This document shows positions 1 through 64,000 of a stretch of 64,000 nt of DNA, one piece after another. Source of the DNA: Paraburkholderia fungorum (GTDB lineage Bacteria > Pseudomonadota > Gammaproteobacteria > Burkholderiales > Burkholderiaceae); assembly GCF_003610895.1 (NCBI RefSeq), contig NZ_MCAS01000004.1:62001-126000 (forward strand), in the 5' to 3' direction. Under the pieces are notes generated by a model. It did no database searches, was not told the DNA's origin, and worked only from the letters and a program-made list of their open reading frames with translations. Position 1 is the first letter of the stretch. Every line of letters begins with the position of its first letter. A program made the translations under genes and the position numbers.

Positions 1-1124
1 GTCAGAAACATCGCCGCGATCGATACCCAGCACACCGCTGGGATCTTGCGTCCTGTCACCGTGGCAAGCGCATCACCCGCAACCGTCGCAAGCACCATGA
101 TCAGCATGCCCGGAAATGCGACGATTGGGCTTGTGCCGTGGGTCATCCAGTCGCAAATCAAGGCAAACAGCGCGGTCATGCCCCAGGCCAGCAGCTTGCC
201 GCGATAGCTCAATTCGGGCGCGGCGGTCTCGACGTCGCCGAGTTTTGGCCGGGCCTCCTCGACAGCGCTGGTCGCCTCCGATGCCTGGGTCTTGCGGCCA
301 ATAATGGGTTCAAGCAGCCGATAGCCCCAGATAGCCATAGGCAGCGAAATGAACAGCGTGAAGTATGTGCCGACCGTGGTCGTAATGAGGTTGCTTGCCG
401 CCGCAAACGTCAGCACAGTCTTCGCCATCTCCGGCGTTTGCTGCGCGGCAATTGCTCCGGATGCAGCGGCCATCATCGAACCTGAACCCACGCCTGAGCC
501 CATCGCGAGCGCGAGAGGGTTGAAGATATGCAGGCTCGCTACAAACCCGGCGAAGATTGCGATGAACACGGCGCCGAAGACTGTACCGGTCAGATATTCT
601 GCAAGCACCCCCCGGCCTTCGGCGGAGTTCATGCCATATTTTTCGCCAATGATGGCGAGACTCGGTTCGCGTCCGACCGAGAAGGTCGCACCGATCGCTT
701 CACGCTTGATGCCCAGGAGGAGTGCGAGCGGCAAGCCCAGCAGAATGGTGCCGACAAAGTGGCCGAGTTCCTGAAAAGCCAGCGCCCAGCCGGCCGCCGC
801 GAGTTTGGGCAACGCACTGCCGACCATCAGGCCGAGTTTGGAAACGAAGAGAAGCAGCGCGGGTTGCAGAATAGCGGCTGCGAGAAACTGGGTCTTCACG
901 TCAAGCCGCGCGACGCCACCCCAACGGCCGCTGGCGAGGCCAAGCGCTGCGCCCATCAGCAGCGCCCAGATCATCGGCAGCAGGACAACCTTGCCCGGTC
1001 CGATCTTGAACGTAAACGACCCGATAAGCTCCGCGACAAGAAGAATGACCGCTGCGTAGAAGAACAGCTTGGTGGTCCTCATCCCGCTGTCGCCGGAGCG
1101 TTCCGCATATAACGTGTGTGCCAT
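1..1124 (-). CDS. DUF3100-like integral membrane protein (partial, C-terminus off the window)
   Basis: An uninterrupted minus-strand frame runs from ATG at 1124 to the window edge (374 residues visible). GGAGG lies 9-10 nt before the ATG. The product is almost entirely hydrophobic, with about ten membrane segments broken by short loops. It has a central GREPSLAIIGEKYGM loop and a glycine/serine-rich membrane motif, MGSGVGSGSMMAAASGA, the kind of re-entrant motif common in carboxylate carriers. From memory it resembles the DUF3100 family, whose function is not established. It starts 60 nt after the aldehyde dehydrogenase stop and is probably the third gene of the leftward operon. By context it could carry the hydroxyacid or the product of the two dehydrogenases; that is inference only. 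Confidence 0.7.
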   Translation of the reverse strand, partial: MAHTLYAERSGDSGMRTTKLFFYAAVILLVAELIGSFTFKIGPGKVVLLPMIWALLMGAALGLASGRWGGVARLDVKTQFLAAAILQPALLLFVSKLGLMVGSALPKLAAAGWALAFQELGHFVGTILLGLPLALLLGIKREAIGATFSVGREPSLAIIGEKYGMNSAEGRGVLAEYLTGTVFGAVFIAIFAGFVASLHIFNPLALAMGSGVGSGSMMAAASGAIAAQQTPEMAKTVLTFAAASNLITTTVGTYFTLFISLPMAIWGYRLLEPIIGRKTQASEATSAVEEARPKLGDVETAAPELSYRGKLLAWGMTALFALICDWMTHGTSPIVAFPGMLIMVLATVAGDALATVTGRKIPAVCWVSIAAMFL

Positions 1125-1184
1125 CTTGAGCTTGCCTCCAGACCTCTCCTCGCTGTTGAAGCAGCAGCGAGGACAGGTGTCGCG

Positions 1185-2696
1185 TTAAAGGTAGCCGAAT
1201 GCCGTCGACGGCGCTTTGGCGGTTTCAACCCACACGCTCTTTGTCTGCGTGTATTCGTAAAGTGCCTCGACGCCACTCGAACGACCGTAACCGCTCAGAC
1301 CATATCCGCCGAACGGCGACGCGACGTTGATGGTCTTGTAGCCGTTGATCCAGAAAGTGCCGGCGTTAATCTCGCCCGCAACACGGTGCGCGCGGCCGAC
1401 ATCGTTTGTCCAAACCGCACCGGCCAGACCAAACTCGGTATCGTTCGCAATACTGATCGCCTCCTCCTCCGAGTCGAACGGAATGGCCGCGACGACCGGG
1501 CCGAAAATTTCGGTTCGGGCCACGTCCATATCGTTAGTGACATTCGCGAGGACAGTCGGTGCGACGAAGTAGCCGCCGTCAGAGCGTTCAGCGGACCCTG
1601 CTGCAAGTGTGGCGCCTGCTGCAACACCGCTCGCAATCATCTTCATGACATGCTCGTATTGCGTGCGGTTGTTGATAGGACCGACTTCCGTGGCGTCGTC
1701 GATGGGCGAGCCCACCTTGATTTTCTTTGCGCCGGTCGCGACCATGCTCACAAATTCGTCGTACACAGAGCGTTGCACGATCAGGCGTGAGCCTGCGACG
1801 CAGCTCTGACCCGCACCGGCGAAAATGGCGGCCTGCGCGGTGAGCGCGGCTCGCTTCAGGTCGGCGTCTTCGAAAATGATGTTGGCCGATTTACCGCCAA
1901 GCTCCAGAACACATGGCAGCACACGCTTCGCTGCCGCTTCGGCAATGCGGACTCCCGTAGCCGGCGAGCCGACGAACACCACTTTCTTGATGACCTTGTG
2001 TGCGATGGCGGCCTGAGCGACCGTATGGCCGAACCCCGCCAGCACGTTGATGAGTCCCTTCGGCGCACCGGCGCGTTCGGCCAGCATGCCGACCACCAGC
2101 GACGTGAAGGGCGTCAGTTCCGAGGGCTTCAGCAAGACGGCGTTCCCCATCGAAATCGCCGGCGCCAGTTGCCATCCACACGTGAAAACAGGGGCGTTCC
2201 ATGGCGTGATCTGGAGGACCGTTCCGGCCGGTTCGCGGCGCGTGTAGTTCAGGTGCGAAGTTGGGACGGGGATCACTTCACCATAGAACTTATCGGTCCA
2301 GCCGCCGTAGTATTCGAACATCTCGGCAACCTTGGCGACTTCGCCGCGGCAATCGCGAATCGGCTTGCCCGAACCCAGCGACTCGAGCCGCGCCAGATTC
2401 TCAGTATCTTTGCGCAACTCCCGCGCGATTTCGAACATGACGCGGCCGCGTGCGGCATGAGTCAGCGCCCACCACTGCTTCTGCGCACGTTGTGCCGCCT
2501 CGGCCGCAAGTTCGACCACCGCTGCGCCGCCGTCCTTGTATGCAAGGCTCGGCTTGCCGGTCGCTGCGTCGTACAGCTGGATGAGTTCGCCCGTGCCTTC
2601 CACCAGTTCTCCGCCCACGTATGAACCGATAGTCGTCGCGTTCGGGAAGAAGTGTACGAATGCGGCCAGCAGGTTTTCAGCTGCGTTGTTTTCCAT
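1185..2696 (-). CDS. NAD(P)-dependent aldehyde dehydrogenase
   Basis: This 503-residue protein has the full ALDH-superfamily layout. The Rossmann cofactor region contains ITPWNAP (163-169) and the FVGSPATG loop. The general base is E265 in LELGGKS and the catalytic nucleophile is C299 in GAGQSC. EIFGPV follows towards the C-terminus. It would oxidise an aldehyde to the acid in the cytosol. ATG at 2696 is preferred to an upstream in-frame codon because AAGGAG sits about 8 nt before it. The gene begins 20 nt after the beta-hydroxyacid dehydrogenase stop, so the two are almost certainly cotranscribed. The expected logic is hydroxyacid to semialdehyde to acid. There is no CoA-dependent (MmsA-type) signature that I can be sure of, and the substrate is unknown. 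Confidence 0.93.
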   Translation of the reverse strand: MENNAAENLLAAFVHFFPNATTIGSYVGGELVEGTGELIQLYDAATGKPSLAYKDGGAAVVELAAEAAQRAQKQWWALTHAARGRVMFEIARELRKDTENLARLESLGSGKPIRDCRGEVAKVAEMFEYYGGWTDKFYGEVIPVPTSHLNYTRREPAGTVLQITPWNAPVFTCGWQLAPAISMGNAVLLKPSELTPFTSLVVGMLAERAGAPKGLINVLAGFGHTVAQAAIAHKVIKKVVFVGSPATGVRIAEAAAKRVLPCVLELGGKSANIIFEDADLKRAALTAQAAIFAGAGQSCVAGSRLIVQRSVYDEFVSMVATGAKKIKVGSPIDDATEVGPINNRTQYEHVMKMIASGVAAGATLAAGSAERSDGGYFVAPTVLANVTNDMDVARTEIFGPVVAAIPFDSEEEAISIANDTEFGLAGAVWTNDVGRAHRVAGEINAGTFWINGYKTINVASPFGGYGLSGYGRSSGVEALYEYTQTKSVWVETAKAPSTAFGYL

Positions 2697-2716
2697 TTCG
2701 ATGCTCCTTGACCGGG

Positions 2717-3586
2717 TTACTTCTGTTCGACGAACTGAACAATGCGGTTGAAGTCTTCGGCATCGCCGATGAATTGCGCGCTTTCCGCCCACAGGCGCCC
2801 GGCTTCAACCGCGATGGGGGCGTTCACGCCCTGGCTCTTCAGCAGGTCCATCGCGAGGCGCAGATCCTTGCGCATCAGTTTCATCGTGAACCCCGAGTCG
2901 AACGTGTTGTTGAGAATCCAGGTCGGGTAGTTCGTGAGCGTCGCGCTGTTGCGCCCGGAGCCGCCGCTGAGCGCTTCAATCAGCTTCCCGGGATCGACGC
3001 CTACCGATTCAGCCGCGCGCACGGCCTCACTGGTTGCCAGCAGGTGGATGCCGGTGAGCAGGTTGTTGATGATTTTGGTGACATGGCCGGCGCCGACCGG
3101 GCCGACGTGTACACGTTTGGCGCTCATCACGGCGAGAATCGGCTCAACTGCGGCAACGTCTTCGTCAGAGCCACCGAGGACCATCGTCATCGTTGCGCTC
3201 GCCGCGCCCTTCGGGCCGCCGCTGACCGGGCCGTCAACCATACCGACCTTGACTTCCCTGAGTGCGGCCGCGACTTTGCGCGTGCTGTTCGGCTCGGCTG
3301 TCGTGGTGTCCACAACGATGAGACCCGGCTTTGCGCTTGCCGCCACACCGCCGTGGCCCAGAACCACCTCTTCAACGATTGCGGAGGTGGGCAGGGAGAG
3401 AATGAGAACGTCGGAGTCACGCGTGATGTCCGCAATGGAGGCGCGGGCAGAGACGCCTTCTTCCTGCAGCCGCTCGGCAACGCCTGGCGCCGCGTCGAAA
3501 CCCAGCACGGTGTAACCGCCGCGCTTGAGCGAGAGGGCCATGCCGCGCCCCATGTTTCCAAGTCCGATGACACCAACTGTCTTCAT
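2717..3586 (-). CDS. Beta-hydroxyacid dehydrogenase (3-hydroxyisobutyrate dehydrogenase / tartronate semialdehyde reductase family)
   Basis: The protein has 289 residues. The N-terminal dinucleotide-binding motif is VGVIGLGNMG (4-13). The substrate-binding signature DGPVSGGPKGA is at 118-128. The catalytic lysine is K171 in GHVTKIINNLL, and the C-terminal helical domain keeps the KDLRLAMDL motif. The family interconverts small beta-hydroxyacids and semialdehydes with NAD(P). ATG at 3586 is chosen because GGAG precedes it; an earlier in-frame start would add a non-homologous tail. It is the first gene of the leftward operon and diverges from a LysR gene across a 151-nt gap. Members act on 3-hydroxyisobutyrate, tartronate semialdehyde, L-threonate and other acids, and I cannot choose among them. 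Confidence 0.92.
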   Translation of the reverse strand: MKTVGVIGLGNMGRGMALSLKRGGYTVLGFDAAPGVAERLQEEGVSARASIADITRDSDVLILSLPTSAIVEEVVLGHGGVAASAKPGLIVVDTTTAEPNSTRKVAAALREVKVGMVDGPVSGGPKGAASATMTMVLGGSDEDVAAVEPILAVMSAKRVHVGPVGAGHVTKIINNLLTGIHLLATSEAVRAAESVGVDPGKLIEALSGGSGRNSATLTNYPTWILNNTFDSGFTMKLMRKDLRLAMDLLKSQGVNAPIAVEAGRLWAESAQFIGDAEDFNRIVQFVEQK

Positions 3587-3683
3587 AAGTGCACTCCGTT
3601 GCAATGACACCGCCGGCCGAATAGAGGTATCCATTTGCGGCCGTTTGCGGTTTTGGAGTGGCCATAGTCAGCTTTTGCGCCCC

Positions 3684-3731
3684 TATAATCAATCAACGCC
3701 AATATTGGAATCGTTCTGTTTTTTCGAACAG
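3684..3731. promoter_or_regulatory. Divergent LysR/dehydrogenase control region
   Basis: The gap between the divergent genes holds a consensus TATAAT at 3684-3689, reading towards the LysR gene. It also has a perfect palindrome CCAATATTGG at 3699-3708 and an inverted repeat CTGTT-N6-AACAG at 3716-3731 that ends in the ribosome-binding site GGGAG of the LysR gene. One or both repeats may be LysR contact sites. The second could also form a small hairpin that hides the ribosome-binding site. No clear -35 box was seen. Confidence 0.45.
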
Positions 3732-3737
3732 GGAGCT

Positions 3738-4649
3738 ATGGCAGACAACCTTACAGAAAGCCGAATCGTCTATTTTTTCGAGGCGGTTCGATGCGGAACC
3801 ATTCGCGCTGCTGCGGACTGGCTGAACGTGGCGCCTTCGGCGGTGAGCCGGCAGATTGGCTTGCTCGAGTCGGAGCTCGACGCGACTTTGATCGAACGCC
3901 ATGCCCGCGGCGTCAAGCCGACGGAAGCGGGCGAATACCTGATCGAGTATTTCCGCGAGCAGCTTGCGCACAAGGACGACCTGATCTCGCGATTGCAGGG
4001 GCTGCGCGGACTTCGAACCGGCCACGTGAGTGTCGTGCTCGGGGAGGGCTTCGTGTCGGACGTTCTGGCGGGCCCGATGCAGCAATTCTGCAAGCTGTAT
4101 CCAGGCATCAAGGTCAATCTCGACCTCGGCAGCACTAATGACGTAGTGCGGCGAATCTCGGAGGACGAGGGGGAAATCGGTCTCGTGTACAACCCGCCTG
4201 CCGAACCCAAGCTGGTTGCGCGCGCTTTCAAGCGCCAGCCTATGATGGCCATCGTCGGTCCTCACTTCCGGCGCTCGAGCAAACAGAAAGCAATGACCGT
4301 GCAGGAGCTGGCGGCTTATCCGATCGCTGCGACACATCCGACCTACGGAACCCGGCAAATGCTGCAGGCCGTCGAGTTTGCCGAGAAAATTCGCCTGGAC
4401 CCGGTCGTGACGACGAACTCCATCAGCATCCTGAAGCAGTTCGCAAGGTCTGGCCTCGGCGTTGTCGTGCTGCCGGCATTTGCGGTCACGACTGAAATGG
4501 CTGCGGGCGAACTTCACGCAATCGAAATCGACCATCCGATCTTCCAGAATGCGGAAGCTCACCTGGTCACGCGCGTTGGGCGCAAGCTGTCGGTCGCATC
4601 GAACAAGATGCTTCAGATGATGACCTCGCAGATGGGTGCTTTCCGCTGA
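3738..4649 (+). CDS. LysR-family transcriptional regulator
   Basis: A 303-residue LysR-type regulator. The N-terminal winged helix-turn-helix (about residues 5-65) contains FFEAVRCGTIRAAADWLNVA and SAVSRQIGLLE. The effector-binding domain follows from about residue 90 and includes the usual GLGVVVLPAF segment. ATG at 3738 is preceded by GGGAG. It lies divergently from the beta-hydroxyacid dehydrogenase/ALDH operon, so the likely target is that operon, with autoregulation. It is also cooriented with the acetyltransferase gene 168 nt downstream, which it could control. The inducer is unknown. Confidence 0.93.
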   Translation: MADNLTESRIVYFFEAVRCGTIRAAADWLNVAPSAVSRQIGLLESELDATLIERHARGVKPTEAGEYLIEYFREQLAHKDDLISRLQGLRGLRTGHVSVVLGEGFVSDVLAGPMQQFCKLYPGIKVNLDLGSTNDVVRRISEDEGEIGLVYNPPAEPKLVARAFKRQPMMAIVGPHFRRSSKQKAMTVQELAAYPIAATHPTYGTRQMLQAVEFAEKIRLDPVVTTNSISILKQFARSGLGVVVLPAFAVTTEMAAGELHAIEIDHPIFQNAEAHLVTRVGRKLSVASNKMLQMMTSQMGAFR

Positions 4650-4817
4650 GGTGCGATGCGCGGCCGGGCGGCTGCCAACAGAAGAGGACTGGGAGACGCT
4701 ATCCACGAAGGCAGGCACCGCGCACTCAGCCATCTAATTTTCAGAACAAATCTCTGATTCGACGGCACTTGCTGTTCTTTTTGGACATCGCAGACTCTCA
4801 CAAAAAGGAGGCAAGGC

Positions 4818-5600
4818 GTGACCACCATTGAAGCCCAGGAACTGTGGGAGACAGTTCGTACCGAAGCGGAGCGCGAAGCAACGCTGCGGCCGATGTTGCG
4901 ACGGTACTTCGACGCGGCTGTGCTAAAGCACGAGACGCTGGGTGAGGCGTTCGCGTCTCTTCTGGCGGCGGAACTCATGCGCGTCGACAGCGCTTTGCCC
5001 GACTTCGCCGAGGAGTTCGGCGCGCTTAGCAGACAGCGGGCGCTTGAGATCGGCGCGGCAGCCGATATCGCCAGGATTTCGTCCTCAAACCCCGCGTGCC
5101 CGAATGCGCTGACTGCGTTCCTGTCGTTCCGCGGTGTCCACGCCATTCAGTTTCACCGCATTGCGCACGCATACTGGGCAGCGGGCGAGAAGACATTCGC
5201 CGTGTTGCTGCAGAACTGGTGCGCCAAGTCATATAACGTCGATATCCATCCTGCTGCGCGCATCGGCAAAGGTCTCTTCGTGGACCACGCAATGGGCATC
5301 GTCATCGGCGAGACGGCGGTGGTCGAAGACGGTGTCAGCATCTGGCATGGCGTCACGCTGGGCAGCACCTTCGCCGAAGCAGGCGACCGGCATCCGAAAG
5401 TGCGGCGGGGCGCCACGCTCGCGGCCAACGCGACGATACTGGGAAACATTGAAATTGGCGAAGGTGCGGTCATTGCTGCCGGCAGCCTCGTTCGTACGTC
5501 TATTCCCGCGGGCATGATTGCCGCTGGTGTTCCAGCAAAGGTCATCAAGCCGGTTTCCGGCACCTATGCCGCTATAACCGCCCCATCCATAAAGGACTAG
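4818..5600 (+). CDS. cysE: Serine O-acetyltransferase-like protein (CysE family, variant)
   Basis: A 260-residue acetyltransferase with the CysE layout: an N-terminal helical domain (1-140), then left-handed beta-helix hexapeptide repeats with VDIHPAARIG, the catalytic FVDHAMGIVIGE (H157) and GDRHPKVRRG. CysE transfers acetyl from acetyl-CoA to L-serine, the first step of cysteine synthesis. The start is GTG at 4818, with AAGGAGG 8 nt upstream. The serine-contact motif RDPA of characterised CysE proteins reads SNPA here (N91 in place of Asp), and QSVTLGGT is replaced by HGVTLGST. This is therefore probably a paralogue with altered acceptor preference. Only 3 nt separate it from the next gene. 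Confidence 0.8.
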   Translation: MTTIEAQELWETVRTEAEREATLRPMLRRYFDAAVLKHETLGEAFASLLAAELMRVDSALPDFAEEFGALSRQRALEIGAAADIARISSSNPACPNALTAFLSFRGVHAIQFHRIAHAYWAAGEKTFAVLLQNWCAKSYNVDIHPAARIGKGLFVDHAMGIVIGETAVVEDGVSIWHGVTLGSTFAEAGDRHPKVRRGATLAANATILGNIEIGEGAVIAAGSLVRTSIPAGMIAAGVPAKVIKPVSGTYAAITAPSIKD

Positions 5601-5603
5601 CGA

Positions 5604-6497
5604 ATGATTCCTCCAGACCAGCATCGGCTTGGGATTGACCACCCCGTGATTTCCGTTCGAAACCATCCCGAGGCGGTCGAGAAGTTCATTCGCCTCGGTT
5701 TCTCGCCGAGTCCGATCTCTTATCACCCGTGGGGTTCGGTGCTGACGTTGATGATGTTCGAGAACAACTTCATCGAGCTCATCGGTATTGACGACCCCTC
5801 GAAGTTCGGCACGGGTGAAGTTGACGGGTTTTGCTACGGCCGCACCCTGGGTGAGTTTCTGGCGCGCTCCGAAGGACTGGGACTCGTCGCGCTGCATAGC
5901 AAGGATATCGAAGGCGACTTTGCCGCGGTGAAGGCGAGCGGTTTGCCAACACAGCAACGCGTCGATTTTCGCCGCAAGCTGACCAAAGCCGACGGCACCC
6001 CGGACGAAGCGGTCGTGTCACTCGGAATGGTGATGGACACCGGGTTGGGCGATGTGTCGAACTTCCTGTGTCAGCAGCATCGACCGGAGTTCATCTGGCG
6101 CAAGGATTGGCAGAATCACCCAAACGGGGCCAACGCCGTCCTGGAGGTCGTGTACGTCGCTGCCGAACTGGGTTCTCTGGAGGATAGATGGTCGAAGCTC
6201 TTTGGCGCGAAGCAAACAACCCGAGTCGACGGGCACGTCGAGGCTGATACGGGCTGCGGCAAGGTGGTCGCGCTTACACCGGAACAGGCAGCGGCGCGGT
6301 TTTCGACCGTCGGTCTGCCGGTCAGTTACACGGAGAAACCGCATGGCATCGCTTTGCAAGTGCGGGTTCGCGACATTGCAGTGACCGAACAGGTCTTGGG
6401 GGAGAACGGCGTCAGCTATGTTCGAACCAGCAAAGGAATTGCGGTAACGCCGGACTCAGCCGGCAATGCGATCATCGAGTTCGTTCAGACGGACTGA
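5604..6497 (+). CDS. Glyoxalase-like (VOC superfamily) protein
   Basis: This 297-residue protein has two VOC-type halves. The N-terminal motif IDHPVISVRN is the usual first metal-ligand strand, and FIELIGI follows at about residue 58. The family resembles the glyoxalase-like domain group (Pfam Glyoxalase_3), whose members are mostly uncharacterised metal-dependent isomerases, lyases or dioxygenase-like proteins. Its ATG lies 3 nt after the acetyltransferase stop, so the two are probably translationally coupled and act on related compounds. No signal peptide; cytosolic. The substrate cannot be deduced. Confidence 0.8.
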   Translation: MIPPDQHRLGIDHPVISVRNHPEAVEKFIRLGFSPSPISYHPWGSVLTLMMFENNFIELIGIDDPSKFGTGEVDGFCYGRTLGEFLARSEGLGLVALHSKDIEGDFAAVKASGLPTQQRVDFRRKLTKADGTPDEAVVSLGMVMDTGLGDVSNFLCQQHRPEFIWRKDWQNHPNGANAVLEVVYVAAELGSLEDRWSKLFGAKQTTRVDGHVEADTGCGKVVALTPEQAAARFSTVGLPVSYTEKPHGIALQVRVRDIAVTEQVLGENGVSYVRTSKGIAVTPDSAGNAIIEFVQTD

Positions 6498-6574
6498 GCC
6501 GGGAACCGCTGTTTTCTTCTTCAACAAGCGCTTCTGGCGGGTGTTGCCGTCCGGGTGCAAAGACCGCCTCTTAA

Positions 6575-6964
6575 CTACGTGGATCCGCCGCGCTGTAATT
6601 GCCGATGCTTGACGTTATCCACCAGCAGTCGCCGCATTGTGGTCAGTAACATTGCCCCATCTACGGGCTTGCGAAGGAACCCATCGTAACTAACGAAGGC
6701 GGGCGGACTCGGTTCTCCGGAAACCAGTATGAAAGCAACGTCGGCCAGACCGGGGAGGGTGCGCAAGCGGTGACACAGTTCGCTCCCCGACATTACCGGC
6801 ATGCGCCAGTCGGCGACCACGATATCGACGGGGGATTCGATGAACATGGCCAATGCCGATTCGCCGTCACTCGCGCTTCTGACTTCGAATCCGTCTGCGA
6901 TGCAGTTCGCCTCCCATGCTGCAAGGGTTTCCGCGTCGTCGTCCACCAACAGCACGCTTGCCAT
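6575..6964 (-). CDS. Single-domain response regulator (CheY-like receiver)
   Basis: This 129-residue protein is a receiver domain with nothing attached. It has the acidic pocket VDDD (7-10), the phosphoacceptor D52 in VVADWRMP, a serine switch residue in ILVSGE, and the conserved lysine K99 in FLRKPVDG. Single-domain receivers act as phosphorelay shuttles or interact with other proteins. No kinase is adjacent, so its partner must be encoded elsewhere. The ribosome-binding site is weak (AGG only). Confidence 0.85.
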   Translation of the reverse strand: MASVLLVDDDAETLAAWEANCIADGFEVRSASDGESALAMFIESPVDIVVADWRMPVMSGSELCHRLRTLPGLADVAFILVSGEPSPPAFVSYDGFLRKPVDGAMLLTTMRRLLVDNVKHRQLQRGGST

Positions 6965-7287
6965 ACCTGAATGTCCGAGTCGCCAATGGTTATTTGGCAG
7001 CTTGATGCCGGATAAAGTTTCACGCGGTTTCTGCTACGGTTTCAACGCTGGGCACACTCTCAGCGCGCAATCAACAAAGACGCCACTCCGCTTATGCTTT
7101 ACACATTCCGGACTGGCGCCCTGTCTTTCGAGCTTTGCCGCGACGGACGGCTTCCTCGGCTTGCGGTTCGCCAACCATCACTTTCAGAAGTCCGTGACGG
7201 GCGCGGTAATTTCAGGCCTCGGGTGACTGACGGACTGACGTGAGGCACACCTGGGTCAATCGAGTTGCACCGGTTGGCCTCGGCGTT
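6965..7287. other. Intergenic stretch without a recognisable gene
   Basis: About 320 bases lie between the response regulator start and the amidohydrolase stop. Both neighbours read leftwards, so this contains the 3' end of the amidohydrolase transcript and the promoter of the regulator. I found no convincing coding frame, strong terminator or repeat. Confidence 0.5.
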
Positions 7288-8526
7288 TCAGTCCACAAGA
7301 CGGTTTTTGAAAAGCTGCCCCTGCTTCATGATGAGGTCCAGATGGCGCCCTTGCTCACCCAGCAGACCTATGTTTTTCAACGGGTCGCCATCGACGACCA
7401 GCAGATCGGCGACGGCGCCCGGCGCCACCACGCCTAGCTCGCCCGTCCTGTTCAAAACTTCTGCCGCCACGGACGTCGCCTGACAGATAACTTCGTAGGC
7501 CGAAAATGCGCGTGTGCGCAACATCAGCTCTTCGCTCTGGCGTTGATGCATCGTACCCAACAGGTCGGAACCGTACGCCATCTTCACCTTGTTGCGCTTG
7601 TAGATTTCCAGCGAGTCCAGACCCTTTTGCAGTACCGCGGCGTTCTTCACAAGGGAATCCGGCGGAAAACCAGCTTCAGCGCCATCGGTTCTGCAGGCTT
7701 CGTAGGTAATCAGGGTCGGCACGACGAAAGCACCTCGCTGTGCCATCACGTTGGCGGCATCGTCGTCGACGAGGTTGCCGTGCTCAATCGTGCGAACACC
7801 GAGCTCGACAGCGCGCTTGATTGCTTGAGCCGTGTAGGCATGCGCCATGACGTATGTCTGGTGTTGACGAGCTTCCGCGACAGCGGCGCGAATCTCGTCC
7901 TCGGAGAATTGCAGATTGCCAATCGGATCTGTTGGAGACGAGACGCCGCCGGACGCCATGATCTTGATTTGCGTTGCGCCTTGACGGATTTCCTGCCGGA
8001 TCGCGCGGCGAATGTCGTCGACACCATCCACGATGCGGCCAATCGCACCGTAGTACTGTGAGCAGGGACAGTTGTCGGGGCCGTGATCCAGCCGGACACG
8101 AAAGTCTGCGTGGCCGCCGGTCTGGGAGAGAGCCTTGCCTGAGGTGAAAAGACGAGGGCCTTCAGCAAGCCCGGTCTCCACTGCTTGCGCAAGCGCGTAG
8201 TCGGCGCCGCCTGCATCGCGAACGCTTGTGAAACCTCGCTCCAACATTCCGCGCAGAATTGGTACCGCGCGGAACAACGCGAAAGCGTTGGGGAGCTTCG
8301 CGTTTGCGCCCAGGTTGGCCATGCTTGCCATGACGTGGACGTGGCAATCAATCAGCCCTGGCATCAACGTCTTGCCCTTGATGTTCAGGACCTTCGCCTG
8401 CGAGCCAGGCTTGATGTTTGCCGCGACTTCCCGGACAACCCCGTCTTCAATCAGAACATCGTAAGGCTGGTCGTCTTCGTTGTGGTTGACGTCGACAATC
8501 CGGCCGCTCTTCAAAAGTGTAAGCAT
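7288..8526 (-). CDS. Metal-dependent amidohydrolase, Xaa-Pro dipeptidase / imidazolonepropionase-like (COG1228 type)
   Basis: This 412-residue cytosolic amidohydrolase has all binuclear-centre ligands: H62 and H64 in CHVHV, the carbamylatable K188 in QIKIMASGG, H229 in MAHAYT, H249 in IEHGN, and D321 in AYGSDLLG. The TGGHADFR motif at 136-143 is typical of the COG1228 group that includes bacterial Xaa-Pro/Xaa-Arg dipeptidases and related N-acyl hydrolases. ATG at 8526 follows GAGGAAACG; a start 15 nt earlier lacks this support. It lies after the MHS permease and near the hydroxyproline genes. A role in releasing a (hydroxy)proline from a dipeptide or N-acyl derivative is attractive but unproven. 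Confidence 0.88.
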   Translation of the reverse strand: MLTLLKSGRIVDVNHNEDDQPYDVLIEDGVVREVAANIKPGSQAKVLNIKGKTLMPGLIDCHVHVMASMANLGANAKLPNAFALFRAVPILRGMLERGFTSVRDAGGADYALAQAVETGLAEGPRLFTSGKALSQTGGHADFRVRLDHGPDNCPCSQYYGAIGRIVDGVDDIRRAIRQEIRQGATQIKIMASGGVSSPTDPIGNLQFSEDEIRAAVAEARQHQTYVMAHAYTAQAIKRAVELGVRTIEHGNLVDDDAANVMAQRGAFVVPTLITYEACRTDGAEAGFPPDSLVKNAAVLQKGLDSLEIYKRNKVKMAYGSDLLGTMHQRQSEELMLRTRAFSAYEVICQATSVAAEVLNRTGELGVVAPGAVADLLVVDGDPLKNIGLLGEQGRHLDLIMKQGQLFKNRLVD

Positions 8527-8612
8527 CGTTTCCTCTTTCAAAAAGGCGAAACGTCGAAGCGGAAGAGAATCCGGCTTCGACGGGTTTCGCGCTGCGAGAA
8601 TCTGCTATGCCG

Positions 8613-8658
8613 CGCGTGTGCGTGTGCGTGTGCGTTCGCGGCGTGGCGTGGCGTGGCG
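8613..8658. repeat. Short tandem repeats between permease and amidohydrolase
   Basis: The 141-nt gap between the two leftward genes contains about three and a half copies of CGTGTG (about 8615-8634). These are followed by three copies of GGCGT (about 8640-8656). Such microsatellites can slip, but here they are not within a coding frame and show no obvious promoter spacing. Confidence 0.7.
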
Positions 8659-8667
8659 CAAGTTGTG

Positions 8668-9960
8668 TCAGAAGTCGTCCAGAGGTTTGGGGTAGACCAT
8701 CGCGCCAAGGAAGCTCAGCAATGCGGCGAAGGCGACATAGCCGGCCGGTGCCAACTTGCTTCCGGACCAGGCAATAAGGAGCGTGATGACAAACGTCGCA
8801 AAGCCGCCAAAAATGGTCACCGCGACGTTGTAAGCGAGGGATAAGCCAGTCGAGCGCACGCGGCTTGGAAACATCTCCGCGAAGACAGCGAGAATTGGCG
8901 CCGTGTATGCCGAGATGAGCACCCCGAAGACGAGTTGAAAGATGACCAGCGAGGTCAACGAAGGACTGCGCACAATGTAGGCGAACATCGGAAACGCGAG
9001 CACCCCAATCAGCAACGCCGAACTTGCAACGATGAATCGGCGTCCGATGCGGTCCGACAGCCACCCGAACATGGGTGAGGCCACCAGAATGACGGCGCCG
9101 CCTATGAGCCCTGCGCGGAAGCCGAGACCCTGCGGCAAGCCCAGTGACTTCACGACGAAAGTCGGCATGTAATACAGCAGCACATAGGTACACACAGTCC
9201 ACAGGATGACGAGTGAAATGGTTGCGAATGTCTGGCGCGGATACTCGCGAATTACCTCGCGCAGCGGCGTGTTGGACTTGGCCGCGTGCTTGAAGGTCGG
9301 CGTTTCGTCGAGTCCACGACGGATGAACCAGCCGACCGGTCCAATCAGCAGACCAAGAGCGAACGGGATGCGCCAACCCCAGGATTCCAGCGCTTCTGGA
9401 CTCAGTTCGGAAGAAATGAAAACGCCAACGGCGGCCCCGGCGAGCACGGCAAAGCCAATGCTCGATTGGATATAGCTCGCGTAGAGACCACGAGAGTTTG
9501 CCGGAGCATACTCGGAGAGAAACGTTGCGGCCGTACCCATTTCGCCACCGTGCGCGAAGCCCTGAATAAGGCGGCCCACCACCAGCAGAATCGTCGCGCC
9601 GACACCAATCTGCTGGTACGTTGGCGCGCATGCGACGATGGCAATTCCGAGTGCCATCAGCATGATCGAGAGAGACAAGGCCTGCTTGCGGCCAACCCGG
9701 TCGCCGTAAATACCCAGAACAATGCCGCCAAGGGGCCGTATGAAGAAGCCCACGCCGAATGTAAGGGCGGCGAGCAACAGTGAGAGGACTGGGTCGTGAG
9801 TCGGGAAAAACAGCTTCCCGATCGTCACCGAGAAGAAGCTGTAGCTGGAGAAGTCAAAGACTTCCAGCGCCGTGCCGATGACAGTGGCGGCGACTGCTTT
9901 GCCCTTGTCGGCCTTGCCGGCAGCCATCGCCGGGTCGGCGGTCGTTCTGGTTGTGTTCAC
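8668..9960 (-). CDS. MFS transporter, metabolite:H+ symporter (MHS/ProP-like) family
   Basis: This 430-residue protein has 12 predicted membrane segments. MHS-type signatures are present: the cytoplasmic loop GDRVGRKQALSLSI, RLIQGFAHGGEMGTAATFLSEYAP after segment 4, and a long segment 6-7 loop. MHS permeases such as ProP, CitA and ShiA move proline, betaines, citrate or similar compounds with protons across the inner membrane. It is the first gene leftward from the 9961-10538 control region, divergent from the aconitase X genes, and is followed by the amidohydrolase. That fits uptake of a proline derivative or of the amidohydrolase substrate, which is inference. Confidence 0.9.
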   Translation of the reverse strand: MNTTRTTADPAMAAGKADKGKAVAATVIGTALEVFDFSSYSFFSVTIGKLFFPTHDPVLSLLLAALTFGVGFFIRPLGGIVLGIYGDRVGRKQALSLSIMLMALGIAIVACAPTYQQIGVGATILLVVGRLIQGFAHGGEMGTAATFLSEYAPANSRGLYASYIQSSIGFAVLAGAAVGVFISSELSPEALESWGWRIPFALGLLIGPVGWFIRRGLDETPTFKHAAKSNTPLREVIREYPRQTFATISLVILWTVCTYVLLYYMPTFVVKSLGLPQGLGFRAGLIGGAVILVASPMFGWLSDRIGRRFIVASSALLIGVLAFPMFAYIVRSPSLTSLVIFQLVFGVLISAYTAPILAVFAEMFPSRVRSTGLSLAYNVAVTIFGGFATFVITLLIAWSGSKLAPAGYVAFAALLSFLGAMVYPKPLDDF

Positions 9961-10538
9961 GAAGAACGCTCCAGTTGGTCTACTCAGGCCGAGACCCGAG
10001 GTGGTGTCGTGGCAACCACGCTAACCGTCAGGTGGTTGGTTTTTGGTCATTGGATGCGCAATTTAGCCCTTTGATACGCTGTTCTGCGCCATCCATGAAC
10101 CACAGCGTACCAAATTGCAAAATTATTGGATATATTTAAGAACCACTGGATTGGCAGGGTATACCCGTGGAAAGAGGTGCTTCGGTTCTGCACGCAGCAA
10201 GCAACCCAGCTCTCGCGAACCGCTAAACAGCGATGCTTTTGCCATCGCATTCATGGCAGAGCGCGCTGGGAATGTTCCAGAGACAGGTTGGGTCACCGAT
10301 CTTGCGCATCTGGCTGGCTACCATGCATCACTGATCCGAAATCGCCTCGAATTGGTGTGTGTTTGATCCAAATTTGGCTGGAGAGTGATTGCTATTCCTT
10401 GGTGCGAGGGAAATTGAGTGCTATTTCAGAGAAAATTGGCCTAGATAATTACCAGTATGGACAGTTTTTCGTTCCAGTTGTACATTTGTGCCCAGATGCT
10501 TCGGAACGAAGCCCGTGACGACTTAAGAGGAACACCCG
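9961..10538. other. 578-nt divergent control region between permease and aconitase X genes
   Basis: No credible gene is present; a 130-codon open frame at 10126-10518 lacks a ribosome-binding site and has no family look. The region is AT-richer than its flanks. It carries two GAACCAC words, at 10097-10103 and 10140-10146, and the reverse word GTGGTT at 10032-10037. The same word occurs in the GntR/reductase control region 4 kb away. AGAGG at 10526-10530 is the ribosome-binding site of the aconitase X gene. Confidence 0.6.
10126..10149 (+). promoter_or_regulatory. Candidate operator of the GntR regulator (site A)
   Basis: The segment has TATATTT (10131-10137) followed two bases later by GAACCAC (10140-10146). 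The pair TATATTT and GAACCAC recurs, on the opposite strand, at 14609-14628 in front of the GntR gene, with one base less between the halves. A related word TTAAAGAACCAC precedes the reductase gene. Shared sites in the two control regions suggest one regulator for the whole locus. Confidence 0.4.
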
Positions 10539-11786
10539 ATGTTGCAGTTAAGCGAGCGCGATGAGGCGATGTTGAATGGGGAGCTTGGACAAGGCGCGGC
10601 GCGCGCGATGCGGATTGTGACGCGCACGGCTGACGTCATGTCGGCACCGCATCTGATTGACATCAGCTCGGCGCATATCGATGGCTGTCTTTACCACGGG
10701 CAAACGAGTCTCGACTTCGTCGAACTGTTCGTTGCGGCCGGAGCAAAAGTGGCGGTGCCGACCACCCTGAACGTGGGCTCGCTCGATTTGATTCATCCCG
10801 AGCTCTATCACGGCGACCGTTCGATTCAGCGCGACGCGCAGCGGCTGATGGACGCGCATATTGAGCTGGGCTGCGAGTCGAGCTTCACATGCGCGCCGTA
10901 TCAGTTGAAGAACAGGCCTGCAAAGGGAGAACAGATCGCATGGGCTGAATCCAATGCGATTGTCTTCGCGAACTCGGTGCTCGGCGCAAGAACTAGCCGC
11001 TACGGCGATTTTCTCGATCTGGCTGCAGCTATCACGGGGCGCGCGCCGTATGCTGGGCTGCACGTTGAGGCAAACCGCGCGGGTCAGATTGTTTTCAATG
11101 TCGAAGACTTTGCAAGCCGGTCCTCGCGCGATATCTACTTCGCGGCGCTTGGACTTCTGGTCGGCAAGGTTGCGGGCGCGATCGTCCCCGTGCTGGTTGG
11201 CCTGCCGAGCGACACAAGCGAAGACGAACTGAAGGCGCTGGGTGCTGCGGCGGCTTCCAGCGGCGCGGTCGCGCTCTTTCACGCAGTCGGCATTACACCC
11301 GAGGCGCCGACACTGGAAGCTGCGCTGCAGGGACATGCCCCATTGAAGACGGTCGACGTCTCCCTCTCCGAGCTCAACGAAATCAGGTGCAACCTCAACA
11401 GCGGCCGCGAGGGCGACGAGCTGGTCGCGGTTTCGCTGGGTACGCCTCACTTTTCAGTTTCAGAGTTTCTGCGGCTCTCGGAGATCCTCGACCGGTTCGA
11501 GGGTAAGTCCAGGACAGACTTCTACGTGAATACAAGCCGCTTCATTCTCTGGCAGCTGGATGAAATGGGCCTTGCGCGCAAGTTCGAGGAGCGAGGTATT
11601 CAGATTGTTGTCGATACATGTACCTACATCACGCCTGTCATGAAGAAACTGACTGGGCTCGTGATGACCAACTCAGGAAAATGGGCTTCGTATGCGCCGG
11701 CGAACATCGGCGTGACTGTGGCGTACGGAAGCATGAACGAATGCGTGCAATCGGCTTTTGATGGGAAGGTACGTTTCAATGACTAA
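10539..11786 (+). CDS. Aconitase X catalytic (large) subunit, probable cis-3-hydroxy-L-proline dehydratase
   Basis: This 415-residue protein matches the AcnX catalytic domain (DUF521). It has LIDISSAHIDGCLYHG (C50), GCESSFTCAPYQ (C112, C118), IVVDTCTYITP (C361) and MTNSGKWASYAPAN near the C-terminus. The cysteines are candidates for the iron-sulfur cluster seen in characterised AcnX enzymes. Those bacterial enzymes dehydrate cis-3-hydroxy-L-proline to delta1-pyrroline-2-carboxylate. Here the swivel domain is a separate downstream gene (type II arrangement), overlapping by 8 nt. The reductase for the product is encoded at 14837, which supports this substrate over mevalonate 5-phosphate, the archaeal AcnX substrate. 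ATG follows AGAGG at 8 nt. Confidence 0.88.
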   Translation: MLQLSERDEAMLNGELGQGAARAMRIVTRTADVMSAPHLIDISSAHIDGCLYHGQTSLDFVELFVAAGAKVAVPTTLNVGSLDLIHPELYHGDRSIQRDAQRLMDAHIELGCESSFTCAPYQLKNRPAKGEQIAWAESNAIVFANSVLGARTSRYGDFLDLAAAITGRAPYAGLHVEANRAGQIVFNVEDFASRSSRDIYFAALGLLVGKVAGAIVPVLVGLPSDTSEDELKALGAAAASSGAVALFHAVGITPEAPTLEAALQGHAPLKTVDVSLSELNEIRCNLNSGREGDELVAVSLGTPHFSVSEFLRLSEILDRFEGKSRTDFYVNTSRFILWQLDEMGLARKFEERGIQIVVDTCTYITPVMKKLTGLVMTNSGKWASYAPANIGVTVAYGSMNECVQSAFDGKVRFND

Positions 11787-12267
11787 GCATTCCGAGGATG
11801 TTTCGGGTTCCGCAAAAGCGGCAACTGCAGGCCGGATTCTCGTCGGTGATGTCCTGGTGGCAGGCACGGCGCAGTCTGAAAAGATCGTGCTCGACAAACC
11901 CCTGAGCTTTTGGGGCGGCTACGACTCAGAAGCGGGCAAGATTATTGACCGTACCCATCCACTGGTCGGCGAAAGCCTTGCCGGCAAGATTATGGTGATG
12001 GCCCACGCAAAAGGCTCGAGCTCGAGCAGCAGTGTGCTCGCTGAGGCAATTCGCAATGGCACCGGCCCTCTCGGTATCGTGCTCAGGGAGCGCGACCTCA
12101 TTATCTCGATTGGTGCAATCGTTGCGGCCGAACTCTACAACCTCAATGTACCGGTTGTCTGTCTGGGACCCGTTGCTTTTGATGAGGTCGTTTCCGCACC
12201 GGGTCCTCTGCGTATTGAGGCTGTCGGCGGGGAGGGCGGGGCAAGAGTTTATCTTGACTCTCGCTAG
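11779..12267 (+). CDS. Aconitase X swivel (small) subunit
   Basis: A 162-residue protein matching the DUF126/AcnX swivel domain. It has PLSFWGGYD, IIDRTHPLVGESLAGKI, then AHAKGSSSSSSVLAEAI, the serine-rich loop that contacts the substrate in aconitase-type swivels, and GIVLRERDLI. The ATG at 11779 lies inside the last codons of the large subunit (8-nt overlap), implying translational coupling and 1:1 production. An in-frame ATG 21 nt earlier is less likely. The two chains together should form the active dehydratase. Confidence 0.9.
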   Translation: MTKHSEDVSGSAKAATAGRILVGDVLVAGTAQSEKIVLDKPLSFWGGYDSEAGKIIDRTHPLVGESLAGKIMVMAHAKGSSSSSSVLAEAIRNGTGPLGIVLRERDLIISIGAIVAAELYNLNVPVVCLGPVAFDEVVSAPGPLRIEAVGGEGGARVYLDSR

Positions 12268-12446
12268 GCGCGGTGCGCGTGCCGGGTGACCCGGGCACAT
12301 ATCCATGTCCGGGGCACTTATTCAGGTTGCGAGTCGATTTTCGCTGTAACCCCGTTGAAGTTGTATTGCGTAGCAATCGGCAGAAAAACTGAGATGTGAT
12401 GACCAACATTGCTCGCGCAAGGGCGAGTCTTGGATAAGGATACCTA

Positions 12447-13562
12447 ATGAAACTTAAGGCCGTAATCACTACGCTGCTGCTGAGCGGCATGTCAATTGGT
12501 GCTGCACACGCTGACCAGGTCGTAAAAATCGCGCTTTCCGGACCATTGACCGGTCCCCAGGCCGTCAGCGGCAAGGATGATGAGAACGGTCTTCGTCTGG
12601 CCGTTGAGATGCTCAATCAGAAGCCGATTAAGGTGAACGGGCAGGCAGTGAAATTCGCAGTACTGTCTGAAGACGATCAGGCCGACCCGAAAACGGGTGT
12701 CCAGGTTGCCCAACGTCTGATTGACCAGCAGCCCATCGCATTTCTCGGCCCGCAGAACTCCGGCGTTGCGATTCCGGTTGGCCGTTTGACGAGTGGGGCG
12801 CATATTCCGATGCTCACAGTCGCATCGAATCCTCAACTGACGAAACTGGGTTACGACAACATCTTCCGTACCGGCGCAAGTGATTCTGTACTCGGTTCTT
12901 CGATGGCAACCTTTGCCGTCGAGAAACTGCATGCGAGGACCGCTGCGGTTATCGACGACCGGACTGCGTATGGTCAGGGCCTCGCGGACGAATTTGTCGC
13001 GAAGGCGAAGTCGATGGGTTTGCAGGTCGTGGACCGCGAGTTCACCAATTCGTCGGCAACTGACTTTCTCGGCATTCTGACGACAATCAAGGGCAAGAAT
13101 CCCGACGTCATTTTCTTCGGCGGCTACGTACCCCAAGGCGCGCCGATGGCGAAGCAAATGGTTGCCCGCGGAGTGCGAGCCAAGCTGCTCGGCGGTGACG
13201 GCATCTGTGCTGACGACATGGCAAAGGTTGCGGGTGCGGCTGCCGAAAATGCTTACTGCTCGATGAGCGGTTCGGGCCTTGACGGTACGGCGGAAGGACG
13301 AGACTACATCGCCCGCTACAAGGCGCGGTTCAAAACCGAACCGCAGGCCTATGGCATCACGTATTACGACGGCATGATGCTACTGGCCAATGTGATTTCC
13401 TCCGCGCAGACCACTGACCCGGTCAAGCTCGTGCAGGCGCTACGCAACGCGAACTTCAAGGGCGTCGCTGCAACGTATGCCTTCGACAAGGTCGGTGACC
13501 TGAACAACGCGCCTACGACTGTGTTCTCGTTTAAGAACGGTCAGATGACGGTAGTCAAATGA
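12447..13562 (+). CDS. Periplasmic amino-acid binding protein (LivJ/LivK type), orphan
   Basis: This 371-residue protein has a 22-23-residue signal peptide ending AAHA. The type I periplasmic-binding fold of branched-chain amino-acid transporters follows: VKIALSGPLTGPQAVSGKDDENG, then FLGPQNSGVAIPVGRL, and IDDRTAYGQGLADEF. It would capture an amino acid or related compound in the periplasm for an ABC importer. No permease or ATPase gene is nearby, so it must share a transporter encoded elsewhere. It follows the aconitase X genes after 179 nt with its own AAGGA site. A hydroxyproline-type ligand is plausible by context. It resembles the second orphan binding protein at 24542. Confidence 0.9.
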   Translation: MKLKAVITTLLLSGMSIGAAHADQVVKIALSGPLTGPQAVSGKDDENGLRLAVEMLNQKPIKVNGQAVKFAVLSEDDQADPKTGVQVAQRLIDQQPIAFLGPQNSGVAIPVGRLTSGAHIPMLTVASNPQLTKLGYDNIFRTGASDSVLGSSMATFAVEKLHARTAAVIDDRTAYGQGLADEFVAKAKSMGLQVVDREFTNSSATDFLGILTTIKGKNPDVIFFGGYVPQGAPMAKQMVARGVRAKLLGGDGICADDMAKVAGAAAENAYCSMSGSGLDGTAEGRDYIARYKARFKTEPQAYGITYYDGMMLLANVISSAQTTDPVKLVQALRNANFKGVAATYAFDKVGDLNNAPTTVFSFKNGQMTVVK

Positions 13563-13742
13563 ACTGATGGCGAGTGGGGATTGACGGCATTTCGCCCACG
13601 CTTCGCGATGACGGTTGAGGCGAAGCGTCTACGTGACAAGTGAATGACGCGAGGCGGTTCTTGTTTGAGCATTCGCAGAAGATGCTGTGCTCATCGCCCT
13701 GCAGGTGTTGTTGAGGTTGTAATTTCTCTTGTTGTACCAGTT

Positions 13743-13775
13743 GGCGCGCAATCGATCTGATTGCGCGCCTTTTTT
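13743..13775 (+). terminator. Rho-independent terminator after the binding-protein gene
   Basis: A perfect 11-bp stem, GGCGCGCAATC at 13743-13753 and GATTGCGCGCC at 13759-13769, encloses a 5-nt loop. Six T residues follow at 13770-13775. It ends the aconitase X/binding-protein transcript, about 180 nt after the stop codon. It also separates that transcript from the converging GntR gene. Confidence 0.92.
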
Positions 13776-13838
13776 GAGGCGAGACGGAAAAGAGAGCGCG
13801 CCACGATAACGCTACGGCAAGCACTGCCTGTGACGCGA

Positions 13839-14585
13839 TTACGTTGGCGTGATGTCGCGCTTTACACGATGGATGTGCTGTTCGACGTAAAACGCCGCGG
13901 CATCTGCATCACCCGTAACGATTGCCTCATAGATGAGTCGATGCTCGGCAACGTAGAGACGGATGCGCTGCGGGTCGAATATCCCGTCATCCTTTATCCG
14001 TTTCCACAGGGATTGGTCCATTGTCTCCGCGATTTCTTCTGCGATTCTTGCCAGCAGCGCATCACCTGTCATCAGGGCAAGTTGCCGATGAAAGAGGCGG
14101 TCGCTGTTGTTCCAGAGCGCACGCTGTTCCGGGTCGGACACGTCGGTGAGCGTTTCCATCTGCGAGAGATAGTGCTCTGCGAGTTTGTCGCGCTTTTTAT
14201 TTGCGGCAGCCCGGCGCGCGATTGCCGGCTCCAGTATCAGACGAACGTCGAGCGTGGCTGAAGGGCTGTAGTCGGACTGCAACTGGCCGTCCGGCGCTTG
14301 CGCTACCTCCACGTTCCTCGCCAGCACTTCGGGTGCGTTGCCCGCGACGTACGTACCGGAGTTTCTACGTGTGATGACGAGTCCTTCGTTCTGAAGGGCG
14401 CCGATTGCTTCGCGTACAGCGGGCCGCCCCACACCGAAAAGGGACGCGAGCTCACGCTCCGAGGGCAGTCGCGCATCGGGCACAAACCGTCCCGCGCGGA
14501 TTTCGGCCCTGATTTTTTCAGAGACCTGCTCGTAAATCTGAAGCGGGCGGAAGTTCCGGGAAAACTCGGCCAGGGGGGACGCCAT
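13839..14585 (-). CDS. GntR-family regulator, FadR subfamily (FCD domain)
   Basis: A 248-residue regulator. The N-terminal winged helix (about 10-80) contains ARLPSERELASLFGVGRPAVREAI and ENEG-type wing residues LQNEGLVITRRNSGTYV. The C-terminal FCD helical domain has the expected metal/ligand histidines (FHRQLALMTG, VAEHRLIYEAI, EQHIHRVKRDI). ATG at 14585 is chosen; upstream in-frame codons overlap the putative operator at 14609-14628. It is divergent from the reductase gene and probably represses the reductase, aconitase X and permease operons in response to a proline-derived metabolite. The ribosome-binding site is poor. Confidence 0.9.
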   Translation of the reverse strand: MASPLAEFSRNFRPLQIYEQVSEKIRAEIRAGRFVPDARLPSERELASLFGVGRPAVREAIGALQNEGLVITRRNSGTYVAGNAPEVLARNVEVAQAPDGQLQSDYSPSATLDVRLILEPAIARRAAANKKRDKLAEHYLSQMETLTDVSDPEQRALWNNSDRLFHRQLALMTGDALLARIAEEIAETMDQSLWKRIKDDGIFDPQRIRLYVAEHRLIYEAIVTGDADAAAFYVEQHIHRVKRDITPT

Positions 14586-14608
14586 ATTGGGAGGAGGACG
14601 GAGAGATA

Positions 14609-14628
14609 GGTGGTTCCAAATATACCAC
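14609..14628 (-). promoter_or_regulatory. Candidate operator of the GntR regulator (site B)
   Basis: On the minus strand this reads GTGGTATATTTGGAACCACC. It ends in inverted GTGG...CCAC halves and shares TATATTT plus GAACCAC with site A at 10126-10149. It lies 24 nt upstream of the GntR start codon, a sensible place for autorepression. Confidence 0.45.
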
Positions 14629-14748
14629 TTGAGCAAGGCCAACAGACCACATCGAAGAGGCTGTCTGCTTCAGGGTGTTCCCTATAGCCATGGTGGAGCA
14701 CATAAAAAACCAAAAATCATTGATATTGTCTGTTTTGGATTGTTAAAG

Positions 14749-14762
14749 AACCACATGTGGTT
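14749..14762. promoter_or_regulatory. Perfect palindrome AACCACATGTGGTT upstream of the reductase (site C)
   Basis: This perfect 14-bp palindrome lies 74 nt before the reductase start. Its left flank makes TTAAAGAACCAC, nearly the same as TTTAAGAACCAC in site A. A regulator dimer, most likely the adjacent FadR-type GntR protein, is the expected ligand. Confidence 0.5.
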
Positions 14763-14836
14763 TAAATTCGGTCCATCAGTTTTCAGCACGAACCTTGGTG
14801 TCCACCGTGAATTTTCAACCTCTCCGTGGGAAAAGC

Positions 14837-15748
14837 ATGAACGCAGACAAGACGACCTTTGATGCCGGGACGACGGCTTCGCTTCTCGAATACGCCACGC
14901 TCGTGGACGTTCTGCGCGAGACGATTGTCGAGTATGGAGTCGGACGGATCGCGAGCCCCGAGCGCCTTGCCATACCGTTGCAGCACGGCGGGCTGATGCT
15001 CTCCATGCCGGCGAGCGCCGAAGACATTGCAATCCATAAGCTCGTGAACGTCTGTCCCGGCAACGTTGCGCGAAATTTGCCGACCATCAACGGGCAGGTC
15101 ATCGCGTGTGACTCGCTTACCGGCGAGACGATGTTCGTTCTGGACGGCCCAACCGTGACTGGCCGACGGACTGCCGCCGTCTCCGCGCTGGGCGCAATGA
15201 CGCTTGCGAACGGCCCGCTCAGGGAAATCCTGGTCATCGGTACCGGCAAGCAGGCGTCCAACCACGTCGAAGCGTTCGCCACACTCTTTCCCGATGCGCG
15301 AATCCTGTCGAAGGGCATCTCTGACGACGATACGCGAAGCTTTGTTGCGCGTCAGAAGGCGCTCGCCCCCAGGCTTGAAGCCTTGCAGGGCGAGATTCCG
15401 GAATCCGTCGACGTAGTCGTTACCGTGACGACGAGCAAGAGGCCTGTGTATAACGAAGCAGTGCGCGCTGGCCGCCTGGTAATCGGTGTAGGCGCATTCA
15501 CGCCGGACGCTGCTGAAATCAGCAAGCAGGTCGTCGATGGCAGTTTCGTCGTGGTGGACGACCCGGTTGGCGCAAAGCATGAGGCAGGCGACCTTATTCA
15601 GGCCAATTTTGACTGGAACCGGGCAGGTTCGTTGGCGCAAGCGATTCAAGGCCAACTGAGGCCCGATGCGCCGGTTTTCTTCAAGAGTGTCGGATGCGCG
15701 GCATGGGACCTGGCAGCGTGCCGCGTCGCCCGCAAAGCGCTCGGTTAA
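14837..15748 (+). CDS. lhpI: Delta1-pyrroline-2-carboxylate reductase (ornithine cyclodeaminase/mu-crystallin family)
   Basis: A 303-residue protein of the ornithine cyclodeaminase/mu-crystallin superfamily. LMLSMPAS and HKLVNVCPGN form the substrate side, and the dinucleotide-binding motif ILVIGTGKQASNHVEAF is in the middle. SVGCAAWDLAA follows at the C-terminus. LhpI-type members reduce delta1-pyrroline-2-carboxylate to L-proline with NAD(P)H. Finding one beside aconitase X strongly supports the route cis-3-hydroxy-L-proline to pyrroline-2-carboxylate to proline. Start ATG 14837 is preferred to an in-frame codon 42 nt upstream because it matches the usual N-terminus; the ribosome-binding site is weak. 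Divergent from the GntR gene. Confidence 0.85.
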   Translation: MNADKTTFDAGTTASLLEYATLVDVLRETIVEYGVGRIASPERLAIPLQHGGLMLSMPASAEDIAIHKLVNVCPGNVARNLPTINGQVIACDSLTGETMFVLDGPTVTGRRTAAVSALGAMTLANGPLREILVIGTGKQASNHVEAFATLFPDARILSKGISDDDTRSFVARQKALAPRLEALQGEIPESVDVVVTVTTSKRPVYNEAVRAGRLVIGVGAFTPDAAEISKQVVDGSFVVVDDPVGAKHEAGDLIQANFDWNRAGSLAQAIQGQLRPDAPVFFKSVGCAAWDLAACRVARKALG

Positions 15749-15903
15749 TCAGAAACTATTCCACCCCGCGCGGGCTCAACGGCCGGCTCCAGTCGACGCT
15801 CGGCCGGTTCGATAGAGCCAGCCGCGTGCCGCCGACGGACCTGAGCGCAAGTTGGCGCGGCGGCAATCACACCACGCGCGCCCGCTGACGTTTTTTGACT
15901 GGC

Positions 15904-16291
15904 TTATTCGGTTTGGGGAACGACCACAGCGTGAATGGCCACGAGCCATTGTGCCTCGAGCACCGAGAGCTGTTTTTTCGATTTCCTCAGGTATGCGAAC
16001 GAGATCAATGGAAGACTCGATCGGCAACGCAATATCGCTTACGTCGGCCGCATCCAGCGAGGTTCCAGGATTATCTAGTCTCTGGGACAGCGGTGGGTGC
16101 GTATCGACCGGGTGAGCCTGGGTCACCATGTCGTCCACGAACGCGTGCAACTCGGGTTGCACGTCCCGTGAGAGCGCGACCGTCTCGACCAGCATCGGCT
16201 GCGGCTTGAGCAGGCCAAATGTGAAGCGCAAAAGCGACCAGCAGGCAGCAATCGCGGCCACTGCGATGCTCGCGACCAGCACCCCGGACAC
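15904..16291 (-). pseudogene. Frameshifted remnant resembling the C-terminal part of an M48-type (HtpX-like) membrane protein
   Basis: From a GTG at 16291 the frame encodes a membrane segment (VLVASIAVAAIAACWSLL). It continues with HPVDTHPPLSQRL, a tract like the THPPL stretch after the zinc site of M48 peptidases, and on to RIPEEIEK. It then passes a run of six A (T6 at 15973-15978 on the plus strand) and turns into arginine-rich nonsense up to 15776. Removing one base of that run restores QLSVLEAQWLVAIHAVVV and a stop at 15904-15906, a protein-like ending. The HExxH zinc motif is absent, so even repaired the gene would be a truncated relative. Family assignment is tentative. Confidence 0.5.
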
Positions 16292-16414
16292 GCCACAAAC
16301 CCGGCTCTCATTGTTCGATCCGTAGCAATAGTGAATTCACGCTATCGGCATGAAAAAAAGATAGGTGCGGCCTAAACTGAACACAAGTGAGAGAAGCCGT
16401 AACGGGGTGTCGAA

Positions 16415-16774
16415 ATGTTGAAGATGATCGAGGGTGCAGTGTTCCTGGGGGCGCTGATGCTCTATCTGGTGCCCGCAATGATCGCAGACGCAAGAGAACG
16501 CGAAGACGCCTTTGCGGTGACCATGGTGAATATCCTGCTCGGATGGACGGTTATCGGTTGGTTCGCAGCGCTGGTATGGGCGCGGCATCCGGTGAGCGAT
16601 CGCCGTATGAGACAGTTCGCCAGACGGGCACAACGCGCGGTTGCACGAGTCACGATTGATGCAATCGTTGCTCGGGCCGAACATCGTGATGGTTCTGTTC
16701 CGGTGCTCAACCCTCGCCTGGTGCCGATGGTCGCGCGAATTGCAGCAAACAGCCGTCACCCGCAAAGACATTAG
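16415..16774 (+). CDS. Superinfection-immunity-like small membrane protein
   Basis: This 119-residue protein has two hydrophobic segments (about 4-24 and 38-62). The second contains NILLGWTVIGWFAALVWA, which matches the N-x-x-x-GWT-x-x-GW-x-x-x-L-x-WA pattern of the superinfection immunity family (T4 Imm-like). A basic C-terminal tail follows. Chromosomal members are common and mostly uncharacterised; in phage T4 the protein blocks entry of other phage DNA at the inner membrane. There is no good ribosome-binding site. It is not accompanied by phage genes here. Confidence 0.75.
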   Translation: MLKMIEGAVFLGALMLYLVPAMIADAREREDAFAVTMVNILLGWTVIGWFAALVWARHPVSDRRMRQFARRAQRAVARVTIDAIVARAEHRDGSVPVLNPRLVPMVARIAANSRHPQRH

Positions 16775-16917
16775 CCGTTTGCGCGGAGCACACGTGAACG
16801 GGTTGTTTGCAATACGGAAGGCGGCCATGCGCTGTGGCTTTCTTTCGAACTGCCGGCCGAGTTGACGATGGCGACATCGCTCTTAAGCCACTGAAAGTAC
16901 TTTTCTGGAGATTGAAA

Positions 16918-17094
16918 ATGGATGTACCTGTTACCGAGGAGCAAATTCGTACGCTCGCGTTCTACCTTTGGGAGAACGAAGGAAGTCCCGAGGGCCGTTC
17001 TCAGGACTATTGGGAAAAAGCACGCCAGCAGCTAGGCATAGATGACTCGCTGGCTGCATTGGATGAAGAGGCTGATCTGCAGACGGCAGGCTAG
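16918..17094 (+). CDS. DUF2934 domain protein
   Basis: A 58-residue protein made almost entirely of the DUF2934 motif: EEQIRTLAFYLWENEGSPEG followed by YWEKARQQL. This short acidic helical family of unknown function is widespread in proteobacteria. ATG at 16918 is preceded by GGAG at about 9 nt. It converges with the EF-G-like gene, whose stop is 25 nt away. Confidence 0.85.
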   Translation: MDVPVTEEQIRTLAFYLWENEGSPEGRSQDYWEKARQQLGIDDSLAALDEEADLQTAG

Positions 17095-17118
17095 CCATAC
17101 CCGTATCCGGCATGCCAT

Positions 17119-19170
17119 TCAAGGCGCCGCGCCGTCCCCCTGTTTTTTGTACTGCGACGCCAGCCGTTCCTGCTGGGCGGGAGACACCGGATCGTAGTGG
17201 CTGAGCTGGATATTGTAGTGACCGTGGCCGCCGGCGATGGCGTTGAGCCGTGACTGATAGTCGTTGAGTTCGGACAATGGCACCTGCCCGGCAACCACCA
17301 CGGCATTGCCGGCGACCGTGCGGGTGCCATGCACCTGCCCGCGCTTGGCGGACAGGTCGCCGATGATGTCGCCCATCGCGCCTTCAGGCGTCATCACCTC
17401 GATGTCCACGATGGGTTCGAGCAGCACGGGCCGGGCTTTCAGCACTGCATCGATGAAGGCCTTGCGCCCGGCGGAGACGAATGCCACCTCCTTGGAATCG
17501 ACAGGATGGCTCTTGCCGTCGAACACGGTGACGCGCACATCCTGCATCGGGAAGCCGGCGAGCGGTCCGCTGTCGATCACCTGCAACACGCCTTTTTCCA
17601 CCGCGGGCATGAACTGGCCGGGGATGGCGCCGCCCTTGACCGCGTCGACGAACTCGAAACCCGCGCCGCGCGGCAGGGGCTCCACGCGCAACATCACTTC
17701 GCCGAATTGCCCGGCGCCACCGGTCTGTTTCTTGTGGCGACAATGGCCCTCGGCTCTCGCACCGATGGTTTCCCGATAGGCGATCTTAGGCGGCCGCGTG
17801 ATGACCTCGAGCTTGTATTGCTCGGATAGGCGTTCCAGCATGAGGCGTAGATGCAACTCGCCCAGACCTCGGACCACGGTCTCGTTGGTGCTGACCGGGT
17901 GCTCGATGATCAGGCAAGGATCTTCCGCACTCAGTTTTTGCAGGACTTCCCAGAGACGCTGCTCGTTGCCGCGGCGCGCAGGTTCAATTGCCAGCCCGTA
18001 GATGGGCGTGGGGAAATCGAGCGGGGTCAGGTGGATGTTGCCGTCCTCGGGGGCGTCGTGCAGCACGGCATCGAAGCCGATCTCGTCGACCTTGGCCGTA
18101 GCGCAGATATCGCCTGGACCGGCCTGCGGGACGTCCACGTGTTCCTTGCCCTGCAGCATCATGAGATGGGCGACCCGGAACGGCTGGCGCGCATCGCCGA
18201 TATAGAGTTGGCTGTCTCGCCTGATCGTGCCCTGATGGATACGAAACACGGCCATTTTGCCGATATAAGGGTCCACGACGATCTTGAAGACATGCGCCAA
18301 TACATGCTTGTCGGCGTCCGGCTCGGCACGCACGACTTGCTGGCCGTTGCCGGCATCGCGGCAGAAGAGCGGCGGGTTGCCTTCCATCGGATTGGGCAGC
18401 AGCCGGACGAATACGTCGAGCAGTTCCGCAATGCCGGCGCCGTTGGCCGCCGACGTAAAGCAAACCGGCACCAGATGGCCTTCGCGCAGCGCCCGTTCGA
18501 AGGGCTCGTGCAACTGCTCCGGGCTGATGGCCTCGCCTTGCTCCAGGTAGAGCTCCATCAAGGCTGGGTCGATCTCGACCACCTGATCGACCAGCGCATT
18601 GTGCGCAGCCGCAACGGAAAGAAAATCGGATTCGCCGGCCGGGTTGAAAAAACAGTCCACCACCTGGTGACCGCGCTGTGCCGGCAGGTTGATGGGCAGG
18701 CATTCCTTGCCGAAGGCCTCCTGAATTTGCGCGAGCAGCCCCGGGAGATCGACCTTTTCGCCGTCGATGCCATTCACGACGATCATTCTGCAGAGCTTGC
18801 GTTCCTGCGCCCACGCCATCATGCGCCGGGCGGTCATTTCGATGCCGGTCTGCGCATTGATGACAATCGCGGCGGTCTCCACTGCAGGCAGGGCACTGAT
18901 CGACAGCCCGGAAAAATCCGGATACCCCGGCGTATCCAGCAGATAAATACGGGTATCCAGGTAGTGCAGGTGGGCGAGGGAGGAACTCAGCGAGTGGTGA
19001 TACTTGCGTTCGAGCGGGTCGAAATCGCAAACCGTGGTGCCGCGCTCCACGCTGCCGGGCGCGTGGAGCGCGCCGCCCCGGTGCAGCAGCGCTTCGACTA
19101 GCGATGTCTTACCGCATCCAGCATGCCCGACCAGGGCAATGGTGCGGATGGCGTCGGGGCTGTAGCGCAT
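17119..19170 (-). CDS. Elongation factor G-like GTPase (divergent paralogue)
   Basis: This 683-residue protein keeps all five EF-G domains. The G domain has P-loop GHAGCGKT (15-22), switch-I-like RGTTVCDFDPLE (43-54), G3 DTPGYPDF (79-86) and G4 NGID (133-136). Domain II, domain III (GELHLRLMLERL), domain IV (AEGHCRHKKQTGG) and domain V (EPIVDIEVMTPE) follow. Two departures from canonical EF-G stand out: the catalytic histidine after DTPG is Tyr (Y83), and the NKxD lysine is Gly (G134). It is therefore unlikely to be the housekeeping translocase, and fits the EF-G-like paralogue group whose role is not settled. The gene stands alone, flanked by convergent and codirectional unrelated genes. Confidence 0.9.
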   Translation of the reverse strand: MRYSPDAIRTIALVGHAGCGKTSLVEALLHRGGALHAPGSVERGTTVCDFDPLERKYHHSLSSSLAHLHYLDTRIYLLDTPGYPDFSGLSISALPAVETAAIVINAQTGIEMTARRMMAWAQERKLCRMIVVNGIDGEKVDLPGLLAQIQEAFGKECLPINLPAQRGHQVVDCFFNPAGESDFLSVAAAHNALVDQVVEIDPALMELYLEQGEAISPEQLHEPFERALREGHLVPVCFTSAANGAGIAELLDVFVRLLPNPMEGNPPLFCRDAGNGQQVVRAEPDADKHVLAHVFKIVVDPYIGKMAVFRIHQGTIRRDSQLYIGDARQPFRVAHLMMLQGKEHVDVPQAGPGDICATAKVDEIGFDAVLHDAPEDGNIHLTPLDFPTPIYGLAIEPARRGNEQRLWEVLQKLSAEDPCLIIEHPVSTNETVVRGLGELHLRLMLERLSEQYKLEVITRPPKIAYRETIGARAEGHCRHKKQTGGAGQFGEVMLRVEPLPRGAGFEFVDAVKGGAIPGQFMPAVEKGVLQVIDSGPLAGFPMQDVRVTVFDGKSHPVDSKEVAFVSAGRKAFIDAVLKARPVLLEPIVDIEVMTPEGAMGDIIGDLSAKRGQVHGTRTVAGNAVVVAGQVPLSELNDYQSRLNAIAGGHGHYNIQLSHYDPVSPAQQERLASQYKKQGDGAAP

Positions 19171-19325
19171 GGCTGCCCTCGTCCAGTAGTGGATGTGGGG
19201 CCATTATTGGCGAAAACCGGGCCGTGTGCCATACGGGATGATCGCTCCTTCTGGCTGGAGCGGACAGAACCCTTGCTCCGCCGCCCGGCGTATGGCCGAT
19301 CGTGGTTAGCTCAAGCGGCTCGCCA

Positions 19326-20255
19326 CTATTGCTGCGTGAGCATCAGATTCAGGTTCTGAACCGCAGCGCCCGATGCGCCTTTGCCGAGATTGTCGAAAAC
19401 CGCGGATAACAGCACGTGCCCGTGCTCCGTGTTGGGAAAGACGCTCAGGCGCATGTCGTTCGTACCGTTCAGCACTTGTGGGTCCAGGTGCTTCAGGACG
19501 CACGAGTCCTCCAGCGGCAAGACCTGCACGTGGGCCGCCTCGGCATAGTGCCGCGCGAGGCATGCGTGTAAGGCGCCGCCATCCACGCCGGGCGCCAGTA
19601 GCCGCAACGCGAGAGGCACGGTCAGCACGATGCCCTGGCGGAACGCACCATACGCAGGGACGAAGATGGGCCGTTGCGCGAGCCCGGCGTGTTGCTGGAT
19701 CTCCGGCGTGTGCTTATGGGCGAGTTCCAGGCCATAGACCTGATAGGAAGACGCGTTGACGGCGCCCGGCCGCTCATACTCCTCCACGCCGGCACGTCCG
19801 CGTCCGGAATAGCCTGACACCGCGTGAATGCTGACCGGATAGCTGTCCGGTAAGAGCCCGGCTTGCAGCAGGGGACGCAGCAGGCCAATCGCACCGGTCG
19901 GATAGCAACCAGGATTGGTGACCCGGCGTGCGTTTGCGACGCGTTGCGCCTGTCCCTGGGTCATCTCCGGAAAACCGTATGTCCAGTCGGGCTGCGTGCG
20001 GTGGGCAGAGCTTGCGTCGATTACCCTGACTGCAGGATTGACGATGGCAGCCACCGCCTCTCGCGCGGCGTTGTCGGGTAGACAGAGGATCGCAATGTCG
20101 CAGGCGTTGATGGCCTCGGCGCGACGCTTCGGATCCTTGCGTTCCGCAGCGGGAAGCGTGATTAGTTTCAGGTCGCTTCGGTCGCGAAGCCGTTCATGGA
20201 TTTGCAACCCGGTGGTGCCTTGGTCGCCGTCGATGAAAACAACAGGAGAGCTCAT
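19326..20255 (-). CDS. argC: N-acetyl-gamma-glutamyl-phosphate reductase, type 2
   Basis: This 309-residue protein has the short type-2 ArgC layout: [18 protein letters not shown] at the N-terminus (NADP site with T/S in place of the long type-1 motif), [16 protein letters not shown], and the catalytic cysteine C117 in [18 protein letters not shown]. It reduces N-acetylglutamyl phosphate to the semialdehyde, step three of arginine synthesis. ATG at 20255 matches the family N-terminus and has GGAG upstream. It is divergent from a LysR gene and apart from other arg genes. The organism may also have a long ArgC elsewhere, as Burkholderia often do; that cannot be tested here. Confidence 0.9.
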
Positions 20256-20326
20256 GCGCGAAATACTCCGGTGACTGGGGCATGACAAGTAGAGTGAGTC
20301 GCTATCTTCCGCGCAGCGCTAGAATA

Positions 20327-20370
20327 GTGAAAGTTGAATTTCACAACGCTAACATTCAGCTTTTCTGAAT
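20327..20370. promoter_or_regulatory. Two inverted repeats in the argC/LysR divergent region
   Basis: GTGAAA-N6-TTTCAC occupies 20327-20344, and ATTCAG-N5-CTGAAT occupies 20354-20370. Both are perfect. The second ends 12 nt before the LysR start codon, and its core TTCAG-N5-CTGAA recurs beside another LysR gene at 49188-49202. They are likely LysR recognition and activation sites. Confidence 0.55.
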
Positions 20371-20382
20371 CTGGACGTCGAC

Positions 20383-21267
20383 ATGCGAGAGATCAGCCTG
20401 GACCGTTTGCGCACCCTGGTCGCGATTGCCGACCGTGGCTCCTTTGCCGAGGCGGCGCGTGCGCTGCATCTGGCGCCGCCAACGGTCAGCCTGCACATCG
20501 CCGAACTGGAAGACCGCATTGGGGCGCCGCTCCTGTCACGCAAGCGCGGACATGTTCGACCGTCGGCGATAGGCGAGATGTTGATCGGGCGCGCGCGTCG
20601 CCTGCTGGCTGACGCGGAGCAGGCGTTGGACGACGTTCACCGCCAGGTGCAAGGGCTTGCCGGACGCGTGCGACTCGGGGCATCGACCGGCGCGATCGCG
20701 CACCTGTTGCCGCAAGCGCTCGAGGTGCTGCGCCAACACCATCCCGCTATCGATATTCAGGTTGCGGTACTCACTTCGCACGAAACGCTAACCCGGCTGG
20801 CCGATGGAACGCTGGATGTCGGGCTGGTTGCGCTGCCTCAGTCCCCGGTGGCCGGACTCGTCATAAAGCCCTGGCGGCGCGATCCCGTCATGGCTTTCGT
20901 GCCGGCACATTGGCGGTGCCCGGCTCGCATTACGCCCGAGTGGCTCGCGGCTCAGCCTCTGATTCTCAATGACACCACCACGCGTCTCTCGCGCCTGACT
21001 GCGGAATGGTTTGCGACTGGCGGTCACCATCCGGTACCGCGCATTCAGCTCAACTACAACGACGCAATCAAGAGTCTGGTCGCGGCAGGTTACGGCGCAG
21101 CGCTGCTGCCTCATGAGGCCACTACGCCATTGCCCGATCAGCGCATTGCGATGCGTGCGTTGCGCCCTGCGTTGTGGCGTCGCCTTGGCGTTGCGCATCG
21201 TGCGGGGTACGTCGAACGTGCGACCCAACACGTGCTCGATGTGCTGTGGGATTTCCGCTTGGCGTAG
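20383..21267 (+). CDS. LysR-family transcriptional regulator
   Basis: A 294-residue LysR-type regulator. Residues 1-62 form the helix-turn-helix (LDRLRTLVAIADRGSFAEAA, PTVSLHIAELEDRIG). The effector domain spans about 90-290 with GAIAHLLPQALEVL, GTLDVGLVAL and GYGAALLPHEA. It diverges from argC across 127 nt holding two perfect inverted repeats, so argC and its own gene are the likely targets. The effector is unknown; an arginine-related metabolite would be logical. Confidence 0.92.
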   Translation: MREISLDRLRTLVAIADRGSFAEAARALHLAPPTVSLHIAELEDRIGAPLLSRKRGHVRPSAIGEMLIGRARRLLADAEQALDDVHRQVQGLAGRVRLGASTGAIAHLLPQALEVLRQHHPAIDIQVAVLTSHETLTRLADGTLDVGLVALPQSPVAGLVIKPWRRDPVMAFVPAHWRCPARITPEWLAAQPLILNDTTTRLSRLTAEWFATGGHHPVPRIQLNYNDAIKSLVAAGYGAALLPHEATTPLPDQRIAMRALRPALWRRLGVAHRAGYVERATQHVLDVLWDFRLA

Positions 21268-21385
21268 GAATTGCCATTTTCCGCCGTGGTTCGTTTCTGC
21301 TCGATACTTCTGCGAAGCCAACCACGTTGGAGCCGGGCCGGCCTTCGATCAGGCGGCCAGGCCCGGGGCTCGCAGCGGATAGCAC

Positions 21386-22549
21386 TCAGGAAAGAGGCAG
21401 GGCGAGCCGCGCGAGCTCTGCAAAGTATTGCGCACCGGTGAGCAGTATCTCGTCGTTGAAGTCGTAGGTAGCGTTGTGGAGCGGAGTACCGCCTTCCTTG
21501 CCGGTGTCTCCGTTGCCGATGAAGACGAAGTTGCCTGGCACTGCCTGAAGAAATGCGCCGAAATCCTCGGAAATCATCATGGGTTGTACGCTGGCGTCGA
21601 CGTTGTCCGCACCGGCTATGTTGCGGGCCGCCCTCACGGCGAGATCCAGATATTCCGGTGAGTTCACGGTAGGCGCAAATTCGTGCGTGTAGTCGAACGC
21701 GCATTCAGCTCCGTGCGCATGGCAGATGCCTTCGCTGATTTCGCGCATGCGGGTTGCGAGCATCGCCTGAACTTCCTCTGAATAGCTGCGCGTGTCGCCT
21801 TTGATCGTGACGTTCGACGGAATGACGTTGCGGATACCGTCCGTCATGAATTCCGTGCAGGAGATGACCGCCTGCAGGCCAGGATCGAGATTGCGAGACA
21901 CGATTGTCTGCAATGCCAGCACGATTTGCGAGGCGATCACGATGGGATCGACGCCCATGTGGGGCCGCGCTGCATGCGTGCCACGGGCCTTGATGTGAAT
22001 GACAAAGTTGTCTTCGCTGGCCATGATGCCGCCGGCGCGTGTGGCGAATGTCCCGGCGCGCATGCCGGGCATGTTGTGCGCGCCGAAGATCGCGTCGACA
22101 GGGTACCGTTCGAAGAGCCCGTCTTTCATCATCGCTTTCGCGCCGCGGCCATGTTCTTCGGCCGGCTGAAAAATGAATCGCACGGTGCCGTTGAAATCCT
22201 TTCTCTCCGCAAGCAGGCGCGCCGCACCGAGAATCATGGACATATGTCCGTCGTGGCCGCAGGCGTGCATCTTGCCTTGCGTTCGCGACGCATGCAGGCG
22301 ACCTGGTACGTTCTCCGAGATATTCAGCGCGTCCATGTCGGCGCGCAGGCCAATGACGCCTCGGCCGTCGCCGACCGTGAGGTTGGCGACGAGCCCCGTC
22401 CCGCCAATTCCCCGATGCACGTCGAGGCCGAGGGCTTTCAAGGCAGTCGCGACGTAGTCCGAAGTAGCGACTTCCTCAAAGCCGGTTTCCGGGTTCTGGT
22501 GGAGGTGCCGACGCCAGCTCTTCAGCTGCGATTGCAAGGAGCTTTCCAT
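21386..22549 (-). CDS. M20-family amidohydrolase (hippurate hydrolase / aminoacylase-like)
   Basis: A 387-residue M20D peptidase/amidohydrolase. LRADMDAL, HACGHDGHMSMIL, FQPAEEHGRGAKAM and the C-terminal EDFGAFLQAVPGNFVFIGNG supply the di-metal ligands. Family members remove acyl groups from amino acids (hippurate, N-acetyl amino acids) or cleave amino-acid conjugates such as IAA-amino acids. ATG at 22549 has AAGGAC upstream. It starts 35 nt after the diaminopropionate ammonia-lyase gene, so the two form an operon. It may liberate the free amino acid used by the lyase. Confidence 0.9.
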   Translation of the reverse strand: MESSLQSQLKSWRRHLHQNPETGFEEVATSDYVATALKALGLDVHRGIGGTGLVANLTVGDGRGVIGLRADMDALNISENVPGRLHASRTQGKMHACGHDGHMSMILGAARLLAERKDFNGTVRFIFQPAEEHGRGAKAMMKDGLFERYPVDAIFGAHNMPGMRAGTFATRAGGIMASEDNFVIHIKARGTHAARPHMGVDPIVIASQIVLALQTIVSRNLDPGLQAVISCTEFMTDGIRNVIPSNVTIKGDTRSYSEEVQAMLATRMREISEGICHAHGAECAFDYTHEFAPTVNSPEYLDLAVRAARNIAGADNVDASVQPMMISEDFGAFLQAVPGNFVFIGNGDTGKEGGTPLHNATYDFNDEILLTGAQYFAELARLALPLS

Positions 22550-22584
22550 AACGTATGTCCTTTTCGATGTCGATTCAGCTTGTC

Positions 22585-23814
22585 TTATCGAACTGTGGCG
22601 TCCAGCCAATGAGCCTGGCGTGAAAGAACGGAGTCGGCCGTTTCGCCTACGCATTCGTGATAGACCGCCGGCGCCGTCGCCCCCTCCGTGCCGATCACCA
22701 GAACACGCGAATCACCCGTCAAACCGACGGTGCGCGCCAACTGCGGATCCTGCATCAAGACTTCGATACCGGCGTAGCCTGCCGCACCGGATTCGCCGAC
22801 TGCCAACGGAATGTCCGCGGCGCTGCCCGCCGCGAGCCTGCGCATTGCGCCGATCGCGTCTTCGTCGCTGATCGTCATGAAATCGTCTACGCACAGGCCA
22901 AGGAACTTCCACGCAAGCGGTGAAGCTTCGCCGCATGCAAGGCCCGCCATGATTGAATCGACTGAGCCTGTCGCCTTTGCCGCTCGACCCTCGAGCGCAC
23001 TTTGATACAGGCAATCCGCCTGCTGCGGCTCGACGACAACGAATCGCGGACGTTTGCGGCCGTGAACTTCCCAGAGATAGCTGGCAACCCCGGCAGCAAG
23101 ACCGCCGACGCCGCCTTGCAGAAATACGTGCGTGAAGGCGCATTCGTCTGCATGACTTTCGGACTGCTCGTCAATCTCGGCTGCGATCGTGCCATAGCCC
23201 TGCATGACGTCGCGGGGAATGGCTTCATAGCCTTCATACGATGTGTCTGAGACCACGTGCCAACCGTTTTCTTTCGCGAGGCGCGCTGCTTCTGCCACGG
23301 ATTCGTCGTAATTGCCGCTGATGCGAATGATTTGCGCGCCATATGCAGCAATGGCCTGCTCGCGCTCGACGCTCACGTTGGCATGCAGGACGATCATGCA
23401 ATTGCACCCGAGCGTTTGTGCCGCGGCGGCCAATGCCTTGCCATGGTTGCCGTCGGTCGCGCTGATCACGACCAGGTTTGTGAGCATTTCCCGGTAGCAC
23501 CCCTGAATCAAACCCTTTGGATCGATGCTCTGCTCAGGCCACAGGCGCAGGATCAGCCGTACGAGCGCAATTGGTGCGCCCAGCGCCTTGAAGCTGCCGA
23601 GTGGTGAGCGGGCGGATTCGTCCTTGATGCTCAGTCGCCTGATGCCGAGTCGGGCAGCCGCATCGGGCAGATCCCATAACGGCGTGGCGCACCGGCTGAG
23701 CAGGCTCCAGTTCGAAAGCCAGATGCGGCTTTGCCCGGCGGACTCCACGTTCAGAATCGTTTTCAGTGCGTCGGGGTACTCAGTATGCGACGCGCGCGTG
23801 TTGGTGATTAGCAT
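22585..23814 (-). CDS. Diaminopropionate ammonia-lyase (fold-type II PLP enzyme)
   Basis: A 409-residue PLP enzyme of the threonine synthase/dehydratase fold. The Schiff-base lysine is K76 in PLGSFKALGAP. SATDGNHGKALAAAAQTLG is the asparagine loop, and QGGVGGLAAGVA binds the PLP phosphate. IKDESARSPLGSFK plus DTSYEGYEAIPRDVMQGY are typical of diaminopropionate ammonia-lyase (YgeX), which converts 2,3-diaminopropionate to pyruvate and ammonia. It is the first gene of the leftward pair and diverges from an Lrp-type regulator. Some homologues act on D-serine, threonine or related amino acids. Confidence 0.87.
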   Translation of the reverse strand: MLITNTRASHTEYPDALKTILNVESAGQSRIWLSNWSLLSRCATPLWDLPDAAARLGIRRLSIKDESARSPLGSFKALGAPIALVRLILRLWPEQSIDPKGLIQGCYREMLTNLVVISATDGNHGKALAAAAQTLGCNCMIVLHANVSVEREQAIAAYGAQIIRISGNYDESVAEAARLAKENGWHVVSDTSYEGYEAIPRDVMQGYGTIAAEIDEQSESHADECAFTHVFLQGGVGGLAAGVASYLWEVHGRKRPRFVVVEPQQADCLYQSALEGRAAKATGSVDSIMAGLACGEASPLAWKFLGLCVDDFMTISDEDAIGAMRRLAAGSAADIPLAVGESGAAGYAGIEVLMQDPQLARTVGLTGDSRVLVIGTEGATAPAVYHECVGETADSVLSRQAHWLDATVR

Positions 23815-23845
23815 TGCTCTGCGGCTCCGTGAAATAGGTGTCCGG

Positions 23846-23902
23846 TTGACGTGTCGATGACAAAATAATATTGCTTGACGTGGTCAATTTAATCGCTAAA
23901 TC
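23846..23902 (+). promoter_or_regulatory. Direct repeats and candidate promoter of the Lrp gene
   Basis: TTGACGTG occurs twice, at 23846-23853 and 23875-23882, 29 bp apart. The second copy could be a -35 box (TTGACG), with TAAATC at 23897-23902 as the -10 after 16 nt, reading towards the Lrp gene. The repeats may be Lrp contact sites. Confidence 0.35.
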
Positions 23903-23951
23903 TGTGGGTGCGGCGCAATGATTTCTCATTTTCGTATCGGGACTCCATGTA

Positions 23952-24434
23952 ATGGCTACCACCCTCGACGTTTTCGATCGCAAGCTATTAGCCGAGGTCC
24001 AGCGGGACGCTCAACTTCCTCAAAATGAACTTGGCGTCCGGGTCAATCTGTCCACTGCCGCCGTGAACCGCCGTCTGCGAAGGCTGGCGGAAGACGGCGT
24101 GATCGATCGGTATGCCGCTATCGTCTCGCCGGAGAAGGTGGGGTGTCCGCTTACGATCGTGTCCATGGTGGAGGTCGAGAGCGAACAGATCGATCTGCTC
24201 GACGCCATGAAGCGGACCTTTGAACGGTGCCCCCAGATCCAGCAGTGCTACTACGTCGCGGGTGAATGGGATTTCGTACTTATCTTTACGGCGCGCGACA
24301 TGGAGCAGTACAACGAGCTCACCCGGCAGCTGTTCTTTTCCAATAACAACGTCAAGCGCTTCAAGACACTCGTCAGCATGAGTCGTGTAAAGGTGGGGTT
24401 GGGTGTACCTGTGGATGTGGAAATCGACGAGTGA
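23952..24434 (+). CDS. Lrp/AsnC-family transcriptional regulator
   Basis: A 160-residue Lrp/AsnC regulator. The N-terminal helix-turn-helix (about 5-55) has LDVFDRKLLAEVQRDAQLPQ and STAAVNRRLRRLAEDGVI. The C-terminal RAM/ligand domain (70-145) has VAGEWDFVLIFTARDMEQYN. Such proteins sense amino acids. It diverges from the diaminopropionate ammonia-lyase/M20 operon across 137 nt, so it most likely activates that operon when the substrate amino acid is present. Confidence 0.93.
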   Translation: MATTLDVFDRKLLAEVQRDAQLPQNELGVRVNLSTAAVNRRLRRLAEDGVIDRYAAIVSPEKVGCPLTIVSMVEVESEQIDLLDAMKRTFERCPQIQQCYYVAGEWDFVLIFTARDMEQYNELTRQLFFSNNNVKRFKTLVSMSRVKVGLGVPVDVEIDE

Positions 24435-24541
24435 AGGGTACCGTCTGATCTGGGAACCCGTTCACACCGAACGCAAGCATCTGTGGCATCGCCGCCGCGA
24501 CGCGGCTGACGATGCCCCGCTTTCCATCGTGACGGGAATGG

Positions 24542-25678
24542 CTATCTGACGACGCTCCTGTCCTGCCAATCACCCTGGCCGAACTGCCGGACGGTAATCG
24601 CGCCGTTGCGGATGTCGCCGTTTTCGTCAAACCTGATTGGCCCCGTCACACCGTCCAGCGTCAGGTTCTGGAGCTTGGGCAGATAGACCTTTGGATCGAC
24701 CGAGTCGGCAGCCTGCATCGCACCGGCCATCGCCATCACGGCGTCGTACGCGTACGGCGCATAGAGTTGCACGGGCACGCCAAACCGCTGCTGGAAGCGC
24801 TTGAAGAAGGCATCTCCCTGCGGCATTCTCGACGGCGGTACGCCCGCCAGCGTGCAGTACGTGCCGCTGTTCATCGCGGTTCCCGCGAGCTTGATGAATT
24901 GCGGCGTGCACGCTTCGTCGCCAGCGATCAGTTTTGCCTTCAGTCCGAGCTTCTGGGCTTGCTGGACAAATGCTGCGGCTTGCGTATCCCCGCCTGTGAA
25001 GACGATCCCGTCGGGAACATGGCTCTTGATGGTTGTGAGGATTGCCATCCAGTTGGCGGTTTTGTCAGTGCCGTACTCACGATCCACAACGGTGCCACCT
25101 GAAGCCTTCACGGCCTTTTCGACCTCGTCGGCCAGTCCCTGTCCATATGCGGTGCGATCGTCAACGATCGCGATCTTCGTCGCCTTCAGTTCCTTCACAA
25201 GATAGGTGCCGATCACCGTGCCTTGCCGCACGTCGTTGGCAACCATACGGAAGACGTTTTTATAGCCTTGCGCCGTGAGCTTGGGGTTGGTTGCGGACTC
25301 GGTGATCATCGGTATGCCGGCATCCGAATAGATTTTCGATGCGGGGATCGATGTGCCGGAGTTGGCATGGCCGACCACACCCGCAACACGATCGTCGACC
25401 AGTTTTTGCGCGACAGTTACAGCGGTCTTCGGGTCGGCGGCATCGTCCTGCGAATCCAGCGCGAACGTGACCGGCTGCCCGCCGATACGCAGCTTCCTGG
25501 CGTTGAGATCTTCGATTGCGAGCCGGACGCCATTCTCGTCGTCCTTGCCTATGTGAGACAGCTCGCCAGTTAATGGGGATACCTGGCCGATCTTGACCGT
25601 GACGTCAGCCTCGGCAAGAAGCGGCTGCACGGCGAACAACATCGTCAGAAGAGGAGGGATGGATTTCAGGCTTTTCAT
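24542..25678 (-). CDS. Periplasmic amino-acid binding protein (LivJ/LivK type), orphan
   Basis: This 378-residue protein begins with a signal peptide ending QPLLA. It then follows the branched-chain amino-acid binding fold: VTVKIGQVSPLTGELSHIGKDDENG, VVGHANSGTSIPASKIYSDAGI, and VDDRTAYGQGLADEVEKAV. ATG at 25678 is the only start that gives a proper signal peptide. No ABC permease or ATPase is adjacent. It sits beside the lyase/M20/Lrp group and might deliver their substrate. It is similar in several motifs to the binding protein at 12447, so the two are probably paralogues. Confidence 0.9.
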   Translation of the reverse strand: MKSLKSIPPLLTMLFAVQPLLAEADVTVKIGQVSPLTGELSHIGKDDENGVRLAIEDLNARKLRIGGQPVTFALDSQDDAADPKTAVTVAQKLVDDRVAGVVGHANSGTSIPASKIYSDAGIPMITESATNPKLTAQGYKNVFRMVANDVRQGTVIGTYLVKELKATKIAIVDDRTAYGQGLADEVEKAVKASGGTVVDREYGTDKTANWMAILTTIKSHVPDGIVFTGGDTQAAAFVQQAQKLGLKAKLIAGDEACTPQFIKLAGTAMNSGTYCTLAGVPPSRMPQGDAFFKRFQQRFGVPVQLYAPYAYDAVMAMAGAMQAADSVDPKVYLPKLQNLTLDGVTGPIRFDENGDIRNGAITVRQFGQGDWQDRSVVR

Positions 25679-25912
25679 GCTCGGGCGCTCGCTAGGTTGC
25701 GTCGACGGATGGAGGGACACGCTGGCACTGACGCGGCTTCTTCTGATTGCGTAGTGCTGTAAGCATCGTAAAAGCGCCCTGCGATAGCCAAAATCCGCCG
25801 ATTGCACTGCGGTGCAATTTCTGATCGTTCCGATGCAGGGAAGTGAGAGATTTTTGATGTGCCTCGGTTCCATAACCGTGCCCCAGCGTTCGCGGACGAA
25901 GCGCCAGCCGTT

Positions 25913-26380
25913 TCAACTATCCGTCAGTTCTTTGAGCACCGCGTAAAACGTCTGAAAGCGCTTCGCGCCGATCTGCCGCTTCCATTCGCGTTCGATCTGG
26001 TGCACCGTGGCGCGCTGTATTTCGGCCACTTTCCAGCCCCTCTCGGTTAGGGAAACCAGGCGCGCGGGCGACCCCTCTACCGCCTCCCGCTGCACGTAGC
26101 CGAGCTCTTCGAGTTGAAGGAGCAGGTAGTTCATTGCCTGCTTGGACATGCCGGCGCGCTGTGCCAGGTCGATGGGGCGTTCGTTCTCGGGAGGGGGGAA
26201 ACGCAACACTTTGAAGTGTGCGGTCTGGATGTCGGCAAAGCCAGCCGAAGCCAGTGCCTCGCCGAGGCGCTGTTCCACCTGGGCGAGGCAATAGCGCAAC
26301 CGGGCCCCGATGAGCGGATCATCGGGGTTCGGATCGCCAGAAAATCTCCGGGGCGACGTGGATTGACGAGTGGTTCGCAT
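25913..26380 (-). CDS. MarR-family transcriptional regulator
   Basis: A 155-residue MarR-like winged-helix protein. It has LIGARLRYCLAQVEQRLGEAL, then PIDLAQRAGMSKQAMNYLLLQLEELGYV as the recognition helix, and ARLVSLTERGWKVAEI as the wing. ATG at 26380 is chosen. No ribosome-binding site precedes it, and the palindromic operator begins only 3 nt upstream, so the transcript may be leaderless. It diverges from a cupin gene 40 nt away and probably represses both genes. Confidence 0.88.
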   Translation of the reverse strand: MRTTRQSTSPRRFSGDPNPDDPLIGARLRYCLAQVEQRLGEALASAGFADIQTAHFKVLRFPPPENERPIDLAQRAGMSKQAMNYLLLQLEELGYVQREAVEGSPARLVSLTERGWKVAEIQRATVHQIEREWKRQIGAKRFQTFYAVLKELTDS

Positions 26381-26382
26381 AT

Positions 26383-26399
26383 GGTAAAGTGATTTTACC
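26383..26399. promoter_or_regulatory. MarR operator palindrome
   Basis: GGTAAA-GTGAT-TTTACC is a perfect 6-bp inverted repeat with a 5-nt centre. It fills nearly half of the 40-nt gap between the divergent MarR and cupin genes, so one dimer could block both promoters. Confidence 0.6.
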
Positions 26400-26420
26400 G
26401 CAACTCGATGGAGTCTCGCG

Positions 26421-26855
26421 ATGAATTCGACCCGTAATGAACTGATCACGATTGGCTCACTGTCGATGCGGTTCCTGGTCGATGGCCGGGACACCTCGGG
26501 CCATATGGCGATGGCGGAAATGATCGTCCAGCCGCTCGCCAAAGTCCCGCCTCCTCATCGCCACGTCGACGTTGACGAGACAATCCAGGTCCTGGAGGGG
26601 GCGCTGACCTACCGGGTCGACGACTGCGTACGCGTCCTGAACGCAGGCGACTATTGCTTTTCGCCGCGCGGCAGCGTTCATCACTTTTCCAATCCGGGCG
26701 ATGTTCCCGCTCGCGCGCTGGTGGTGTTTTCACCCGCCAACATCGGGCCTGACTATTTTCGCGAGGTGGCCGGTGTGTTGGGCGCGGGTGGTCCTCCGGA
26801 TATGGAAATGATGAAGTCCGTGATGAAGCGCCACGGGCTCGAACTGGCATCTTGA
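26421..26855 (+). CDS. Cupin-domain protein
   Basis: A 144-residue single cupin. The metal-binding motif 1, PPPHRHVDVDETIQVLEGALTY, spans about 44-65. Motif 2, GDYCFSPRGSVHHFSN, spans about 77-92. Small cupins of this type are metal-dependent enzymes or quercetinase-like and sugar-binding proteins of unknown substrate. GGAG lies 8 nt upstream of the ATG. It is expected to be under control of the divergent MarR regulator, which suggests a response to a small, perhaps phenolic, molecule. Confidence 0.88.
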   Translation: MNSTRNELITIGSLSMRFLVDGRDTSGHMAMAEMIVQPLAKVPPPHRHVDVDETIQVLEGALTYRVDDCVRVLNAGDYCFSPRGSVHHFSNPGDVPARALVVFSPANIGPDYFREVAGVLGAGGPPDMEMMKSVMKRHGLELAS

Positions 26856-27235
26856 GCACAGCGAGGGCGGATCTCGCGCTACTGGCAGGCGTCGTATATG
26901 GTCCCGGCAACGCAGTCTGGGTGAACAGCCGAATGACGGCGCTCGGGTAAGGAGATTGCTGATGCGATGGTCGGCACGCCGTTTGGGATTGTCTCCTAGC
27001 CCCCAAATTCTTGATGGTCAAATCGTCCAGCAACGGCTGGATAATGCCATTGACACAATCCGAGTGCCCGCAGTGTTTGCGCAGATGTTTGCTGCCGCAT
27101 GCCAGCTTACAAATTCAGAAAATTAAGGACATAGGACCAGGCGAAAAAAATGCTGCCAGAATATTTCGCGTAGTTCCGTCAAACCGTGCAGATTTGCAGT
27201 CCATATTACGTTAGACGTTTAAACGGAGACAAACG
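26856..27235. other. Intergenic stretch without a recognisable gene
   Basis: About 380 bases with lower GC than the flanks, especially 27000-27230. No frame looks coding. GTTAGAC occurs at about 27212, shortly before the reductase gene. The composition is in keeping with an accessory region. Confidence 0.5.
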
Positions 27236-27898
27236 ATGACACGAGTTCGCGTTGCGGGCTTCACCATCTCGCTCGACGGATACGGAGCAGGCCCGAATCA
27301 GGACATCGACAATCCGCTTGGCGTTGGCGGGACGGAACTGCACCAGTGGCTTGTTCCAACACGCATGTTCCAGCGGACCCTGTTCGGCAAGGAGGGCGGT
27401 ACGACCGGAGTTGACGATGATTTCGCCACTCGTGGCTTTCAGAATGTCGGGGCCTGGATTCTCGGGAGGAACATGTTCGGACCCATTCGTGGGGACTGGC
27501 CGGACACAAACTGGAAAGGCTGGTGGGGAGACAATCCACCGTATCACGTTCCAGTGTTCATCCTGACTCATCATGCTCGTCCCCCCATCGAGATGGAAGG
27601 CAACACGACGTTCCATTTCGTAACAGGAGGCATTCGCGAGGCGCTCGACCGTGCACGCGAGGCCGCTGCCGGAATGGACGTGCGGATCGGTGGCGGGCCG
27701 GGCACAATCCGGCAGTATCTTCGTGAGGGCCTCATCGATGAACTGCACATTGCTATCGCGCCGGTCCTGCTCGGCCGGGGGGAATCGTTGTTCGGAGGGG
27801 TTGACTTGCGGGCCCTGGGATATGAATGCGTTGAATTCGTAGCGTCGGAGAAGGCCACGCATGTCGTTCTACGGCGTCAAGGGCAGACGGACACCTGA
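27236..27898 (+). CDS. RibD C-terminal / dihydrofolate reductase-like protein
   Basis: This 220-residue protein follows the RibD-C/DHFR-like fold. It has VAGFTISLDGYGAGPNQ at the start, GAWILGRNMFGP (the GR-x-T/M-x-E-like loop), FVTGGIREALDRAREAA and VRIGGGPGTIRQYLREGLIDEL, the dinucleotide-binding stretch. It ends with IAPVLLGRGESLF, a family hallmark. It probably reduces a small heterocycle with NADPH. Members are often annotated as dihydrofolate reductase family proteins without proof. It stands alone with its own GGAG site. Confidence 0.88.
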   Translation: MTRVRVAGFTISLDGYGAGPNQDIDNPLGVGGTELHQWLVPTRMFQRTLFGKEGGTTGVDDDFATRGFQNVGAWILGRNMFGPIRGDWPDTNWKGWWGDNPPYHVPVFILTHHARPPIEMEGNTTFHFVTGGIREALDRAREAAAGMDVRIGGGPGTIRQYLREGLIDELHIAIAPVLLGRGESLFGGVDLRALGYECVEFVASEKATHVVLRRQGQTDT

Positions 27899-28210
27899 CC
27901 ATTTGCTGAAGGTCCACGTTCCTGACGGGCTGCGGCCTTGGCCTTAACGTTGAGTGTTCGCTTTTCCAATCACCGAACCTGTGCATTGGCTCGAACGGAT
28001 CGGTCATCGTTGGGCAGAGTCCGGCTTGGAACCGTCGTTCGGCACCTTCCCTGCGGAGACGCTCGGGCGTCCGGTCCATCCGTAAAACTGCCGCTCCATT
28101 GCCGATTGTGTATGATGCGTAACCGGCTAACGTCGTCATAGGCAGCGGTTGTGTCACGCTGCGGTGAAGGCCCGCTTCCGCTGTGAGGAGATACTTCCAT
28201 CGAAGTCCGT
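27899..28210. other. Intergenic stretch with the repeated word AACCGGCTAAC
   Basis: About 310 bases without a credible gene between the reductase stop and the stop of the leftward hypothetical gene. The 11-mer AACCGGCTAAC is at 28121-28131. The identical word is at 29447-29457, and its complement GTTAGCCGG is at 32746-32754. No terminator with a T-run was found. Confidence 0.45.
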
Positions 28211-29152
28211 TTACGATCGCTCACGAGAGTCAGGATTGAACGGCTTCTGGGCAGCGAGCCATTCGGCATAGTCGGCAGTCGGATTGTTTTCCGTCCGCGG
28301 GACTTCCCGGCGCTTGAGTTCCGCGAGTATCTGGCAGTGCTGGCGTAGCAACGCTTCAGTGCTCATGGAAGTCAGATCTCTAGCCGGCGCCATGGAGTCA
28401 AGTTCAGCGAGTATCTGGGGCTGATACTTGAAGAGTAGCTGGTCAAAATGCGCAGGTGTGATCTTGAGTGGTTTGCACACGCAATCAACAAGAAACTCCT
28501 CGATAGCTGCGTATGTGGCGGGCGAAACCTTGGCGGGTAACTCCGGCACGATTCGGTTTACCACACCCATTACGCGGCTATCCAGGGCGATGCGATCTGT
28601 CGACAAGCCAAAACCGGTCGTAAGAAAATCGCGTGCTCCCTTGCTCTTTATATAGGACAAGTTTTCCGCGACGTAATTCAGGCGTTGCTCCGACGTCTCC
28701 AATGCCGAGACATCGCGAATAAAACCACGCGGCCCGCCTTTGTACGTCTTGAGGAAGGCTAAGTTCTTGATGAGGGCTGCGACCTTCGGGGACGACTCCG
28801 GATTGAGATCGGGAACGAATCGAGCCTTGATCTCACGCAATACGTTCCCGATCTCCTTCTCCGCCTCGGCCTCCGAAATCGAACACAGAAACCCGTAGTC
28901 CAACCTCGCTCGGATGTTCGTATCTTTGAGCCTCTTAGCAGGCTCCGCCTTCCCAACTACAACGACCTGACTCACTACCCGGATCCAGACTTCCGTATCC
29001 GTCATCTTCAAGCGGTCGTCGGGGGATGGCAGGAGAACGTCATGACCGAAACGTTCGTGGATCCAGCGAAATTTAGCGAGTTGTTCTTCGGTGAGCTTGG
29101 GCAGGTTCATGTCATTCAAATCAAGTTGAAGGCGATTGTTTTGCAGTCGCAT
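28211..29152 (-). CDS. Hypothetical protein with a possible HhH-glycosylase-like core and a short DUF6998-like tail
   Basis: A 313-residue cytosolic protein I do not recognise with certainty. Residues about 150-215 (ENLSYIKSKGARDFLTTGFG then STDRIALDSRVMGVVNRI) resemble the helix-hairpin-helix and catalytic-Asp region of OGG/EndoIII-type DNA glycosylases (G-x-K-x-A-x-x-FL followed by A-x-D-x-R). WIRVVSQVVVVGKAEPAKRL near residue 55 fits the preceding helices. The last 45 residues contain ALLRQHCQILAELKRREVPR and NNPTADYAEWLAAQ. From memory that is like the start of a nuclease-associated domain in phage and restriction proteins, but it is cut short after about 15 residues. It may be a DNA-repair or defence protein. 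GC is lower than in the flanks; the start codon is uncertain. Confidence 0.6.
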   Translation of the reverse strand: MRLQNNRLQLDLNDMNLPKLTEEQLAKFRWIHERFGHDVLLPSPDDRLKMTDTEVWIRVVSQVVVVGKAEPAKRLKDTNIRARLDYGFLCSISEAEAEKEIGNVLREIKARFVPDLNPESSPKVAALIKNLAFLKTYKGGPRGFIRDVSALETSEQRLNYVAENLSYIKSKGARDFLTTGFGLSTDRIALDSRVMGVVNRIVPELPAKVSPATYAAIEEFLVDCVCKPLKITPAHFDQLLFKYQPQILAELDSMAPARDLTSMSTEALLRQHCQILAELKRREVPRTENNPTADYAEWLAAQKPFNPDSRERS

Positions 29153-29505
29153 TGTGTCATATCACTCACATTTGATGCGGAGCTAACCGGGCTCTGGAAA
29201 ATAGATGTTTGGCCTTGAACGTAAGAGCCCCTATCCAGCCATCGGTTACGGCAAAGGCGCGGATGATCATTTAACCCTTGGAAGCTGCAATTGAAGGGGC
29301 GAGCGATTCAATGACCCTTCCGGGTCGCTCTAAGCCGCTTGCCATCGGCCCCAGTTCGGCCAGCAGGTGTCATTCCGTATCGATAGCGGGATCGTCGGCC
29401 GTCCGCATCGGGTGCCAGAAAATCGCATCGATGCGACGCGCCTATCAACCGGCTAACCTGATGCAGCCAGACCCATACCCTGCACGAGAAGAGGCCAGTC
29501 CGGTA
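29153..29505. other. Intergenic stretch without a recognisable gene
   Basis: About 350 bases between the start of the hypothetical gene and the stop of the HxlR gene. An 86-codon rightward frame exists but lacks a ribosome-binding site and family features. AACCGGCTAAC lies at 29447-29457, and a related CTAACCGGGCTC at about 29183. Possibly eroded DNA. Confidence 0.45.
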
Positions 29506-29820
29506 TCACTTGCACCAGGCCTGCGCCCAATCGTTTAGCGGTTTCAACGCGATCCGTAACGCCACCCCTGCCTCGGTCAGACAGTATCCCTGCCCGGCAT
29601 GATCGATGAGCCCCGCCTCTCGCAACTCCTTGAGGCGGGTATTGAGCAGGCTGGGATTGGTATCGGCCGCTTCCTGCAGTGCACGAAACGTCAGCGGCTC
29701 GCCCCGCAATTCCCACAGGATGCGTAGTGCCGCCCGCCGCCCTAGCAGGTCGAGCGCGACCATAATGGGCCGGCCCGTCTTCGATCCGCGTACCGGCGCG
29801 CCAATTTTCGGTATCTTCAT
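29506..29820 (-). CDS. HxlR-family transcriptional regulator
   Basis: A 104-residue winged-helix protein of the HxlR type: ALDLLGRRAALRILWELRG, then LTFRALQEAADTNPSLLNTRLKELREAGLI (recognition helix), and YCLTEAGVALRIALKPLNDWA. It diverges from the carboxymuconolactone-decarboxylase-like gene across 63 nt containing three ATAGCA-type half sites. It probably represses that gene and itself, often in response to an electrophile or redox signal in this family. Confidence 0.9.
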   Translation of the reverse strand: MKIPKIGAPVRGSKTGRPIMVALDLLGRRAALRILWELRGEPLTFRALQEAADTNPSLLNTRLKELREAGLIDHAGQGYCLTEAGVALRIALKPLNDWAQAWCK

Positions 29821-29831
29821 GCTTTACTTTT

Positions 29832-29871
29832 TATAGCAGTGTGATTAGGATTTGCTATTGAAAATATAGCA
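29832..29871. promoter_or_regulatory. HxlR half sites
   Basis: TATAGCA at 29832-29838, TGCTAT at 29853-29858 and TATAGCA at 29865-29871 form one inverted pair (ATAGCA-N14-TGCTAT) plus one direct copy. They occupy most of the divergent gap, right before GAGGAGAT, the ribosome-binding site of the next gene. Confidence 0.5.
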
Positions 29872-29883
29872 CGAGGAGATGAT

Positions 29884-30441
29884 ATGCCCGCTCGTATCGC
29901 CGCCGCTCAGCCGCCGCTTCCGCCCGCCATCCATGCTGTCCTGGAGAAGACCATGCCGCCGGGCGTGCCGCCGCTTGGCCTCTTCACGACGATGGCTCGC
30001 GACGAGCGCCTGTTCGGCAAGTTCTTCGCCGCCAGCTTGCTGGACCGTGGCCACCTGACGCTGCGGCAACGCGAGTTGATCATCGATCGAACCACCGCGC
30101 TGTGTGGATCCGAGTACGAGTGGGGCGTGCACATGACTTTCTTTGGTGCACGTGCCGGTCTCTCGTCCGAGCAGATCGAGGCGCTGGTACATGGCACTCC
30201 TCAAGACGAATGCTGGTCGTCCGAAGACTCAGCCGTTCTGCAAATGTGTGACGCGCTGCATCGCGACTGCAATATCGACGAAGCTTCATGGCAGGCGCTG
30301 CGCGCGCACTTCGCCGAGGAGGCGGTCCTTGAGATGCTGATGCTGGCGGGTTTCTATCGAACAGTGAGCTATCTCACCAATGCTCTGCAATTGCCGCTCG
30401 AATCTTACGCGATGCGCTTTCCTGTCCGCGCAGCGACCTGA
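29884..30441 (+). CDS. Carboxymuconolactone decarboxylase family protein (AhpD-like fold)
   Basis: A 185-residue all-helical protein. LTLRQRELIIDRTTALCGSEYEWGVH is the CMD core. The second Cys of the AhpD C-x-x-C motif is missing (CGSE), which is usual for this subgroup, so peroxidase coupling through a disulfide is unlikely. LMLAGFYRTVSYLTNAL closes the core. AGGAG precedes the ATG. Regulation by the adjacent HxlR protein is likely. Confidence 0.88.
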   Translation: MPARIAAAQPPLPPAIHAVLEKTMPPGVPPLGLFTTMARDERLFGKFFAASLLDRGHLTLRQRELIIDRTTALCGSEYEWGVHMTFFGARAGLSSEQIEALVHGTPQDECWSSEDSAVLQMCDALHRDCNIDEASWQALRAHFAEEAVLEMLMLAGFYRTVSYLTNALQLPLESYAMRFPVRAAT

Positions 30442-30509
30442 AGGCTGCAATTATTCGCCCGCCGGGCGGCAAGATCTCTAACAGTTTTCACAACCGAGGG
30501 AGCGTTCCG

Positions 30510-30824
30510 ATGATTACCGTGATCACGTCGTTCAAGTTGCCAAAGCCGATCACACGCGAAGAGGCGCGAAGCCTTTTCCTGAGCAAAGCCCCGAGATATC
30601 GAGGCGTAGCCGGACTTCTTCGCAAGTGTTATGTCCTGTCGCAAGACGGGAGCACTGCAGGCGGAGTCTATCTCTGGCGTTCGCGCGCCGAAGCTGAGGC
30701 GATGTACACAGAGAACTGGAAGACAATCGCGCGGCAGACGTACGGTGCAGACCCTTCGGTCACGTACTTTGAGAGTCCCGTGGTGATCGATAACGTTACC
30801 GACGAGATTCTCTCCGATGAGTAG
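30510..30824 (+). CDS. Putative monooxygenase, YdhR-like (dimeric alpha-beta barrel)
   Basis: A 104-residue protein. MITVITSFKLPKPITREEA at the start, then YRGVAGLLRKCYVLSQDG and GGVYLWRSRAEAEAMY match the YdhR/antibiotic-biosynthesis-monooxygenase-like fold. Such proteins act as homodimers on small aromatic or quinone-like compounds, often without a cofactor. It follows the carboxymuconolactone-decarboxylase-like gene by 68 nt with its own GGGAG site, and may be cotranscribed. Confidence 0.78.
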   Translation: MITVITSFKLPKPITREEARSLFLSKAPRYRGVAGLLRKCYVLSQDGSTAGGVYLWRSRAEAEAMYTENWKTIARQTYGADPSVTYFESPVVIDNVTDEILSDE

Positions 30825-30947
30825 CCTCGATCTTTATGTTCCGAGGCCTGCAATAGCAACGCAAACGCATGTCTTCGCGTGAACGGACTTTTGTCAGTCA
30901 TGCTGCACAAACCCTTCGCTATCTGAACCTGGAACGGGAGCCTTTTA

Positions 30948-31604
30948 ATGGCAGATGGACACGTCAAAGCCATCATGTTTGACTTTGATCTCACGCTGGC
31001 GGACTCGTCTAATGGAATCGTGGAATGTACACGGTATGCATTGCGAACGATGGGCGTCCCGCAGGTCGAGAGCGAGCGGATTCACGCCGTTATCGGCTTA
31101 CCCTTGCAAGGTATGTTTCAAATACTGACCGGGATCGCAGAGACGGAACGTGCTGACGAATTCGCACGTCTGTTTGTCGAGCGAGCCGATGAAGTCATGG
31201 TGTCATCCACCCGGATCTATCGGCAAGTTCCTGACCTATTCGAGCGGTTGCGGGCTCAGGGCATCCATGTGGCGATCGTGTCGAGCAAGTTCCGCTACCG
31301 TATCGAGGCGATCCTGGACGCCGCCCGGTTGCGCCCGCTGGTGGATGTGATCGTTGGGGGAGAGGACGTGACTCGCCACAAACCACACCCTGACGCGCTT
31401 GTGCTGGCATTGACGCATCTGCGCGTGCCGGCCGCCTCGGCAATATATGTCGGCGACCATCCTGTCGATGCCGACGCGGCGCGGGCCGCGGGCGTGAGTT
31501 TTGTTGGCGTATTGAGCGGCACGATGTCGGGCGAAGAATGGTCCGCCCGGGGCGAGCGCTGCGTCAAGGAGCATATTGGAGAGCTGGCCCAATGGGTACG
31601 CTGA
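30948..31604 (+). CDS. HAD-superfamily phosphatase (PpaX / phosphoglycolate phosphatase-like)
   Basis: A 218-residue HAD hydrolase. Motif I is FDFDLTLADS (nucleophile the first Asp), motif II is AIVSSK, motif III lysine is in HKPHPDAL, and motif IV is YVGDHPVDADAA. The helical cap 1 lies between motifs I and II. It resembles PpaX/Gph-type enzymes that remove phosphate from small molecules or hydrolyse pyrophosphate; the substrate is unknown. Its stop abuts the stop of the convergent EamA gene. Confidence 0.9.
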   Translation: MADGHVKAIMFDFDLTLADSSNGIVECTRYALRTMGVPQVESERIHAVIGLPLQGMFQILTGIAETERADEFARLFVERADEVMVSSTRIYRQVPDLFERLRAQGIHVAIVSSKFRYRIEAILDAARLRPLVDVIVGGEDVTRHKPHPDALVLALTHLRVPAASAIYVGDHPVDADAARAAGVSFVGVLSGTMSGEEWSARGERCVKEHIGELAQWVR

Positions 31605-32576
31605 TCAGAAGCTTTTCTGGACTTTCCGTGACGGAATCGTCATTGCGGCGACTCCAGCGACTACACACCCCAGCCCCAACCACGCTGACGCAGACAGCGA
31701 TTCCCCGAGAAACACGATGCTTATCGCGACGCCGATAGGAACCCGCAGATAGGCTTGCGCCGTTGTACCAACCGAACCCAGCGTTTGCACAAGTCGAAAG
31801 TAAATAACGAACGCGAGCGCGGTCGAAAAGATCGCGAGCGCCGTAAGCGCCATGAGTGATTGCAACGAAGGATGGAGTGTCCAGGGGCGGTCAACCACCA
31901 GACTGACAGGAACCAGCAGGATCGCGCCGACAATGAGCGAACCCGCGGCAGGAGCGGCGGGCGAGAGTCCTTTGAAGGACCGTCCGTAAATCGCCGCCGC
32001 TGCATAGCAAACCGTCGCTGTGACGATCGCCAACTGTGGAATGAGCTGCCGCCCAAGTCCTTCGAACGCGCTGACACCAACAACCAGACATATACCGGCG
32101 AGCCCGGCGACGACGCCGAACAGTTTGCGAGGTGTTATGTGTTCATGGCGAGTGATAAGCCACGTTCCGAGAAACGCCATGACAGGTGAGGCCGAATTCA
32201 GGATTGTCGCCAAACCGGCGTCCACCGAACGCTCGGCCCACGCGATGAGCGTGAAAGGAACAACGCTGTTCAGCAAAGCCTGTACGAAAAAACGCCGCCA
32301 CACTGCTGCGTCGCGAGGCATGGAAATGCGCCGAGCGGTCATCCAGAGCAGAAGGGCCGATCCGGCAATGAGCGTTCTCGCTGCGATCAGCGTGAGCGGG
32401 GGTATGGTAGCAACGCCAATCTTGATAAATGTGTAAGACGCTCCCCACAGTGTCGAAAGTGTCAGAAGCAGGATCAGGTCAAGAATGGTGTTGGGTCCGC
32501 TCGTACTCGTTGCATGTATTTTGGACAATTCGTTTTCGCAGTGACGGGGTGGAGATCTACGCGGCCCGTGGCGCAC
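31605..32576 (-). CDS. EamA/DMT-family permease (RhaT-like)
   Basis: Up to 323 residues with ten predicted membrane segments in two EamA halves. The first half has LLLTLSTLWGASYTFIKIGVATIPP and NSASPVMAFLGTWL. The second begins at about 170 and ends with RVPIGVAISIVFLGESLSASAWLGLG. It is probably an exporter of amino acids, metabolites or drugs in the inner membrane. The start is unclear: GTG at 32576 gives the longest form, while a TTG at 32528 would remove 16 non-hydrophobic residues. Neither has a good ribosome-binding site. Confidence 0.88.
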   Translation of the reverse strand: MRHGPRRSPPRHCENELSKIHATSTSGPNTILDLILLLTLSTLWGASYTFIKIGVATIPPLTLIAARTLIAGSALLLWMTARRISMPRDAAVWRRFFVQALLNSVVPFTLIAWAERSVDAGLATILNSASPVMAFLGTWLITRHEHITPRKLFGVVAGLAGICLVVGVSAFEGLGRQLIPQLAIVTATVCYAAAAIYGRSFKGLSPAAPAAGSLIVGAILLVPVSLVVDRPWTLHPSLQSLMALTALAIFSTALAFVIYFRLVQTLGSVGTTAQAYLRVPIGVAISIVFLGESLSASAWLGLGCVVAGVAAMTIPSRKVQKSF

Positions 32577-32807
32577 CGCATGGGCGAATTATGGAAGTAC
32601 CCCGGAGCGAATGTTTCAGCATGGAGCGAAATGTGGATTGCCGTCACGTCAACCGCCCCTTGCCGTTGCAACGTGCGTCGCAAGCTTTGTGCATGGCCTC
32701 CACAGGTTGGAAGCCGTCAAGGTAAGGGCAGGGTGGAGCGAATGCGTTAGCCGGGCTCTTTCTGAAAGTCGATCCGGCCGCATGGCTTACGCGTATGCCG
32801 CATGCAT

Positions 32808-33476
32808 TCACGCGTCTTGCTGTGGTTCGGTTGTCACGACCAGCCCCGTTTCGTAGGCGAAGCGAAACAGATCGGCATCGCGTTCAATGCCGAGCTTGCG
32901 CATGGCGTTCATCTTCTGTGAACTGATCGTCTGTTTGGTGCGATGCAACTGGCTCGCGATTTCGTTGATCGACAGGCCCGACACATAAAGGCGCACCACT
33001 TCCGCCTCGCGCTTGGTCAATTGCCGCGCGCCTGTTTCGCTCATCCGGCCGTGCGCGGCGGAGGCCTCCGGCGTCTGGGTGCTCGGTGAAAAATAGGCGG
33101 AGCCCGCATACACGGTATGGATGGCCGAAATCAGATGGCCCACGTCGTCGATCTTGTTGAGCACCGAGCGGATGCCGAGTTTCAACATCTCCTGCACCAT
33201 TGCCGGGTTGCTGATCGTGGTGAAGACGATGATCTTGAGGTCAGGGTAGCGGCGCCGCAGAAATGACAGCAACGCCATGCCGTCGCCGAATTCACCGCCT
33301 GGCATGGCGTAGTCGGTGATGAGAATGTCGCACGACACGTGCGATAGAAGCTCGACGATCTCGGTCGAGTTGCGCGCGGTACCCGCTACGTTGAGCGTAT
33401 GTATGCCGGATAGTTCATGTTTGATGCCGGCTATCAGCGCGGGATGATCGTCTGCCAGCACAAGATTGATTTTCAT
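32808..33476 (-). CDS. Response regulator, NarL/FixJ family (BvgA/RcsB-like)
   Basis: A 222-residue regulator. The receiver domain has D9/D10 in VLADDHPAL, phosphoacceptor D55 in DILITDYAMPGG, T86-type switch in VFTTIS and K108 near VLNKID. The C-terminal LuxR-type helix-turn-helix is LTKREAEVVRLYVSGLSINEIASQL and QTISSQKMNAMRKLG. The receiver closely follows the RcsB/BvgA pattern. It diverges from the hybrid kinase gene, its obvious partner. The target genes are probably the fimbrial operon and the autotransporter downstream, which share a palindromic element with this gene's own promoter region. Confidence 0.93.
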   Translation of the reverse strand: MKINLVLADDHPALIAGIKHELSGIHTLNVAGTARNSTEIVELLSHVSCDILITDYAMPGGEFGDGMALLSFLRRRYPDLKIIVFTTISNPAMVQEMLKLGIRSVLNKIDDVGHLISAIHTVYAGSAYFSPSTQTPEASAAHGRMSETGARQLTKREAEVVRLYVSGLSINEIASQLHRTKQTISSQKMNAMRKLGIERDADLFRFAYETGLVVTTEPQQDA

Positions 33477-33599
33477 GGGTGACGTGGCCAGGTGGCGTTG
33501 GGCGACGGTTTGCCGTCAGCAGTCGGGTACATGGGCAGAATTTAGCCGATCTTGTTGCGCTGCGATGTCGGACCCGTCTGTAGTGATGCGTCATTCACA

Positions 33600-33616
33600 T
33601 CAGACTAGTCATATAT
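33600..33616. promoter_or_regulatory. GACTAGTC element in the regulator/kinase divergent region
   Basis: GACTAGTC at 33603-33610 is a perfect palindrome followed by ATATAT. It matches GGACTGGTC followed by AAATAG upstream of the fimbrial operon (37679-37693) and the palindrome upstream of the autotransporter. It lies 127 nt from the response regulator start and could be an autoregulatory site. Confidence 0.45.
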
Positions 33617-33764
33617 TACGCAATCTGGCGCTTGTCCGGTCTGCTTGCCTGTCGGTCGGCTCCCGTTCGGGCCGCAAGTCGATGGATAATCCGGTCAAAC
33701 GCAGCCGCGTGCATCGCCATGCCGCCGCGCACTTCATCCACTGTAAACGGAGTTTCGTGCACCT

Positions 33765-36700
33765 ATGCCCCAAACCCTCCAGCGTGGTGTGCTTGGCCGG
33801 CTGCGGCGCTACCAGCGCCTGCTGATGTTCGGTGGCGGCGTGGTCATCACGGCGGTCGTTCTGCTCGCAACCGCTCTCGATACCGTGTCGACCGTGCGTG
33901 CGCACATTGTCAATGAGCGGCAGGCTTTTCTCGTCGACAGGAGTCTCGTGATGAACGAGATCCAGGCGAGCGAGGGGTCGTTCCGCAACGGCCTGATCAA
34001 CGCTGAACTGATCTGGAGCGAGCCGCCGTCGGTCGATTCCGCGCTCGTCGAGCGCTTTCACGCCGGCGGCGACGAAATGGTGCTCCAGCCGTTTCCCACG
34101 CTGCGCTCACAACTCGTGTTCGGCGCACCAGGTAATCCCCCGTCCTATACGGAGATCGATCGCTTTCTCGGGCTGGCCACGCAACTCGCGCGCAGCAGCA
34201 CGGCGAACTCGCTGCAGCGCGGACAGCAGCTCAGCGGTTACTACTACAACGTGAAGCGCGATCTGGCCGCGCTGATTCCCGCGCCTTCGCCGCGCGACGC
34301 GCGTATGGCCGCGGTGCTGGCAGACCGCCGCAAGCTGATGGATGCGTTGATCAACGATCTCGGCGATCTGATGAACAGTCCGGCCGACGACTCGCTCAGC
34401 CAGCTGCGTCCGGTGCGCTGGATGCCGCCGTCGATCAATCCGCTCACCGGCGCCGTCTCGGTGCGGCTTGCCGGACCTGCGTTCGATCACGGCAAGCCGT
34501 TTGCCGTGCTGGTCACCGAGTATGCACCGCAGGCGCTGACTGCGCCGCTTTCGGTGGACCGCTTCGATGGCACGTTTCTGGTCGTGTCGGCCGACGGCCA
34601 GCTGATTGCGACTGCGGCGCAGCATGAGCCGGAGCAGGCGTTGATCGATAGTGTGCTCAAGTCGGGCGTCTCGCAGAAGAAGGGCGGCGCCCCCCTCGAG
34701 TCATACAGCGACGGCATCTTTACGATGCGCGGCCCGCTGGGCGATACGGGGTGGACGCTGGTCTATGCGTTTTCGTGGCGCAACATTGCGTCTGGTGTCG
34801 CAACCCAGATCGGCACGACCGCCAGCACCACCACCGCGATTCTCGTCGTTCTGTGGGTGCTGCTTTTCATGTTCAACCGGCGCATCTTCGTTCCGATGTT
34901 CGAACGCTCGCGGCGCGTATTCGAGAGCGAACATCTGAGCCGCACGCTGATCGAGACGGCACCCGTCGGGCTCGGACTAATCTCGACCGGTACGGGTGTG
35001 CCGCTCTTGCGCAGCCCGGTCATGGTGGCGATGGCATCGCGGGTCGTTGTGGACGCGCCGACGCTGTCGGCTGAACTCGTGCGCCGTCATGCACGCCACG
35101 CGCAAGGCGCTGCGTCGCGCACGGAACGTGACGTCGTCTACGACGATATCGCGCTGCCGACGCGTGAAGGCGCTCAGGTGGACCTGGCGGTCAGTCTCGC
35201 CCCCGCACGTTACCAGGGCGAGGACGTGCTCGTAACCGCGTTCACGGACATCACGGCAAAAAAGCTGCTCGAGCAGCAGTTGCGCGACGCGAAGCGCGCG
35301 GCTGATTCGGCGAATCTCGCCAAGTCCGCTTTCCTCGCGGCAATGAGCCACGAGATTCGCACGCCGCTCAACGCCATTCTCGGCAATCTCGAACTGCTCG
35401 CTCATTCGCCGCTCAACGCAGCGCAAAAGGACCGGTTGACGACGATCCGCACGTCATCGGACGGGTTGCTGGCAATCATCAGCGACGTCCTCGATTTTTC
35501 GAAGATCGAAGCGGGGGAGATGCTGCTCGAGCAGATCGAATTCGACGTGGTGGAGGTGATCGGGCGTGCGCTGACGATCTTCGCGCCGGTCGCCCTCGCG
35601 AAGGGTGTGCAGCTCTATGGCGTGTTCAACACGGCGAGCGCACAGCCGATGCGGGGCGACCCGGTGCGCCTCGGGCAGATCCTGCACAACCTGCTCAGCA
35701 ACGCGATCAAGTTCACGCGGGTGGGCAAGGTGACCTTGAGGGTGTCCATAGAGGCGCGGCAAGACGGTGCGGCGGGCCTTGTCGTGGCAATCGAAGACAC
35801 CGGCATCGGGATGTCGTCCGAACAGCAGCACGGGCTCTTCCAGGCGTTCTCGCAGGCCGATACGTCGATCAACCGGCGTTTCGGCGGTACGGGGCTCGGC
35901 CTCGCACTGTGCCGCCGTCTGCTCGACGCGATGGGTGGCACCATCGAGGTCGCGAGCGAACCGGACATGGGCAGCCGCTTTACGGTGCGGCTGCCGCTCG
36001 GTGGCCGCCAGCCGGTCGAATCTCAAGCCACCGTGTTTGCGGGCGAGCCGGTGATCTTCCTGTCGTCCGCCGACGAATGGCGGGAGTTCGCGGAGCCGCA
36101 TCTCGCGGCATGGGGGCTGCGCGTCGAGACGTACCGGCATCCGGCACTCGTCGGCGAAGCGGCGCTGGATGCGGCCCGGGCGCTGATTATTTGCGGCGAA
36201 CACGATACGTGGCATCCCGTCGAGGAAAACCGCCTCGTGGAAGGTGCGGCCTGGGTAGTCGAGTGTCATCGCGACGGGCCTGTCCAACCGGTGCGCACGG
36301 GGCGCGTCGTGAGCGTCTCGTGTTACTCGCTAAAGGGTCTCGAAGCGGCGCTGCGTCTGGCTCTGCGTGGCGAGGCACAGGCTGCGCGACCGCAACCGGC
36401 CGCGCGCGCGGACGACGCGCCGCTGGCCATGCCGCGCCGCCTGCGCGTGCTGGTGGCTGAAGACAATGCAGTCAACCAGCAGCTCTTCGCTGAACAGTTA
36501 GCGATGCTGGGTTGCGAGGCGCGCGTCGTGGATCGTGGGGCGGCTGCACTCACAGCGCTGTCCGAGGGCCAGTGGGATGTCCTGCTCACCGATCTCAGCA
36601 TGCCGGAGATGAGCGGTTATGAACTGGCGGACGCCGTCCACGCACGCTGGCCGTCGCTGCCGATCATGGCCGTCACGGCGCATGTCACCGTCGAGGAGCG

Positions 36701-37118
36701 TGCCCGCTGTGAGGCGGCCGGTATGCAGCAGGTGCTGACCAAGCCTTTGTCGTTAGGGCAACTGGCCGATGTCTTACTCGTTGTCGCCGGCACGGCACAG
36801 GCAAGTGTCGCGCAACCCGTCGACGACCGGCAGTCGATGCTCGGCGGCAAGCCGATTCCAGCGCATCTGCGGGAGACTTTCACGGAATCGTGCACGGCGT
36901 CGCTCGCAACGATCCGTGCCGCACAGATGAACGGAGATGTCGCGGGTGTGCTCGCCGAACTGCATTCGCTGAAAGGCGCGCTGGGCGTGTTCGGCCAGAA
37001 GCCGCTCGCGCTGCAGTGCGGGGAGATCGAGCTACAAGTTAAACAGGACGGAATCGCGGGGTTGGGCGACGCGTACGTACAGTTCGAGGCGGCTGTGGCG
37101 GCATTGATCGGACGTTGA
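33765..37118 (+). CDS. Unorthodox hybrid sensor histidine kinase (HK-receiver-Hpt; BvgS/EvgS/RcsC-like)
   Basis: A 1117-residue inner-membrane kinase. TM1 spans about 20-42. A periplasmic sensor of about 300 residues, without a recognisable solute-binding fold, follows, then TM2 at about 350-372 and a degenerate PAS-like linker (390-500). HisKA has H529 in MSHEIRTPLNAILGN. HATPase_c has NLLSNAIKF (N box), EDTGIGM and GTGLGLALC. The receiver domain (about 888-1012) has phosphoacceptor D943 in LLTDLSMPEM. The C-terminal Hpt domain has H1067 in ELHSLKGALGVFG. Phosphate should pass H529 to D943 to H1067 to D55 of the divergent NarL-type regulator. The signal is unknown. An 11-bp tandem duplication covers its stop codon. 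Confidence 0.93.
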   Translation: MPQTLQRGVLGRLRRYQRLLMFGGGVVITAVVLLATALDTVSTVRAHIVNERQAFLVDRSLVMNEIQASEGSFRNGLINAELIWSEPPSVDSALVERFHAGGDEMVLQPFPTLRSQLVFGAPGNPPSYTEIDRFLGLATQLARSSTANSLQRGQQLSGYYYNVKRDLAALIPAPSPRDARMAAVLADRRKLMDALINDLGDLMNSPADDSLSQLRPVRWMPPSINPLTGAVSVRLAGPAFDHGKPFAVLVTEYAPQALTAPLSVDRFDGTFLVVSADGQLIATAAQHEPEQALIDSVLKSGVSQKKGGAPLESYSDGIFTMRGPLGDTGWTLVYAFSWRNIASGVATQIGTTASTTTAILVVLWVLLFMFNRRIFVPMFERSRRVFESEHLSRTLIETAPVGLGLISTGTGVPLLRSPVMVAMASRVVVDAPTLSAELVRRHARHAQGAASRTERDVVYDDIALPTREGAQVDLAVSLAPARYQGEDVLVTAFTDITAKKLLEQQLRDAKRAADSANLAKSAFLAAMSHEIRTPLNAILGNLELLAHSPLNAAQKDRLTTIRTSSDGLLAIISDVLDFSKIEAGEMLLEQIEFDVVEVIGRALTIFAPVALAKGVQLYGVFNTASAQPMRGDPVRLGQILHNLLSNAIKFTRVGKVTLRVSIEARQDGAAGLVVAIEDTGIGMSSEQQHGLFQAFSQADTSINRRFGGTGLGLALCRRLLDAMGGTIEVASEPDMGSRFTVRLPLGGRQPVESQATVFAGEPVIFLSSADEWREFAEPHLAAWGLRVETYRHPALVGEAALDAARALIICGEHDTWHPVEENRLVEGAAWVVECHRDGPVQPVRTGRVVSVSCYSLKGLEAALRLALRGEAQAARPQPAARADDAPLAMPRRLRVLVAEDNAVNQQLFAEQLAMLGCEARVVDRGAAALTALSEGQWDVLLTDLSMPEMSGYELADAVHARWPSLPIMAVTAHVTVEERARCEAAGMQQVLTKPLSLGQLADVLLVVAGTAQASVAQPVDDRQSMLGGKPIPAHLRETFTESCTASLATIRAAQMNGDVAGVLAELHSLKGALGVFGQKPLALQCGEIELQVKQDGIAGLGDAYVQFEAAVAALIGR

Positions 37119-37132
37119 GCGGACGTTGAGCG
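37111..37132. repeat. 11-bp tandem duplication over a stop codon
   Basis: GGACGTTGAGC occurs twice head to tail, at 37111-37121 and 37122-37132. The first copy contains the last codon and TGA stop of the hybrid kinase. Confidence 0.85.
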
Positions 37133-37146
37133 GCGATACATCCGTA

Positions 37147-37350
37147 TCAGCAGTGGTCGGCGGCGCGTGGATCGCCCGTGCCCGGAGGTGCATCGTCACG
37201 TTCCCACTGCTCGATCATTTTCCGGCGATGTTTCGGCGATGCGAGCAGGAACTCGTTCATCGACGAGATGAAACGTTGCTGATTAAATTCGTTTAGCTCA
37301 GCGAATATCAGCAGCGCATGATTCGCAGCGGATCTTTTCTGTTTTGTCAC
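37147..37350 (-). CDS. Small conserved-looking hypothetical protein
   Basis: A 67-residue protein from GTG at 37350, preceded by AAGG at 6 nt. Its body, NHALLIFAELNEFNQQRFISS then MNEFLLASPKHRRKMIEQWE, is a well-formed amphipathic helical sequence with balanced charge and no frameshift. The tail is short and acidic. A longer form from GTG at 37398 is possible but has no ribosome-binding site. It converges with the kinase gene (28 nt between stops). Its position inside the kinase/fimbria locus might mean a regulatory role, but nothing in the sequence shows one. Confidence 0.6.
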   Translation of the reverse strand: MTKQKRSAANHALLIFAELNEFNQQRFISSMNEFLLASPKHRRKMIEQWERDDAPPGTGDPRAADHC

Positions 37351-37495
37351 GGGTGCCTTCGAAATTACGTATGCGCAGAGCGATTCGCCCGCACACACGC
37401 GTCGGATTCATAAAACGTTCGCCTGATCGGCCAGCATAGGCGGCGAGTCGGTCTGAAGCCGGTCTGAACGCGTGCGAGCCCAGTGTAGCGACTGC

Positions 37496-37525
37496 TTGAG
37501 CGAAGCAGAATGTGACGGATACTAA
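37496..37525 (+). promoter_or_regulatory. Candidate promoter upstream of the terminator hairpin
   Basis: TTGAGC at 37496-37501 is followed after 16 nt by GATACT (37518-37523), or after 18 nt by TACTAA (37520-37525). Transcription would begin near 37531, just before two hairpins. Confidence 0.35.
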
Positions 37526-37530
37526 AAGCG

Positions 37531-37591
37531 GCGCACTCATCAGCTAGTGCGCTTGTGCTCGGCCTGCCGCTATCGGCAGGCCGTTTTTTTT
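37531..37591 (+). ncRNA. Candidate short leader or small RNA ahead of the fimbrial operon
   Basis: A roughly 60-nt stretch contains hairpin 1 (GCGCACT at 37531-37537 with AGTGCGC at 37546-37552, 8-nt loop). The terminator hairpin with eight T follows immediately. A promoter-like sequence lies just upstream. No gene reads rightwards into this terminator except the kinase ending more than 400 nt away. It may be an independent small RNA or a premature-termination leader. No family match is known to me. Confidence 0.3.
37560..37591 (+). terminator. Strong Rho-independent terminator
   Basis: A perfect 10-bp stem, CGGCCTGCCG at 37560-37569 and CGGCAGGCCG at 37574-37583, has a 4-nt loop and eight T at 37584-37591. 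It is rightward-acting only; the other strand has no T-run. It insulates the fimbrial operon from upstream transcription. Confidence 0.9.
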
Positions 37592-37672
37592 GGGGCAGAT
37601 GCATGCGGCCCCAACGTGAATTGGATGTGCCATGCACCTGCGATTGCTCTGATGCGAGAGACACGGTCGCGA

Positions 37673-37693
37673 AATTTCGGACTGGTCAAATAG
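37673..37693 (+). promoter_or_regulatory. ACTGGTCAAATAG element upstream of the fimbrial operon
   Basis: The 13-mer ACTGGTCAAATAG (37681-37693) occurs identically at 42833-42845 upstream of the autotransporter. The match extends on the left through AAT-x-TCG (37673-37679 and 42825-42831), so about 19 of 21 positions agree. It lies 15 nt before a TTGACG hexamer. A likely activator site for the adjacent two-component regulator. Confidence 0.6.
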
Positions 37694-37853
37694 TTTGGGA
37701 AGGACCGTTTGACGACAATGTGCTTGCCGTTTGCGTGCTGATCCGCCACCTGAAAATCAGGAAGCGTCATCTGGAATTCACGCGGCGGCGCGACGGGCAT
37801 CGCTTTGTATGCCCGGACGCTTTATCAGCAATCAACGTCAATACGGAAATTCC

Positions 37854-38387
37854 ATGAAGAAGGCCATCATCGGCTCCGCTGTCCTCGCAGCACTGTCGTC
37901 CTCTGTTTTTGCCGCAGCTCCGCAAGTCGGCGCGGGTAACCCTGGTGTCATCACGTTCACGGGCGAAATCGTCGCGGGCGCTTGTGGTATCGACAGCAAC
38001 TCGCTCGACCAGACTGTCTCGCTCGGCCAGGTGCCGGCGCACGACTTCGCCAAGGTCGGCGACCGCTCGCCGGCACAGAACTTCGACATCGTGCTGACCG
38101 ACTGCGATACCACCACGTCCGCCAACGCGTACTTCACCTTCACCGGCACGGCCGACACGATCGTTCCGGGCCTGTTCGCGACGACGGGTGGCGCGGGCAA
38201 CGTCGGTATCCGTCTGCAGACGGCAGCGGGTGAGTACCTCGACAACGGCACGGAGCAGAAGGCGCCGGTCGTGCTGTCGAACGGCAACAACACGGTGCGT
38301 TTCGGCGCGATGTACGAATCGACCGCAGCGACGGTGACGCCGGGTGAAGCGGACTCGGTTGCGAACTTCACGGTTCGCTATCAGTAA
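37854..38387 (+). CDS. Type 1-like fimbrial major subunit (chaperone-usher pilin)
   Basis: A 177-residue pilin. The signal peptide MKKAIIGSAVLAALSSSVFA is followed by GVITFTGEIVAGACGIDSNS, the donor/acceptor strand region with the first conserved Cys. The second Cys is in VLTDCDTTTS. It ends with FTVRYQ, the usual beta-strand with penultimate tyrosine. It would polymerise into the fimbrial rod by donor-strand exchange, delivered by the chaperone and usher encoded next. A partial terminator directly after it should make it the most abundant product of the operon. Confidence 0.93.
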   Translation: MKKAIIGSAVLAALSSSVFAAAPQVGAGNPGVITFTGEIVAGACGIDSNSLDQTVSLGQVPAHDFAKVGDRSPAQNFDIVLTDCDTTTSANAYFTFTGTADTIVPGLFATTGGAGNVGIRLQTAAGEYLDNGTEQKAPVVLSNGNNTVRFGAMYESTAATVTPGEADSVANFTVRYQ

Positions 38388-38403
38388 GCCTCGCAGGTCT
38401 GAC

Positions 38404-38434
38404 AAAGGGGGCGCGCAGCGCCCCCTTTGCTTTT
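38404..38434 (+). terminator. Attenuating hairpin between pilin and usher genes
   Basis: An 11-bp perfect stem, AAAGGGGGCGC at 38404-38414 and GCGCCCCCTTT at 38418-38428, has a 3-nt loop and a short TTTT tail at 38431-38434. It sits 17 nt after the pilin stop. Partial termination here would lower usher and adhesin expression relative to the pilin; it may also protect the pilin mRNA 3' end. Confidence 0.8.
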
Positions 38435-38470
38435 CCAAATTCATCGACGTTCCACCGGAAGACACGAGTT

Positions 38471-40960
38471 GTGCGTATCAGGAAGTCACTGTTGTGGATG
38501 TCCGCGCTGGCAGTTTGCGGCCACGCGCAGGCGACCGAATTCAATTCGTCGTTCCTGAGCATTGACGACGAAAGCGGTCTCAATCTCGCCCAGTTTTCTC
38601 ATGCCGACTACACGATGCCAGGGACGTATCTGCTCGACGTGTCGGTCAACGATCAATATTTCGGCCGGCTATCGATCGATTTCGTTGCCGGTGACGAACC
38701 CGATACCAGCTACGCTTGCCTGCCGGAAGCGCTCGTCTCGCAATTCGGCTTGAAGCCGAAGCTTTTCGAAACGCTGCCGCGTACCCGCGATAGAACCTGC
38801 GTCAACATTGAATCGATCGAAGGCGCGAAGATCACCTATGTGAAGAGTACCGCACGACTGAAGATCAGCATTCCCCAGGTTGCCTTCGAATACGACGATC
38901 CGAATTACATTCCGCGCGAACGCTGGAGCGACGGCATCGACGGCGCCATGCTCGACTACCGCGTGATCGCCAACACGAACCGTCAACTGGGCACCGGCTA
39001 TGCCGGCGCGCAGACCAATTCGCTGCAAGCCTACGGCACGGTCGGCGCGAACTGGGGTGCATGGCGCTTTCGTGGCGACTACCAGGCACAGACGAGCTCC
39101 GGCGGTAACGGCGCATATGGCGGCGCCGATCGCAATTTCCAGTTCAACCGGCTGTACGCGTTTCGAGCGCTACCGTCGATTCGCTCGACGGTAGCGCTCG
39201 GCGACAACTATCTGAACTCGGATATCTTCGACACCTTCGCGCTCACCGGCGTCACGATGCAGAGCGACGACCGCATGCTGCCGCCGTCGATGCGCGGTTA
39301 CGCGCCCTTGATCACCGGTGTGGCGCGCACCTCGGCGACGGTCACTGTCTCGCAGCAAGGACGCGTGCTCTACGCCACCAAAGTTTCGCCGGGCGCCTTT
39401 GCGTTGCAGGACATCAGTGCGAACGTGCAGGGCACACTCGACGTTACCGTGCAGGAAGAAGACGGCAGCGAGCAGAAGTTTACGGTCACGAGCGCGGCGG
39501 TGCCGTTCCTCGCGCGCCAGGGCGAGATCCGCTATAAAGCGGCCGTCGGCCAGCCGCGTCTGTTCGGCGGCGCGGGTATTACGCCGCTGTTCGGTTTTGC
39601 CGAGGCGGCCTATGGCCTGCCGCTGGATGTGACGGCATACGGCGGCACGATAGCGGCCTCCGGTTATATGTCGCTTGCCGGCGGGCTCGGCAAAGACCTC
39701 GGCGAATTCGGCGCAGTGTCGGTCGACGTGACGACTTCGCGCGCGTCGCTCTGGTGGAACGGCAAGACTCAGAGCGGCCAGTCGTACCGCTTCAACTACT
39801 CGAAGCACTTCGATACGCTCGATACCGACCTGCGTTTCTTCGGCTACCGCTTTTCCGACCGCACCTATACGACGTTTTCGCAATTCAGCGGCGATCCCAC
39901 CGCCTATGGTCTCGCGGGCGGCAAGCAACGTTATTCGATGACGCTCGCGAAGCGTATCTGGGGCGTGTCCACGTATCTCTCATACGACCATTCGAGCTAT
40001 TGGGACCGTGAGGCGGACGACCGCTTCGGCCTCACGCTCGCGCGTACGGTGTCGGTCGGCACGCTGAAGAACGTCAGCCTGAACTTCTCCGCTTTCCGTA
40101 ACCAAAGCGTGACGGGCAGCGGCAATCAGGTCTTCGTCTCTGCGACGATCCCGCTCGGCAACCGGCAGACCGCCGCAGCGAACGTCACGTCGAGCAGTAC
40201 CGGCGGTGTGAACGTCAACGCGGGCTTCATGGGCGACAACGGCGACGGACTCAGCTATTCGGTGTATGGCGGCACCTCGGACGGCAGGCCGTCCGCCAAC
40301 GCGAATGCCCGCCTGCGGACATCGTCGTATCAGGTCAGCTTGCAGGCGGCCACGGTAGTGAATACGTTCGCCGCGGCTTCACTCGAAGTTGACGGCTCGG
40401 TCGTGGCGACGCGTCACGGCATCACGCCGCATGCGAACGGTGCAAACGGCGACACGCGCCTGTTGGTATCCACCGATGGCGTACCGAATGTCGCCTTGTC
40501 GGGCAGTCAGGCGCGCACGAATTCGGCGGGCTATGCGGTGATTGGCTCGGTATCGCCGTTCGACGCATTCGATGCTCGCGTGAACGTCAACAAGCTCGCG
40601 CTGGACACCCAGGTGACGAATCCGGTGCAACGCCTCGTGCTGACCGATGGCTCGATTGGCTACGTGCATTTCGAGGCCGCGCGCGGCCGCAATCTGCTCG
40701 TCGCACTCACCCGGAGCGACGGCCGCGTGGCGCCGTTCGGCGCCTCCGTGCAGGACGCGAAGACCGGCAAGGAAGTCGGCATTGTCGGCGAACGTGGCAT
40801 CACCTATCTCACGCAGGTGCAGAAGAACAGCGAACTGGCCGTGCACGTGGGCGACACGCTCCTGTGCCGGCTCGGCACGCTGCCGGACGACCTGCAGCTC
40901 GAAGGGGCGGCGACGCCCATCACATGCAACCCGGAGGCGCCGATCGCCGGCGGCTCCTGA
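38471..40960 (+). CDS. Fimbrial outer-membrane usher (FimD/PapC family)
   Basis: An 829-residue usher with a signal peptide (cleavage after HAQA). The N-terminal chaperone-binding domain has FNSSFLSIDDESGLNLAQFS and PGTYLLDVSVNDQYFG. The 24-strand barrel, with the plug domain at about 220-320 (PPSMRGYAPLITGVARTSATV is the conserved usher motif), follows. C-terminal domains have GSIGYVHFEAARGRNLLVAL and a terminal Cys pair. The start is GTG at 38471 with GGAAG upstream. It threads folded pilins through the outer membrane. Confidence 0.94.
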   Translation: MRIRKSLLWMSALAVCGHAQATEFNSSFLSIDDESGLNLAQFSHADYTMPGTYLLDVSVNDQYFGRLSIDFVAGDEPDTSYACLPEALVSQFGLKPKLFETLPRTRDRTCVNIESIEGAKITYVKSTARLKISIPQVAFEYDDPNYIPRERWSDGIDGAMLDYRVIANTNRQLGTGYAGAQTNSLQAYGTVGANWGAWRFRGDYQAQTSSGGNGAYGGADRNFQFNRLYAFRALPSIRSTVALGDNYLNSDIFDTFALTGVTMQSDDRMLPPSMRGYAPLITGVARTSATVTVSQQGRVLYATKVSPGAFALQDISANVQGTLDVTVQEEDGSEQKFTVTSAAVPFLARQGEIRYKAAVGQPRLFGGAGITPLFGFAEAAYGLPLDVTAYGGTIAASGYMSLAGGLGKDLGEFGAVSVDVTTSRASLWWNGKTQSGQSYRFNYSKHFDTLDTDLRFFGYRFSDRTYTTFSQFSGDPTAYGLAGGKQRYSMTLAKRIWGVSTYLSYDHSSYWDREADDRFGLTLARTVSVGTLKNVSLNFSAFRNQSVTGSGNQVFVSATIPLGNRQTAAANVTSSSTGGVNVNAGFMGDNGDGLSYSVYGGTSDGRPSANANARLRTSSYQVSLQAATVVNTFAAASLEVDGSVVATRHGITPHANGANGDTRLLVSTDGVPNVALSGSQARTNSAGYAVIGSVSPFDAFDARVNVNKLALDTQVTNPVQRLVLTDGSIGYVHFEAARGRNLLVALTRSDGRVAPFGASVQDAKTGKEVGIVGERGITYLTQVQKNSELAVHVGDTLLCRLGTLPDDLQLEGAATPITCNPEAPIAGGS

Positions 40961-40976
40961 CCAAGGACGACTTCTC

Positions 40977-41717
40977 ATGATGAAAACCGGTTTCCTGCGT
41001 TCCACCTCGCTGCGGCTCTGCACCGCTTTCCTGCTGATGGGCCCGCTGTTTGCGCATGGCGCGATCGTTCCAGACCGCACACGGGTCATCTACGACGAAG
41101 GTGTGCAGTCGGCGAGCATCACCATCGCCAACAAGAGACCGAAGTATCCCTACCTCGTGCAGTCGTGGATCGAGGATAAGGACGGCAACAAGGTCTCTTC
41201 GCCATTCATGGTGCTGCCGCCGCTGCAACGCGTCGAACCGAACGACCGCAACATTCTGCGCATCGTGATGCTGCCCGGCAGCGTCTTGCCGGCCGATCGC
41301 GAGTCGGTGTTCTACCTGAATATCCGTGAGATTCCGCCGAAGACGGACGCAGTCAACGCCTTGCAGATCGCCCTGCATTCGAAGCTCAAGCTGTTCTATC
41401 GGCCCAAGGGCGTGCAGCCCGCGCGCGGCGAGGACCCCACGCTGGCGATGACCATGCGGATCGACACGGCCTCACGCAAGCTGGTGTTCGATAACCCGAC
41501 GCCGTATCACGTCACCGTGGTCGAACTGAAAAGCGGCGAGAAAAAGACGCCCGTGCCGCTCGAAGCCGTGATGGTACGTCCGATGAGCCAGAGCGAAGTG
41601 CCGTTCAATGAAACCGCGCCAGCCACGCTGTACGTGGCGCATATGAACGACTATGGCGGTCAGACGGAAGTTCAGTACACCTGCAATGCGGGTGCCTGCG
41701 CGAGCGTGAAACCATGA
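40977..41717 (+). CDS. Periplasmic fimbrial chaperone (FimC/PapD family)
   Basis: A 246-residue chaperone. A signal peptide ends FAHG. Domain 1 has IVPDRTRVIYDEGVQSASITIANK (G1/A1 region), PFMVLPPLQRVEPNDRNILRI and FYLNIREIPPK, the classic chaperone signature. Domain 2 follows from about 145. Short F1-G1 loop spacing suggests the FGS subgroup. Two adjacent ATG codons at 40977 and 40980 are both usable; AAGGACG precedes them. The stop overlaps the adhesin start by 4 nt. Confidence 0.94.
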   Translation: MMKTGFLRSTSLRLCTAFLLMGPLFAHGAIVPDRTRVIYDEGVQSASITIANKRPKYPYLVQSWIEDKDGNKVSSPFMVLPPLQRVEPNDRNILRIVMLPGSVLPADRESVFYLNIREIPPKTDAVNALQIALHSKLKLFYRPKGVQPARGEDPTLAMTMRIDTASRKLVFDNPTPYHVTVVELKSGEKKTPVPLEAVMVRPMSQSEVPFNETAPATLYVAHMNDYGGQTEVQYTCNAGACASVKP

Positions 41718-42736
41718 CGAGACCGAGCTCATCCGCGAGATTCAGTGGACGTATGGTCAGGCTCGTGCTGCTCTTCATCCTCTGTTTGCAGGCGCATTCG
41801 GCGTGGGCCATGCGCTGTGTGACGAGCGCGGGCGCTGACAAGTTCATCGAACCGATCGGGTCGGTGCAGAGCTACCCGGTCAATGTGCCCGACGGCTATA
41901 TCATCTGGATCTCGCCGACCCGCACCACCACCGGCTACTGCTACAAGGATCTCAGCGGCCCGGGCAGTCTGCCGTTTGACGATCCCGTCTCGTTCTACGC
42001 GAATCCGGCAAACATCGATCCGGCCGTGTGGGGACTCGAGATCGGCATCCGCTACCAGGGCGTCGACTACTTCGGTGCGGGCAGCGCGCCGGGGCAGGGT
42101 GTGCCGACAGGCAACGTGGTTCCTGCCTGCTCACAGGACAATTTCAACGCCGGGCTGTGCCCGAAAATCCCGGTGAGCATCACGTATCAGGTCGTGGTGA
42201 GGAAGCGCGGAGCATGGGTTGGAATACCTCAGGATACCTACACGGTGTTCCAGTTCGACGGCAAGTTCGGGATCAACTGCTGCAATACGAGCTTTCAGTA
42301 CATCCTGAGCGGGCTGGAAAATCTGAAGCCGACGCCGTGTACTGTCGACGTCACCGTCAATCCCGAGCCGGGCGTCATCGACTTCGGCCAGGTGCAGAGA
42401 GTTCCAACGGGATTCTCGCCGGTCAAACCGACGAGGCCATTTTCGCTGGCGCTGGACAAGACATGCAATGAGTCGGTGCAGATAGGGGGGTACTTCGAGA
42501 CATCGAACCCGGTGCAGAACAATCTGATTCTGCCGGAGCAGGACAGCCAGTTCGGCATTGGCATTCAGGACCGCAACGGACAGCAGATACCGGTTGGTGA
42601 GCCGTTTCCTCTGGCGACTTTCACAGCGACTCAAGCCCATATCGAAGTGCCGATGACAGCGACACTCCAGCCGCTCGGCACACCGAAGATTGGTCCGTTC
42701 AACGCTGTGGTGACGGTGCGGGTGTTGTACGACTGA
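41714..42736 (+). CDS. Fimbrial tip adhesin (two-domain, FimH-like)
   Basis: A 340-residue protein with a signal peptide (cleavage after SAWA). An unusual N-terminal lectin-like domain of about 190 residues contains several cysteines (RCVTS, GYCYKD, VPACSQDNF, GLCPK, INCCNTS). A C-terminal pilin domain begins near PCTVDVTVNPEPGVIDFGQV and ends in AVVTVRVLYD. This is the layout of tip adhesins that bind host or surface receptors; the ligand cannot be predicted. The CC pair at NCCNTS may form an additional disulfide. The gene overlaps the chaperone gene by ATGA. Confidence 0.88.
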   Translation: MTRPSSSARFSGRMVRLVLLFILCLQAHSAWAMRCVTSAGADKFIEPIGSVQSYPVNVPDGYIIWISPTRTTTGYCYKDLSGPGSLPFDDPVSFYANPANIDPAVWGLEIGIRYQGVDYFGAGSAPGQGVPTGNVVPACSQDNFNAGLCPKIPVSITYQVVVRKRGAWVGIPQDTYTVFQFDGKFGINCCNTSFQYILSGLENLKPTPCTVDVTVNPEPGVIDFGQVQRVPTGFSPVKPTRPFSLALDKTCNESVQIGGYFETSNPVQNNLILPEQDSQFGIGIQDRNGQQIPVGEPFPLATFTATQAHIEVPMTATLQPLGTPKIGPFNAVVTVRVLYD

Positions 42737-42793
42737 GCGTTGCAGCCGCGCCGCTGCGTGTCCCAGAGGGAGTAAAAGTGGCGCGAATGAGTG

Positions 42794-42815
42794 CATATAG
42801 GACCAGTCCTATATG
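42794..42815. promoter_or_regulatory. Perfect 10-bp inverted repeat upstream of the autotransporter
   Basis: CATATAGGAC at 42794-42803 and GTCCTATATG at 42806-42815 are separated by CA. Read on the minus strand, the centre is GGACTGGTC, the same nine bases as in the fimbrial element at 37679-37687. It lies 93 nt before the autotransporter start and is a strong dimer-binding candidate. The T-run needed for a terminator is missing. Confidence 0.65.
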
Positions 42816-42824
42816 ACTCCTCAA

Positions 42825-42845
42825 AATGTCGTACTGGTCAAATAG
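42825..42845 (+). promoter_or_regulatory. ACTGGTCAAATAG element upstream of the autotransporter
   Basis: Identical 13-mer to that at 37681-37693 upstream of the fimbrial pilin, with extended left-side identity. It lies 17 nt downstream of the perfect palindrome and 62 nt before the start codon. Confidence 0.6.
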
Positions 42846-42907
42846 ATGGCGTCGCAGCGAAAAGAGAACATGACATCACTTCCTCTTCGCACATGTGAGA
42901 CGACACT

Positions 42908-45900
42908 ATGAACCACGCCTATCTTGTAATCTGGAACGCGACAACCTCGACCTGGTGTGCTGTATCTGAGACTGCGGCCCGTCGCAAGAAAGGCGCGCGT
43001 CGTCTCACTCCGCTGGGAGCGTGCCTGCTCCTCGCCGGTGTCGGCATGGCCGCCGGCGCGGCGCACGCGCAGTCCATCACGTTCCCCACCACCTCCACCG
43101 TCGACATTGGCAACACAACCACTGGGGTCACGAGCCTGCTGGTGGGCAATAACGTCACCGGCACGCTCACGGGGGCAGGCGGTACATTGGTGTATTCGGG
43201 TGGACCCTTCGCACTGGGCGGCACGGTCTATCGGACGACGCAGACCCTCGATATGTCGGGGCTCAGCAATTTCGTTTTTAACAGTCCCACCAGCTTATTC
43301 AGCGTGAGCGGGCAGATGAGTGGAGGCGCGGTGCAGGCGGGTTCGACCGCCGGCACTCTGGTTCTGGCGGGCGACTCCAATACGATCACGGCTTCCAGGT
43401 TTGGGATAGGCGACAGGAATCGTTCTCTGTCCGCGAACGCAACCAACGACGGCACAGTCTCGCTCGGGCAGCGTAATACCATCAACGCCGACTTGATCAT
43501 GATTGGCAACAACCAGGCTGGCGGCACGCTCAATTTTCAGAGCGGGGTTGCGGACGGCACACTCGTTGTGCGTGGTACGGATGGCAGCAGCCCGGTCTCT
43601 ACCTGGAGTATCGGCACCGGCGCCAACAGTAATTACAGCGGTAGCACCGGCACGGTGGATCTTTCCCAGGGTTCGCTGGATGCACGAGTCGACAACCTGA
43701 CCCTCGGTGCGGCCGTCTTTGGCTCGCAGTCAGCAAGCGGCACCTTCAAGCTGGGTGCTGGCCTGCTGGACGCCAATTCAATCACCCTGGGGCAGCGCAG
43801 CAGTACCACGGGCGCCGGCGGGGCAAGCGGCACGCTGACGATTGGCAGCGGCACGGTACGTGCACAGACGCTGACGATAGGTGACCGCTCGGGCACGACG
43901 GGAACCGCCACAGGCATTGTGAACCTGAACGGCGGCGGCGCGCTACGTGTGCAGACCATCCAGCCCGGCGCGGGTACCGCGACGCGCACGATCAACTGGA
44001 ACAACGGCACCATCGGCAACTACGCCGATGGCGCGGACATGACGATCTCCGGCGCCAACATCGTGCTGGCGGGAACCGGCACACATACGTTCCAGATCGA
44101 CGGTGCCGATGCAGTCGGTACGGTGAATTCGACGCTGAGCAATGCCACCGGCGCCAAAGGAACACTTGTCAAGGCAGGCTCCGGTACGCTCGTGCTCGCC
44201 GCGAACAACACCTATAGCGGCGGCACGACGGTGAACGATGGGCTGGTCAATTTCCGCACACTGTCCAACCTTGGCACGGGCAACGTCACGCTCGACGGCG
44301 GCGGTTTGCAATGGGCTACTGGCAATAGCGTGGATGTCTCGCCGCGTCTGAACGCGCTCGGTCAGAACGGCGCCTTTCTCGACACCAATGGCAATGACGT
44401 GACGCTCGCCCAGGGGATCTCGGGCGACGGCGGTGTGCTGGTCAAACAGGGCGCGGGCACGCTGACCCTGACCGGCGACAACACGTATGACGGCGGCACC
44501 CAGATCGACGCCGGCACCGTGCAGATCGGCAACGGCGGCACGGCCGGCAGCATCCAGGGTGATGTGCTGAACAACGGCGCGCTGGTGGTCGACCGTGCCG
44601 ATGAGGTGACGCTGTCGGGTGCAATCTCCGGAACTGGCACGCTGACGCAGGCAGGCACGGGTACCACGATTCTCACGGGCGACAGCACGTTCGCCGGCCC
44701 GACCACGATCGACTCGGGCACATTGCAACTCGGCGATGGCGGCACCAGTGGCAGCCTGACGGGACCGATCGTCAACAACGCGGCACTCGCTGTTGACCGT
44801 TCCGATACGGTGGTCCTGCCTGGCGTGATTTCCGGCACGGGCTCACTCACGCAAATGGGCACCGGGACCACCGTGCTCGCGGGCGAGAACACATACACCG
44901 GCGGTACGACGATCGACGCCGGCACGCTGCAGATCGGTAACGGCGGCACCACGGGCAGCATCGTCGGCGATGTCACCAATAACGGCACGCTGGCGTTCAA
45001 TCGCGCCGACACGGTGACGTTTTCGAATCTGATCAGTGGTACGGGCGGTCTGGTGCAGGCGGGGCCGGGCACCCTCAACCTGGAGGGCGATCAGACCTAC
45101 AGTGGACCGACCACGGTGCAAGGCGGCGTGCTGGCGGTGAACGGTTCCATTCAGTCGGCGACGAACGTCATGGCTGGCGGCACGCTCGGCGGCTACGGCA
45201 CCATCATTGGTGACGTGCAGAATGCGGGCGTAGTCGCACCGGGCAGCGCCGGCACGCCGGGCGGATCGTTCGGAAACCTGATGATTCACGGCAACTACGT
45301 GGGCGACGGCGGCAAGCTGGTACTCAACACCGTACTGGGCGACGACAGTTCGCCGACCGACCGTCTGGTGATCGACGGCTCTGCGTCGGACGCCGCTCGG
45401 GCCGTTGAAAGCGTCTCGGCCTCGGGCGATACCGGGCTGGTGGTCAAGCGGGCAGGCGGCACCGGTGCGCAGACGAACGTCGGTATCCAGGTGGTGTCGG
45501 CGGTCAACGGTGCGACCACCGAGGCGGGTGCGTTCACGCTTGACTCGGCGTCGGACGGCTATCGCAAGGGCTTTGGCACGGTGTCGGCCGGTGGCTATGA
45601 CTACATGCTCGAGCGCGGCGGCAACGGTGGCAATGCACAGGACTGGTACCTGGTCTCGGCGGCGCCGCCCGTTACACCCATTACGCCCGTCACGCCTGTT
45701 GATCCGGTAGACCCCGTGAAACCCGTCGAACCGGAGGTGCCGGTTGATCCGGGCAAGCCCGTTGCGCCGCCCAATCCAGGCGAGCAGGAAGACAACGCCG
45801 GCACGGCGCCCGTTACGCCCACGGCGCCAGCACCGCTCGTTACGCCCGAACCGGATGCCTACCTCGGCAACGCGTGGGCCGCGACGATGATGCCTATCCA

Positions 45901-46807
45901 CACGCTGCATCAGCGTCAGGGTCAGGCGGGCGGCAACGTCGACGGAGGTACCGGCATTGACGACGCGGCATGGGTGCGCGTGGAAGGCCAGAGCATGTCG
46001 ATGACCGGCAACGGCCGTGACGTGTCGGGCAACAACCGTACGATCCACGCAGGCGGCGACGTGCTGCGCTTCAAGGACGGCGGCGACGGCAGTTTCCGGG
46101 TCGGTGTGATGGGCATGTACGGTAGCCAGACCAACTGGTCGACGCGTGAGCTGTGGAACCCGCTTGCCAATAACTTCCAATCGGCTACCGCGCGCGGCAG
46201 TGTCGAAGGCTACAACGTCGGTCTCTATGGCACGTGGTATGGCAATCGCGACATCCTGTCGGGTCCGTACGTCGATACGTGGCTGATGTACGGCGCGTAC
46301 AGCAACACCGTCGGCGGCAGCCTCGCGACCGACTCGTACCGTTCAAGCACCGTCACCGGTTCGCTCGAAACGGGTTACTCGATTCCGGTGTACCAGCGGG
46401 GCAACACGCGTGTGTTCGTCGAGCCGCAGGCTCAGGTGATTTACTCGCACTACAGTGCGGACGAGCATGCCGCACCGGCCGGCCTGATCGGCGGCCAGAG
46501 CGACAACAACGTGCTGACACGTGTGGGCGTGCGCTTGCATGGCACAACGCCGGTAGGCAACAGCGGCGCGCAACTGCGTCCGTTCGTCGAGACTAACTGG
46601 TGGCATGGTCCGTCGTCGCCGTCGGTCGCGATCGACGGCAACATGTTCAACCTGAGCATGCCCGCCAACCGGATGGAATTGAAGACCGGGTTGCAGGGAC
46701 AGGTGACAAAGAACCTCTCGGTGACGGGTTCGGTGGGAGTGCAAACCAATTTCGGTGGCTACGGCGTCGTGACGGGGCAACTGGCAGCGAAATACAGCTG
46801 GAAGTAA
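42908..46807 (+). CDS. Autotransporter adhesin with ESPR signal and PATR repeats
   Basis: A 1299-residue type Va autotransporter. The extended signal peptide region is [21 protein letters not shown] (split pattern W-N-x5-W-x-AVSE), then RRKKG and a hydrophobic core ending AAHA. The passenger (56 to about 915) is Gly/Thr/Asn-rich beta-helix with passenger-associated repeats ([17 protein letters not shown] type). Three 68-residue units span residues 510-713. A proline-rich linker follows at about 920-980 (P-V-x-P repeats). The C-terminal barrel is about 985-1299, ending AKYSWK. No protease motif was seen, so it is more likely an adhesin or aggregation factor. The two elements upstream suggest coregulation with the fimbriae. 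Confidence 0.92.
44435..45046 (+). repeat. Three 204-bp coding repeats in the autotransporter
   Basis: Units begin at 44435, 44639 and 44843, exactly 204 bp apart, each encoding 68 residues of the form LTQ-x-GTGT...NTY-GGT-ID-GT-QIGNGGT-GSI...V-N-L-DR-D-V...ISGTG. A partial fourth unit starts at 45047. The period is constant while the bases differ, so the units are old but in register. Confidence 0.85.
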
Positions 46808-47262
46808 TGCCGGGTAAGCATCGCTTTGTCAGTCACAAGGAGGAGACGGGACTAGATATAAACCCTTAGTCATCCGATGCAAGGTGACGGACACGCATCG
46901 CGTCATTCAGGCGTTTCAACCAAAATTCACCACAATTACATTAACAACACCTACCACGGCGCCGATAGTATTGTGGAAATTACTACTCGCAACTGGAGAC
47001 AACGCCTGCGTCACGCTTGATTTCCGCATGCATACCGTTCCGATGCGTCCCGTCACAACCTGCCGCTGGTGAGGTACCCGGTGACGGCGTCGCCAGCAGG
47101 TGAAACCGGGTAGACGGTGACGATCGTTTCTTGCGATCCTGCCTGCCTCCTGCGTGCGTTGGCGTCGTCGGCGCCTCCCTCGCCAATGCTCGTCGTTTGC
47201 GCGAGGCGTCTGAGGAATCAGATTATTTCGCGGCAGACCGGCAGTCCCATACAGGAGGCAAT
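46808..47262. other. Intergenic stretch upstream of alanine dehydrogenase
   Basis: About 455 bases. The first half is AT-richer, around 46850-47000. A rightward frame open from 47131 runs into the alanine dehydrogenase gene, but the family N-terminus starts at 47263. No terminator with a T-run was found after the autotransporter. It probably contains the ald promoter. Confidence 0.5.
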
Positions 47263-48381
47263 ATGCATATAGGCGTTCCGAAGGAGATCAAAAACCACGA
47301 GTATCGCGTCGGTCTCACGCCGTCTTCCGTGCGTGAGATCGTCGCGCACGGACACAGCGTGGACGTCGAGACAGGCGCTGGCGCAGGCATCGGCGCAACG
47401 GACGACGCGTACCGGGCCGCGGGCGCGCAGGTTGCGTCCAGCGCGGAAGCGGTGTTTGCCGCGGCCGACATGATCGTCAAGGTGAAAGAGCCCCAGGCGC
47501 GCGAGCGAGCGATGCTGCGACGCGGACAGATTCTTTTCACCTATTTGCACCTCGCGCCGGACCCCGAGCAGTGCGCCGATCTCGTCCGAAGCAACGCGGT
47601 CTGCATTGCGTATGAGACCGTCACGCAACGCGGCGGCGGACTGCCTCTGCTCGCGCCGATGTCAGAAGTTGCGGGCCGCATGTCGATTCAGGCGGGTGCG
47701 TTCAGCCTGGAACGCGCGCACGGTGGCAAGGGCATCCTGCTTGGCGGCGTGGCGGGCGTGCCCCCCGCGAAGATTGTGATTCTCGGCGCCGGCGTGGTCG
47801 GCTCCAATGCCGCGCAGATGGCTGTCGGCACGGGGGCGCAGGTCGTCGTGATCGACCGCAGTGTCGATGCGTTGCGTCGCATGGATCGGCTGCTGGGCGC
47901 ACGTGTGATCACCTTGTATTCGAATCAGGACAACATCGAACGGTACGTGCTCGATGCCGACCTCGTGATCGGCGGCGTGCTCGTGCCCGGCGCCACTGCG
48001 CCCAAACTCGTCACGCGCAAGATGGTCGAGGCGATGAGCCCCGGCTCCGTCATCGTCGATGTCGCGATCGACCAGGGTGGGTGCTGCGAAACCGCGAAGC
48101 CCACGACTCACGCGGAGCCTACGTACAGAGTTGGCGAAGTCGTCCACTACTGTGTCGCGAACATGCCAGGCGGTGTGCCGCGCACGTCCACTTACGCGTT
48201 GAATAACGCGACGCTTCCCTTCGTTCTGCAGATTGCCGACCAGGGCTGGCGCAAGGCGCTTACCGATGACGAACATCTGCGTCGAGGCCTGAATGTCGCG
48301 TTCGGCAAGGTGACCTGTCCCGAGGTCGCCGAGGCACTGGGCTACACCTGCGAGGATGCAGTCGCCATCGCCGCTGAATAA
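47263..48381 (+). CDS. ald: Alanine dehydrogenase
   Basis: A 372-residue NAD-dependent alanine dehydrogenase. MHIGVPKEIKNHEYRVGLTP is the family N-terminus. VKVKEPQ and the catalytic His in FTYLHLAPD follow. The dinucleotide motif VILGAGVVGSNAAQMAVG is central, and DVAIDQGGCCETAKPTTH and HYCVANMPGGVPRTST are the remaining signatures. It interconverts L-alanine with pyruvate and ammonia in the cytosol. ATG at 47263 has AGGAGG 6 nt upstream. It stands alone, and no Lrp-type regulator is adjacent. Confidence 0.95.
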   Translation: MHIGVPKEIKNHEYRVGLTPSSVREIVAHGHSVDVETGAGAGIGATDDAYRAAGAQVASSAEAVFAAADMIVKVKEPQARERAMLRRGQILFTYLHLAPDPEQCADLVRSNAVCIAYETVTQRGGGLPLLAPMSEVAGRMSIQAGAFSLERAHGGKGILLGGVAGVPPAKIVILGAGVVGSNAAQMAVGTGAQVVVIDRSVDALRRMDRLLGARVITLYSNQDNIERYVLDADLVIGGVLVPGATAPKLVTRKMVEAMSPGSVIVDVAIDQGGCCETAKPTTHAEPTYRVGEVVHYCVANMPGGVPRTSTYALNNATLPFVLQIADQGWRKALTDDEHLRRGLNVAFGKVTCPEVAEALGYTCEDAVAIAAE

Positions 48382-48399
48382 CAAAACCATCGAGACGCC

Positions 48400-48438
48400 G
48401 GCTGGTAGGGGTATCCGGTTTAGATACCCGTACCAGCC
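48400..48438. terminator. Long hairpin after alanine dehydrogenase
   Basis: A 16-base arm at 48400-48415 pairs with 48423-48438 with one mismatch (GGCTGGTA-x-GGGTATC against its complement), enclosing a 7-nt loop. There is no T-run, so it is a processing or stability hairpin, or a bidirectional terminator helped by other factors. Confidence 0.6.
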
Positions 48439-48521
48439 GCGCCATTTGCCCGCCTGATCGCTATCGTTCGCGATACCGCCGGCCGTGACGCAAAGTCGTC
48501 GCGCAGTGTTCGATTGTCCGT

Positions 48522-49040
48522 CTAGTTCAGACGGCGCCAGACCGAAATCGGCACATCTCCATTCGGTCGGGGCGCTACGCGATAGCTCAGTTCGCCGCCT
48601 TTAAGCTCGTAGCTTCGCTTCTGCTGCTCGCCCTCCCAATTGGGAAACGAAGCATTCTGAATATGAAAAATCAAGGTTCCGCCGGCCGGGTCCACGCTGA
48701 TCGTACCGAAGTGCGTGCTGGAACCCATGACGGCCGCTTTGTACTCGGCCGGCGTTCCTGTGCCCTTGTCGCCTGAAGCGAATTGAGGGCGTTCTGCCTT
48801 GAAAATCTGCAGCGAGTAGTGTCCCTGCGCGTCGATGAGCAGCAGTCCTCTGGGCGCGGCACCGTAGTCGCGATCCCGCGAGCCATCGGGATGCTGGACA
48901 TCGGCTGCCGCCAAAGTCCACGTCCCTGCCAGCGAGGGCTCGACGGCTATCGTATCGGCACGCACGACGCTCGCCAGTAACGTGCACGCAGAGAAGACAG
49001 TCGCCAGGATGCCGTGCTTAAAAACCCTATTGCCGTTCAT
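48522..49040 (-). CDS. Exported lipocalin-like domain protein
   Basis: A 172-residue protein with a signal peptide ending ASVVRA. The lipocalin-like fold (Pfam Lipocalin_5 type) follows: LAGTWTLAAADVQHPDGS, LLLIDAQGHYSLQIFKAERPQF, EYKAAVMGSSTHFGTISVD and ELSYRVAPRPNGDVPISVWRRL. It is probably periplasmic and binds a small hydrophobic ligand. It diverges from a LysR gene across 164 nt that contains two inverted repeats, so LysR control is possible. Confidence 0.85.
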   Translation of the reverse strand: MNGNRVFKHGILATVFSACTLLASVVRADTIAVEPSLAGTWTLAAADVQHPDGSRDRDYGAAPRGLLLIDAQGHYSLQIFKAERPQFASGDKGTGTPAEYKAAVMGSSTHFGTISVDPAGGTLIFHIQNASFPNWEGEQQKRSYELKGGELSYRVAPRPNGDVPISVWRRLN

Positions 49041-49157
49041 ACAGTGAATTTCTCCGTGAGTTGATGCAGAAACCTGCTCGTATCAAGACCTGATCGAGAT
49101 ATCCGTGACGTGCGCATTGCGATCGAACACCGTCATCAATGGTAGCCAGACGAATGT

Positions 49158-49202
49158 GTAATGAATGCGATAATTCAGCGTCATTACTTCAGAAAAACTG
49201 AA
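49158..49202. promoter_or_regulatory. Inverted repeats in the lipocalin/LysR divergent region
   Basis: GTAATGA at 49158-49164 and TCATTAC at 49181-49187 form a perfect pair 16 nt apart. TTCAG-AAAAA-CTGAA follows at 49188-49202. The second ends 2 nt before the LysR start codon. Its complement differs at one of 15 positions from the repeat at 20355-20369 beside another LysR gene. Confidence 0.5.
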
Positions 49203-49204
49203 TC

Positions 49205-50080
49205 ATGCCGCTGCCTAACCTGGATATGGACGCCTTGAGAACGTTTCTGTTGACCCAACAGCTCGGGAGTCTGAACCGCGCTGCTGAACGGATAGGCCGC
49301 TCGCAATCGGCAGTCAGCCAGCAGATGCGCAAGCTGGAGGAACAGGTAGGCCAGGCTTTGTTTCGCAGACGAGGGCGAGGTCTGGCGTTGACCGAATCCG
49401 GCGATCTGATCCTCTCGTACGCGCGCCGTATTCTTGATCTCAACGATGAAGCCGCTCGGGCCGTTCGGGGGACAAGTGTTGCGGGTGCTGTGCGCTTTGG
49501 CTTACCAGGCGATTTCGCGGAAACGTGGCTCCCGGCGGCCCTGGGGCAATTCAAGAAGACGCATCCGGCAGTTCTCGTAGAGATCGCGGTTGACCGCAAT
49601 GGTCTCCTGCTGGAGCGGCTGGACCGGGGCGATCTCGATCTCGTGCTTGCGATGGGCAATGAGAGTCGCCGGGATGCTGAACACGTGGCCACGTTGCAGA
49701 TGGCATGGATCGGCCCGGCCGGGATCGACATGCGTGCCCGCCGTGATGCCCCTCTGGACCTGGCGCTGTACAACTCGCCTTGCCTTTTTCGTCGCGCCGG
49801 TATCGAGGCGCTCGAACAGGCAAACATTTCGTGGAGATTGGCCTACACCACCTCCAGCCTTCAAAGTCTTTGGGCCGGCGTGATGGCAGGGCTTGGCATC
49901 ACATTGAGAACGGCGAGCGGGCTGCCTTCGTCTCTCAGGCAACTCGATGCCAAGGATGGTCTCCCGCCATTGCCGGCGGTCCAACTTTGCCTGCACGCCG
50001 GACAGCGCGCGATTTCACCGGCCTTGGCCGAGCTGAAACGCGTTGTCATCGAGAATGCCATGAACCATCTCGGCGTGTAG
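49205..50080 (+). CDS. LysR-family transcriptional regulator
   Basis: A 291-residue LysR-type regulator. The helix-turn-helix has LRTFLLTQQLGSLNRAAERIG and QSAVSQQMRKLEEQVG. The effector domain is from about 95, with GDLDLVLAMG and GLGITLRTASGLP. A second in-frame ATG at 49226 is possible, but the first is kept. It diverges from the lipocalin-like gene, which is the likely target. Confidence 0.92.
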   Translation: MPLPNLDMDALRTFLLTQQLGSLNRAAERIGRSQSAVSQQMRKLEEQVGQALFRRRGRGLALTESGDLILSYARRILDLNDEAARAVRGTSVAGAVRFGLPGDFAETWLPAALGQFKKTHPAVLVEIAVDRNGLLLERLDRGDLDLVLAMGNESRRDAEHVATLQMAWIGPAGIDMRARRDAPLDLALYNSPCLFRRAGIEALEQANISWRLAYTTSSLQSLWAGVMAGLGITLRTASGLPSSLRQLDAKDGLPPLPAVQLCLHAGQRAISPALAELKRVVIENAMNHLGV

Positions 50081-50345
50081 ATGTAGACAGGCTGAATCGT
50101 CTGCCGGCCGTGAGCCGATATGCGCTGCCATCGATGATGGAGGTAGGGGTAGCGGCGTTTGCCGTTGTGGATGAATCCGGCGGCCTTTGGTGGCGGCGAG
50201 CACAGCGCGCCGGGACAGTAACTGGCTAACAGCGGCAGCTTCGGCGCCGCATGTCAGGTTGCCGGCACAATCGCTTGACCCGCATTGCCTGTCGTCGCGG
50301 CTTGAGGATTTTTTCGTAAAAACGGAGGATAACGAAATTATATAA

Positions 50346-51509
50346 ATGGTTTTCCGTTCATCGATCTTCCTGGCTATTGAGTCAATCCGTGGTGCTGAAT
50401 CATCCAGAGCCTGGCATCGCTGGCAAACCGCTTCTTCGCTTCGGCTTGTGACAGAATGCGGTTGGGATTTCTCATCAGAAGACGCGCTTCGATCTGTCCG
50501 GATAACACCATTGAACTTTCTTGCTACCACCGTCCCGATCTCGCTGGTCAACGGCGTTCTGGCCAGCGCGGACCCCGCCGCGGTCGAGCGTCTGGCTGAG
50601 CAATCGGGTATCTCCCGTGAACTGCTGCACGCGGCGGGCGCCCGGGTAACGCAGGAGCAGTTCGCCACGCTCTACCGGATGCTTGCCAACGAACTGGACG
50701 ACGAGATGCCCGGCATTTTCAGCCGGCCGCTGCGTAACGGGACCTTGAAATACCTGTGTTTGAGCCTGCTCGATGCATCGCGGCTCGATGTCGCGATGCA
50801 TCGGATGAGGCAGTTCCTGCATCTGATTCTCGATGAATTCAGGCTTGAAACGCGTCGCGAAGATGGGTTTTGCCGCGTTGAATTAGTGGCAAATCCGCAA
50901 GGTCCGGCTCTCACTGTGCTCGCACGTCAACTCATGCTCAAGTTCGTGCATGGGCTCGCGTCGTGGTTGATCGGTCAGCGGATTCCATTGATCGAAGTGG
51001 AGTTCGATTTTCCGCGTTCGCCGAATGCGGCTGACTATCTTTATCTTTTTCCGGGTCCTGTGCGGTTCAATTGCGCGAGAACCTGCATGTGTTTCGAGGC
51101 GCGGTATCTCGACATGGCGATTCGCCAGCACAAACCGGATCTAAAGAAATTTCTGTTGCGTGCGCCGGAAGACTGGATCTTTGTGTCATTTGCCGAACAA
51201 ATGGCCAGCCATCGTGTTCGGCAATATATTTCCAGTTGTCTTCCGCAGGTTCCGACCATCGAGGTGGTCGCACGCGATCTGCATTACTCCGTCCGTACGT
51301 TGTGCCGGCGGTTGTCGGCCGAAGGCACAACCTTCCAGGCGGTCAAGGATGAATTGCGCCGTGACATTGCCATTCAGCGTCTCACGCGCTCGGCCGATGC
51401 GATTCGCGCCATTGCCTATGACGTCGGCTTCGACGACCCGACGGCGTTTCATCGGGCATTCCGTCATTGGACCGGCAGCACGCCTCACGCCTATCGTCAG
51501 CCGGTCTGA
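50346..51509 (+). CDS. AraC-family transcriptional regulator with arabinose-binding-type N-terminal domain
   Basis: Up to 387 residues. A middle domain (about 65-250) of the OruR/ArgR type has LNFLATTVPISLVNGVLAS at its start. A C-terminal AraC helix-turn-helix pair follows (IEVVARDLHYSVRTLCRRLSAEG, then AIRAIAYDVGFDDPTAFHRAFRHWTGSTP). The natural start is doubtful: the first 55 residues from ATG 50346 do not look homologous, and the domain begins near residue 53, where only weak start codons exist. It converges with the acyl-CoA ligase, whose stop is 9 nt away. The target is unknown. Confidence 0.88.
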   Translation: MVFRSSIFLAIESIRGAESSRAWHRWQTASSLRLVTECGWDFSSEDALRSVRITPLNFLATTVPISLVNGVLASADPAAVERLAEQSGISRELLHAAGARVTQEQFATLYRMLANELDDEMPGIFSRPLRNGTLKYLCLSLLDASRLDVAMHRMRQFLHLILDEFRLETRREDGFCRVELVANPQGPALTVLARQLMLKFVHGLASWLIGQRIPLIEVEFDFPRSPNAADYLYLFPGPVRFNCARTCMCFEARYLDMAIRQHKPDLKKFLLRAPEDWIFVSFAEQMASHRVRQYISSCLPQVPTIEVVARDLHYSVRTLCRRLSAEGTTFQAVKDELRRDIAIQRLTRSADAIRAIAYDVGFDDPTAFHRAFRHWTGSTPHAYRQPV

Positions 51510-51518
51510 TTCAAGGCG

Positions 51519-53159
51519 CTAGATGGAAGCGGCGGCGTACGTGTTGGCCAGATGTTTGCCGAAGCGCTGCCGGAGGGCGAGCTTCTGTAGCTTTCCTGTT
51601 GCGGTGAGCGGCAGCTCGGAAACAAACACGACGTCGTCCGGAATCCACCATTTCGCAACCCGTCCGTGATAGAACGCCAATAGTTCCGGCGCGCTCAAGG
51701 TACTGTCAGGTCGGCGTACTGCGATCAGCAAGGGGCGTTCGTCCCACTTCGGATGCTCGCACGCAATGCAGGCGGCCATGGCGATTTCCGGATGCGACAT
51801 GGCGATGTTTTCCACTTCGATGGAAGAAATCCATTCGCCGCCGGATTTGATGACGTCCTTGCTGCGGTCCGTAATCTGCATGTAGCCGTCGGCGTCGATC
51901 GTTGCGACGTCGCCGGTGGGAAACCAGCCGTCTTGCAACGCGGACTGCTCCTCGCCAAAGTAGTTTTCCATCACCCAGTGGCCGCGCGCCATCAAATCGC
52001 CGGCGGACTTACCGTCCCACGGCAACTCTTCGCCGTTCGCGTCGACGACCTTCAGGTCGATTCCGGCTACCGTGTGCCCCTGTTTTGCGTCGATGCGCGC
52101 GCGCTCGTCCGCAGGCTTGTCCGCGTAGCTTTGCAACGGCGTGCAGATGGTGCCGAGCGGTGACAGTTCCGTCATGCCCCATGCGTGTATCGCGGTAATG
52201 CCGCAATCGCGTAAAGATGCAGCCAGTTGCGGGGGGCATGCCGCCCCGCCGACCAGAGCGCGCTTGAAAGTTCCGCTGCGCTTGCCCGTGCGGCGCATAT
52301 AGTCCACCAGTCCGAGCCAGATAGTCGGCACACCTGCAGAAAAGGTAACCCCTTCCTGCTCGAAGAGTGCGCATAAGGAATCGCCGTCGAGCCTGGCGCC
52401 CGGCAGAACCAGTTTGGCCCCTGCCAATGCGGCGGAAAACGGCAAGCCCCAGGCGTTCACATGGAACATTGGCACTACCGGCGCGATGGTGTCGGTCGCC
52501 GACAGGTTGAGCGCATCCGGCATCACCGTTGCGTAAGCCATCAGCGCGAGCGAACGATGCGAATACAGCACCCCCTTGGGATTGCCGGTGGTGCCTGACG
52601 TGTAGCACAGAACGGCGGCTTCGCGCTCGTCGAACTGAGGCCATGCGAAAACCCCGGGATGTTCGCCGATCAGGGTTTCGTAACTCTCCAGTGGGACTGC
52701 GAAGGTCTGCGGCAGTGCCGCGTCGTCGCACAGCATGATCCACGTTTCCACATGCGGACACTGCGGGGCAATCTGTTCGACGAGTGCTGTGAACGAAGCA
52801 TCGAAACAGATCACCCGGTCGCGTGCATGATTGATGATGTAGGCGATCTGTTCGGGGAAGAGCCGCGGATTGATCGTATGACAAACCGCGCCAATGCCAG
52901 CCACGCCGTAATACAACTCCATGTGGCGGTAGCCGTTCCATGCGATCGTGCCGATGCGATCCCCCGCGACGATGCCACGGCTCGTCAATGCGCCGGCCAG
53001 TTGCATGGCTCGCGTGTGGCAATCCCGGTAGGTGTACCGGTGGATGTCGCCCTCTACGCGGCGCGATACGATTTCGACCCCACCGGCATGGCGCGCCGCT
53101 CGCTGTAGCAACGACGACAGCAACAACGGCGCATACATCATCTGGCCAGCCATATTCAT
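51519..53159 (-). CDS. Acyl-CoA ligase (AMP-forming, AlkK / medium-long-chain type)
   Basis: A 546-residue member of the ANL superfamily. The AMP-binding P-loop is [11 protein letters not shown]. Also present are [38 protein letters not shown] (A8 hinge region GD), [15 protein letters not shown] and the C-terminal lysine in [15 protein letters not shown]. It activates a fatty or other carboxylic acid to its CoA thioester via the acyl-adenylate. The pattern is closest to AlkK-like fatty-acyl or methylmercaptopropionyl-CoA ligases. AGGAG lies before ATG 53159. It is a single gene convergent with the AraC regulator. Confidence 0.92.
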
Positions 53160-53326
53160 GAACCTGTCTCCTGACTTAGTCTTCGACCGCGATCTGCCGC
53201 GCGGTTATCGCGGACCATTCTAGTCAGGAGCGCTTGTTTGAACATTGGCACACCTGGCCGATTGATTGACAAAATCTGCCAATCCCGGCTTATCGGAGGC
53301 GCGTAGCGGTGCGTGTCGGCGACCGG

Positions 53327-53370
53327 CGCCGCAGTTCGTCACCGCAGATCGTCACCGCCGTTCGTCACTG
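53327..53370. repeat. Three imperfect 15-bp tandem repeats
   Basis: Three consecutive copies of the form CCGC-x-x-TTCGTCA (ending CGTCAC, CGTCAC, CGTCACT) lie in the gap between the acyl-CoA ligase start and the LysR stop. Short, non-coding and of unknown meaning. Confidence 0.6.
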
Positions 53371-53386
53371 AAGGCAAGCGGGTACC

Positions 53387-54280
53387 TTACCGCTCGCGAT
53401 AGTGCTCGACCATATGGTCCACGAACGCTCGCACCGTGGGCGCGACATAGCGCGTTTGCGGGTAAAGGGCGTAATAGTGGCGCGCGCCGAGGGAGTAGGC
53501 GGGCAAAACCTGAACCAGTTGGCCGCGCGCCAGATCGGTCTGAACGGTGTGTCGCGTGAACGCCGCGATGCCCGCACCGGCCAGCGCGGCGGCGTACAGC
53601 GCGGTGATCGCGTCCAATGCCAGGCGGCCATTCAGATCGACATGGACCGGCGCACCGCGGCCGGATGTGAGCACCCACTGGTCCGTCGCATTGGCGCCTG
53701 AAAAGGTCAGCAACTCGTGCCTGGCAAGTTGCCCCGGCGCACGTGGAAGCCCGTGTTGTGCCAGATAGGCGGGGGAGGCGACGAGGACGATGTCCGACAC
53801 CGTCAAGGTTCGTGCAATCAGGCTGGTGTCGGCGAGAGGTTCGCTGATACGCAGCGCGACGTCGAAACCCTCAGCAACGAGATCGACGAATTGATCGCTG
53901 CACGACAGATCGAGCTGGAGGTCGGGGTAACGTTTCTGGAGCGCGGGAAGCCAGTCTCCCAGTTCAAGCGTGCCGATGGCAAGGGGTACGCTCACGCGCA
54001 ACCGGCCAGCCACCCTTTGATGTTCGCCGGCCATCGCCTGGCTTGCCGCATCGACACGCTCGATAATGTCGACGCTGGCCGCGAAGTAGCGCTCGCCCGC
54101 GGCGGTGAGCGCGAATCTTCGCGTGTTACGGTTGATCAACTGGACACCGAGCGTGGCCTCAAGCTGCTTGAGCTGACGCGATACGGTCGAATGCGACGTG
54201 TCGAGCCGTTCGGCGGCAGCTGAAAATCCCTTGGCCTCCACGATGCAGCGGAAGACCCGCATGGCGAGCAGTTGGTCCAT
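53387..54280 (-). CDS. LysR-family transcriptional regulator (CrgA/DsdC-like)
   Basis: A 297-residue LysR-type regulator. The helix-turn-helix has MRVFRCIVEAKGFSAAAERLD and STVSRQLKQLEATLG. The effector domain has GRLRVSVPLAIGTLEL, GFDVALRI and a C-terminal YALYPQTRYVAPTVRAFVDHM, all typical of the large CrgA-like group. It lies 114 nt downstream of the isochorismatase-like gene on the same strand and could be cotranscribed with it or regulate it. Confidence 0.92.
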   Translation of the reverse strand: MDQLLAMRVFRCIVEAKGFSAAAERLDTSHSTVSRQLKQLEATLGVQLINRNTRRFALTAAGERYFAASVDIIERVDAASQAMAGEHQRVAGRLRVSVPLAIGTLELGDWLPALQKRYPDLQLDLSCSDQFVDLVAEGFDVALRISEPLADTSLIARTLTVSDIVLVASPAYLAQHGLPRAPGQLARHELLTFSGANATDQWVLTSGRGAPVHVDLNGRLALDAITALYAAALAGAGIAAFTRHTVQTDLARGQLVQVLPAYSLGARHYYALYPQTRYVAPTVRAFVDHMVEHYRER

Positions 54281-54394
54281 GAATCGAGCATCGAGCGCGT
54301 TGTCGAAGCGTCGGATGCTAACACGGCCCGGTAGCCGAACCGCCCGGCATCGCGCCGGCGTGGCGTGAATGGCGCGAATAGTGCGGTTCTGGCT

Positions 54395-55015
54395 TCACGA
54401 GGTGCCTGACGAAGCCAGCGACAGCACCTCCCGTGTGTTGAGCACGGAGCCAAAGGTATCCGCAATTTCGGCCAATGCACTCAGGTGCAGCATCTCGTGC
54501 GGGACGCTGGCCGTGTCGTTGAACTCGATGTCGCGGGTCGCGCACGCGTCCGCTGCCACCACGACTTCAAAACCGGCAGGCACAGCATCACGCGCGGCGC
54601 CGGCAACGCAGGCATGCGTCATCAGCCCGCATATCACGAGGTGGGTGATGCCATCGGCTTTCAGCGTCTGCGCCAGATCGGTACTGGCAAACACGCTGAC
54701 GGAAGTCTTCGTGATCAAACGATGATTGGCTTTCGGCTGGATATCCGCACAGATTTCGGCAAACCGGCCGTTGGCGGCGAACAGGGGCGACTCGGCCGGC
54801 GCGACGTGCTGCACGTGCACGACAGTCCAGCCATGGCGATCGGCGTAGTCGACGAGGGCGCGTGCGTTGTGCAAGGCGCTCGTGCCGTTGGGAATCGGCA
54901 ACGAGCCCGTGAAATACTCGTTCTGGAAATCAATGACCAGCAAGGCGGTGGTGCGGGCCGGCAAAGAAGTGGGCTGACCGGCACCGAGGATGCTACGCAG
55001 TGTGCGCTTCGACAT
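54395..55015 (-). CDS. Isochorismatase-family cysteine hydrolase
   Basis: A 206-residue hydrolase with the catalytic triad visible: D29 in LLVIDFQNEYF, K103 in LITKTSVSVF and C136 in GLMTHACVAGAARDA, with the cis-peptide before THAC. Members hydrolyse isochorismate, nicotinamide, N-carbamoyl compounds or similar. The exact substrate is unknown. Next on the same strand is a LysR regulator; upstream, the other LysR gene reads in the same direction. Confidence 0.88.
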   Translation of the reverse strand: MSKRTLRSILGAGQPTSLPARTTALLVIDFQNEYFTGSLPIPNGTSALHNARALVDYADRHGWTVVHVQHVAPAESPLFAANGRFAEICADIQPKANHRLITKTSVSVFASTDLAQTLKADGITHLVICGLMTHACVAGAARDAVPAGFEVVVAADACATRDIEFNDTASVPHEMLHLSALAEIADTFGSVLNTREVLSLASSGTS

Positions 55016-55090
55016 GTTCGTGTTCCTTTCGACTGACTGGGAAGGAACGCAGTCTAGGGGCCGCGGGTTGCCGCTACAACGCCGCGTGCG

Positions 55091-56053
55091 TCACAAGTTC
55101 TGTGCACGATATGCACAGCTCGCCGGCAGACAAGCTTCTGCGTTGCCGGCGGCGCTCGCCGCAACCTGGCGCAGCCCCTGCGCCAGCGCCACGAACTGCA
55201 TCGCCCGGGCATTGGCGTCGCCACGGCGGTGAGCAATGTACAAGGTAGTGGTGGTATCGGTCTCGTCCAGCTGTCTGAACACCACCCCTGGCAGCGCGAT
55301 GGCCTGCAGCGTCGAAGGCACGAGCGCGACGCCGAGCCCGGTGGCCGTCAGTCCGATCAGGGTCGAAGCCTGCTGGGCCTCCTGAACCACCTGAGGCTCG
55401 AACCCGCGTTTCGCGCACAACGCGACCGTCTTTTCGTAGACCGCGACCCCCGCTTGCCGCGGATAGGCGATGAACGGCTCGTCGCGCAAATCCTTGAGCT
55501 TGATCGATGCCGCTTTGGCGAGCCGATGGCGGGCATGCATGGCGAGCACAAGCGGCTCTTCCATGAGCGGCGTGAACACCAGATCGGCGGAGGGTGGGCC
55601 CTCGGGCATCCGCAACAAACCGACGTCGATTTCGCGCTGCTCGAGCGCCTCGATCTGCCGGGACGACGACAGCTCCAGCAACGTGATGTTGACCTTCGGA
55701 CGTTGCGTCCGGTACGCATGAATCAGCTTGGGGAAAAACGGCGACAGCGTCGACGCATTGGTAAAACCGACCCGCAAACGCCCCACGTCGCCGCTGACCG
55801 TCTCCCAGACGCTTTCCTTCGCGTGTTCGATCCGCGCGAGGATCGCTCGGGCGTCGTCCAGCAACGCCAGGCCCGCCTCGGTCAGCGCGACGGAGCGGCG
55901 CGTGCGGTGAAAGAGCCGCGCGCCCAGTTCCGTCTCCAGCGACTGGATCGCAAGGCTCAACGGCGCCTGCGTAATGCCCAGCCGCTCGGCGCTGCGGCGG
56001 AAATGCAGTTCCTGCGCCAGCACCACGAAAAACTCCAGATGACGGATATTCAT
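55091..56053 (-). CDS. LysR-family transcriptional regulator (BenM/CatM-like)
   Basis: A 320-residue LysR-type regulator. The helix-turn-helix has RHLEFFVVLAQELHFRRSAERL and APLSLAIQSLETELG. The effector domain has LRVGFTNASTLSPFFPKLI, VGLLRMPEGPP and GLGVALVPSTLQ. The N-terminal pattern (E-LHF-x-R-AERL, Q-x-LS-x-I) is that of the BenM/CatM/CbnR aromatic-catabolism group. It diverges from the aldolase operon, and two perfect inverted repeats lie at its start codon and just upstream. It almost surely controls that operon. Confidence 0.93.
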   Translation of the reverse strand: MNIRHLEFFVVLAQELHFRRSAERLGITQAPLSLAIQSLETELGARLFHRTRRSVALTEAGLALLDDARAILARIEHAKESVWETVSGDVGRLRVGFTNASTLSPFFPKLIHAYRTQRPKVNITLLELSSSRQIEALEQREIDVGLLRMPEGPPSADLVFTPLMEEPLVLAMHARHRLAKAASIKLKDLRDEPFIAYPRQAGVAVYEKTVALCAKRGFEPQVVQEAQQASTLIGLTATGLGVALVPSTLQAIALPGVVFRQLDETDTTTTLYIAHRRGDANARAMQFVALAQGLRQVAASAAGNAEACLPASCAYRAQNL

Positions 56054-56099
56054 TGATTTGCTCTGTAAATCAATAACCTTGATTTGGAGAATAAATCAA
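56052..56099. promoter_or_regulatory. Two tandem LysR boxes TTGATTT-N7-AAATCAA
   Basis: Copy 1 is 56053-56073 (8-bp arms if the flanking A/T pair is counted) and copy 2 is 56079-56099; both are perfect and 26 bp apart. This matches the recognition plus activation site layout of BenM-type regulators (T-N11-A core). Copy 1 overlaps the regulator's own start codon, implying autorepression. Confidence 0.8.
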
Positions 56100-56150
56100 A
56101 ACTGTTTCCCGGGCGATACTGTCTTCCACCTACACAACGACGGAGACAGC

Positions 56151-56927
56151 ATGAACGGTGCGGAACTGGTCGAACGCCTGCGCGGGCGGCACAAGATCAT
56201 TGCGCTGGGAATTCGCGCCTCGCGCACGACGGACGCGGTCCGCTGGGCCAAGGCGGCCGGCTACGACACGATCTGGGTGGACATGGAACATAGCTCGCTG
56301 CCGGTCGATACCGTGTCGCAACTGTGCTCGTGCGCGGTCGACCTCGGCTTGATGCCGTGGGTGCGCGTGCCGGAGCGCGATTACGGCACGATCAACCGCG
56401 TGCTGGACGGTGGCGCGCTCGGCATCATCGTGCCGCGCGTCGAGACCGCCGAGCAGGCGCGCGATGCCGTGATCGCCACGCGCTTTCCGCCGCTCGGCCA
56501 GCGTTCGCAACTGGCGACGCTGCCCTACGTCAACTTCGAGAAATTGCCCGCCCGCGAACTCAACCGGCGTCTGAATGAAGCGACCGTTCTTAAGGTGCTG
56601 ATCGAAAGCCGCGCGGGCGTCGAGGCGGCGGATGCGATCGCCGCGATCGAAGGCGTCGACGTGCTGGCGCTCGGCTGCAACGATCTCTCCGCCGACCTGG
56701 GCCACACCGGCGAATCGGCACATCCCGAAGTCGTGGCGGCATGCCGCAAAGTCATCGCGGCCGCGCAACGGCACGGCAAGGTGGTGATCGTGGGCGGCAT
56801 GCCGGAGTGCGAGGCGCTCAATGAATTGCGCCGCGAAGGCGCCGCGCCTTTCGTCTTTGCCGGCATCGACAGCGATGTTTATCTGGCGGCGCTGCGCGAG
56901 CGCGTGGCGCAGGCACGTCAACTTTAA
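56151..56927 (+). CDS. HpcH/HpaI-family aldolase/lyase
   Basis: A 258-residue TIM-barrel aldolase of the HpcH/HpaI class II pyruvate group. It has WVDMEHSSLP with H47, WVRVPERD with R72, VLIESRAGVEAADAI with metal ligand E152, and LALGCNDLSADLG with metal ligand D178. Family members cleave 4-hydroxy-2-oxo acids to pyruvate and an aldehyde. The usual GPxDL is GCNDL here, a substrate-pocket change. ATG at 56151 has CGGAG upstream. First gene of the rightward operon; 22 nt to the next. Confidence 0.88.
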   Translation: MNGAELVERLRGRHKIIALGIRASRTTDAVRWAKAAGYDTIWVDMEHSSLPVDTVSQLCSCAVDLGLMPWVRVPERDYGTINRVLDGGALGIIVPRVETAEQARDAVIATRFPPLGQRSQLATLPYVNFEKLPARELNRRLNEATVLKVLIESRAGVEAADAIAAIEGVDVLALGCNDLSADLGHTGESAHPEVVAACRKVIAAAQRHGKVVIVGGMPECEALNELRREGAAPFVFAGIDSDVYLAALRERVAQARQL

Positions 56928-56949
56928 TTCGAACTCTTACTTTCAGATC

Positions 56950-57828
56950 ATGGCAGAAACCCCGCTGATTTCCACGCCGATGCGTGACTACGAAACGTTG
57001 TCGCGGCCGTCGTTCACGATGCCGGCGCTCGCATGCGACGCGCACATGCACGTGTTCGGCTCCGAAGACAAATATCCCAAGGTCGAGCATCCGCACTACA
57101 CGCTGCCGGACGGCAAGCTTTCGCACTATCTGCAGATGATGAGCGTGCTGCAACTGAAGCGTTTCGTGATCGTGCAGCCGAGTTTCTACGGTACGGACAA
57201 CCGTTGCCTGATCGACGCGCTGCACGTGGCGGGTTCGATCGCGCGCGGTGTCGTGATGATCGACGAGAACACAGGCGCGGCGACGCTCGACAGTTTCAAC
57301 CGGTCTGGTGTTCGCGCGGTGCGGCTCGATCTGTTTGCGCGTTCCGGACTGCCGACTGCTGAAATCCAGCAGTACATCACGCGTATGGCCCGCCTGTGCG
57401 CGAGCCTCGGCTGGCACGTGCAGTTCTATGCGCCGGGCTGGGTGGTGCGCAATCTGATTCCGTTTCTCGCCGACGTACAGACCGATTTCGTCATCGACCA
57501 CATGGGCTACATGCTCGAAGAAGACGGGCTCACGCAAGCGGACTTCGACCGCCTGCTCAGCTTGCTGAAAGACGGCCACTGCTGGCTTAAACTCAGCGCG
57601 CCGTACCGGATCGCCAAACATCGCGGCTATGAAGCGGTAGCGCCCATGGCCGAAGCGATCATCAAGGCCGCGCCGCACAAGGTGATCTGGGGTTCGGACT
57701 GGCCGCACATTCCCGATTCGACGCGCGACACCGGCGAGTTGCTGAATCTGCTCGGTGCATGGACTATCGATCCGGCGGTGCACAAGATGATCCTGTCCGA
57801 CAATCCCGCGCGCCTGTTCGACTACTGA
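56950..57828 (+). CDS. Amidohydrolase_2-family protein (2-pyrone-4,6-dicarboxylate lactonase-like)
   Basis: A 292-residue TIM-barrel hydrolase. It has DAHMHVFG (H32, H34), YPKVEHPHYTLP, VIDHMGY with H184, and the active-site WGSDWPHI with D250. The pattern is that of LigI-type PDC lactonases and related sugar-lactone hydrolases, which often need no bound metal. It probably opens a lactone in the pathway. The ribosome-binding site is weak, suggesting coupling to the aldolase gene. A 22-bp tandem duplication covers the stop codon. Confidence 0.88.
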   Translation: MAETPLISTPMRDYETLSRPSFTMPALACDAHMHVFGSEDKYPKVEHPHYTLPDGKLSHYLQMMSVLQLKRFVIVQPSFYGTDNRCLIDALHVAGSIARGVVMIDENTGAATLDSFNRSGVRAVRLDLFARSGLPTAEIQQYITRMARLCASLGWHVQFYAPGWVVRNLIPFLADVQTDFVIDHMGYMLEEDGLTQADFDRLLSLLKDGHCWLKLSAPYRIAKHRGYEAVAPMAEAIIKAAPHKVIWGSDWPHIPDSTRDTGELLNLLGAWTIDPAVHKMILSDNPARLFDY

Positions 57829-57862
57829 GCGCGCACTGAACGACTACTGAGCGATTACCGAG
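57819..57862. repeat. 22-bp tandem duplication over a stop codon
   Basis: CGACTACTGAGCG occurs at 57819-57831 and 57841-57853. The 22-bp units are only partly alike in their second halves. The first copy contains the last codons and TGA of the amidohydrolase. Confidence 0.75.
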
Positions 57863-57878
57863 GCGGTACACACCCACT

Positions 57879-59024
57879 ATGTCCTACCAACCCAACGCAG
57901 CGTTTGCCGGTCTCTTTCGCGCGTTCACGTCGGACCCGCAGAGCATTGGCGCGCACCTGACGCAGCAGATGGCGCAGCAGCAGGCGGACGATCCGCTGCT
58001 GGTGTCGACCGGCAGCGATATCGTGCTGTTTCCCGGCGCGGGGCGTGCGCCGACCATCGAGAGCTTTCGCAAATCCACGCGCGGTTTCATCGAGTTGACG
58101 GCGGTATCGCATTTGCCGCTGGCGCTGGCTTATCTTGCGCGGATGCGCGAAATCGCGCCGCACGACGCGGCATGGCAACGTGACGCGTCGAACCTGCGCA
58201 GCCACGCGCAGCAAACCCGCGAAGCGAACTCGCTGGCGCTGTGGCGCGACCACGTCGCGGTCGATAGTTTCGCGGGCCATGAGCAGAAGATCGCCGATCT
58301 CGTCGACTACACCTGTGGCGTGACGATCGGTCTGCTCGACCGGATCGAGAAAGATCATGCGCTGCTGAGCTTCGAACGCCTGAACGACGAGTACTTCGCC
58401 GCGCCGTCCACGAGCGCGTTTCCCGTACCGATGAACGACGTGATGTTCGCGACTTTCGGACTCGCGTTTCTCGACATCGTCTATCGCATCGGCAACTGGT
58501 TGCGCGCGCAGGCGCTCGACTGGAACCGCTTGATGGTGCTGGTCAGCGGCCGCTCGGGCCGCCCGACTGCCGGCGTGACCTGGGCGTCGAACAACATGTG
58601 CTACCTGGTGTGGTGCGCGTCGGATCGCGTGCTGCTGCCCGAGCGCGTGTTTATCGCGCCGCATGCGCCGTCGTTCTCGGTCGCCGAGTTGCCGGACGCT
58701 GCGGGCATGAAGGAACTGGAGCGCACGTACCGGGATTTGTGGCTCAACACGCGTGCCAGTATCGACGTCGCGCGCGCTCTGTTTCCTGCGCAGAATCCGT
58801 ATCACTTCGATCCGGCGCCGCCCGGCGGCATGCCGCCCATCACCTCGATCGACGACCGCGCTGCGACCACCGCGCGCCTGCGCCGCATCATGGAAGATCC
58901 GACGCAACTGCTGTCCAATTGCGTGGCGGATTACATCGTCGATCAGCTGTACCGCAACGGCAATCAGCCGCAAAAGGTCGAGATTCCAGGTTTTACGAAT
59001 GTGATTTTCCCGGGCGCCGCATAG
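57879..59024 (+). CDS. DUF5624-like protein of unknown function
   Basis: A 381-residue cytosolic protein that I link, from memory and with modest certainty, to DUF5624. Visible features: FRKSTRGFIELTAVSHLPLAL, a helical middle (HAQQTREANSLALWRDHVAVDSFAGHEQKIADLVDY), VSGRSGRPTAGVTWASNNMCYL, and PTQLLSNCVADYIVDQLYRNGN at the C-terminus. There is no signal peptide or membrane segment. The conserved-looking His, Arg and Cys residues would fit an enzyme. It is placed between the lactonase-like and transporter genes, so it is probably a catabolic enzyme of the pathway. Confidence 0.82.
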   Translation: MSYQPNAAFAGLFRAFTSDPQSIGAHLTQQMAQQQADDPLLVSTGSDIVLFPGAGRAPTIESFRKSTRGFIELTAVSHLPLALAYLARMREIAPHDAAWQRDASNLRSHAQQTREANSLALWRDHVAVDSFAGHEQKIADLVDYTCGVTIGLLDRIEKDHALLSFERLNDEYFAAPSTSAFPVPMNDVMFATFGLAFLDIVYRIGNWLRAQALDWNRLMVLVSGRSGRPTAGVTWASNNMCYLVWCASDRVLLPERVFIAPHAPSFSVAELPDAAGMKELERTYRDLWLNTRASIDVARALFPAQNPYHFDPAPPGGMPPITSIDDRAATTARLRRIMEDPTQLLSNCVADYIVDQLYRNGNQPQKVEIPGFTNVIFPGAA

Positions 59025-59113
59025 TCATAACGACGGCCGCCCGAACGACACCCGCGCGCATGGGCGCCCGCGCGGGTCATAACAAAACGCCCTTGATGAA
59101 GGAGACAGGCTTC

Positions 59114-60433
59114 ATGAATCCACTCGCACTAGAACCGTCGGCGGGTCCACCGGTCAGCAACGTGCTGCGCATCACGCTGGTGTGCTTCGCGGTGTCGATG
59201 ATCGATGGCTTCGACACGCTGATGTTGTCGTTCGTCGCGCCCTTGCTGGCGAAGTCGTTGCAGATCGATCACGCAACGCTCGGCCGTGTGTTTGGCGCGG
59301 GCTTTATCGGCACGGTGCTGGGTTCGCTGATCGTCGGGCCGCTGGCGGATCGTTTCGGACGACGGCCGATGCTGCTGCTCGCGCTCGCCGTCACCGGCAT
59401 TTTCACGCTCGGCTGTGCGTTCGCCACCTCCGCGGCCATGCTGGCCACGCTGCGGTTTATCGGCGGACTCGGCATGGGCGGCGCCATTCCGCCAGTGGCG
59501 GCGATCACCGCTGAGAGCAGTTCGCCGCAACGCCGGTCCTCGCTGGTGATTCTGATGTTCATCGGTTTTCCGCTCGGCGCGGTAGTGGGCGGCGCGATCA
59601 CCGCGGCCTTGATGGTGCGTTTCGGCTGGCCGTTCGTATTCCTGATGGGCGGCACGTTCGCTTTGCTCGCGCTGATTCCGGTGTTGCTCGTCATTCCGGC
59701 GCAAACCGTCAGTCGCGCCGAACGGGCAGCGGCACGGCAGCACGCGGCGGCACGCGGTCTGAGTGTGGTCGGCAGCATGTTTACCGGCGGCCGGCTTCCG
59801 GCGACGCTGGCGCTGTGGGTCAGCGTGTTGTCGAGCATGATCCTGTCGGGCTTCCTGGTCAGCTTCATGCCGACCATTCTCAACATGAACGGTGTCGAAC
59901 CGGGCCGTGCCGCGCTCGGTTCGGTGTTGCTCAATCTGGGGGCCATCGGCGGCGCGCTGGTGATCTCGACGCTGGTGGGCAAACGTGGGCCGTTTATGCC
60001 AGTGGCCATTTCCTTTGTGGGCGGCGCGGTGTTGACCGTGGCCTTGGGGCAGATCATCGGCGCGGGGAATATTGCGCTGGCGATGCTGTTTGCGGTCGGC
60101 GCGTTTCTGGTCGGCGGGCAATTGACGTTTCCGGCGATTGCCAGCTATCTGTTCCCTTCCAATGTGCGGGCGGCCGGTGTGGGTTGGACGCTCGCGATCG
60201 GACGCATCGGTTCGATCGTCGGGCCGGTGGTCGGCGGCATGCTGCTGTCGCAGCATCTGGCATTCGAAACGCTCTTCATGCTGGCCGCGATTCTCGCGGT
60301 GGGCGCGGCGCTCGGCCTTTGTCTTGCCAATGTGCTGCGGCCGCGAGAGAAGGAGGGCGGAGCGGCCACGCCGGCTGCGTCTTTTGCGATCACGGGTTCG
60401 GAGTTGGGAGAAGCCAGTCATGGCAAAAACTGA
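59114..60433 (+). CDS. MFS transporter, aromatic acid:H+ symporter (AAHS/PcaK-like)
   Basis: A 439-residue protein with 12 membrane segments. It has the AAHS signature DGFDTLMLSFVAPLLA in segment 1, GPLADRFGRRPMLLLAL in the 2-3 loop, and R-x-x-x-GLGMGGAIP after segment 4. AAHS carriers import 4-hydroxybenzoate, protocatechuate, gallate, vanillate and similar acids. ATG 59114 has AAGGAG at 9 nt; an in-frame ATG at 59096 would overlap that site. The substrate of the operon is therefore probably an aromatic or cyclic acid. The next gene overlaps its end by 14 nt. Confidence 0.92.
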   Translation: MNPLALEPSAGPPVSNVLRITLVCFAVSMIDGFDTLMLSFVAPLLAKSLQIDHATLGRVFGAGFIGTVLGSLIVGPLADRFGRRPMLLLALAVTGIFTLGCAFATSAAMLATLRFIGGLGMGGAIPPVAAITAESSSPQRRSSLVILMFIGFPLGAVVGGAITAALMVRFGWPFVFLMGGTFALLALIPVLLVIPAQTVSRAERAAARQHAAARGLSVVGSMFTGGRLPATLALWVSVLSSMILSGFLVSFMPTILNMNGVEPGRAALGSVLLNLGAIGGALVISTLVGKRGPFMPVAISFVGGAVLTVALGQIIGAGNIALAMLFAVGAFLVGGQLTFPAIASYLFPSNVRAAGVGWTLAIGRIGSIVGPVVGGMLLSQHLAFETLFMLAAILAVGAALGLCLANVLRPREKEGGAATPAASFAITGSELGEASHGKN

Positions 60434-61526
60434 ATTGGGCGCGGGTCTGCTCACGGTGCTGCAGCAACTGCCGACCAGCGGTGCGCGCGCGGTGGAAGTG
60501 TTTACGACGGATGAGGGCACCTTTCTCGGCGTGCCGCAACTCGCGCGCGACGTGCCGGGTGAGCCGCCTTATATGAACGGCGGCGACAGCGACATCGAAG
60601 CACCTGTCTACCGCTGGCAGGACGGCCGTTTTATCGAGTATGAAACACTGCCGCTACCTGGCGGCGAGGACCTCGAGTACTTTGAGATCGACGGTCGGCG
60701 CTTTCTTGCGACGGCCGGCATTCGAAGCGGCAAGGGGCCGTACGATCTCGATACCGATGCAGTCGTGTACGAACGCGTTGCCGGCGCATGGGTGCCGATG
60801 CAAAGCTTCCCGGTTTTCGCGGCGAAGCAGTGGACCGCCTTTTCGTTCGACTCGCGTCATTTCCTCGGTTTGTCGCAAGGCGTGGTGGTCGACGGTGTCG
60901 AGCCGAAACATCCACGCGAATCCTGTCTGTTCGAGTGGAATGGCGAGCGCTTCGTGCCGTTTCAGAACTTCAATGGTCAGTGGGGCTACAACTTCGCGTT
61001 CGTGTCGTTCGGTGGCGAGCACTATCTCGCGTATGCGGATCACGTCAGCGGCTCGTCCGTGAGTCGCTGGAACGGCGAGACGTTTGTGCCGCTGCAAACC
61101 TTCAGCGAAAACGGCGGCCGTGCGTTCCGCTTTTTTGAAACCGATGGTGCGCTCTGGATGGTGCACGCGAATCTGCTCAAACACACCACGCTCTATCGAT
61201 TCGATGGTGCGCAGTTCGTCGAGATGCAGGTGCTGGGCGGACCGGGCGGGCGCGAGCTGTGTCTGATCGACGGCAAGGCGGGACGCTATCTGGTGCGCGC
61301 CTGCTTTATCACCGGAACGCCTAAAGCGCCCGTCGTCATGCCGCAATCGGAGATTTTCCACTGGCGGGATGGATGTTTCGAACTGGTGGGCGACTTCGCG
61401 AGTTCCGGCGCAACCGATGTCGCCAGCTTTGTCGAAGGCGCTCAGCGATATCTGGTGGTCAGCAACAGCCTGAGCGGCGAGATCCGCTTTCGTACCGATT
61501 CGACCTTATACCGGTTCAACGGTTAG
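60420..61526 (+). CDS. EPTP-repeat beta-propeller protein
   Basis: A 368-residue protein made of about seven repeats of 45-50 residues. Each has an aromatic-x-W/F-G/D-G-x-F-V/E strand followed by a loop and F-x-x-x-G-x-x-Y/F-L-A strand: YRWQDGRFIEYETLPLPGG, FEWNGERFVPFQNF, SRWNGETFVPLQTF, YRFDGAQFVEMQVL, FHWRDGCFELVGDF. The last half-repeat, STLYRFNG, should close the ring with the N-terminal strand. This is the EPTP (epitempin) pattern, better known from animal LGI proteins. There is no signal peptide. Overlap with the transporter gene implies translational coupling. In this operon it may be a lactonase-like or isomerase enzyme or a scaffold. Confidence 0.87.
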   Translation: MAKTELGAGLLTVLQQLPTSGARAVEVFTTDEGTFLGVPQLARDVPGEPPYMNGGDSDIEAPVYRWQDGRFIEYETLPLPGGEDLEYFEIDGRRFLATAGIRSGKGPYDLDTDAVVYERVAGAWVPMQSFPVFAAKQWTAFSFDSRHFLGLSQGVVVDGVEPKHPRESCLFEWNGERFVPFQNFNGQWGYNFAFVSFGGEHYLAYADHVSGSSVSRWNGETFVPLQTFSENGGRAFRFFETDGALWMVHANLLKHTTLYRFDGAQFVEMQVLGGPGGRELCLIDGKAGRYLVRACFITGTPKAPVVMPQSEIFHWRDGCFELVGDFASSGATDVASFVEGAQRYLVVSNSLSGEIRFRTDSTLYRFNG

Positions 61527-61659
61527 CGGCTAGCAGCGGGACCCGAATCCCAGCAGTGCCCCGGCGGCCCGCCGGGCAGTTCCACACAGGAACCGATGTC
61601 CCTTTTTGCGGGGGAGGGCGACGCTTTGCCTTTTAAAAATAAAACATTGGAGACGAGCA

Positions 61660-62769
61660 ATGAAGAAGTTTGCCTTGAGCTTAAGCGCAACTGCAGTACT
61701 GGCTTTGAGCAGCCAGATGGCCCATGCACAAAGCAGCGTGACTTTATACGGCATTATCGATGCGGGTATTACCTATTTCAGCAACGTGAACGGCCATTCG
61801 AATTTCGTCGCCAACGACGGTTCGATCCAGTCGAACCGTTGGGGCCTGCGCGGTGTGGAGGATATCGGCGGCGGCACGCGGGTCGTCTTCGATCTCGAGA
61901 ACGGCTTCAATCTCTACTCGGGCACGATGGTGCAATCGGGCGTGCTGTTCAGCCGCCAGGCGTGGTTGGGTGTCGAGAATCAGACTTACGGCAGGTTCAC
62001 GCTCGGCAAGCAGTACGATTTCTTCTGGGACAATCTCACGCAGTTTGCGATGGGGCAGGTCGCCGGTCAGTACTCGTGGCATCCAGGTGACTTCGATCAC
62101 CTTGCGGGTACGTTGCACATCAATAACGCAATCAAGTACACGTCGCCGAATTACCTTGGATTGCAAGCGGGCGCGCTGTATGCATTTCCTTCGCAATCCG
62201 TATCAGCGGGAACGGGGCGCGTGATCGCGTTCGGATTGCGCTATTCGAATGGACCGTTGAACCTCGGCGCCGCGTACACCGATACGCACGATCTTGGCCT
62301 GAATGGACCGAGCCAGGCCGGCACCACGTTCTTCCCCGATCTGCCCGGCGCGCCCGTGCTGGCCAGCAGCGTCAGCAGCTTCGGGGTGGGCGGCAGCTAT
62401 CGCTTCGGCCGCAGCCTGACGCGGCTGCTGTTTACGGACACGCACTTCCGTATCCGTAACGACAACGGTTCGATGCCGACCTATGAAATCAACGAAGTAT
62501 TCCAGTTGACTCCCGCCACGACGCTGATGGGCGGCTACTGGTACAGCAAGCTCGGCTCGCAGAAGTGGCAGAACGGCACGCTGCTGCTCGACTACGCGCT
62601 GTCGAAACGCACCGATGTCTATACGAGCGCGACCTATCTGCGCGCGTCGGGTGGCGCGGCGCCGGTTTTCCTCGGCGGCGGCGCGGCACCGGTGTTTACC
62701 AATGGCGTGTATGTCGGCACGGGTCAGTCGTCGACCGCGGTGCGTGTGGGGATCCGCACGCTGTTCTAG
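61660..62769 (+). CDS. Outer-membrane porin (Gram-negative trimeric, Burkholderiales OmpC-like)
   Basis: A 369-residue porin. Signal peptide MKKFALSLSATAVLALSSQM ends AHA; the mature start QSSVTLYGIIDAGITY is the family hallmark. SRQAWLGVENQTYGRFTLGKQYDF is the L3/eyelet region. The C-terminus AVRVGIRTLF carries the terminal Phe needed for barrel insertion. ATG at 61660 follows GGAG. It is 133 nt after the propeller gene, with a GC-rich hairpin (about 61557-61578) between. It likely serves uptake of the pathway substrate across the outer membrane. Confidence 0.93.
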   Translation: MKKFALSLSATAVLALSSQMAHAQSSVTLYGIIDAGITYFSNVNGHSNFVANDGSIQSNRWGLRGVEDIGGGTRVVFDLENGFNLYSGTMVQSGVLFSRQAWLGVENQTYGRFTLGKQYDFFWDNLTQFAMGQVAGQYSWHPGDFDHLAGTLHINNAIKYTSPNYLGLQAGALYAFPSQSVSAGTGRVIAFGLRYSNGPLNLGAAYTDTHDLGLNGPSQAGTTFFPDLPGAPVLASSVSSFGVGGSYRFGRSLTRLLFTDTHFRIRNDNGSMPTYEINEVFQLTPATTLMGGYWYSKLGSQKWQNGTLLLDYALSKRTDVYTSATYLRASGGAAPVFLGGGAAPVFTNGVYVGTGQSSTAVRVGIRTLF

Positions 62770-62996
62770 TCCTGGCCGCGCCAGCACAAAAGGCGCGGCG
62801 TAGTGACGATTGACACTGACGAAACGTACGCCGCGCGCCGACGCGGCGACTGATACGGCCAGCCACCGTCGTACGGCCCATGGAATCCATGGGGCTATAG
62901 GCTCTTTCTCCGAAAACCAATCCACAAAAGCTTGTTTGCGATTCCGTATCCAGGTCGCTAGATTCATTCATATCGCAATGAATCGACGGAGGTCGC

Positions 62997-63245
62997 ATGA
63001 CCACACTTTCAGCGACGCTTATCTGGGGCGGACTGCGGCATCCTGTGCGAAGCCTGCAGAAGCAATTGTCAAAACGCGCGCCTGTCTTGTCTGAACAATC
63101 GTCAGACAAGACGGCTGCCGCGACCTACACGTCTCCATCGCCCGAACAGCTCGAGCGCATTGCGGCTTACGCGCGCTGCGGCTATTTCCATATGGAATAC
63201 ACGGCGGGCATGTTTGTCGTGCCGCTCGAGATCCCACGGGACTAA
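62997..63245 (+). CDS. Small hypothetical protein
   Basis: An 82-residue protein with GGAGG 5 nt before the ATG. A basic N-terminal half (LRHPVRSLQKQLSKRAP) is followed by a compact end, EQLERIAAYARCGYFHMEY, then FVVPLEIPRD. No family is recognised. The good ribosome-binding site and clean codon pattern support a real gene. Two GC-rich hairpins without a T-run lie just downstream (63253-63290). Confidence 0.6.
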   Translation: MTTLSATLIWGGLRHPVRSLQKQLSKRAPVLSEQSSDKTAAATYTSPSPEQLERIAAYARCGYFHMEYTAGMFVVPLEIPRD

Positions 63246-63252
63246 TCGGCAA

Positions 63253-63272
63253 CCCGCCGCTCGCGCGGCGGG
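63253..63272. terminator. GC hairpin after the small gene
   Basis: CCCGCCGC at 63253-63260 and GCGGCGGG at 63265-63272 pair perfectly around TCGC. A second GGCCGCC-ACG-GGCGGCC hairpin follows at once. There is no T-run, so termination is uncertain. Confidence 0.45.
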
Positions 63273-63465
63273 GCCGCCACGGGCGGCCGGTGCAGGGTGG
63301 TTCCAAGCAGGAGCGACCGAACCGATGCTTCTTTAGAAATCACAATTAATTGGTTCGGCTTCGGCTGACTCTCTTTCATAGTGTCTTCTGATGGCTATAG
63401 GCGGTTGCATTCGCAGATGGCTTAGACCCGCGCGTACTGATTCGCGCGATATCGACGGAGACATC

Positions 63466-63933
63466 ATGACGCTTGAACTCGCAGAACGACCCACCCTCGC
63501 ACTGCTCGAGGCCGCCCGTTCGAAGGCCGCCGAAGCCGGTTTGCCCTATGCCGGCGGCCTGTCGCCGCAGGATGCGTGGGCGCTCGTCCAGGCCGGCGAC
63601 GCCGTGCTGGTGGACGTGCGCACCGCTGAAGAACGCAAATTCGTCGGACTCGTGCCGGACAGCGTGCATGTCGCGTGGGCGACCGGCACGAGCCTGACGC
63701 GCAATCCGCGCTTTGTGCGTGAACTGGAAGCCAAAACCGGCAAGGACGCGCTCGTGCTGCTGCTGTGCCGCAGCGGCAACCGCTCGGCGCTGGCCGCCGA
63801 AGCCGCGGCGAAAGCCGGCTTCACGCAGGTATTCAATGTTCTGGAAGGTTTCGAAGGGGAGCTGGACGGCGCGCAACGGCGCGGCGCCAGCAATGGTTGG
63901 CGCTTTCATGGGCTGCCGTGGATTCAGGACTGA
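63466..63933 (+). CDS. Rhodanese-like sulfurtransferase
   Basis: A 155-residue single-domain rhodanese. It has LVDVRTAEERKFVGLVPDSVHVAW, then the active-site loop LLCRSGNRS with persulfide cysteine C101, and NVLEGFEGELD. It would transfer sulfane sulfur between thiols in the cytosol. ATG at 63466 has CGGAG upstream. The next gene appears to start 42 nt after its stop. Confidence 0.9.
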   Translation: MTLELAERPTLALLEAARSKAAEAGLPYAGGLSPQDAWALVQAGDAVLVDVRTAEERKFVGLVPDSVHVAWATGTSLTRNPRFVRELEAKTGKDALVLLLCRSGNRSALAAEAAAKAGFTQVFNVLEGFEGELDGAQRRGASNGWRFHGLPWIQD

Positions 63934-63975
63934 AGACCTGATCGTTCACGCTGCACTTTACGGGGAGTAACCGCT

Positions 63976-64000
63976 GTGGCTGTGTTTGATGTCGATGAAA
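63976..64000 (+). CDS. Start of a further gene (partial)
   Basis: GTG at 63976 is preceded at 6-8 nt by GGGGAGTAA and opens the frame VAVFDVDE up to the window edge. Only eight codons are visible, so the product cannot be named. It would be cotranscribed with the rhodanese gene. Confidence 0.45.

Follow-up and report, generated by a model that had tools for sequence, protein, structure and literature searches.

RcsB-type inverted boxes recur before a regulator/kinase pair, a fimbrial operon, and an autotransporter gene in Paraburkholderia fungorum: a candidate operator for adhesin control

Do the adhesin genes of a Paraburkholderia fungorum locus share an operator with the two-component system encoded beside them? 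The locus lies in a stretch of 64,000 nucleotides (GCF_003610895.1, NZ_MCAS01000004.1, positions 62,001 to 126,000; hereafter, the window), in which the genes for an RcsB-like response regulator and a hybrid sensor kinase adjoin a chaperone-usher operon (Table 1). A similar order is found on the Burkholderia ubonensis plasmid pRF23; gene calls in the loci of relatives are simple, uncurated ORF calls. From its place and size, the product of the last fimbrial gene is predicted to be the tip adhesin. Because a terminator-like stem separates the kinase and pilin genes, the fimbrial operon is probably transcribed from a promoter of its own; the consensus scan found 7 such stems in the region against 6.8 expected, and this call rests on the quality of the stem itself.

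Table 1. Genes, candidate boxes, and terminator-like stem of the locus, in window coordinates
Feature	Position	Strand	Evidence
RcsB-like response regulator (receiver and LuxR/GerE helix-turn-helix), 222 aa	32808..33476	-	Pfam PF00072, PF00196 over cut-off
Box 1, regulator/kinase gap (GATGTCGGACCCGTCTGTAGTG)	33564..33585		Rank 5 in window, relatives-only matrix
Box 2, regulator/kinase gap (CACATCAGACTAGTCATATATT)	33596..33617		Rank 2 in window; leave-one-out p=0.001
Unorthodox hybrid sensor kinase, 1117 aa (HisKA, HATPase, receiver, Hpt)	33765..37118	+	Pfam
Intrinsic terminator-like stem, then T8, between kinase and pilin genes	37560..37583	+	Consensus scan
Single box before pilin gene (AATTTCGGACTGGTCAAATAGT)	37673..37694	+	Rank 3 in window
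Fimbrial major subunit (pilin)	37854..38387	+	PF00419, scanned from 37857
Outer-membrane usher	38471..40960	+	PF00577
PapD-type chaperone	40977..41717	+	PF00345, PF02753
Fimbrial protein, C-terminal Fimbrial domain	41714..42736	+	PF00419, residues 205-340
Perfect 22-bp palindromic box before autotransporter gene (CATATAGGACCAGTCCTATATG)	42794..42815		Rank 1 in window
Second, weaker box before autotransporter gene (AATGTCGTACTGGTCAAATAGA)	42825..42846	+	Rank 8 in window; 31 bp from palindrome
Classical autotransporter (extended signal peptide, passenger repeats, beta-domain)	42908..46807	+	PF13018, PF12951, PF03797; TIGR01414

An initial annotation of this DNA had proposed that one palindromic element with the core GACTRGTC precedes the regulator/kinase genes, the fimbrial operon, and the autotransporter gene, and all strings that it quoted were found where it had placed them. 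ACTGGTCAAATAG is identical at 37681-37693 and 42833-42845, and the likeness extends into the left flank, where AAATTTCGGACTGGTCAAATAG and AAATGTCGTACTGGTCAAATAG match at 20 of 22 positions (about 19 of 21 in the annotation). The perfect 10-bp inverted repeat CATATAGGAC-CA-GTCCTATATG occupies 42794-42815, and the palindrome GACTAGTC-ATATAT lies in the regulator/kinase gap at 33603-33616. The 8.88-Mb genome contains exactly two copies of ACTGGTCAAATAG, with 0.10 expected from composition, and inverted repeats like that at 42794-42815 with the same spacer are expected by composition about 0.1 times per 64 kb. GACTRGTC is present at three places in the window, all of them sites that had been named. 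Genome-wide, this 8-mer occurs 124 times on the forward and 126 times on the reverse strand, fewer than the 316 and 342 occurrences of its reversed control; this abundance, which the annotation itself had named as counting against the bare word, rules out the 8-mer as a signal. Thus, the three promoter regions share a type of element, but its core had to be redrawn: because its two central positions are variable and the genome is rich in the 8-mer, the conserved element is not GACTRGTC but an inverted 14-bp box with the consensus TAGGAC-NN-GTCCTA, often paired 31 to 32 bp apart.

In a de novo search covering all 3+3 dyads with spacers of 0 to 12 over 13 regulator/kinase gaps, GAC-N2-GTC was the dyad found in most gaps (12 of 13; the next best reached 7 of 13). 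When three gaps that had been set aside are counted (one near duplicate with the box and two distant gaps without it), the dyad is present in 13 of 16; many relatives therefore carry the element beside the same regulator, and many of these relatives are not mutually independent. The 13 gaps together yielded 8 pairs with a spacing of 31 or 32 bp compared with 0 to 2 in 500 shuffles. A matrix trained solely on 17 sites from the relatives' gaps ranks the boxes of the window 1, 2, 3, 5, and 8 in the 64 kb, while shuffled windows contain a mean of 0.02 sites scoring at least 18. Two words outside the promoters of the cluster also score (32517, rank 4; 28649, rank 7). In leave-one-cluster-out tests, p was ≤0.003 in 8 of 10 gap clusters; the gaps L145 and L151_13094 did not pass. 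Only 26 of the 114 9-mers common to dissimilar gaps touch a box, and other conserved words therefore exist in these gaps. The commonness of the bare 8-mer would fit chance repetition of a short word, but the gap dyads, the matrix ranks, and the leave-one-out tests, together with the untrained regulators and adhesin-gene counts presented below, counter this explanation, which we consider extremely improbable and reject for the extended, paired box.

The centers of the boxes lie ~70 to 190 bp before start codons. Box 1 of the gap is centered 98.5 bp before the start of the regulator gene and 190.5 bp before that of the kinase gene, and is found at the same offset in a P. sediminicola-like genome; box 2, 32 bp away, is centered 130.5 and 158.5 bp before these starts, respectively. 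The pilin gene has one box and no pair. This box, centered 170.5 bp before the start codon, is kept at the same offset in L139 despite a diverged flank, with the central TG replaced by CA. The palindrome before the autotransporter gene is centered 103.5 bp upstream of the start codon (ATG at 42908), and its weaker partner is present with the same spacing in L139. The annotation had overlooked box 1 and had not remarked that the two autotransporter boxes are in register at 31 bp. The palindrome, whose inverted repeat is perfect, lies in the intergenic space that follows the last fimbrial gene and could instead be a terminator or RNA hairpin ending the fimbrial operon, the other words being alike by chance. 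However, no T-run follows it, the terminator scan skips it yet calls the strong stem between the kinase and pilin genes, and at many loci this box is found upstream of gene starts, while here it has a partner 31 bp away. We regard the terminator explanation as very improbable.

A model of the box pair matches the P. fungorum genome only in the regulator/kinase gap and the autotransporter promoter, both of which are training sites (E of 1.3e-4 for the autotransporter palindrome). Once training sites and their near copies are left aside, the best match across 144 genomes (E 0.0035) is positioned ~180 bp upstream of a pilin-chaperone-usher operon, and a further match (E 0.11) precedes a FimA gene followed by genes for an usher and an adhesin. 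Among the six non-training matches whose surroundings were inspected, two lie before fimbrial genes, two before regulator genes (G004:C4 and G102:C11), one at hipA, and one between a benzoate transporter gene and a resolvase gene. The match in G016:C15 (E 0.043), which adjoins a hipA gene, is probably the operator of another regulator. The loose 16-bp pattern ATMNGACNNGTCNKAT was rejected as a way to mark the genomes that encode the kinase: 96 of the 144 genomes contain exact matches, and as these comprise 10 of the 17 with a full-length kinase and 86 of the 127 without, the presence of a single box has no diagnostic value. In the P. fungorum genome, the pattern matches exactly at two sites only, the gap and the autotransporter promoter, both of which were known when the pattern was composed. 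We note a near-perfect box (G000:C43:16968) on the 3' side of a gene for malic enzyme/phosphotransacetylase, at a distance from any adhesin gene seen.

The regulator had been described as BvgA/RcsB-type. In Bordetella, the two-component system BvgAS controls fimbriae and autotransporter adhesins, and the present locus likewise combines two-component genes with fimbriae and an autotransporter adhesin; unlike in BvgAS, no periplasmic-binding (Venus flytrap) domains were detected in the kinase in a Pfam scan at E≤1e-3. The description was narrowed: the best solved relatives of the regulator are RcsB, the closest being 5o8y_A (E 8e-39, residues 3-209, near full length). The regulator scores below the NCBIfam RcsB equivalog cut-off (NF008098; 159 versus 235 bits); similarly, the kinase has the RcsC-type domain set (HisKA, HATPase, receiver, and Hpt) and, at 399 bits, does not reach the 920 bits set for the RcsC equivalog.

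The RcsAB box of enterobacteria is a 14-bp inverted sequence with the full consensus TAAGAATATTCCTA. The system described here resembles RcsB in its receiver and LuxR-type helix-turn-helix, in a common recognition region (TISSQK..AM.KLG; HRTKQTISSQKMNAMRKLG in the regulator), and in an inverted box with the half-site TAGGA. It differs in that its boxes recur in pairs 31 to 32 bp apart. The half-site in the RcsB crystal is TTAGGAA, and K180 and S184 are the base-contacting residues (PMC5829831). The regulator keeps the equivalent of S184 and has Q at that of K180, and the half-site here, TAGGAC, keeps G8 and A9 and is that of RcsB with A changed to C. The RcsAB box has GAA half-sites (PMC5829831), whereas the boxes of the window have GAC/GAC half-sites, one with TAC, and so fall outside that definition.

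A causal role of residue 180 in the change of the box was considered and set aside. In a first count, GAC-N2-GTC was present within 400 bp of 13 of 28 regulators with Q and 1 of 15 with K (p=0.008), but this count leaned on the gaps used for motif discovery; when they were removed, the numbers were 4 of 17 and 1 of 15 (p=0.21). Among regulators that had not contributed training sites (untrained regulators), 7 of 20 with Q and 1 of 38 with K had a box scoring at least 14 (p=0.0016), and 6 of 20 and 6 of 38, respectively, had the exact core (p=0.18). Below 57% identity to the window regulator, Q and K regulators did not differ in box presence (1 of 10 and 1 of 38); therefore, closeness to this regulator, and not residue 180 as such, goes with the box. 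Overall, a role for residue 180 is weakly supported.

This closeness bears on which protein reads the box. Among untrained regulators, a box scoring at least 14 within 450 bp was found for 6 of the 10 that are at least 60% identical to the window regulator and for 2 of the 48 that are less than 57% identical (Fisher p=1e-4), and the exact core GAC-N2-GTC for 5 of 10 and 7 of 48, respectively (p=0.024). Four of the 10 close regulators are preceded by a pair with 31-bp spacing, at -117/-86 or -119/-88. Of the 10, four lack a convincing box upstream (L227 is marginal; L229, L234, and L235 are below). For RcsB-like regulators on plasmid or megaplasmid records, no strong box was found upstream in L183 (P. 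aeruginosa), L184 (B. cenocepacia), and L186 (B. multivorans), while the boxes in L182 (B. ubonensis) and L185 (Cupriavidus) score 13 and 16, respectively.

RcsB-type boxes in a wider sense precede 17 of 30 autotransporter genes of the genus and occur at 13 of 30 fimbrial chaperone loci, the latter scanned at -1200 to -600, a region chosen after an earlier scan had shown the match positions; among control stretches, 1 of 238 has such a box. Boxes before other adhesin genes of the P. fungorum genome have GAA on one or both sides. The local boxes look like one form of this wider group. Such boxes were found before adhesin genes at loci chosen without regard to the window regulator, and 142 of the 144 genomes encode an RcsB-like regulator at E≤1e-30, several per genome (5 matches in P. 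fungorum), any of which could read the box. A conserved core RcsB-like regulator with ~44 to 46% identity is found across the genus. Moreover, paralogous Roc regulators share highly similar motifs in vitro (PMC12051241). The boxes could accordingly be operators of the RcsB family that are read by another RcsB-like paralogue, e.g., the core regulator, with the adjacent regulator having other targets. Against this, box presence tracks similarity to the adjacent regulator among untrained regulators, and symmetric GAC/GAC sites lie upstream of 4 of the 10 untrained close regulators compared with 6 of 90 at adhesin genes; a larger figure, 21 of 50, is partly circular because training sites were picked by the GAC/GAC core. 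We judge reading by a paralogue to be unlikely.

We favor as the probable reading, on sequence comparisons, that the boxes are RcsB-type operators of the adjacent regulator. The hybrid kinase would phosphorylate this regulator, and dimers of the phosphorylated protein would bind TAGGAC-NN-GTCCTA, with two dimers possibly cooperating at paired boxes three helical turns apart. The bound regulator would activate the fimbrial and autotransporter genes and, through the boxes in the gap, control the promoters of the regulator/kinase pair itself. Alternatively, the regulator may repress its targets, or control only its own promoter; a sigma-70 scan of 33400-42960 gave no promoter-like site near the boxes and a single one elsewhere, within the kinase gene. 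However, the distances of the box centers from the start codons are in the usual range for activators. The RcsB and RocA precedents at fimbrial genes are activators as well, and we consider repression or purely autogenous control unlikely.

These precedents are from P. aeruginosa. RcsB is needed for cupD, and an RcsAB-like site before cupD1, whose GAA was tested by mutation, is needed for expression (PMC3842833). As in the locus studied here, the PvrSR/RcsCB system of strain PA14 has an RcsB-like regulator and an Hpt kinase encoded with a chaperone-usher cluster (PMC3842833); the box here differs in being GAC/GAC instead of GAA and in lying also before an autotransporter gene and the regulator gene itself. 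RocA1 controls cupC and RocA3 activates cupB (PMC12051241). The Roc systems (RocS1/RocA1 and RocA3; cupB/cupC) likewise control fimbriae through an unorthodox kinase and a helix-turn-helix regulator, and the roc1 locus is itself bound in vitro, but they form a branched network with the EAL-domain protein RocR (PMC12051241, PMC3083521). In full-text searches of open-access papers, no title or abstract among the matches listed describes, for Burkholderia or Paraburkholderia, either this operator or boxes of the RcsB type at genes for adhesins.

In a broader proposal, which is tentative and which we rate as unlikely, the genus would have an RcsB-type adhesin regulon in dialects. The core regulator, which keeps K180, would read asymmetric boxes (TARGAATNGTCYTA) upstream of genes for trimeric autotransporters and fimbriae, and accessory regulator-kinase pairs, with Q in place of K180, would read symmetric TAGGAC-NN-GTCCTA boxes paired three helical turns apart. 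If this proposal is correct, paralogous phosphorelays would be insulated from one another by changes in the reading helix, and a strain could carry several separately switched adhesins.

Paraburkholderia species are plant- and soil-associated. For this large genus, the analysis recasts anonymous palindromes as a candidate code of operators through which adhesins are controlled. If the favored reading holds, it could be proposed from sequence to which phosphorelay a given fimbria or autotransporter belongs, and the RcsB paralogues, together with the variants of their boxes, would provide a test bed for how close copies of a regulator avoid cross-talk.

The window lies at G000:C4:62001-126000, G000 being its 8.88-Mb genome, and the nearest named relative, judged by the sensor kinase of the gene cluster, is Paraburkholderia sediminicola LMG 24238 (90% identity). 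The initial annotation assigned the regulator to the BvgA/RcsB type, and it is RcsB-like, though under the RcsB equivalog cut-off. The annotation also proposed GACTRGTC palindromes as operators of a small adhesion regulon. All strings that it quoted occur in the window, and the 13-mer ACTGGTCAAATAG, described as repeated, has exactly two copies in the genome versus 0.10 expected. The bare word GACTRGTC is not the element: it gave 124 forward and 126 reverse genome matches, and its reversed control gave more (316 and 342). Because the bare word is uninformative in the genome, the element had to be tested on relatives.

Relatives of the kinase, full-length or nearly so (E below 1e-240), were found in 17 of the 144 genus genomes, G000 included. 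Among 39 stretches fetched for those kinases and for a more distant group of kinases, 15 places besides the window have a divergent regulator and kinase with a gap of <1.5 kb. Thirteen gaps remained after removal of L139, which is P. sediminicola-like and nearly duplicates the window, and of two distant-group gaps, which are without a box. In a count of all 3+3 dyads at spacers from 0 to 12, GAC-N2-GTC was present in 12 of the 13 gaps and the runner-up in 7. Lengthening the arms to 4 bases put GACA-TGTC (6) and GGAC-N2-GTCC (4) on top, where 200 shuffles peaked at 2-4. The center is variable (TA, TG, TT, AT, AA, CG, CC, GT, or AC), while the outer bases extend the core to TAGGAC-NN-GTCCTA with A/T-rich flanks (the box). 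The element kept beside the regulator has the form TAGGAC-NN-GTCCTA rather than GACTRGTC. Eight box pairs spaced by 31 or 32 bp were counted in the 13 gaps versus 0-2 in 500 shuffles; in 25 close-group sequences (the window and L140-L163, training sites included), 13 of 32 intergenic pairs 12-120 bp apart had this spacing. In leave-one-out tests over clusters of related gaps, 8 of 10 clusters had a significant box (p≤0.003), and L145 and L151_13094 were without one. In several relatives (G036, G031, G092, G082, and G057; loci L142, L154, L145, L151, and L150), the hybrid kinase is in tandem duplicate adjoining one or two regulators, with one G057 copy fragmented.

We built a matrix on 17 gap sites of relatives, none from the window or L139, and scanned all 64 kb with it.

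Genes of the cluster and sites ranked with the relatives-only matrix
Feature	Position	Remark
RcsB-like regulator	32808-33476	minus strand
Hybrid kinase (HisKA, HATPase, receiver, Hpt)	33765-37118	divergent from regulator
Chaperone-usher operon (pilin, usher, chaperone, predicted tip protein)	37854-42736	
Classical autotransporter	42908-46807	
Palindrome before autotransporter	42794	rank 1
Box	33596	rank 2
Box	37673	rank 3
Weaker box-like word outside cluster promoters, in or near coding start	32517-32538	rank 4, score 12.5
Box	33564	rank 5
Word overlapping autotransporter pair	42808	rank 6
Weaker box-like word outside cluster promoters, in or near coding start	28649-28670	rank 7, score 10.5
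Box	42825	rank 8

Shuffled windows held on average 0.19 sites scoring ≥15 and 0.02 scoring ≥18. The pilin box has an identical offset in the window and L139 despite a diverged flank, its center changing from TG to CA. A terminator-like stem at 37560-37583, ahead of the fimbrial operon, suggests that this operon needs its own promoter, in agreement with the box at 37673. L139 also carries a box (5316-5337; score 16.1) 70 bp before a gene for a MASE4-GGDEF diguanylate cyclase, a possible link of the regulon to c-di-GMP.

RcsB-like proteins were found in 142 of the 144 genomes, and we scored the 450 bp upstream at 68 of these regulator loci (30 among the matches listed and 38 fetched), comprising 9 trained loci, 1 duplicate (L267, equal to L227), 10 untrained with ≥60% identity, and 48 below 57%. 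A site scoring ≥14 was present at 6 of the 10 close untrained regulators, with L227 marginal besides these six, versus 2 of the 48 (Fisher p=1e-4), and the exact core at 5 versus 7 (p=0.024), many of the 48 being orthologs of one core gene and hence not independent. The top sites include pairs 31 bp apart (-117/-86 in L223, L227, and L252; -119/-88 in L251). Many fetched species (L273, L275, L277-L283, L286, and L287) share a word resembling AAAGGCATGTCAGAAGTT at about -50 ahead of the conserved core RcsB-like regulator; it may be that regulator's own box. On a Cupriavidus campinensis megaplasmid (L185), box-like sites at 829, 7637, and 9473 surround two adjacent RcsB-like regulators, so this operator type may reach another genus.

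In G000, a pair model from 14 box pairs had no match beyond the regulator/kinase gap and the autotransporter promoter, both training sites. Over the 144 genomes, 27 had a match at E≤1, most of the strong ones being training loci or close copies of them. Apart from these, the best match (G025:C2; E 0.0035) lies ~180 bp before a pilin-chaperone-usher operon, and another (G117:C2; E 0.11) precedes a FimA gene followed by usher and MrkD-like adhesin genes. A match near hipA (G016:C15; E 0.043) looks unrelated. As ~7 chance matches at E≤0.05 are expected in 144 genomes, gene context rather than the E-value carries weight. Box-like sites also precede YadA-type trimeric autotransporters in four stretches (L144, L169, L172, and L176); by simple ORF calls, those in L172 and L176 lie ≥500 bp from the ORF start, and those in L176 score only 9-12. 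A near-perfect box, TTAGGACTGGTCCTAT, at G000:C43:16968-16983 (L004 and L369), 3' of a malic-enzyme/phosphotransacetylase gene (PF01515), is far from any adhesin seen, and no role was found for it.

We also scored adhesin genes more widely, at 30 loci with the extended signal peptide typical of type V autotransporters (PF13018) among the matches listed from 144 genomes, and at 30 PapD chaperone loci drawn from 58 genomes. Boxes scoring ≥14 are enriched ahead of both sets, at 8 of the 30 autotransporter loci (0.6 in shuffles and 0.9 with permuted matrices) and 11 of the 30 chaperone loci (0.8 and 0.7, respectively), and are mostly other than GAC/GAC. With the discriminating base free, sites scoring ≥14 were present in 17 of 30 autotransporter regions (400 bp; 1.6 per kb) and 13 of 30 chaperone regions (1.1 per kb; range of -1200 to -600, picked after the first upstream scan had been seen), versus 1 of 238 upstream stretches (0.02 per kb) at 20 arbitrary places in the single genome G000, with G+C of 0.57 versus 0.50 (autotransporter) and 0.54 (chaperone). 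The commonest adhesin-gene box is the asymmetric TARGAATNGTCYTA, close to the enterobacterial RcsAB box. At ≤1 mismatch, it has 10 matches in G000 versus 6 for the reversed control; six precede adhesin genes, namely a YadA-type autotransporter (two; C69), an extended-signal-peptide gene (C6), a FimA-type pilin gene (two; C14), and, as the window palindrome, the sixth, while four lie on C12, C43, and C45 and at C69:251140. In genus genomes that lack the kinase, the matches listed repeatedly include the palindrome ATCTGACATGTCAGAT or similar forms, possibly as another regulator's operator. A 3-mismatch match, TCAGGGCTGGTCCTAT, stands at a fixed offset (~400 or 760 bp) from many G000 contig ends (C4, C18, C38-C41, C45, C50, and C53), where a genome repeat probably breaks the assembly.

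In crystal structures of RcsB with DNA, the sequence-specific contacts come from K180 and S184 and fall on A6, G8, and A9 of TTAGGAA (PMC5829831). The window regulator keeps the serine, whereas K180 is replaced by glutamine (HRTKQTISSQK), a substitution that might account for the shift from GAA to GAC. Ahead of untrained close regulators, 4 of 10 sites had GAC on both sides, versus 6 of 90 at adhesin genes; a figure of 21 of 50 is partly circular in that it includes gaps that gave the motif. A first count of regulators with the core gave 13 of 28 for Q versus 1 of 15 for K, a difference that shrank to 4 of 17 versus 1 of 15 with the motif-source gaps left out. Below 57% identity, Q and K regulators showed no difference in box.

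Most likely, the kinase would phosphorylate the regulator via a receiver-Hpt relay, and regulator dimers would bind each box. At the regulator/kinase and autotransporter promoters, two dimers would most likely occupy the same face of the DNA, presumably cooperatively, at a distance of three turns. Transcription of the fimbriae and autotransporter would then most likely rise, the sign being presumed, along with regulator or kinase. Systems of this kind are already known, namely RcsCB/PvrSR with cupD (PMC3842833) and Roc with cupB/cupC (PMC12051241, PMC3083521). The one here is regarded as a new variant, since its RcsB-like regulator falls below the RcsB equivalog cut-off and its box lacks the GAA half-sites that mark an RcsAB box.
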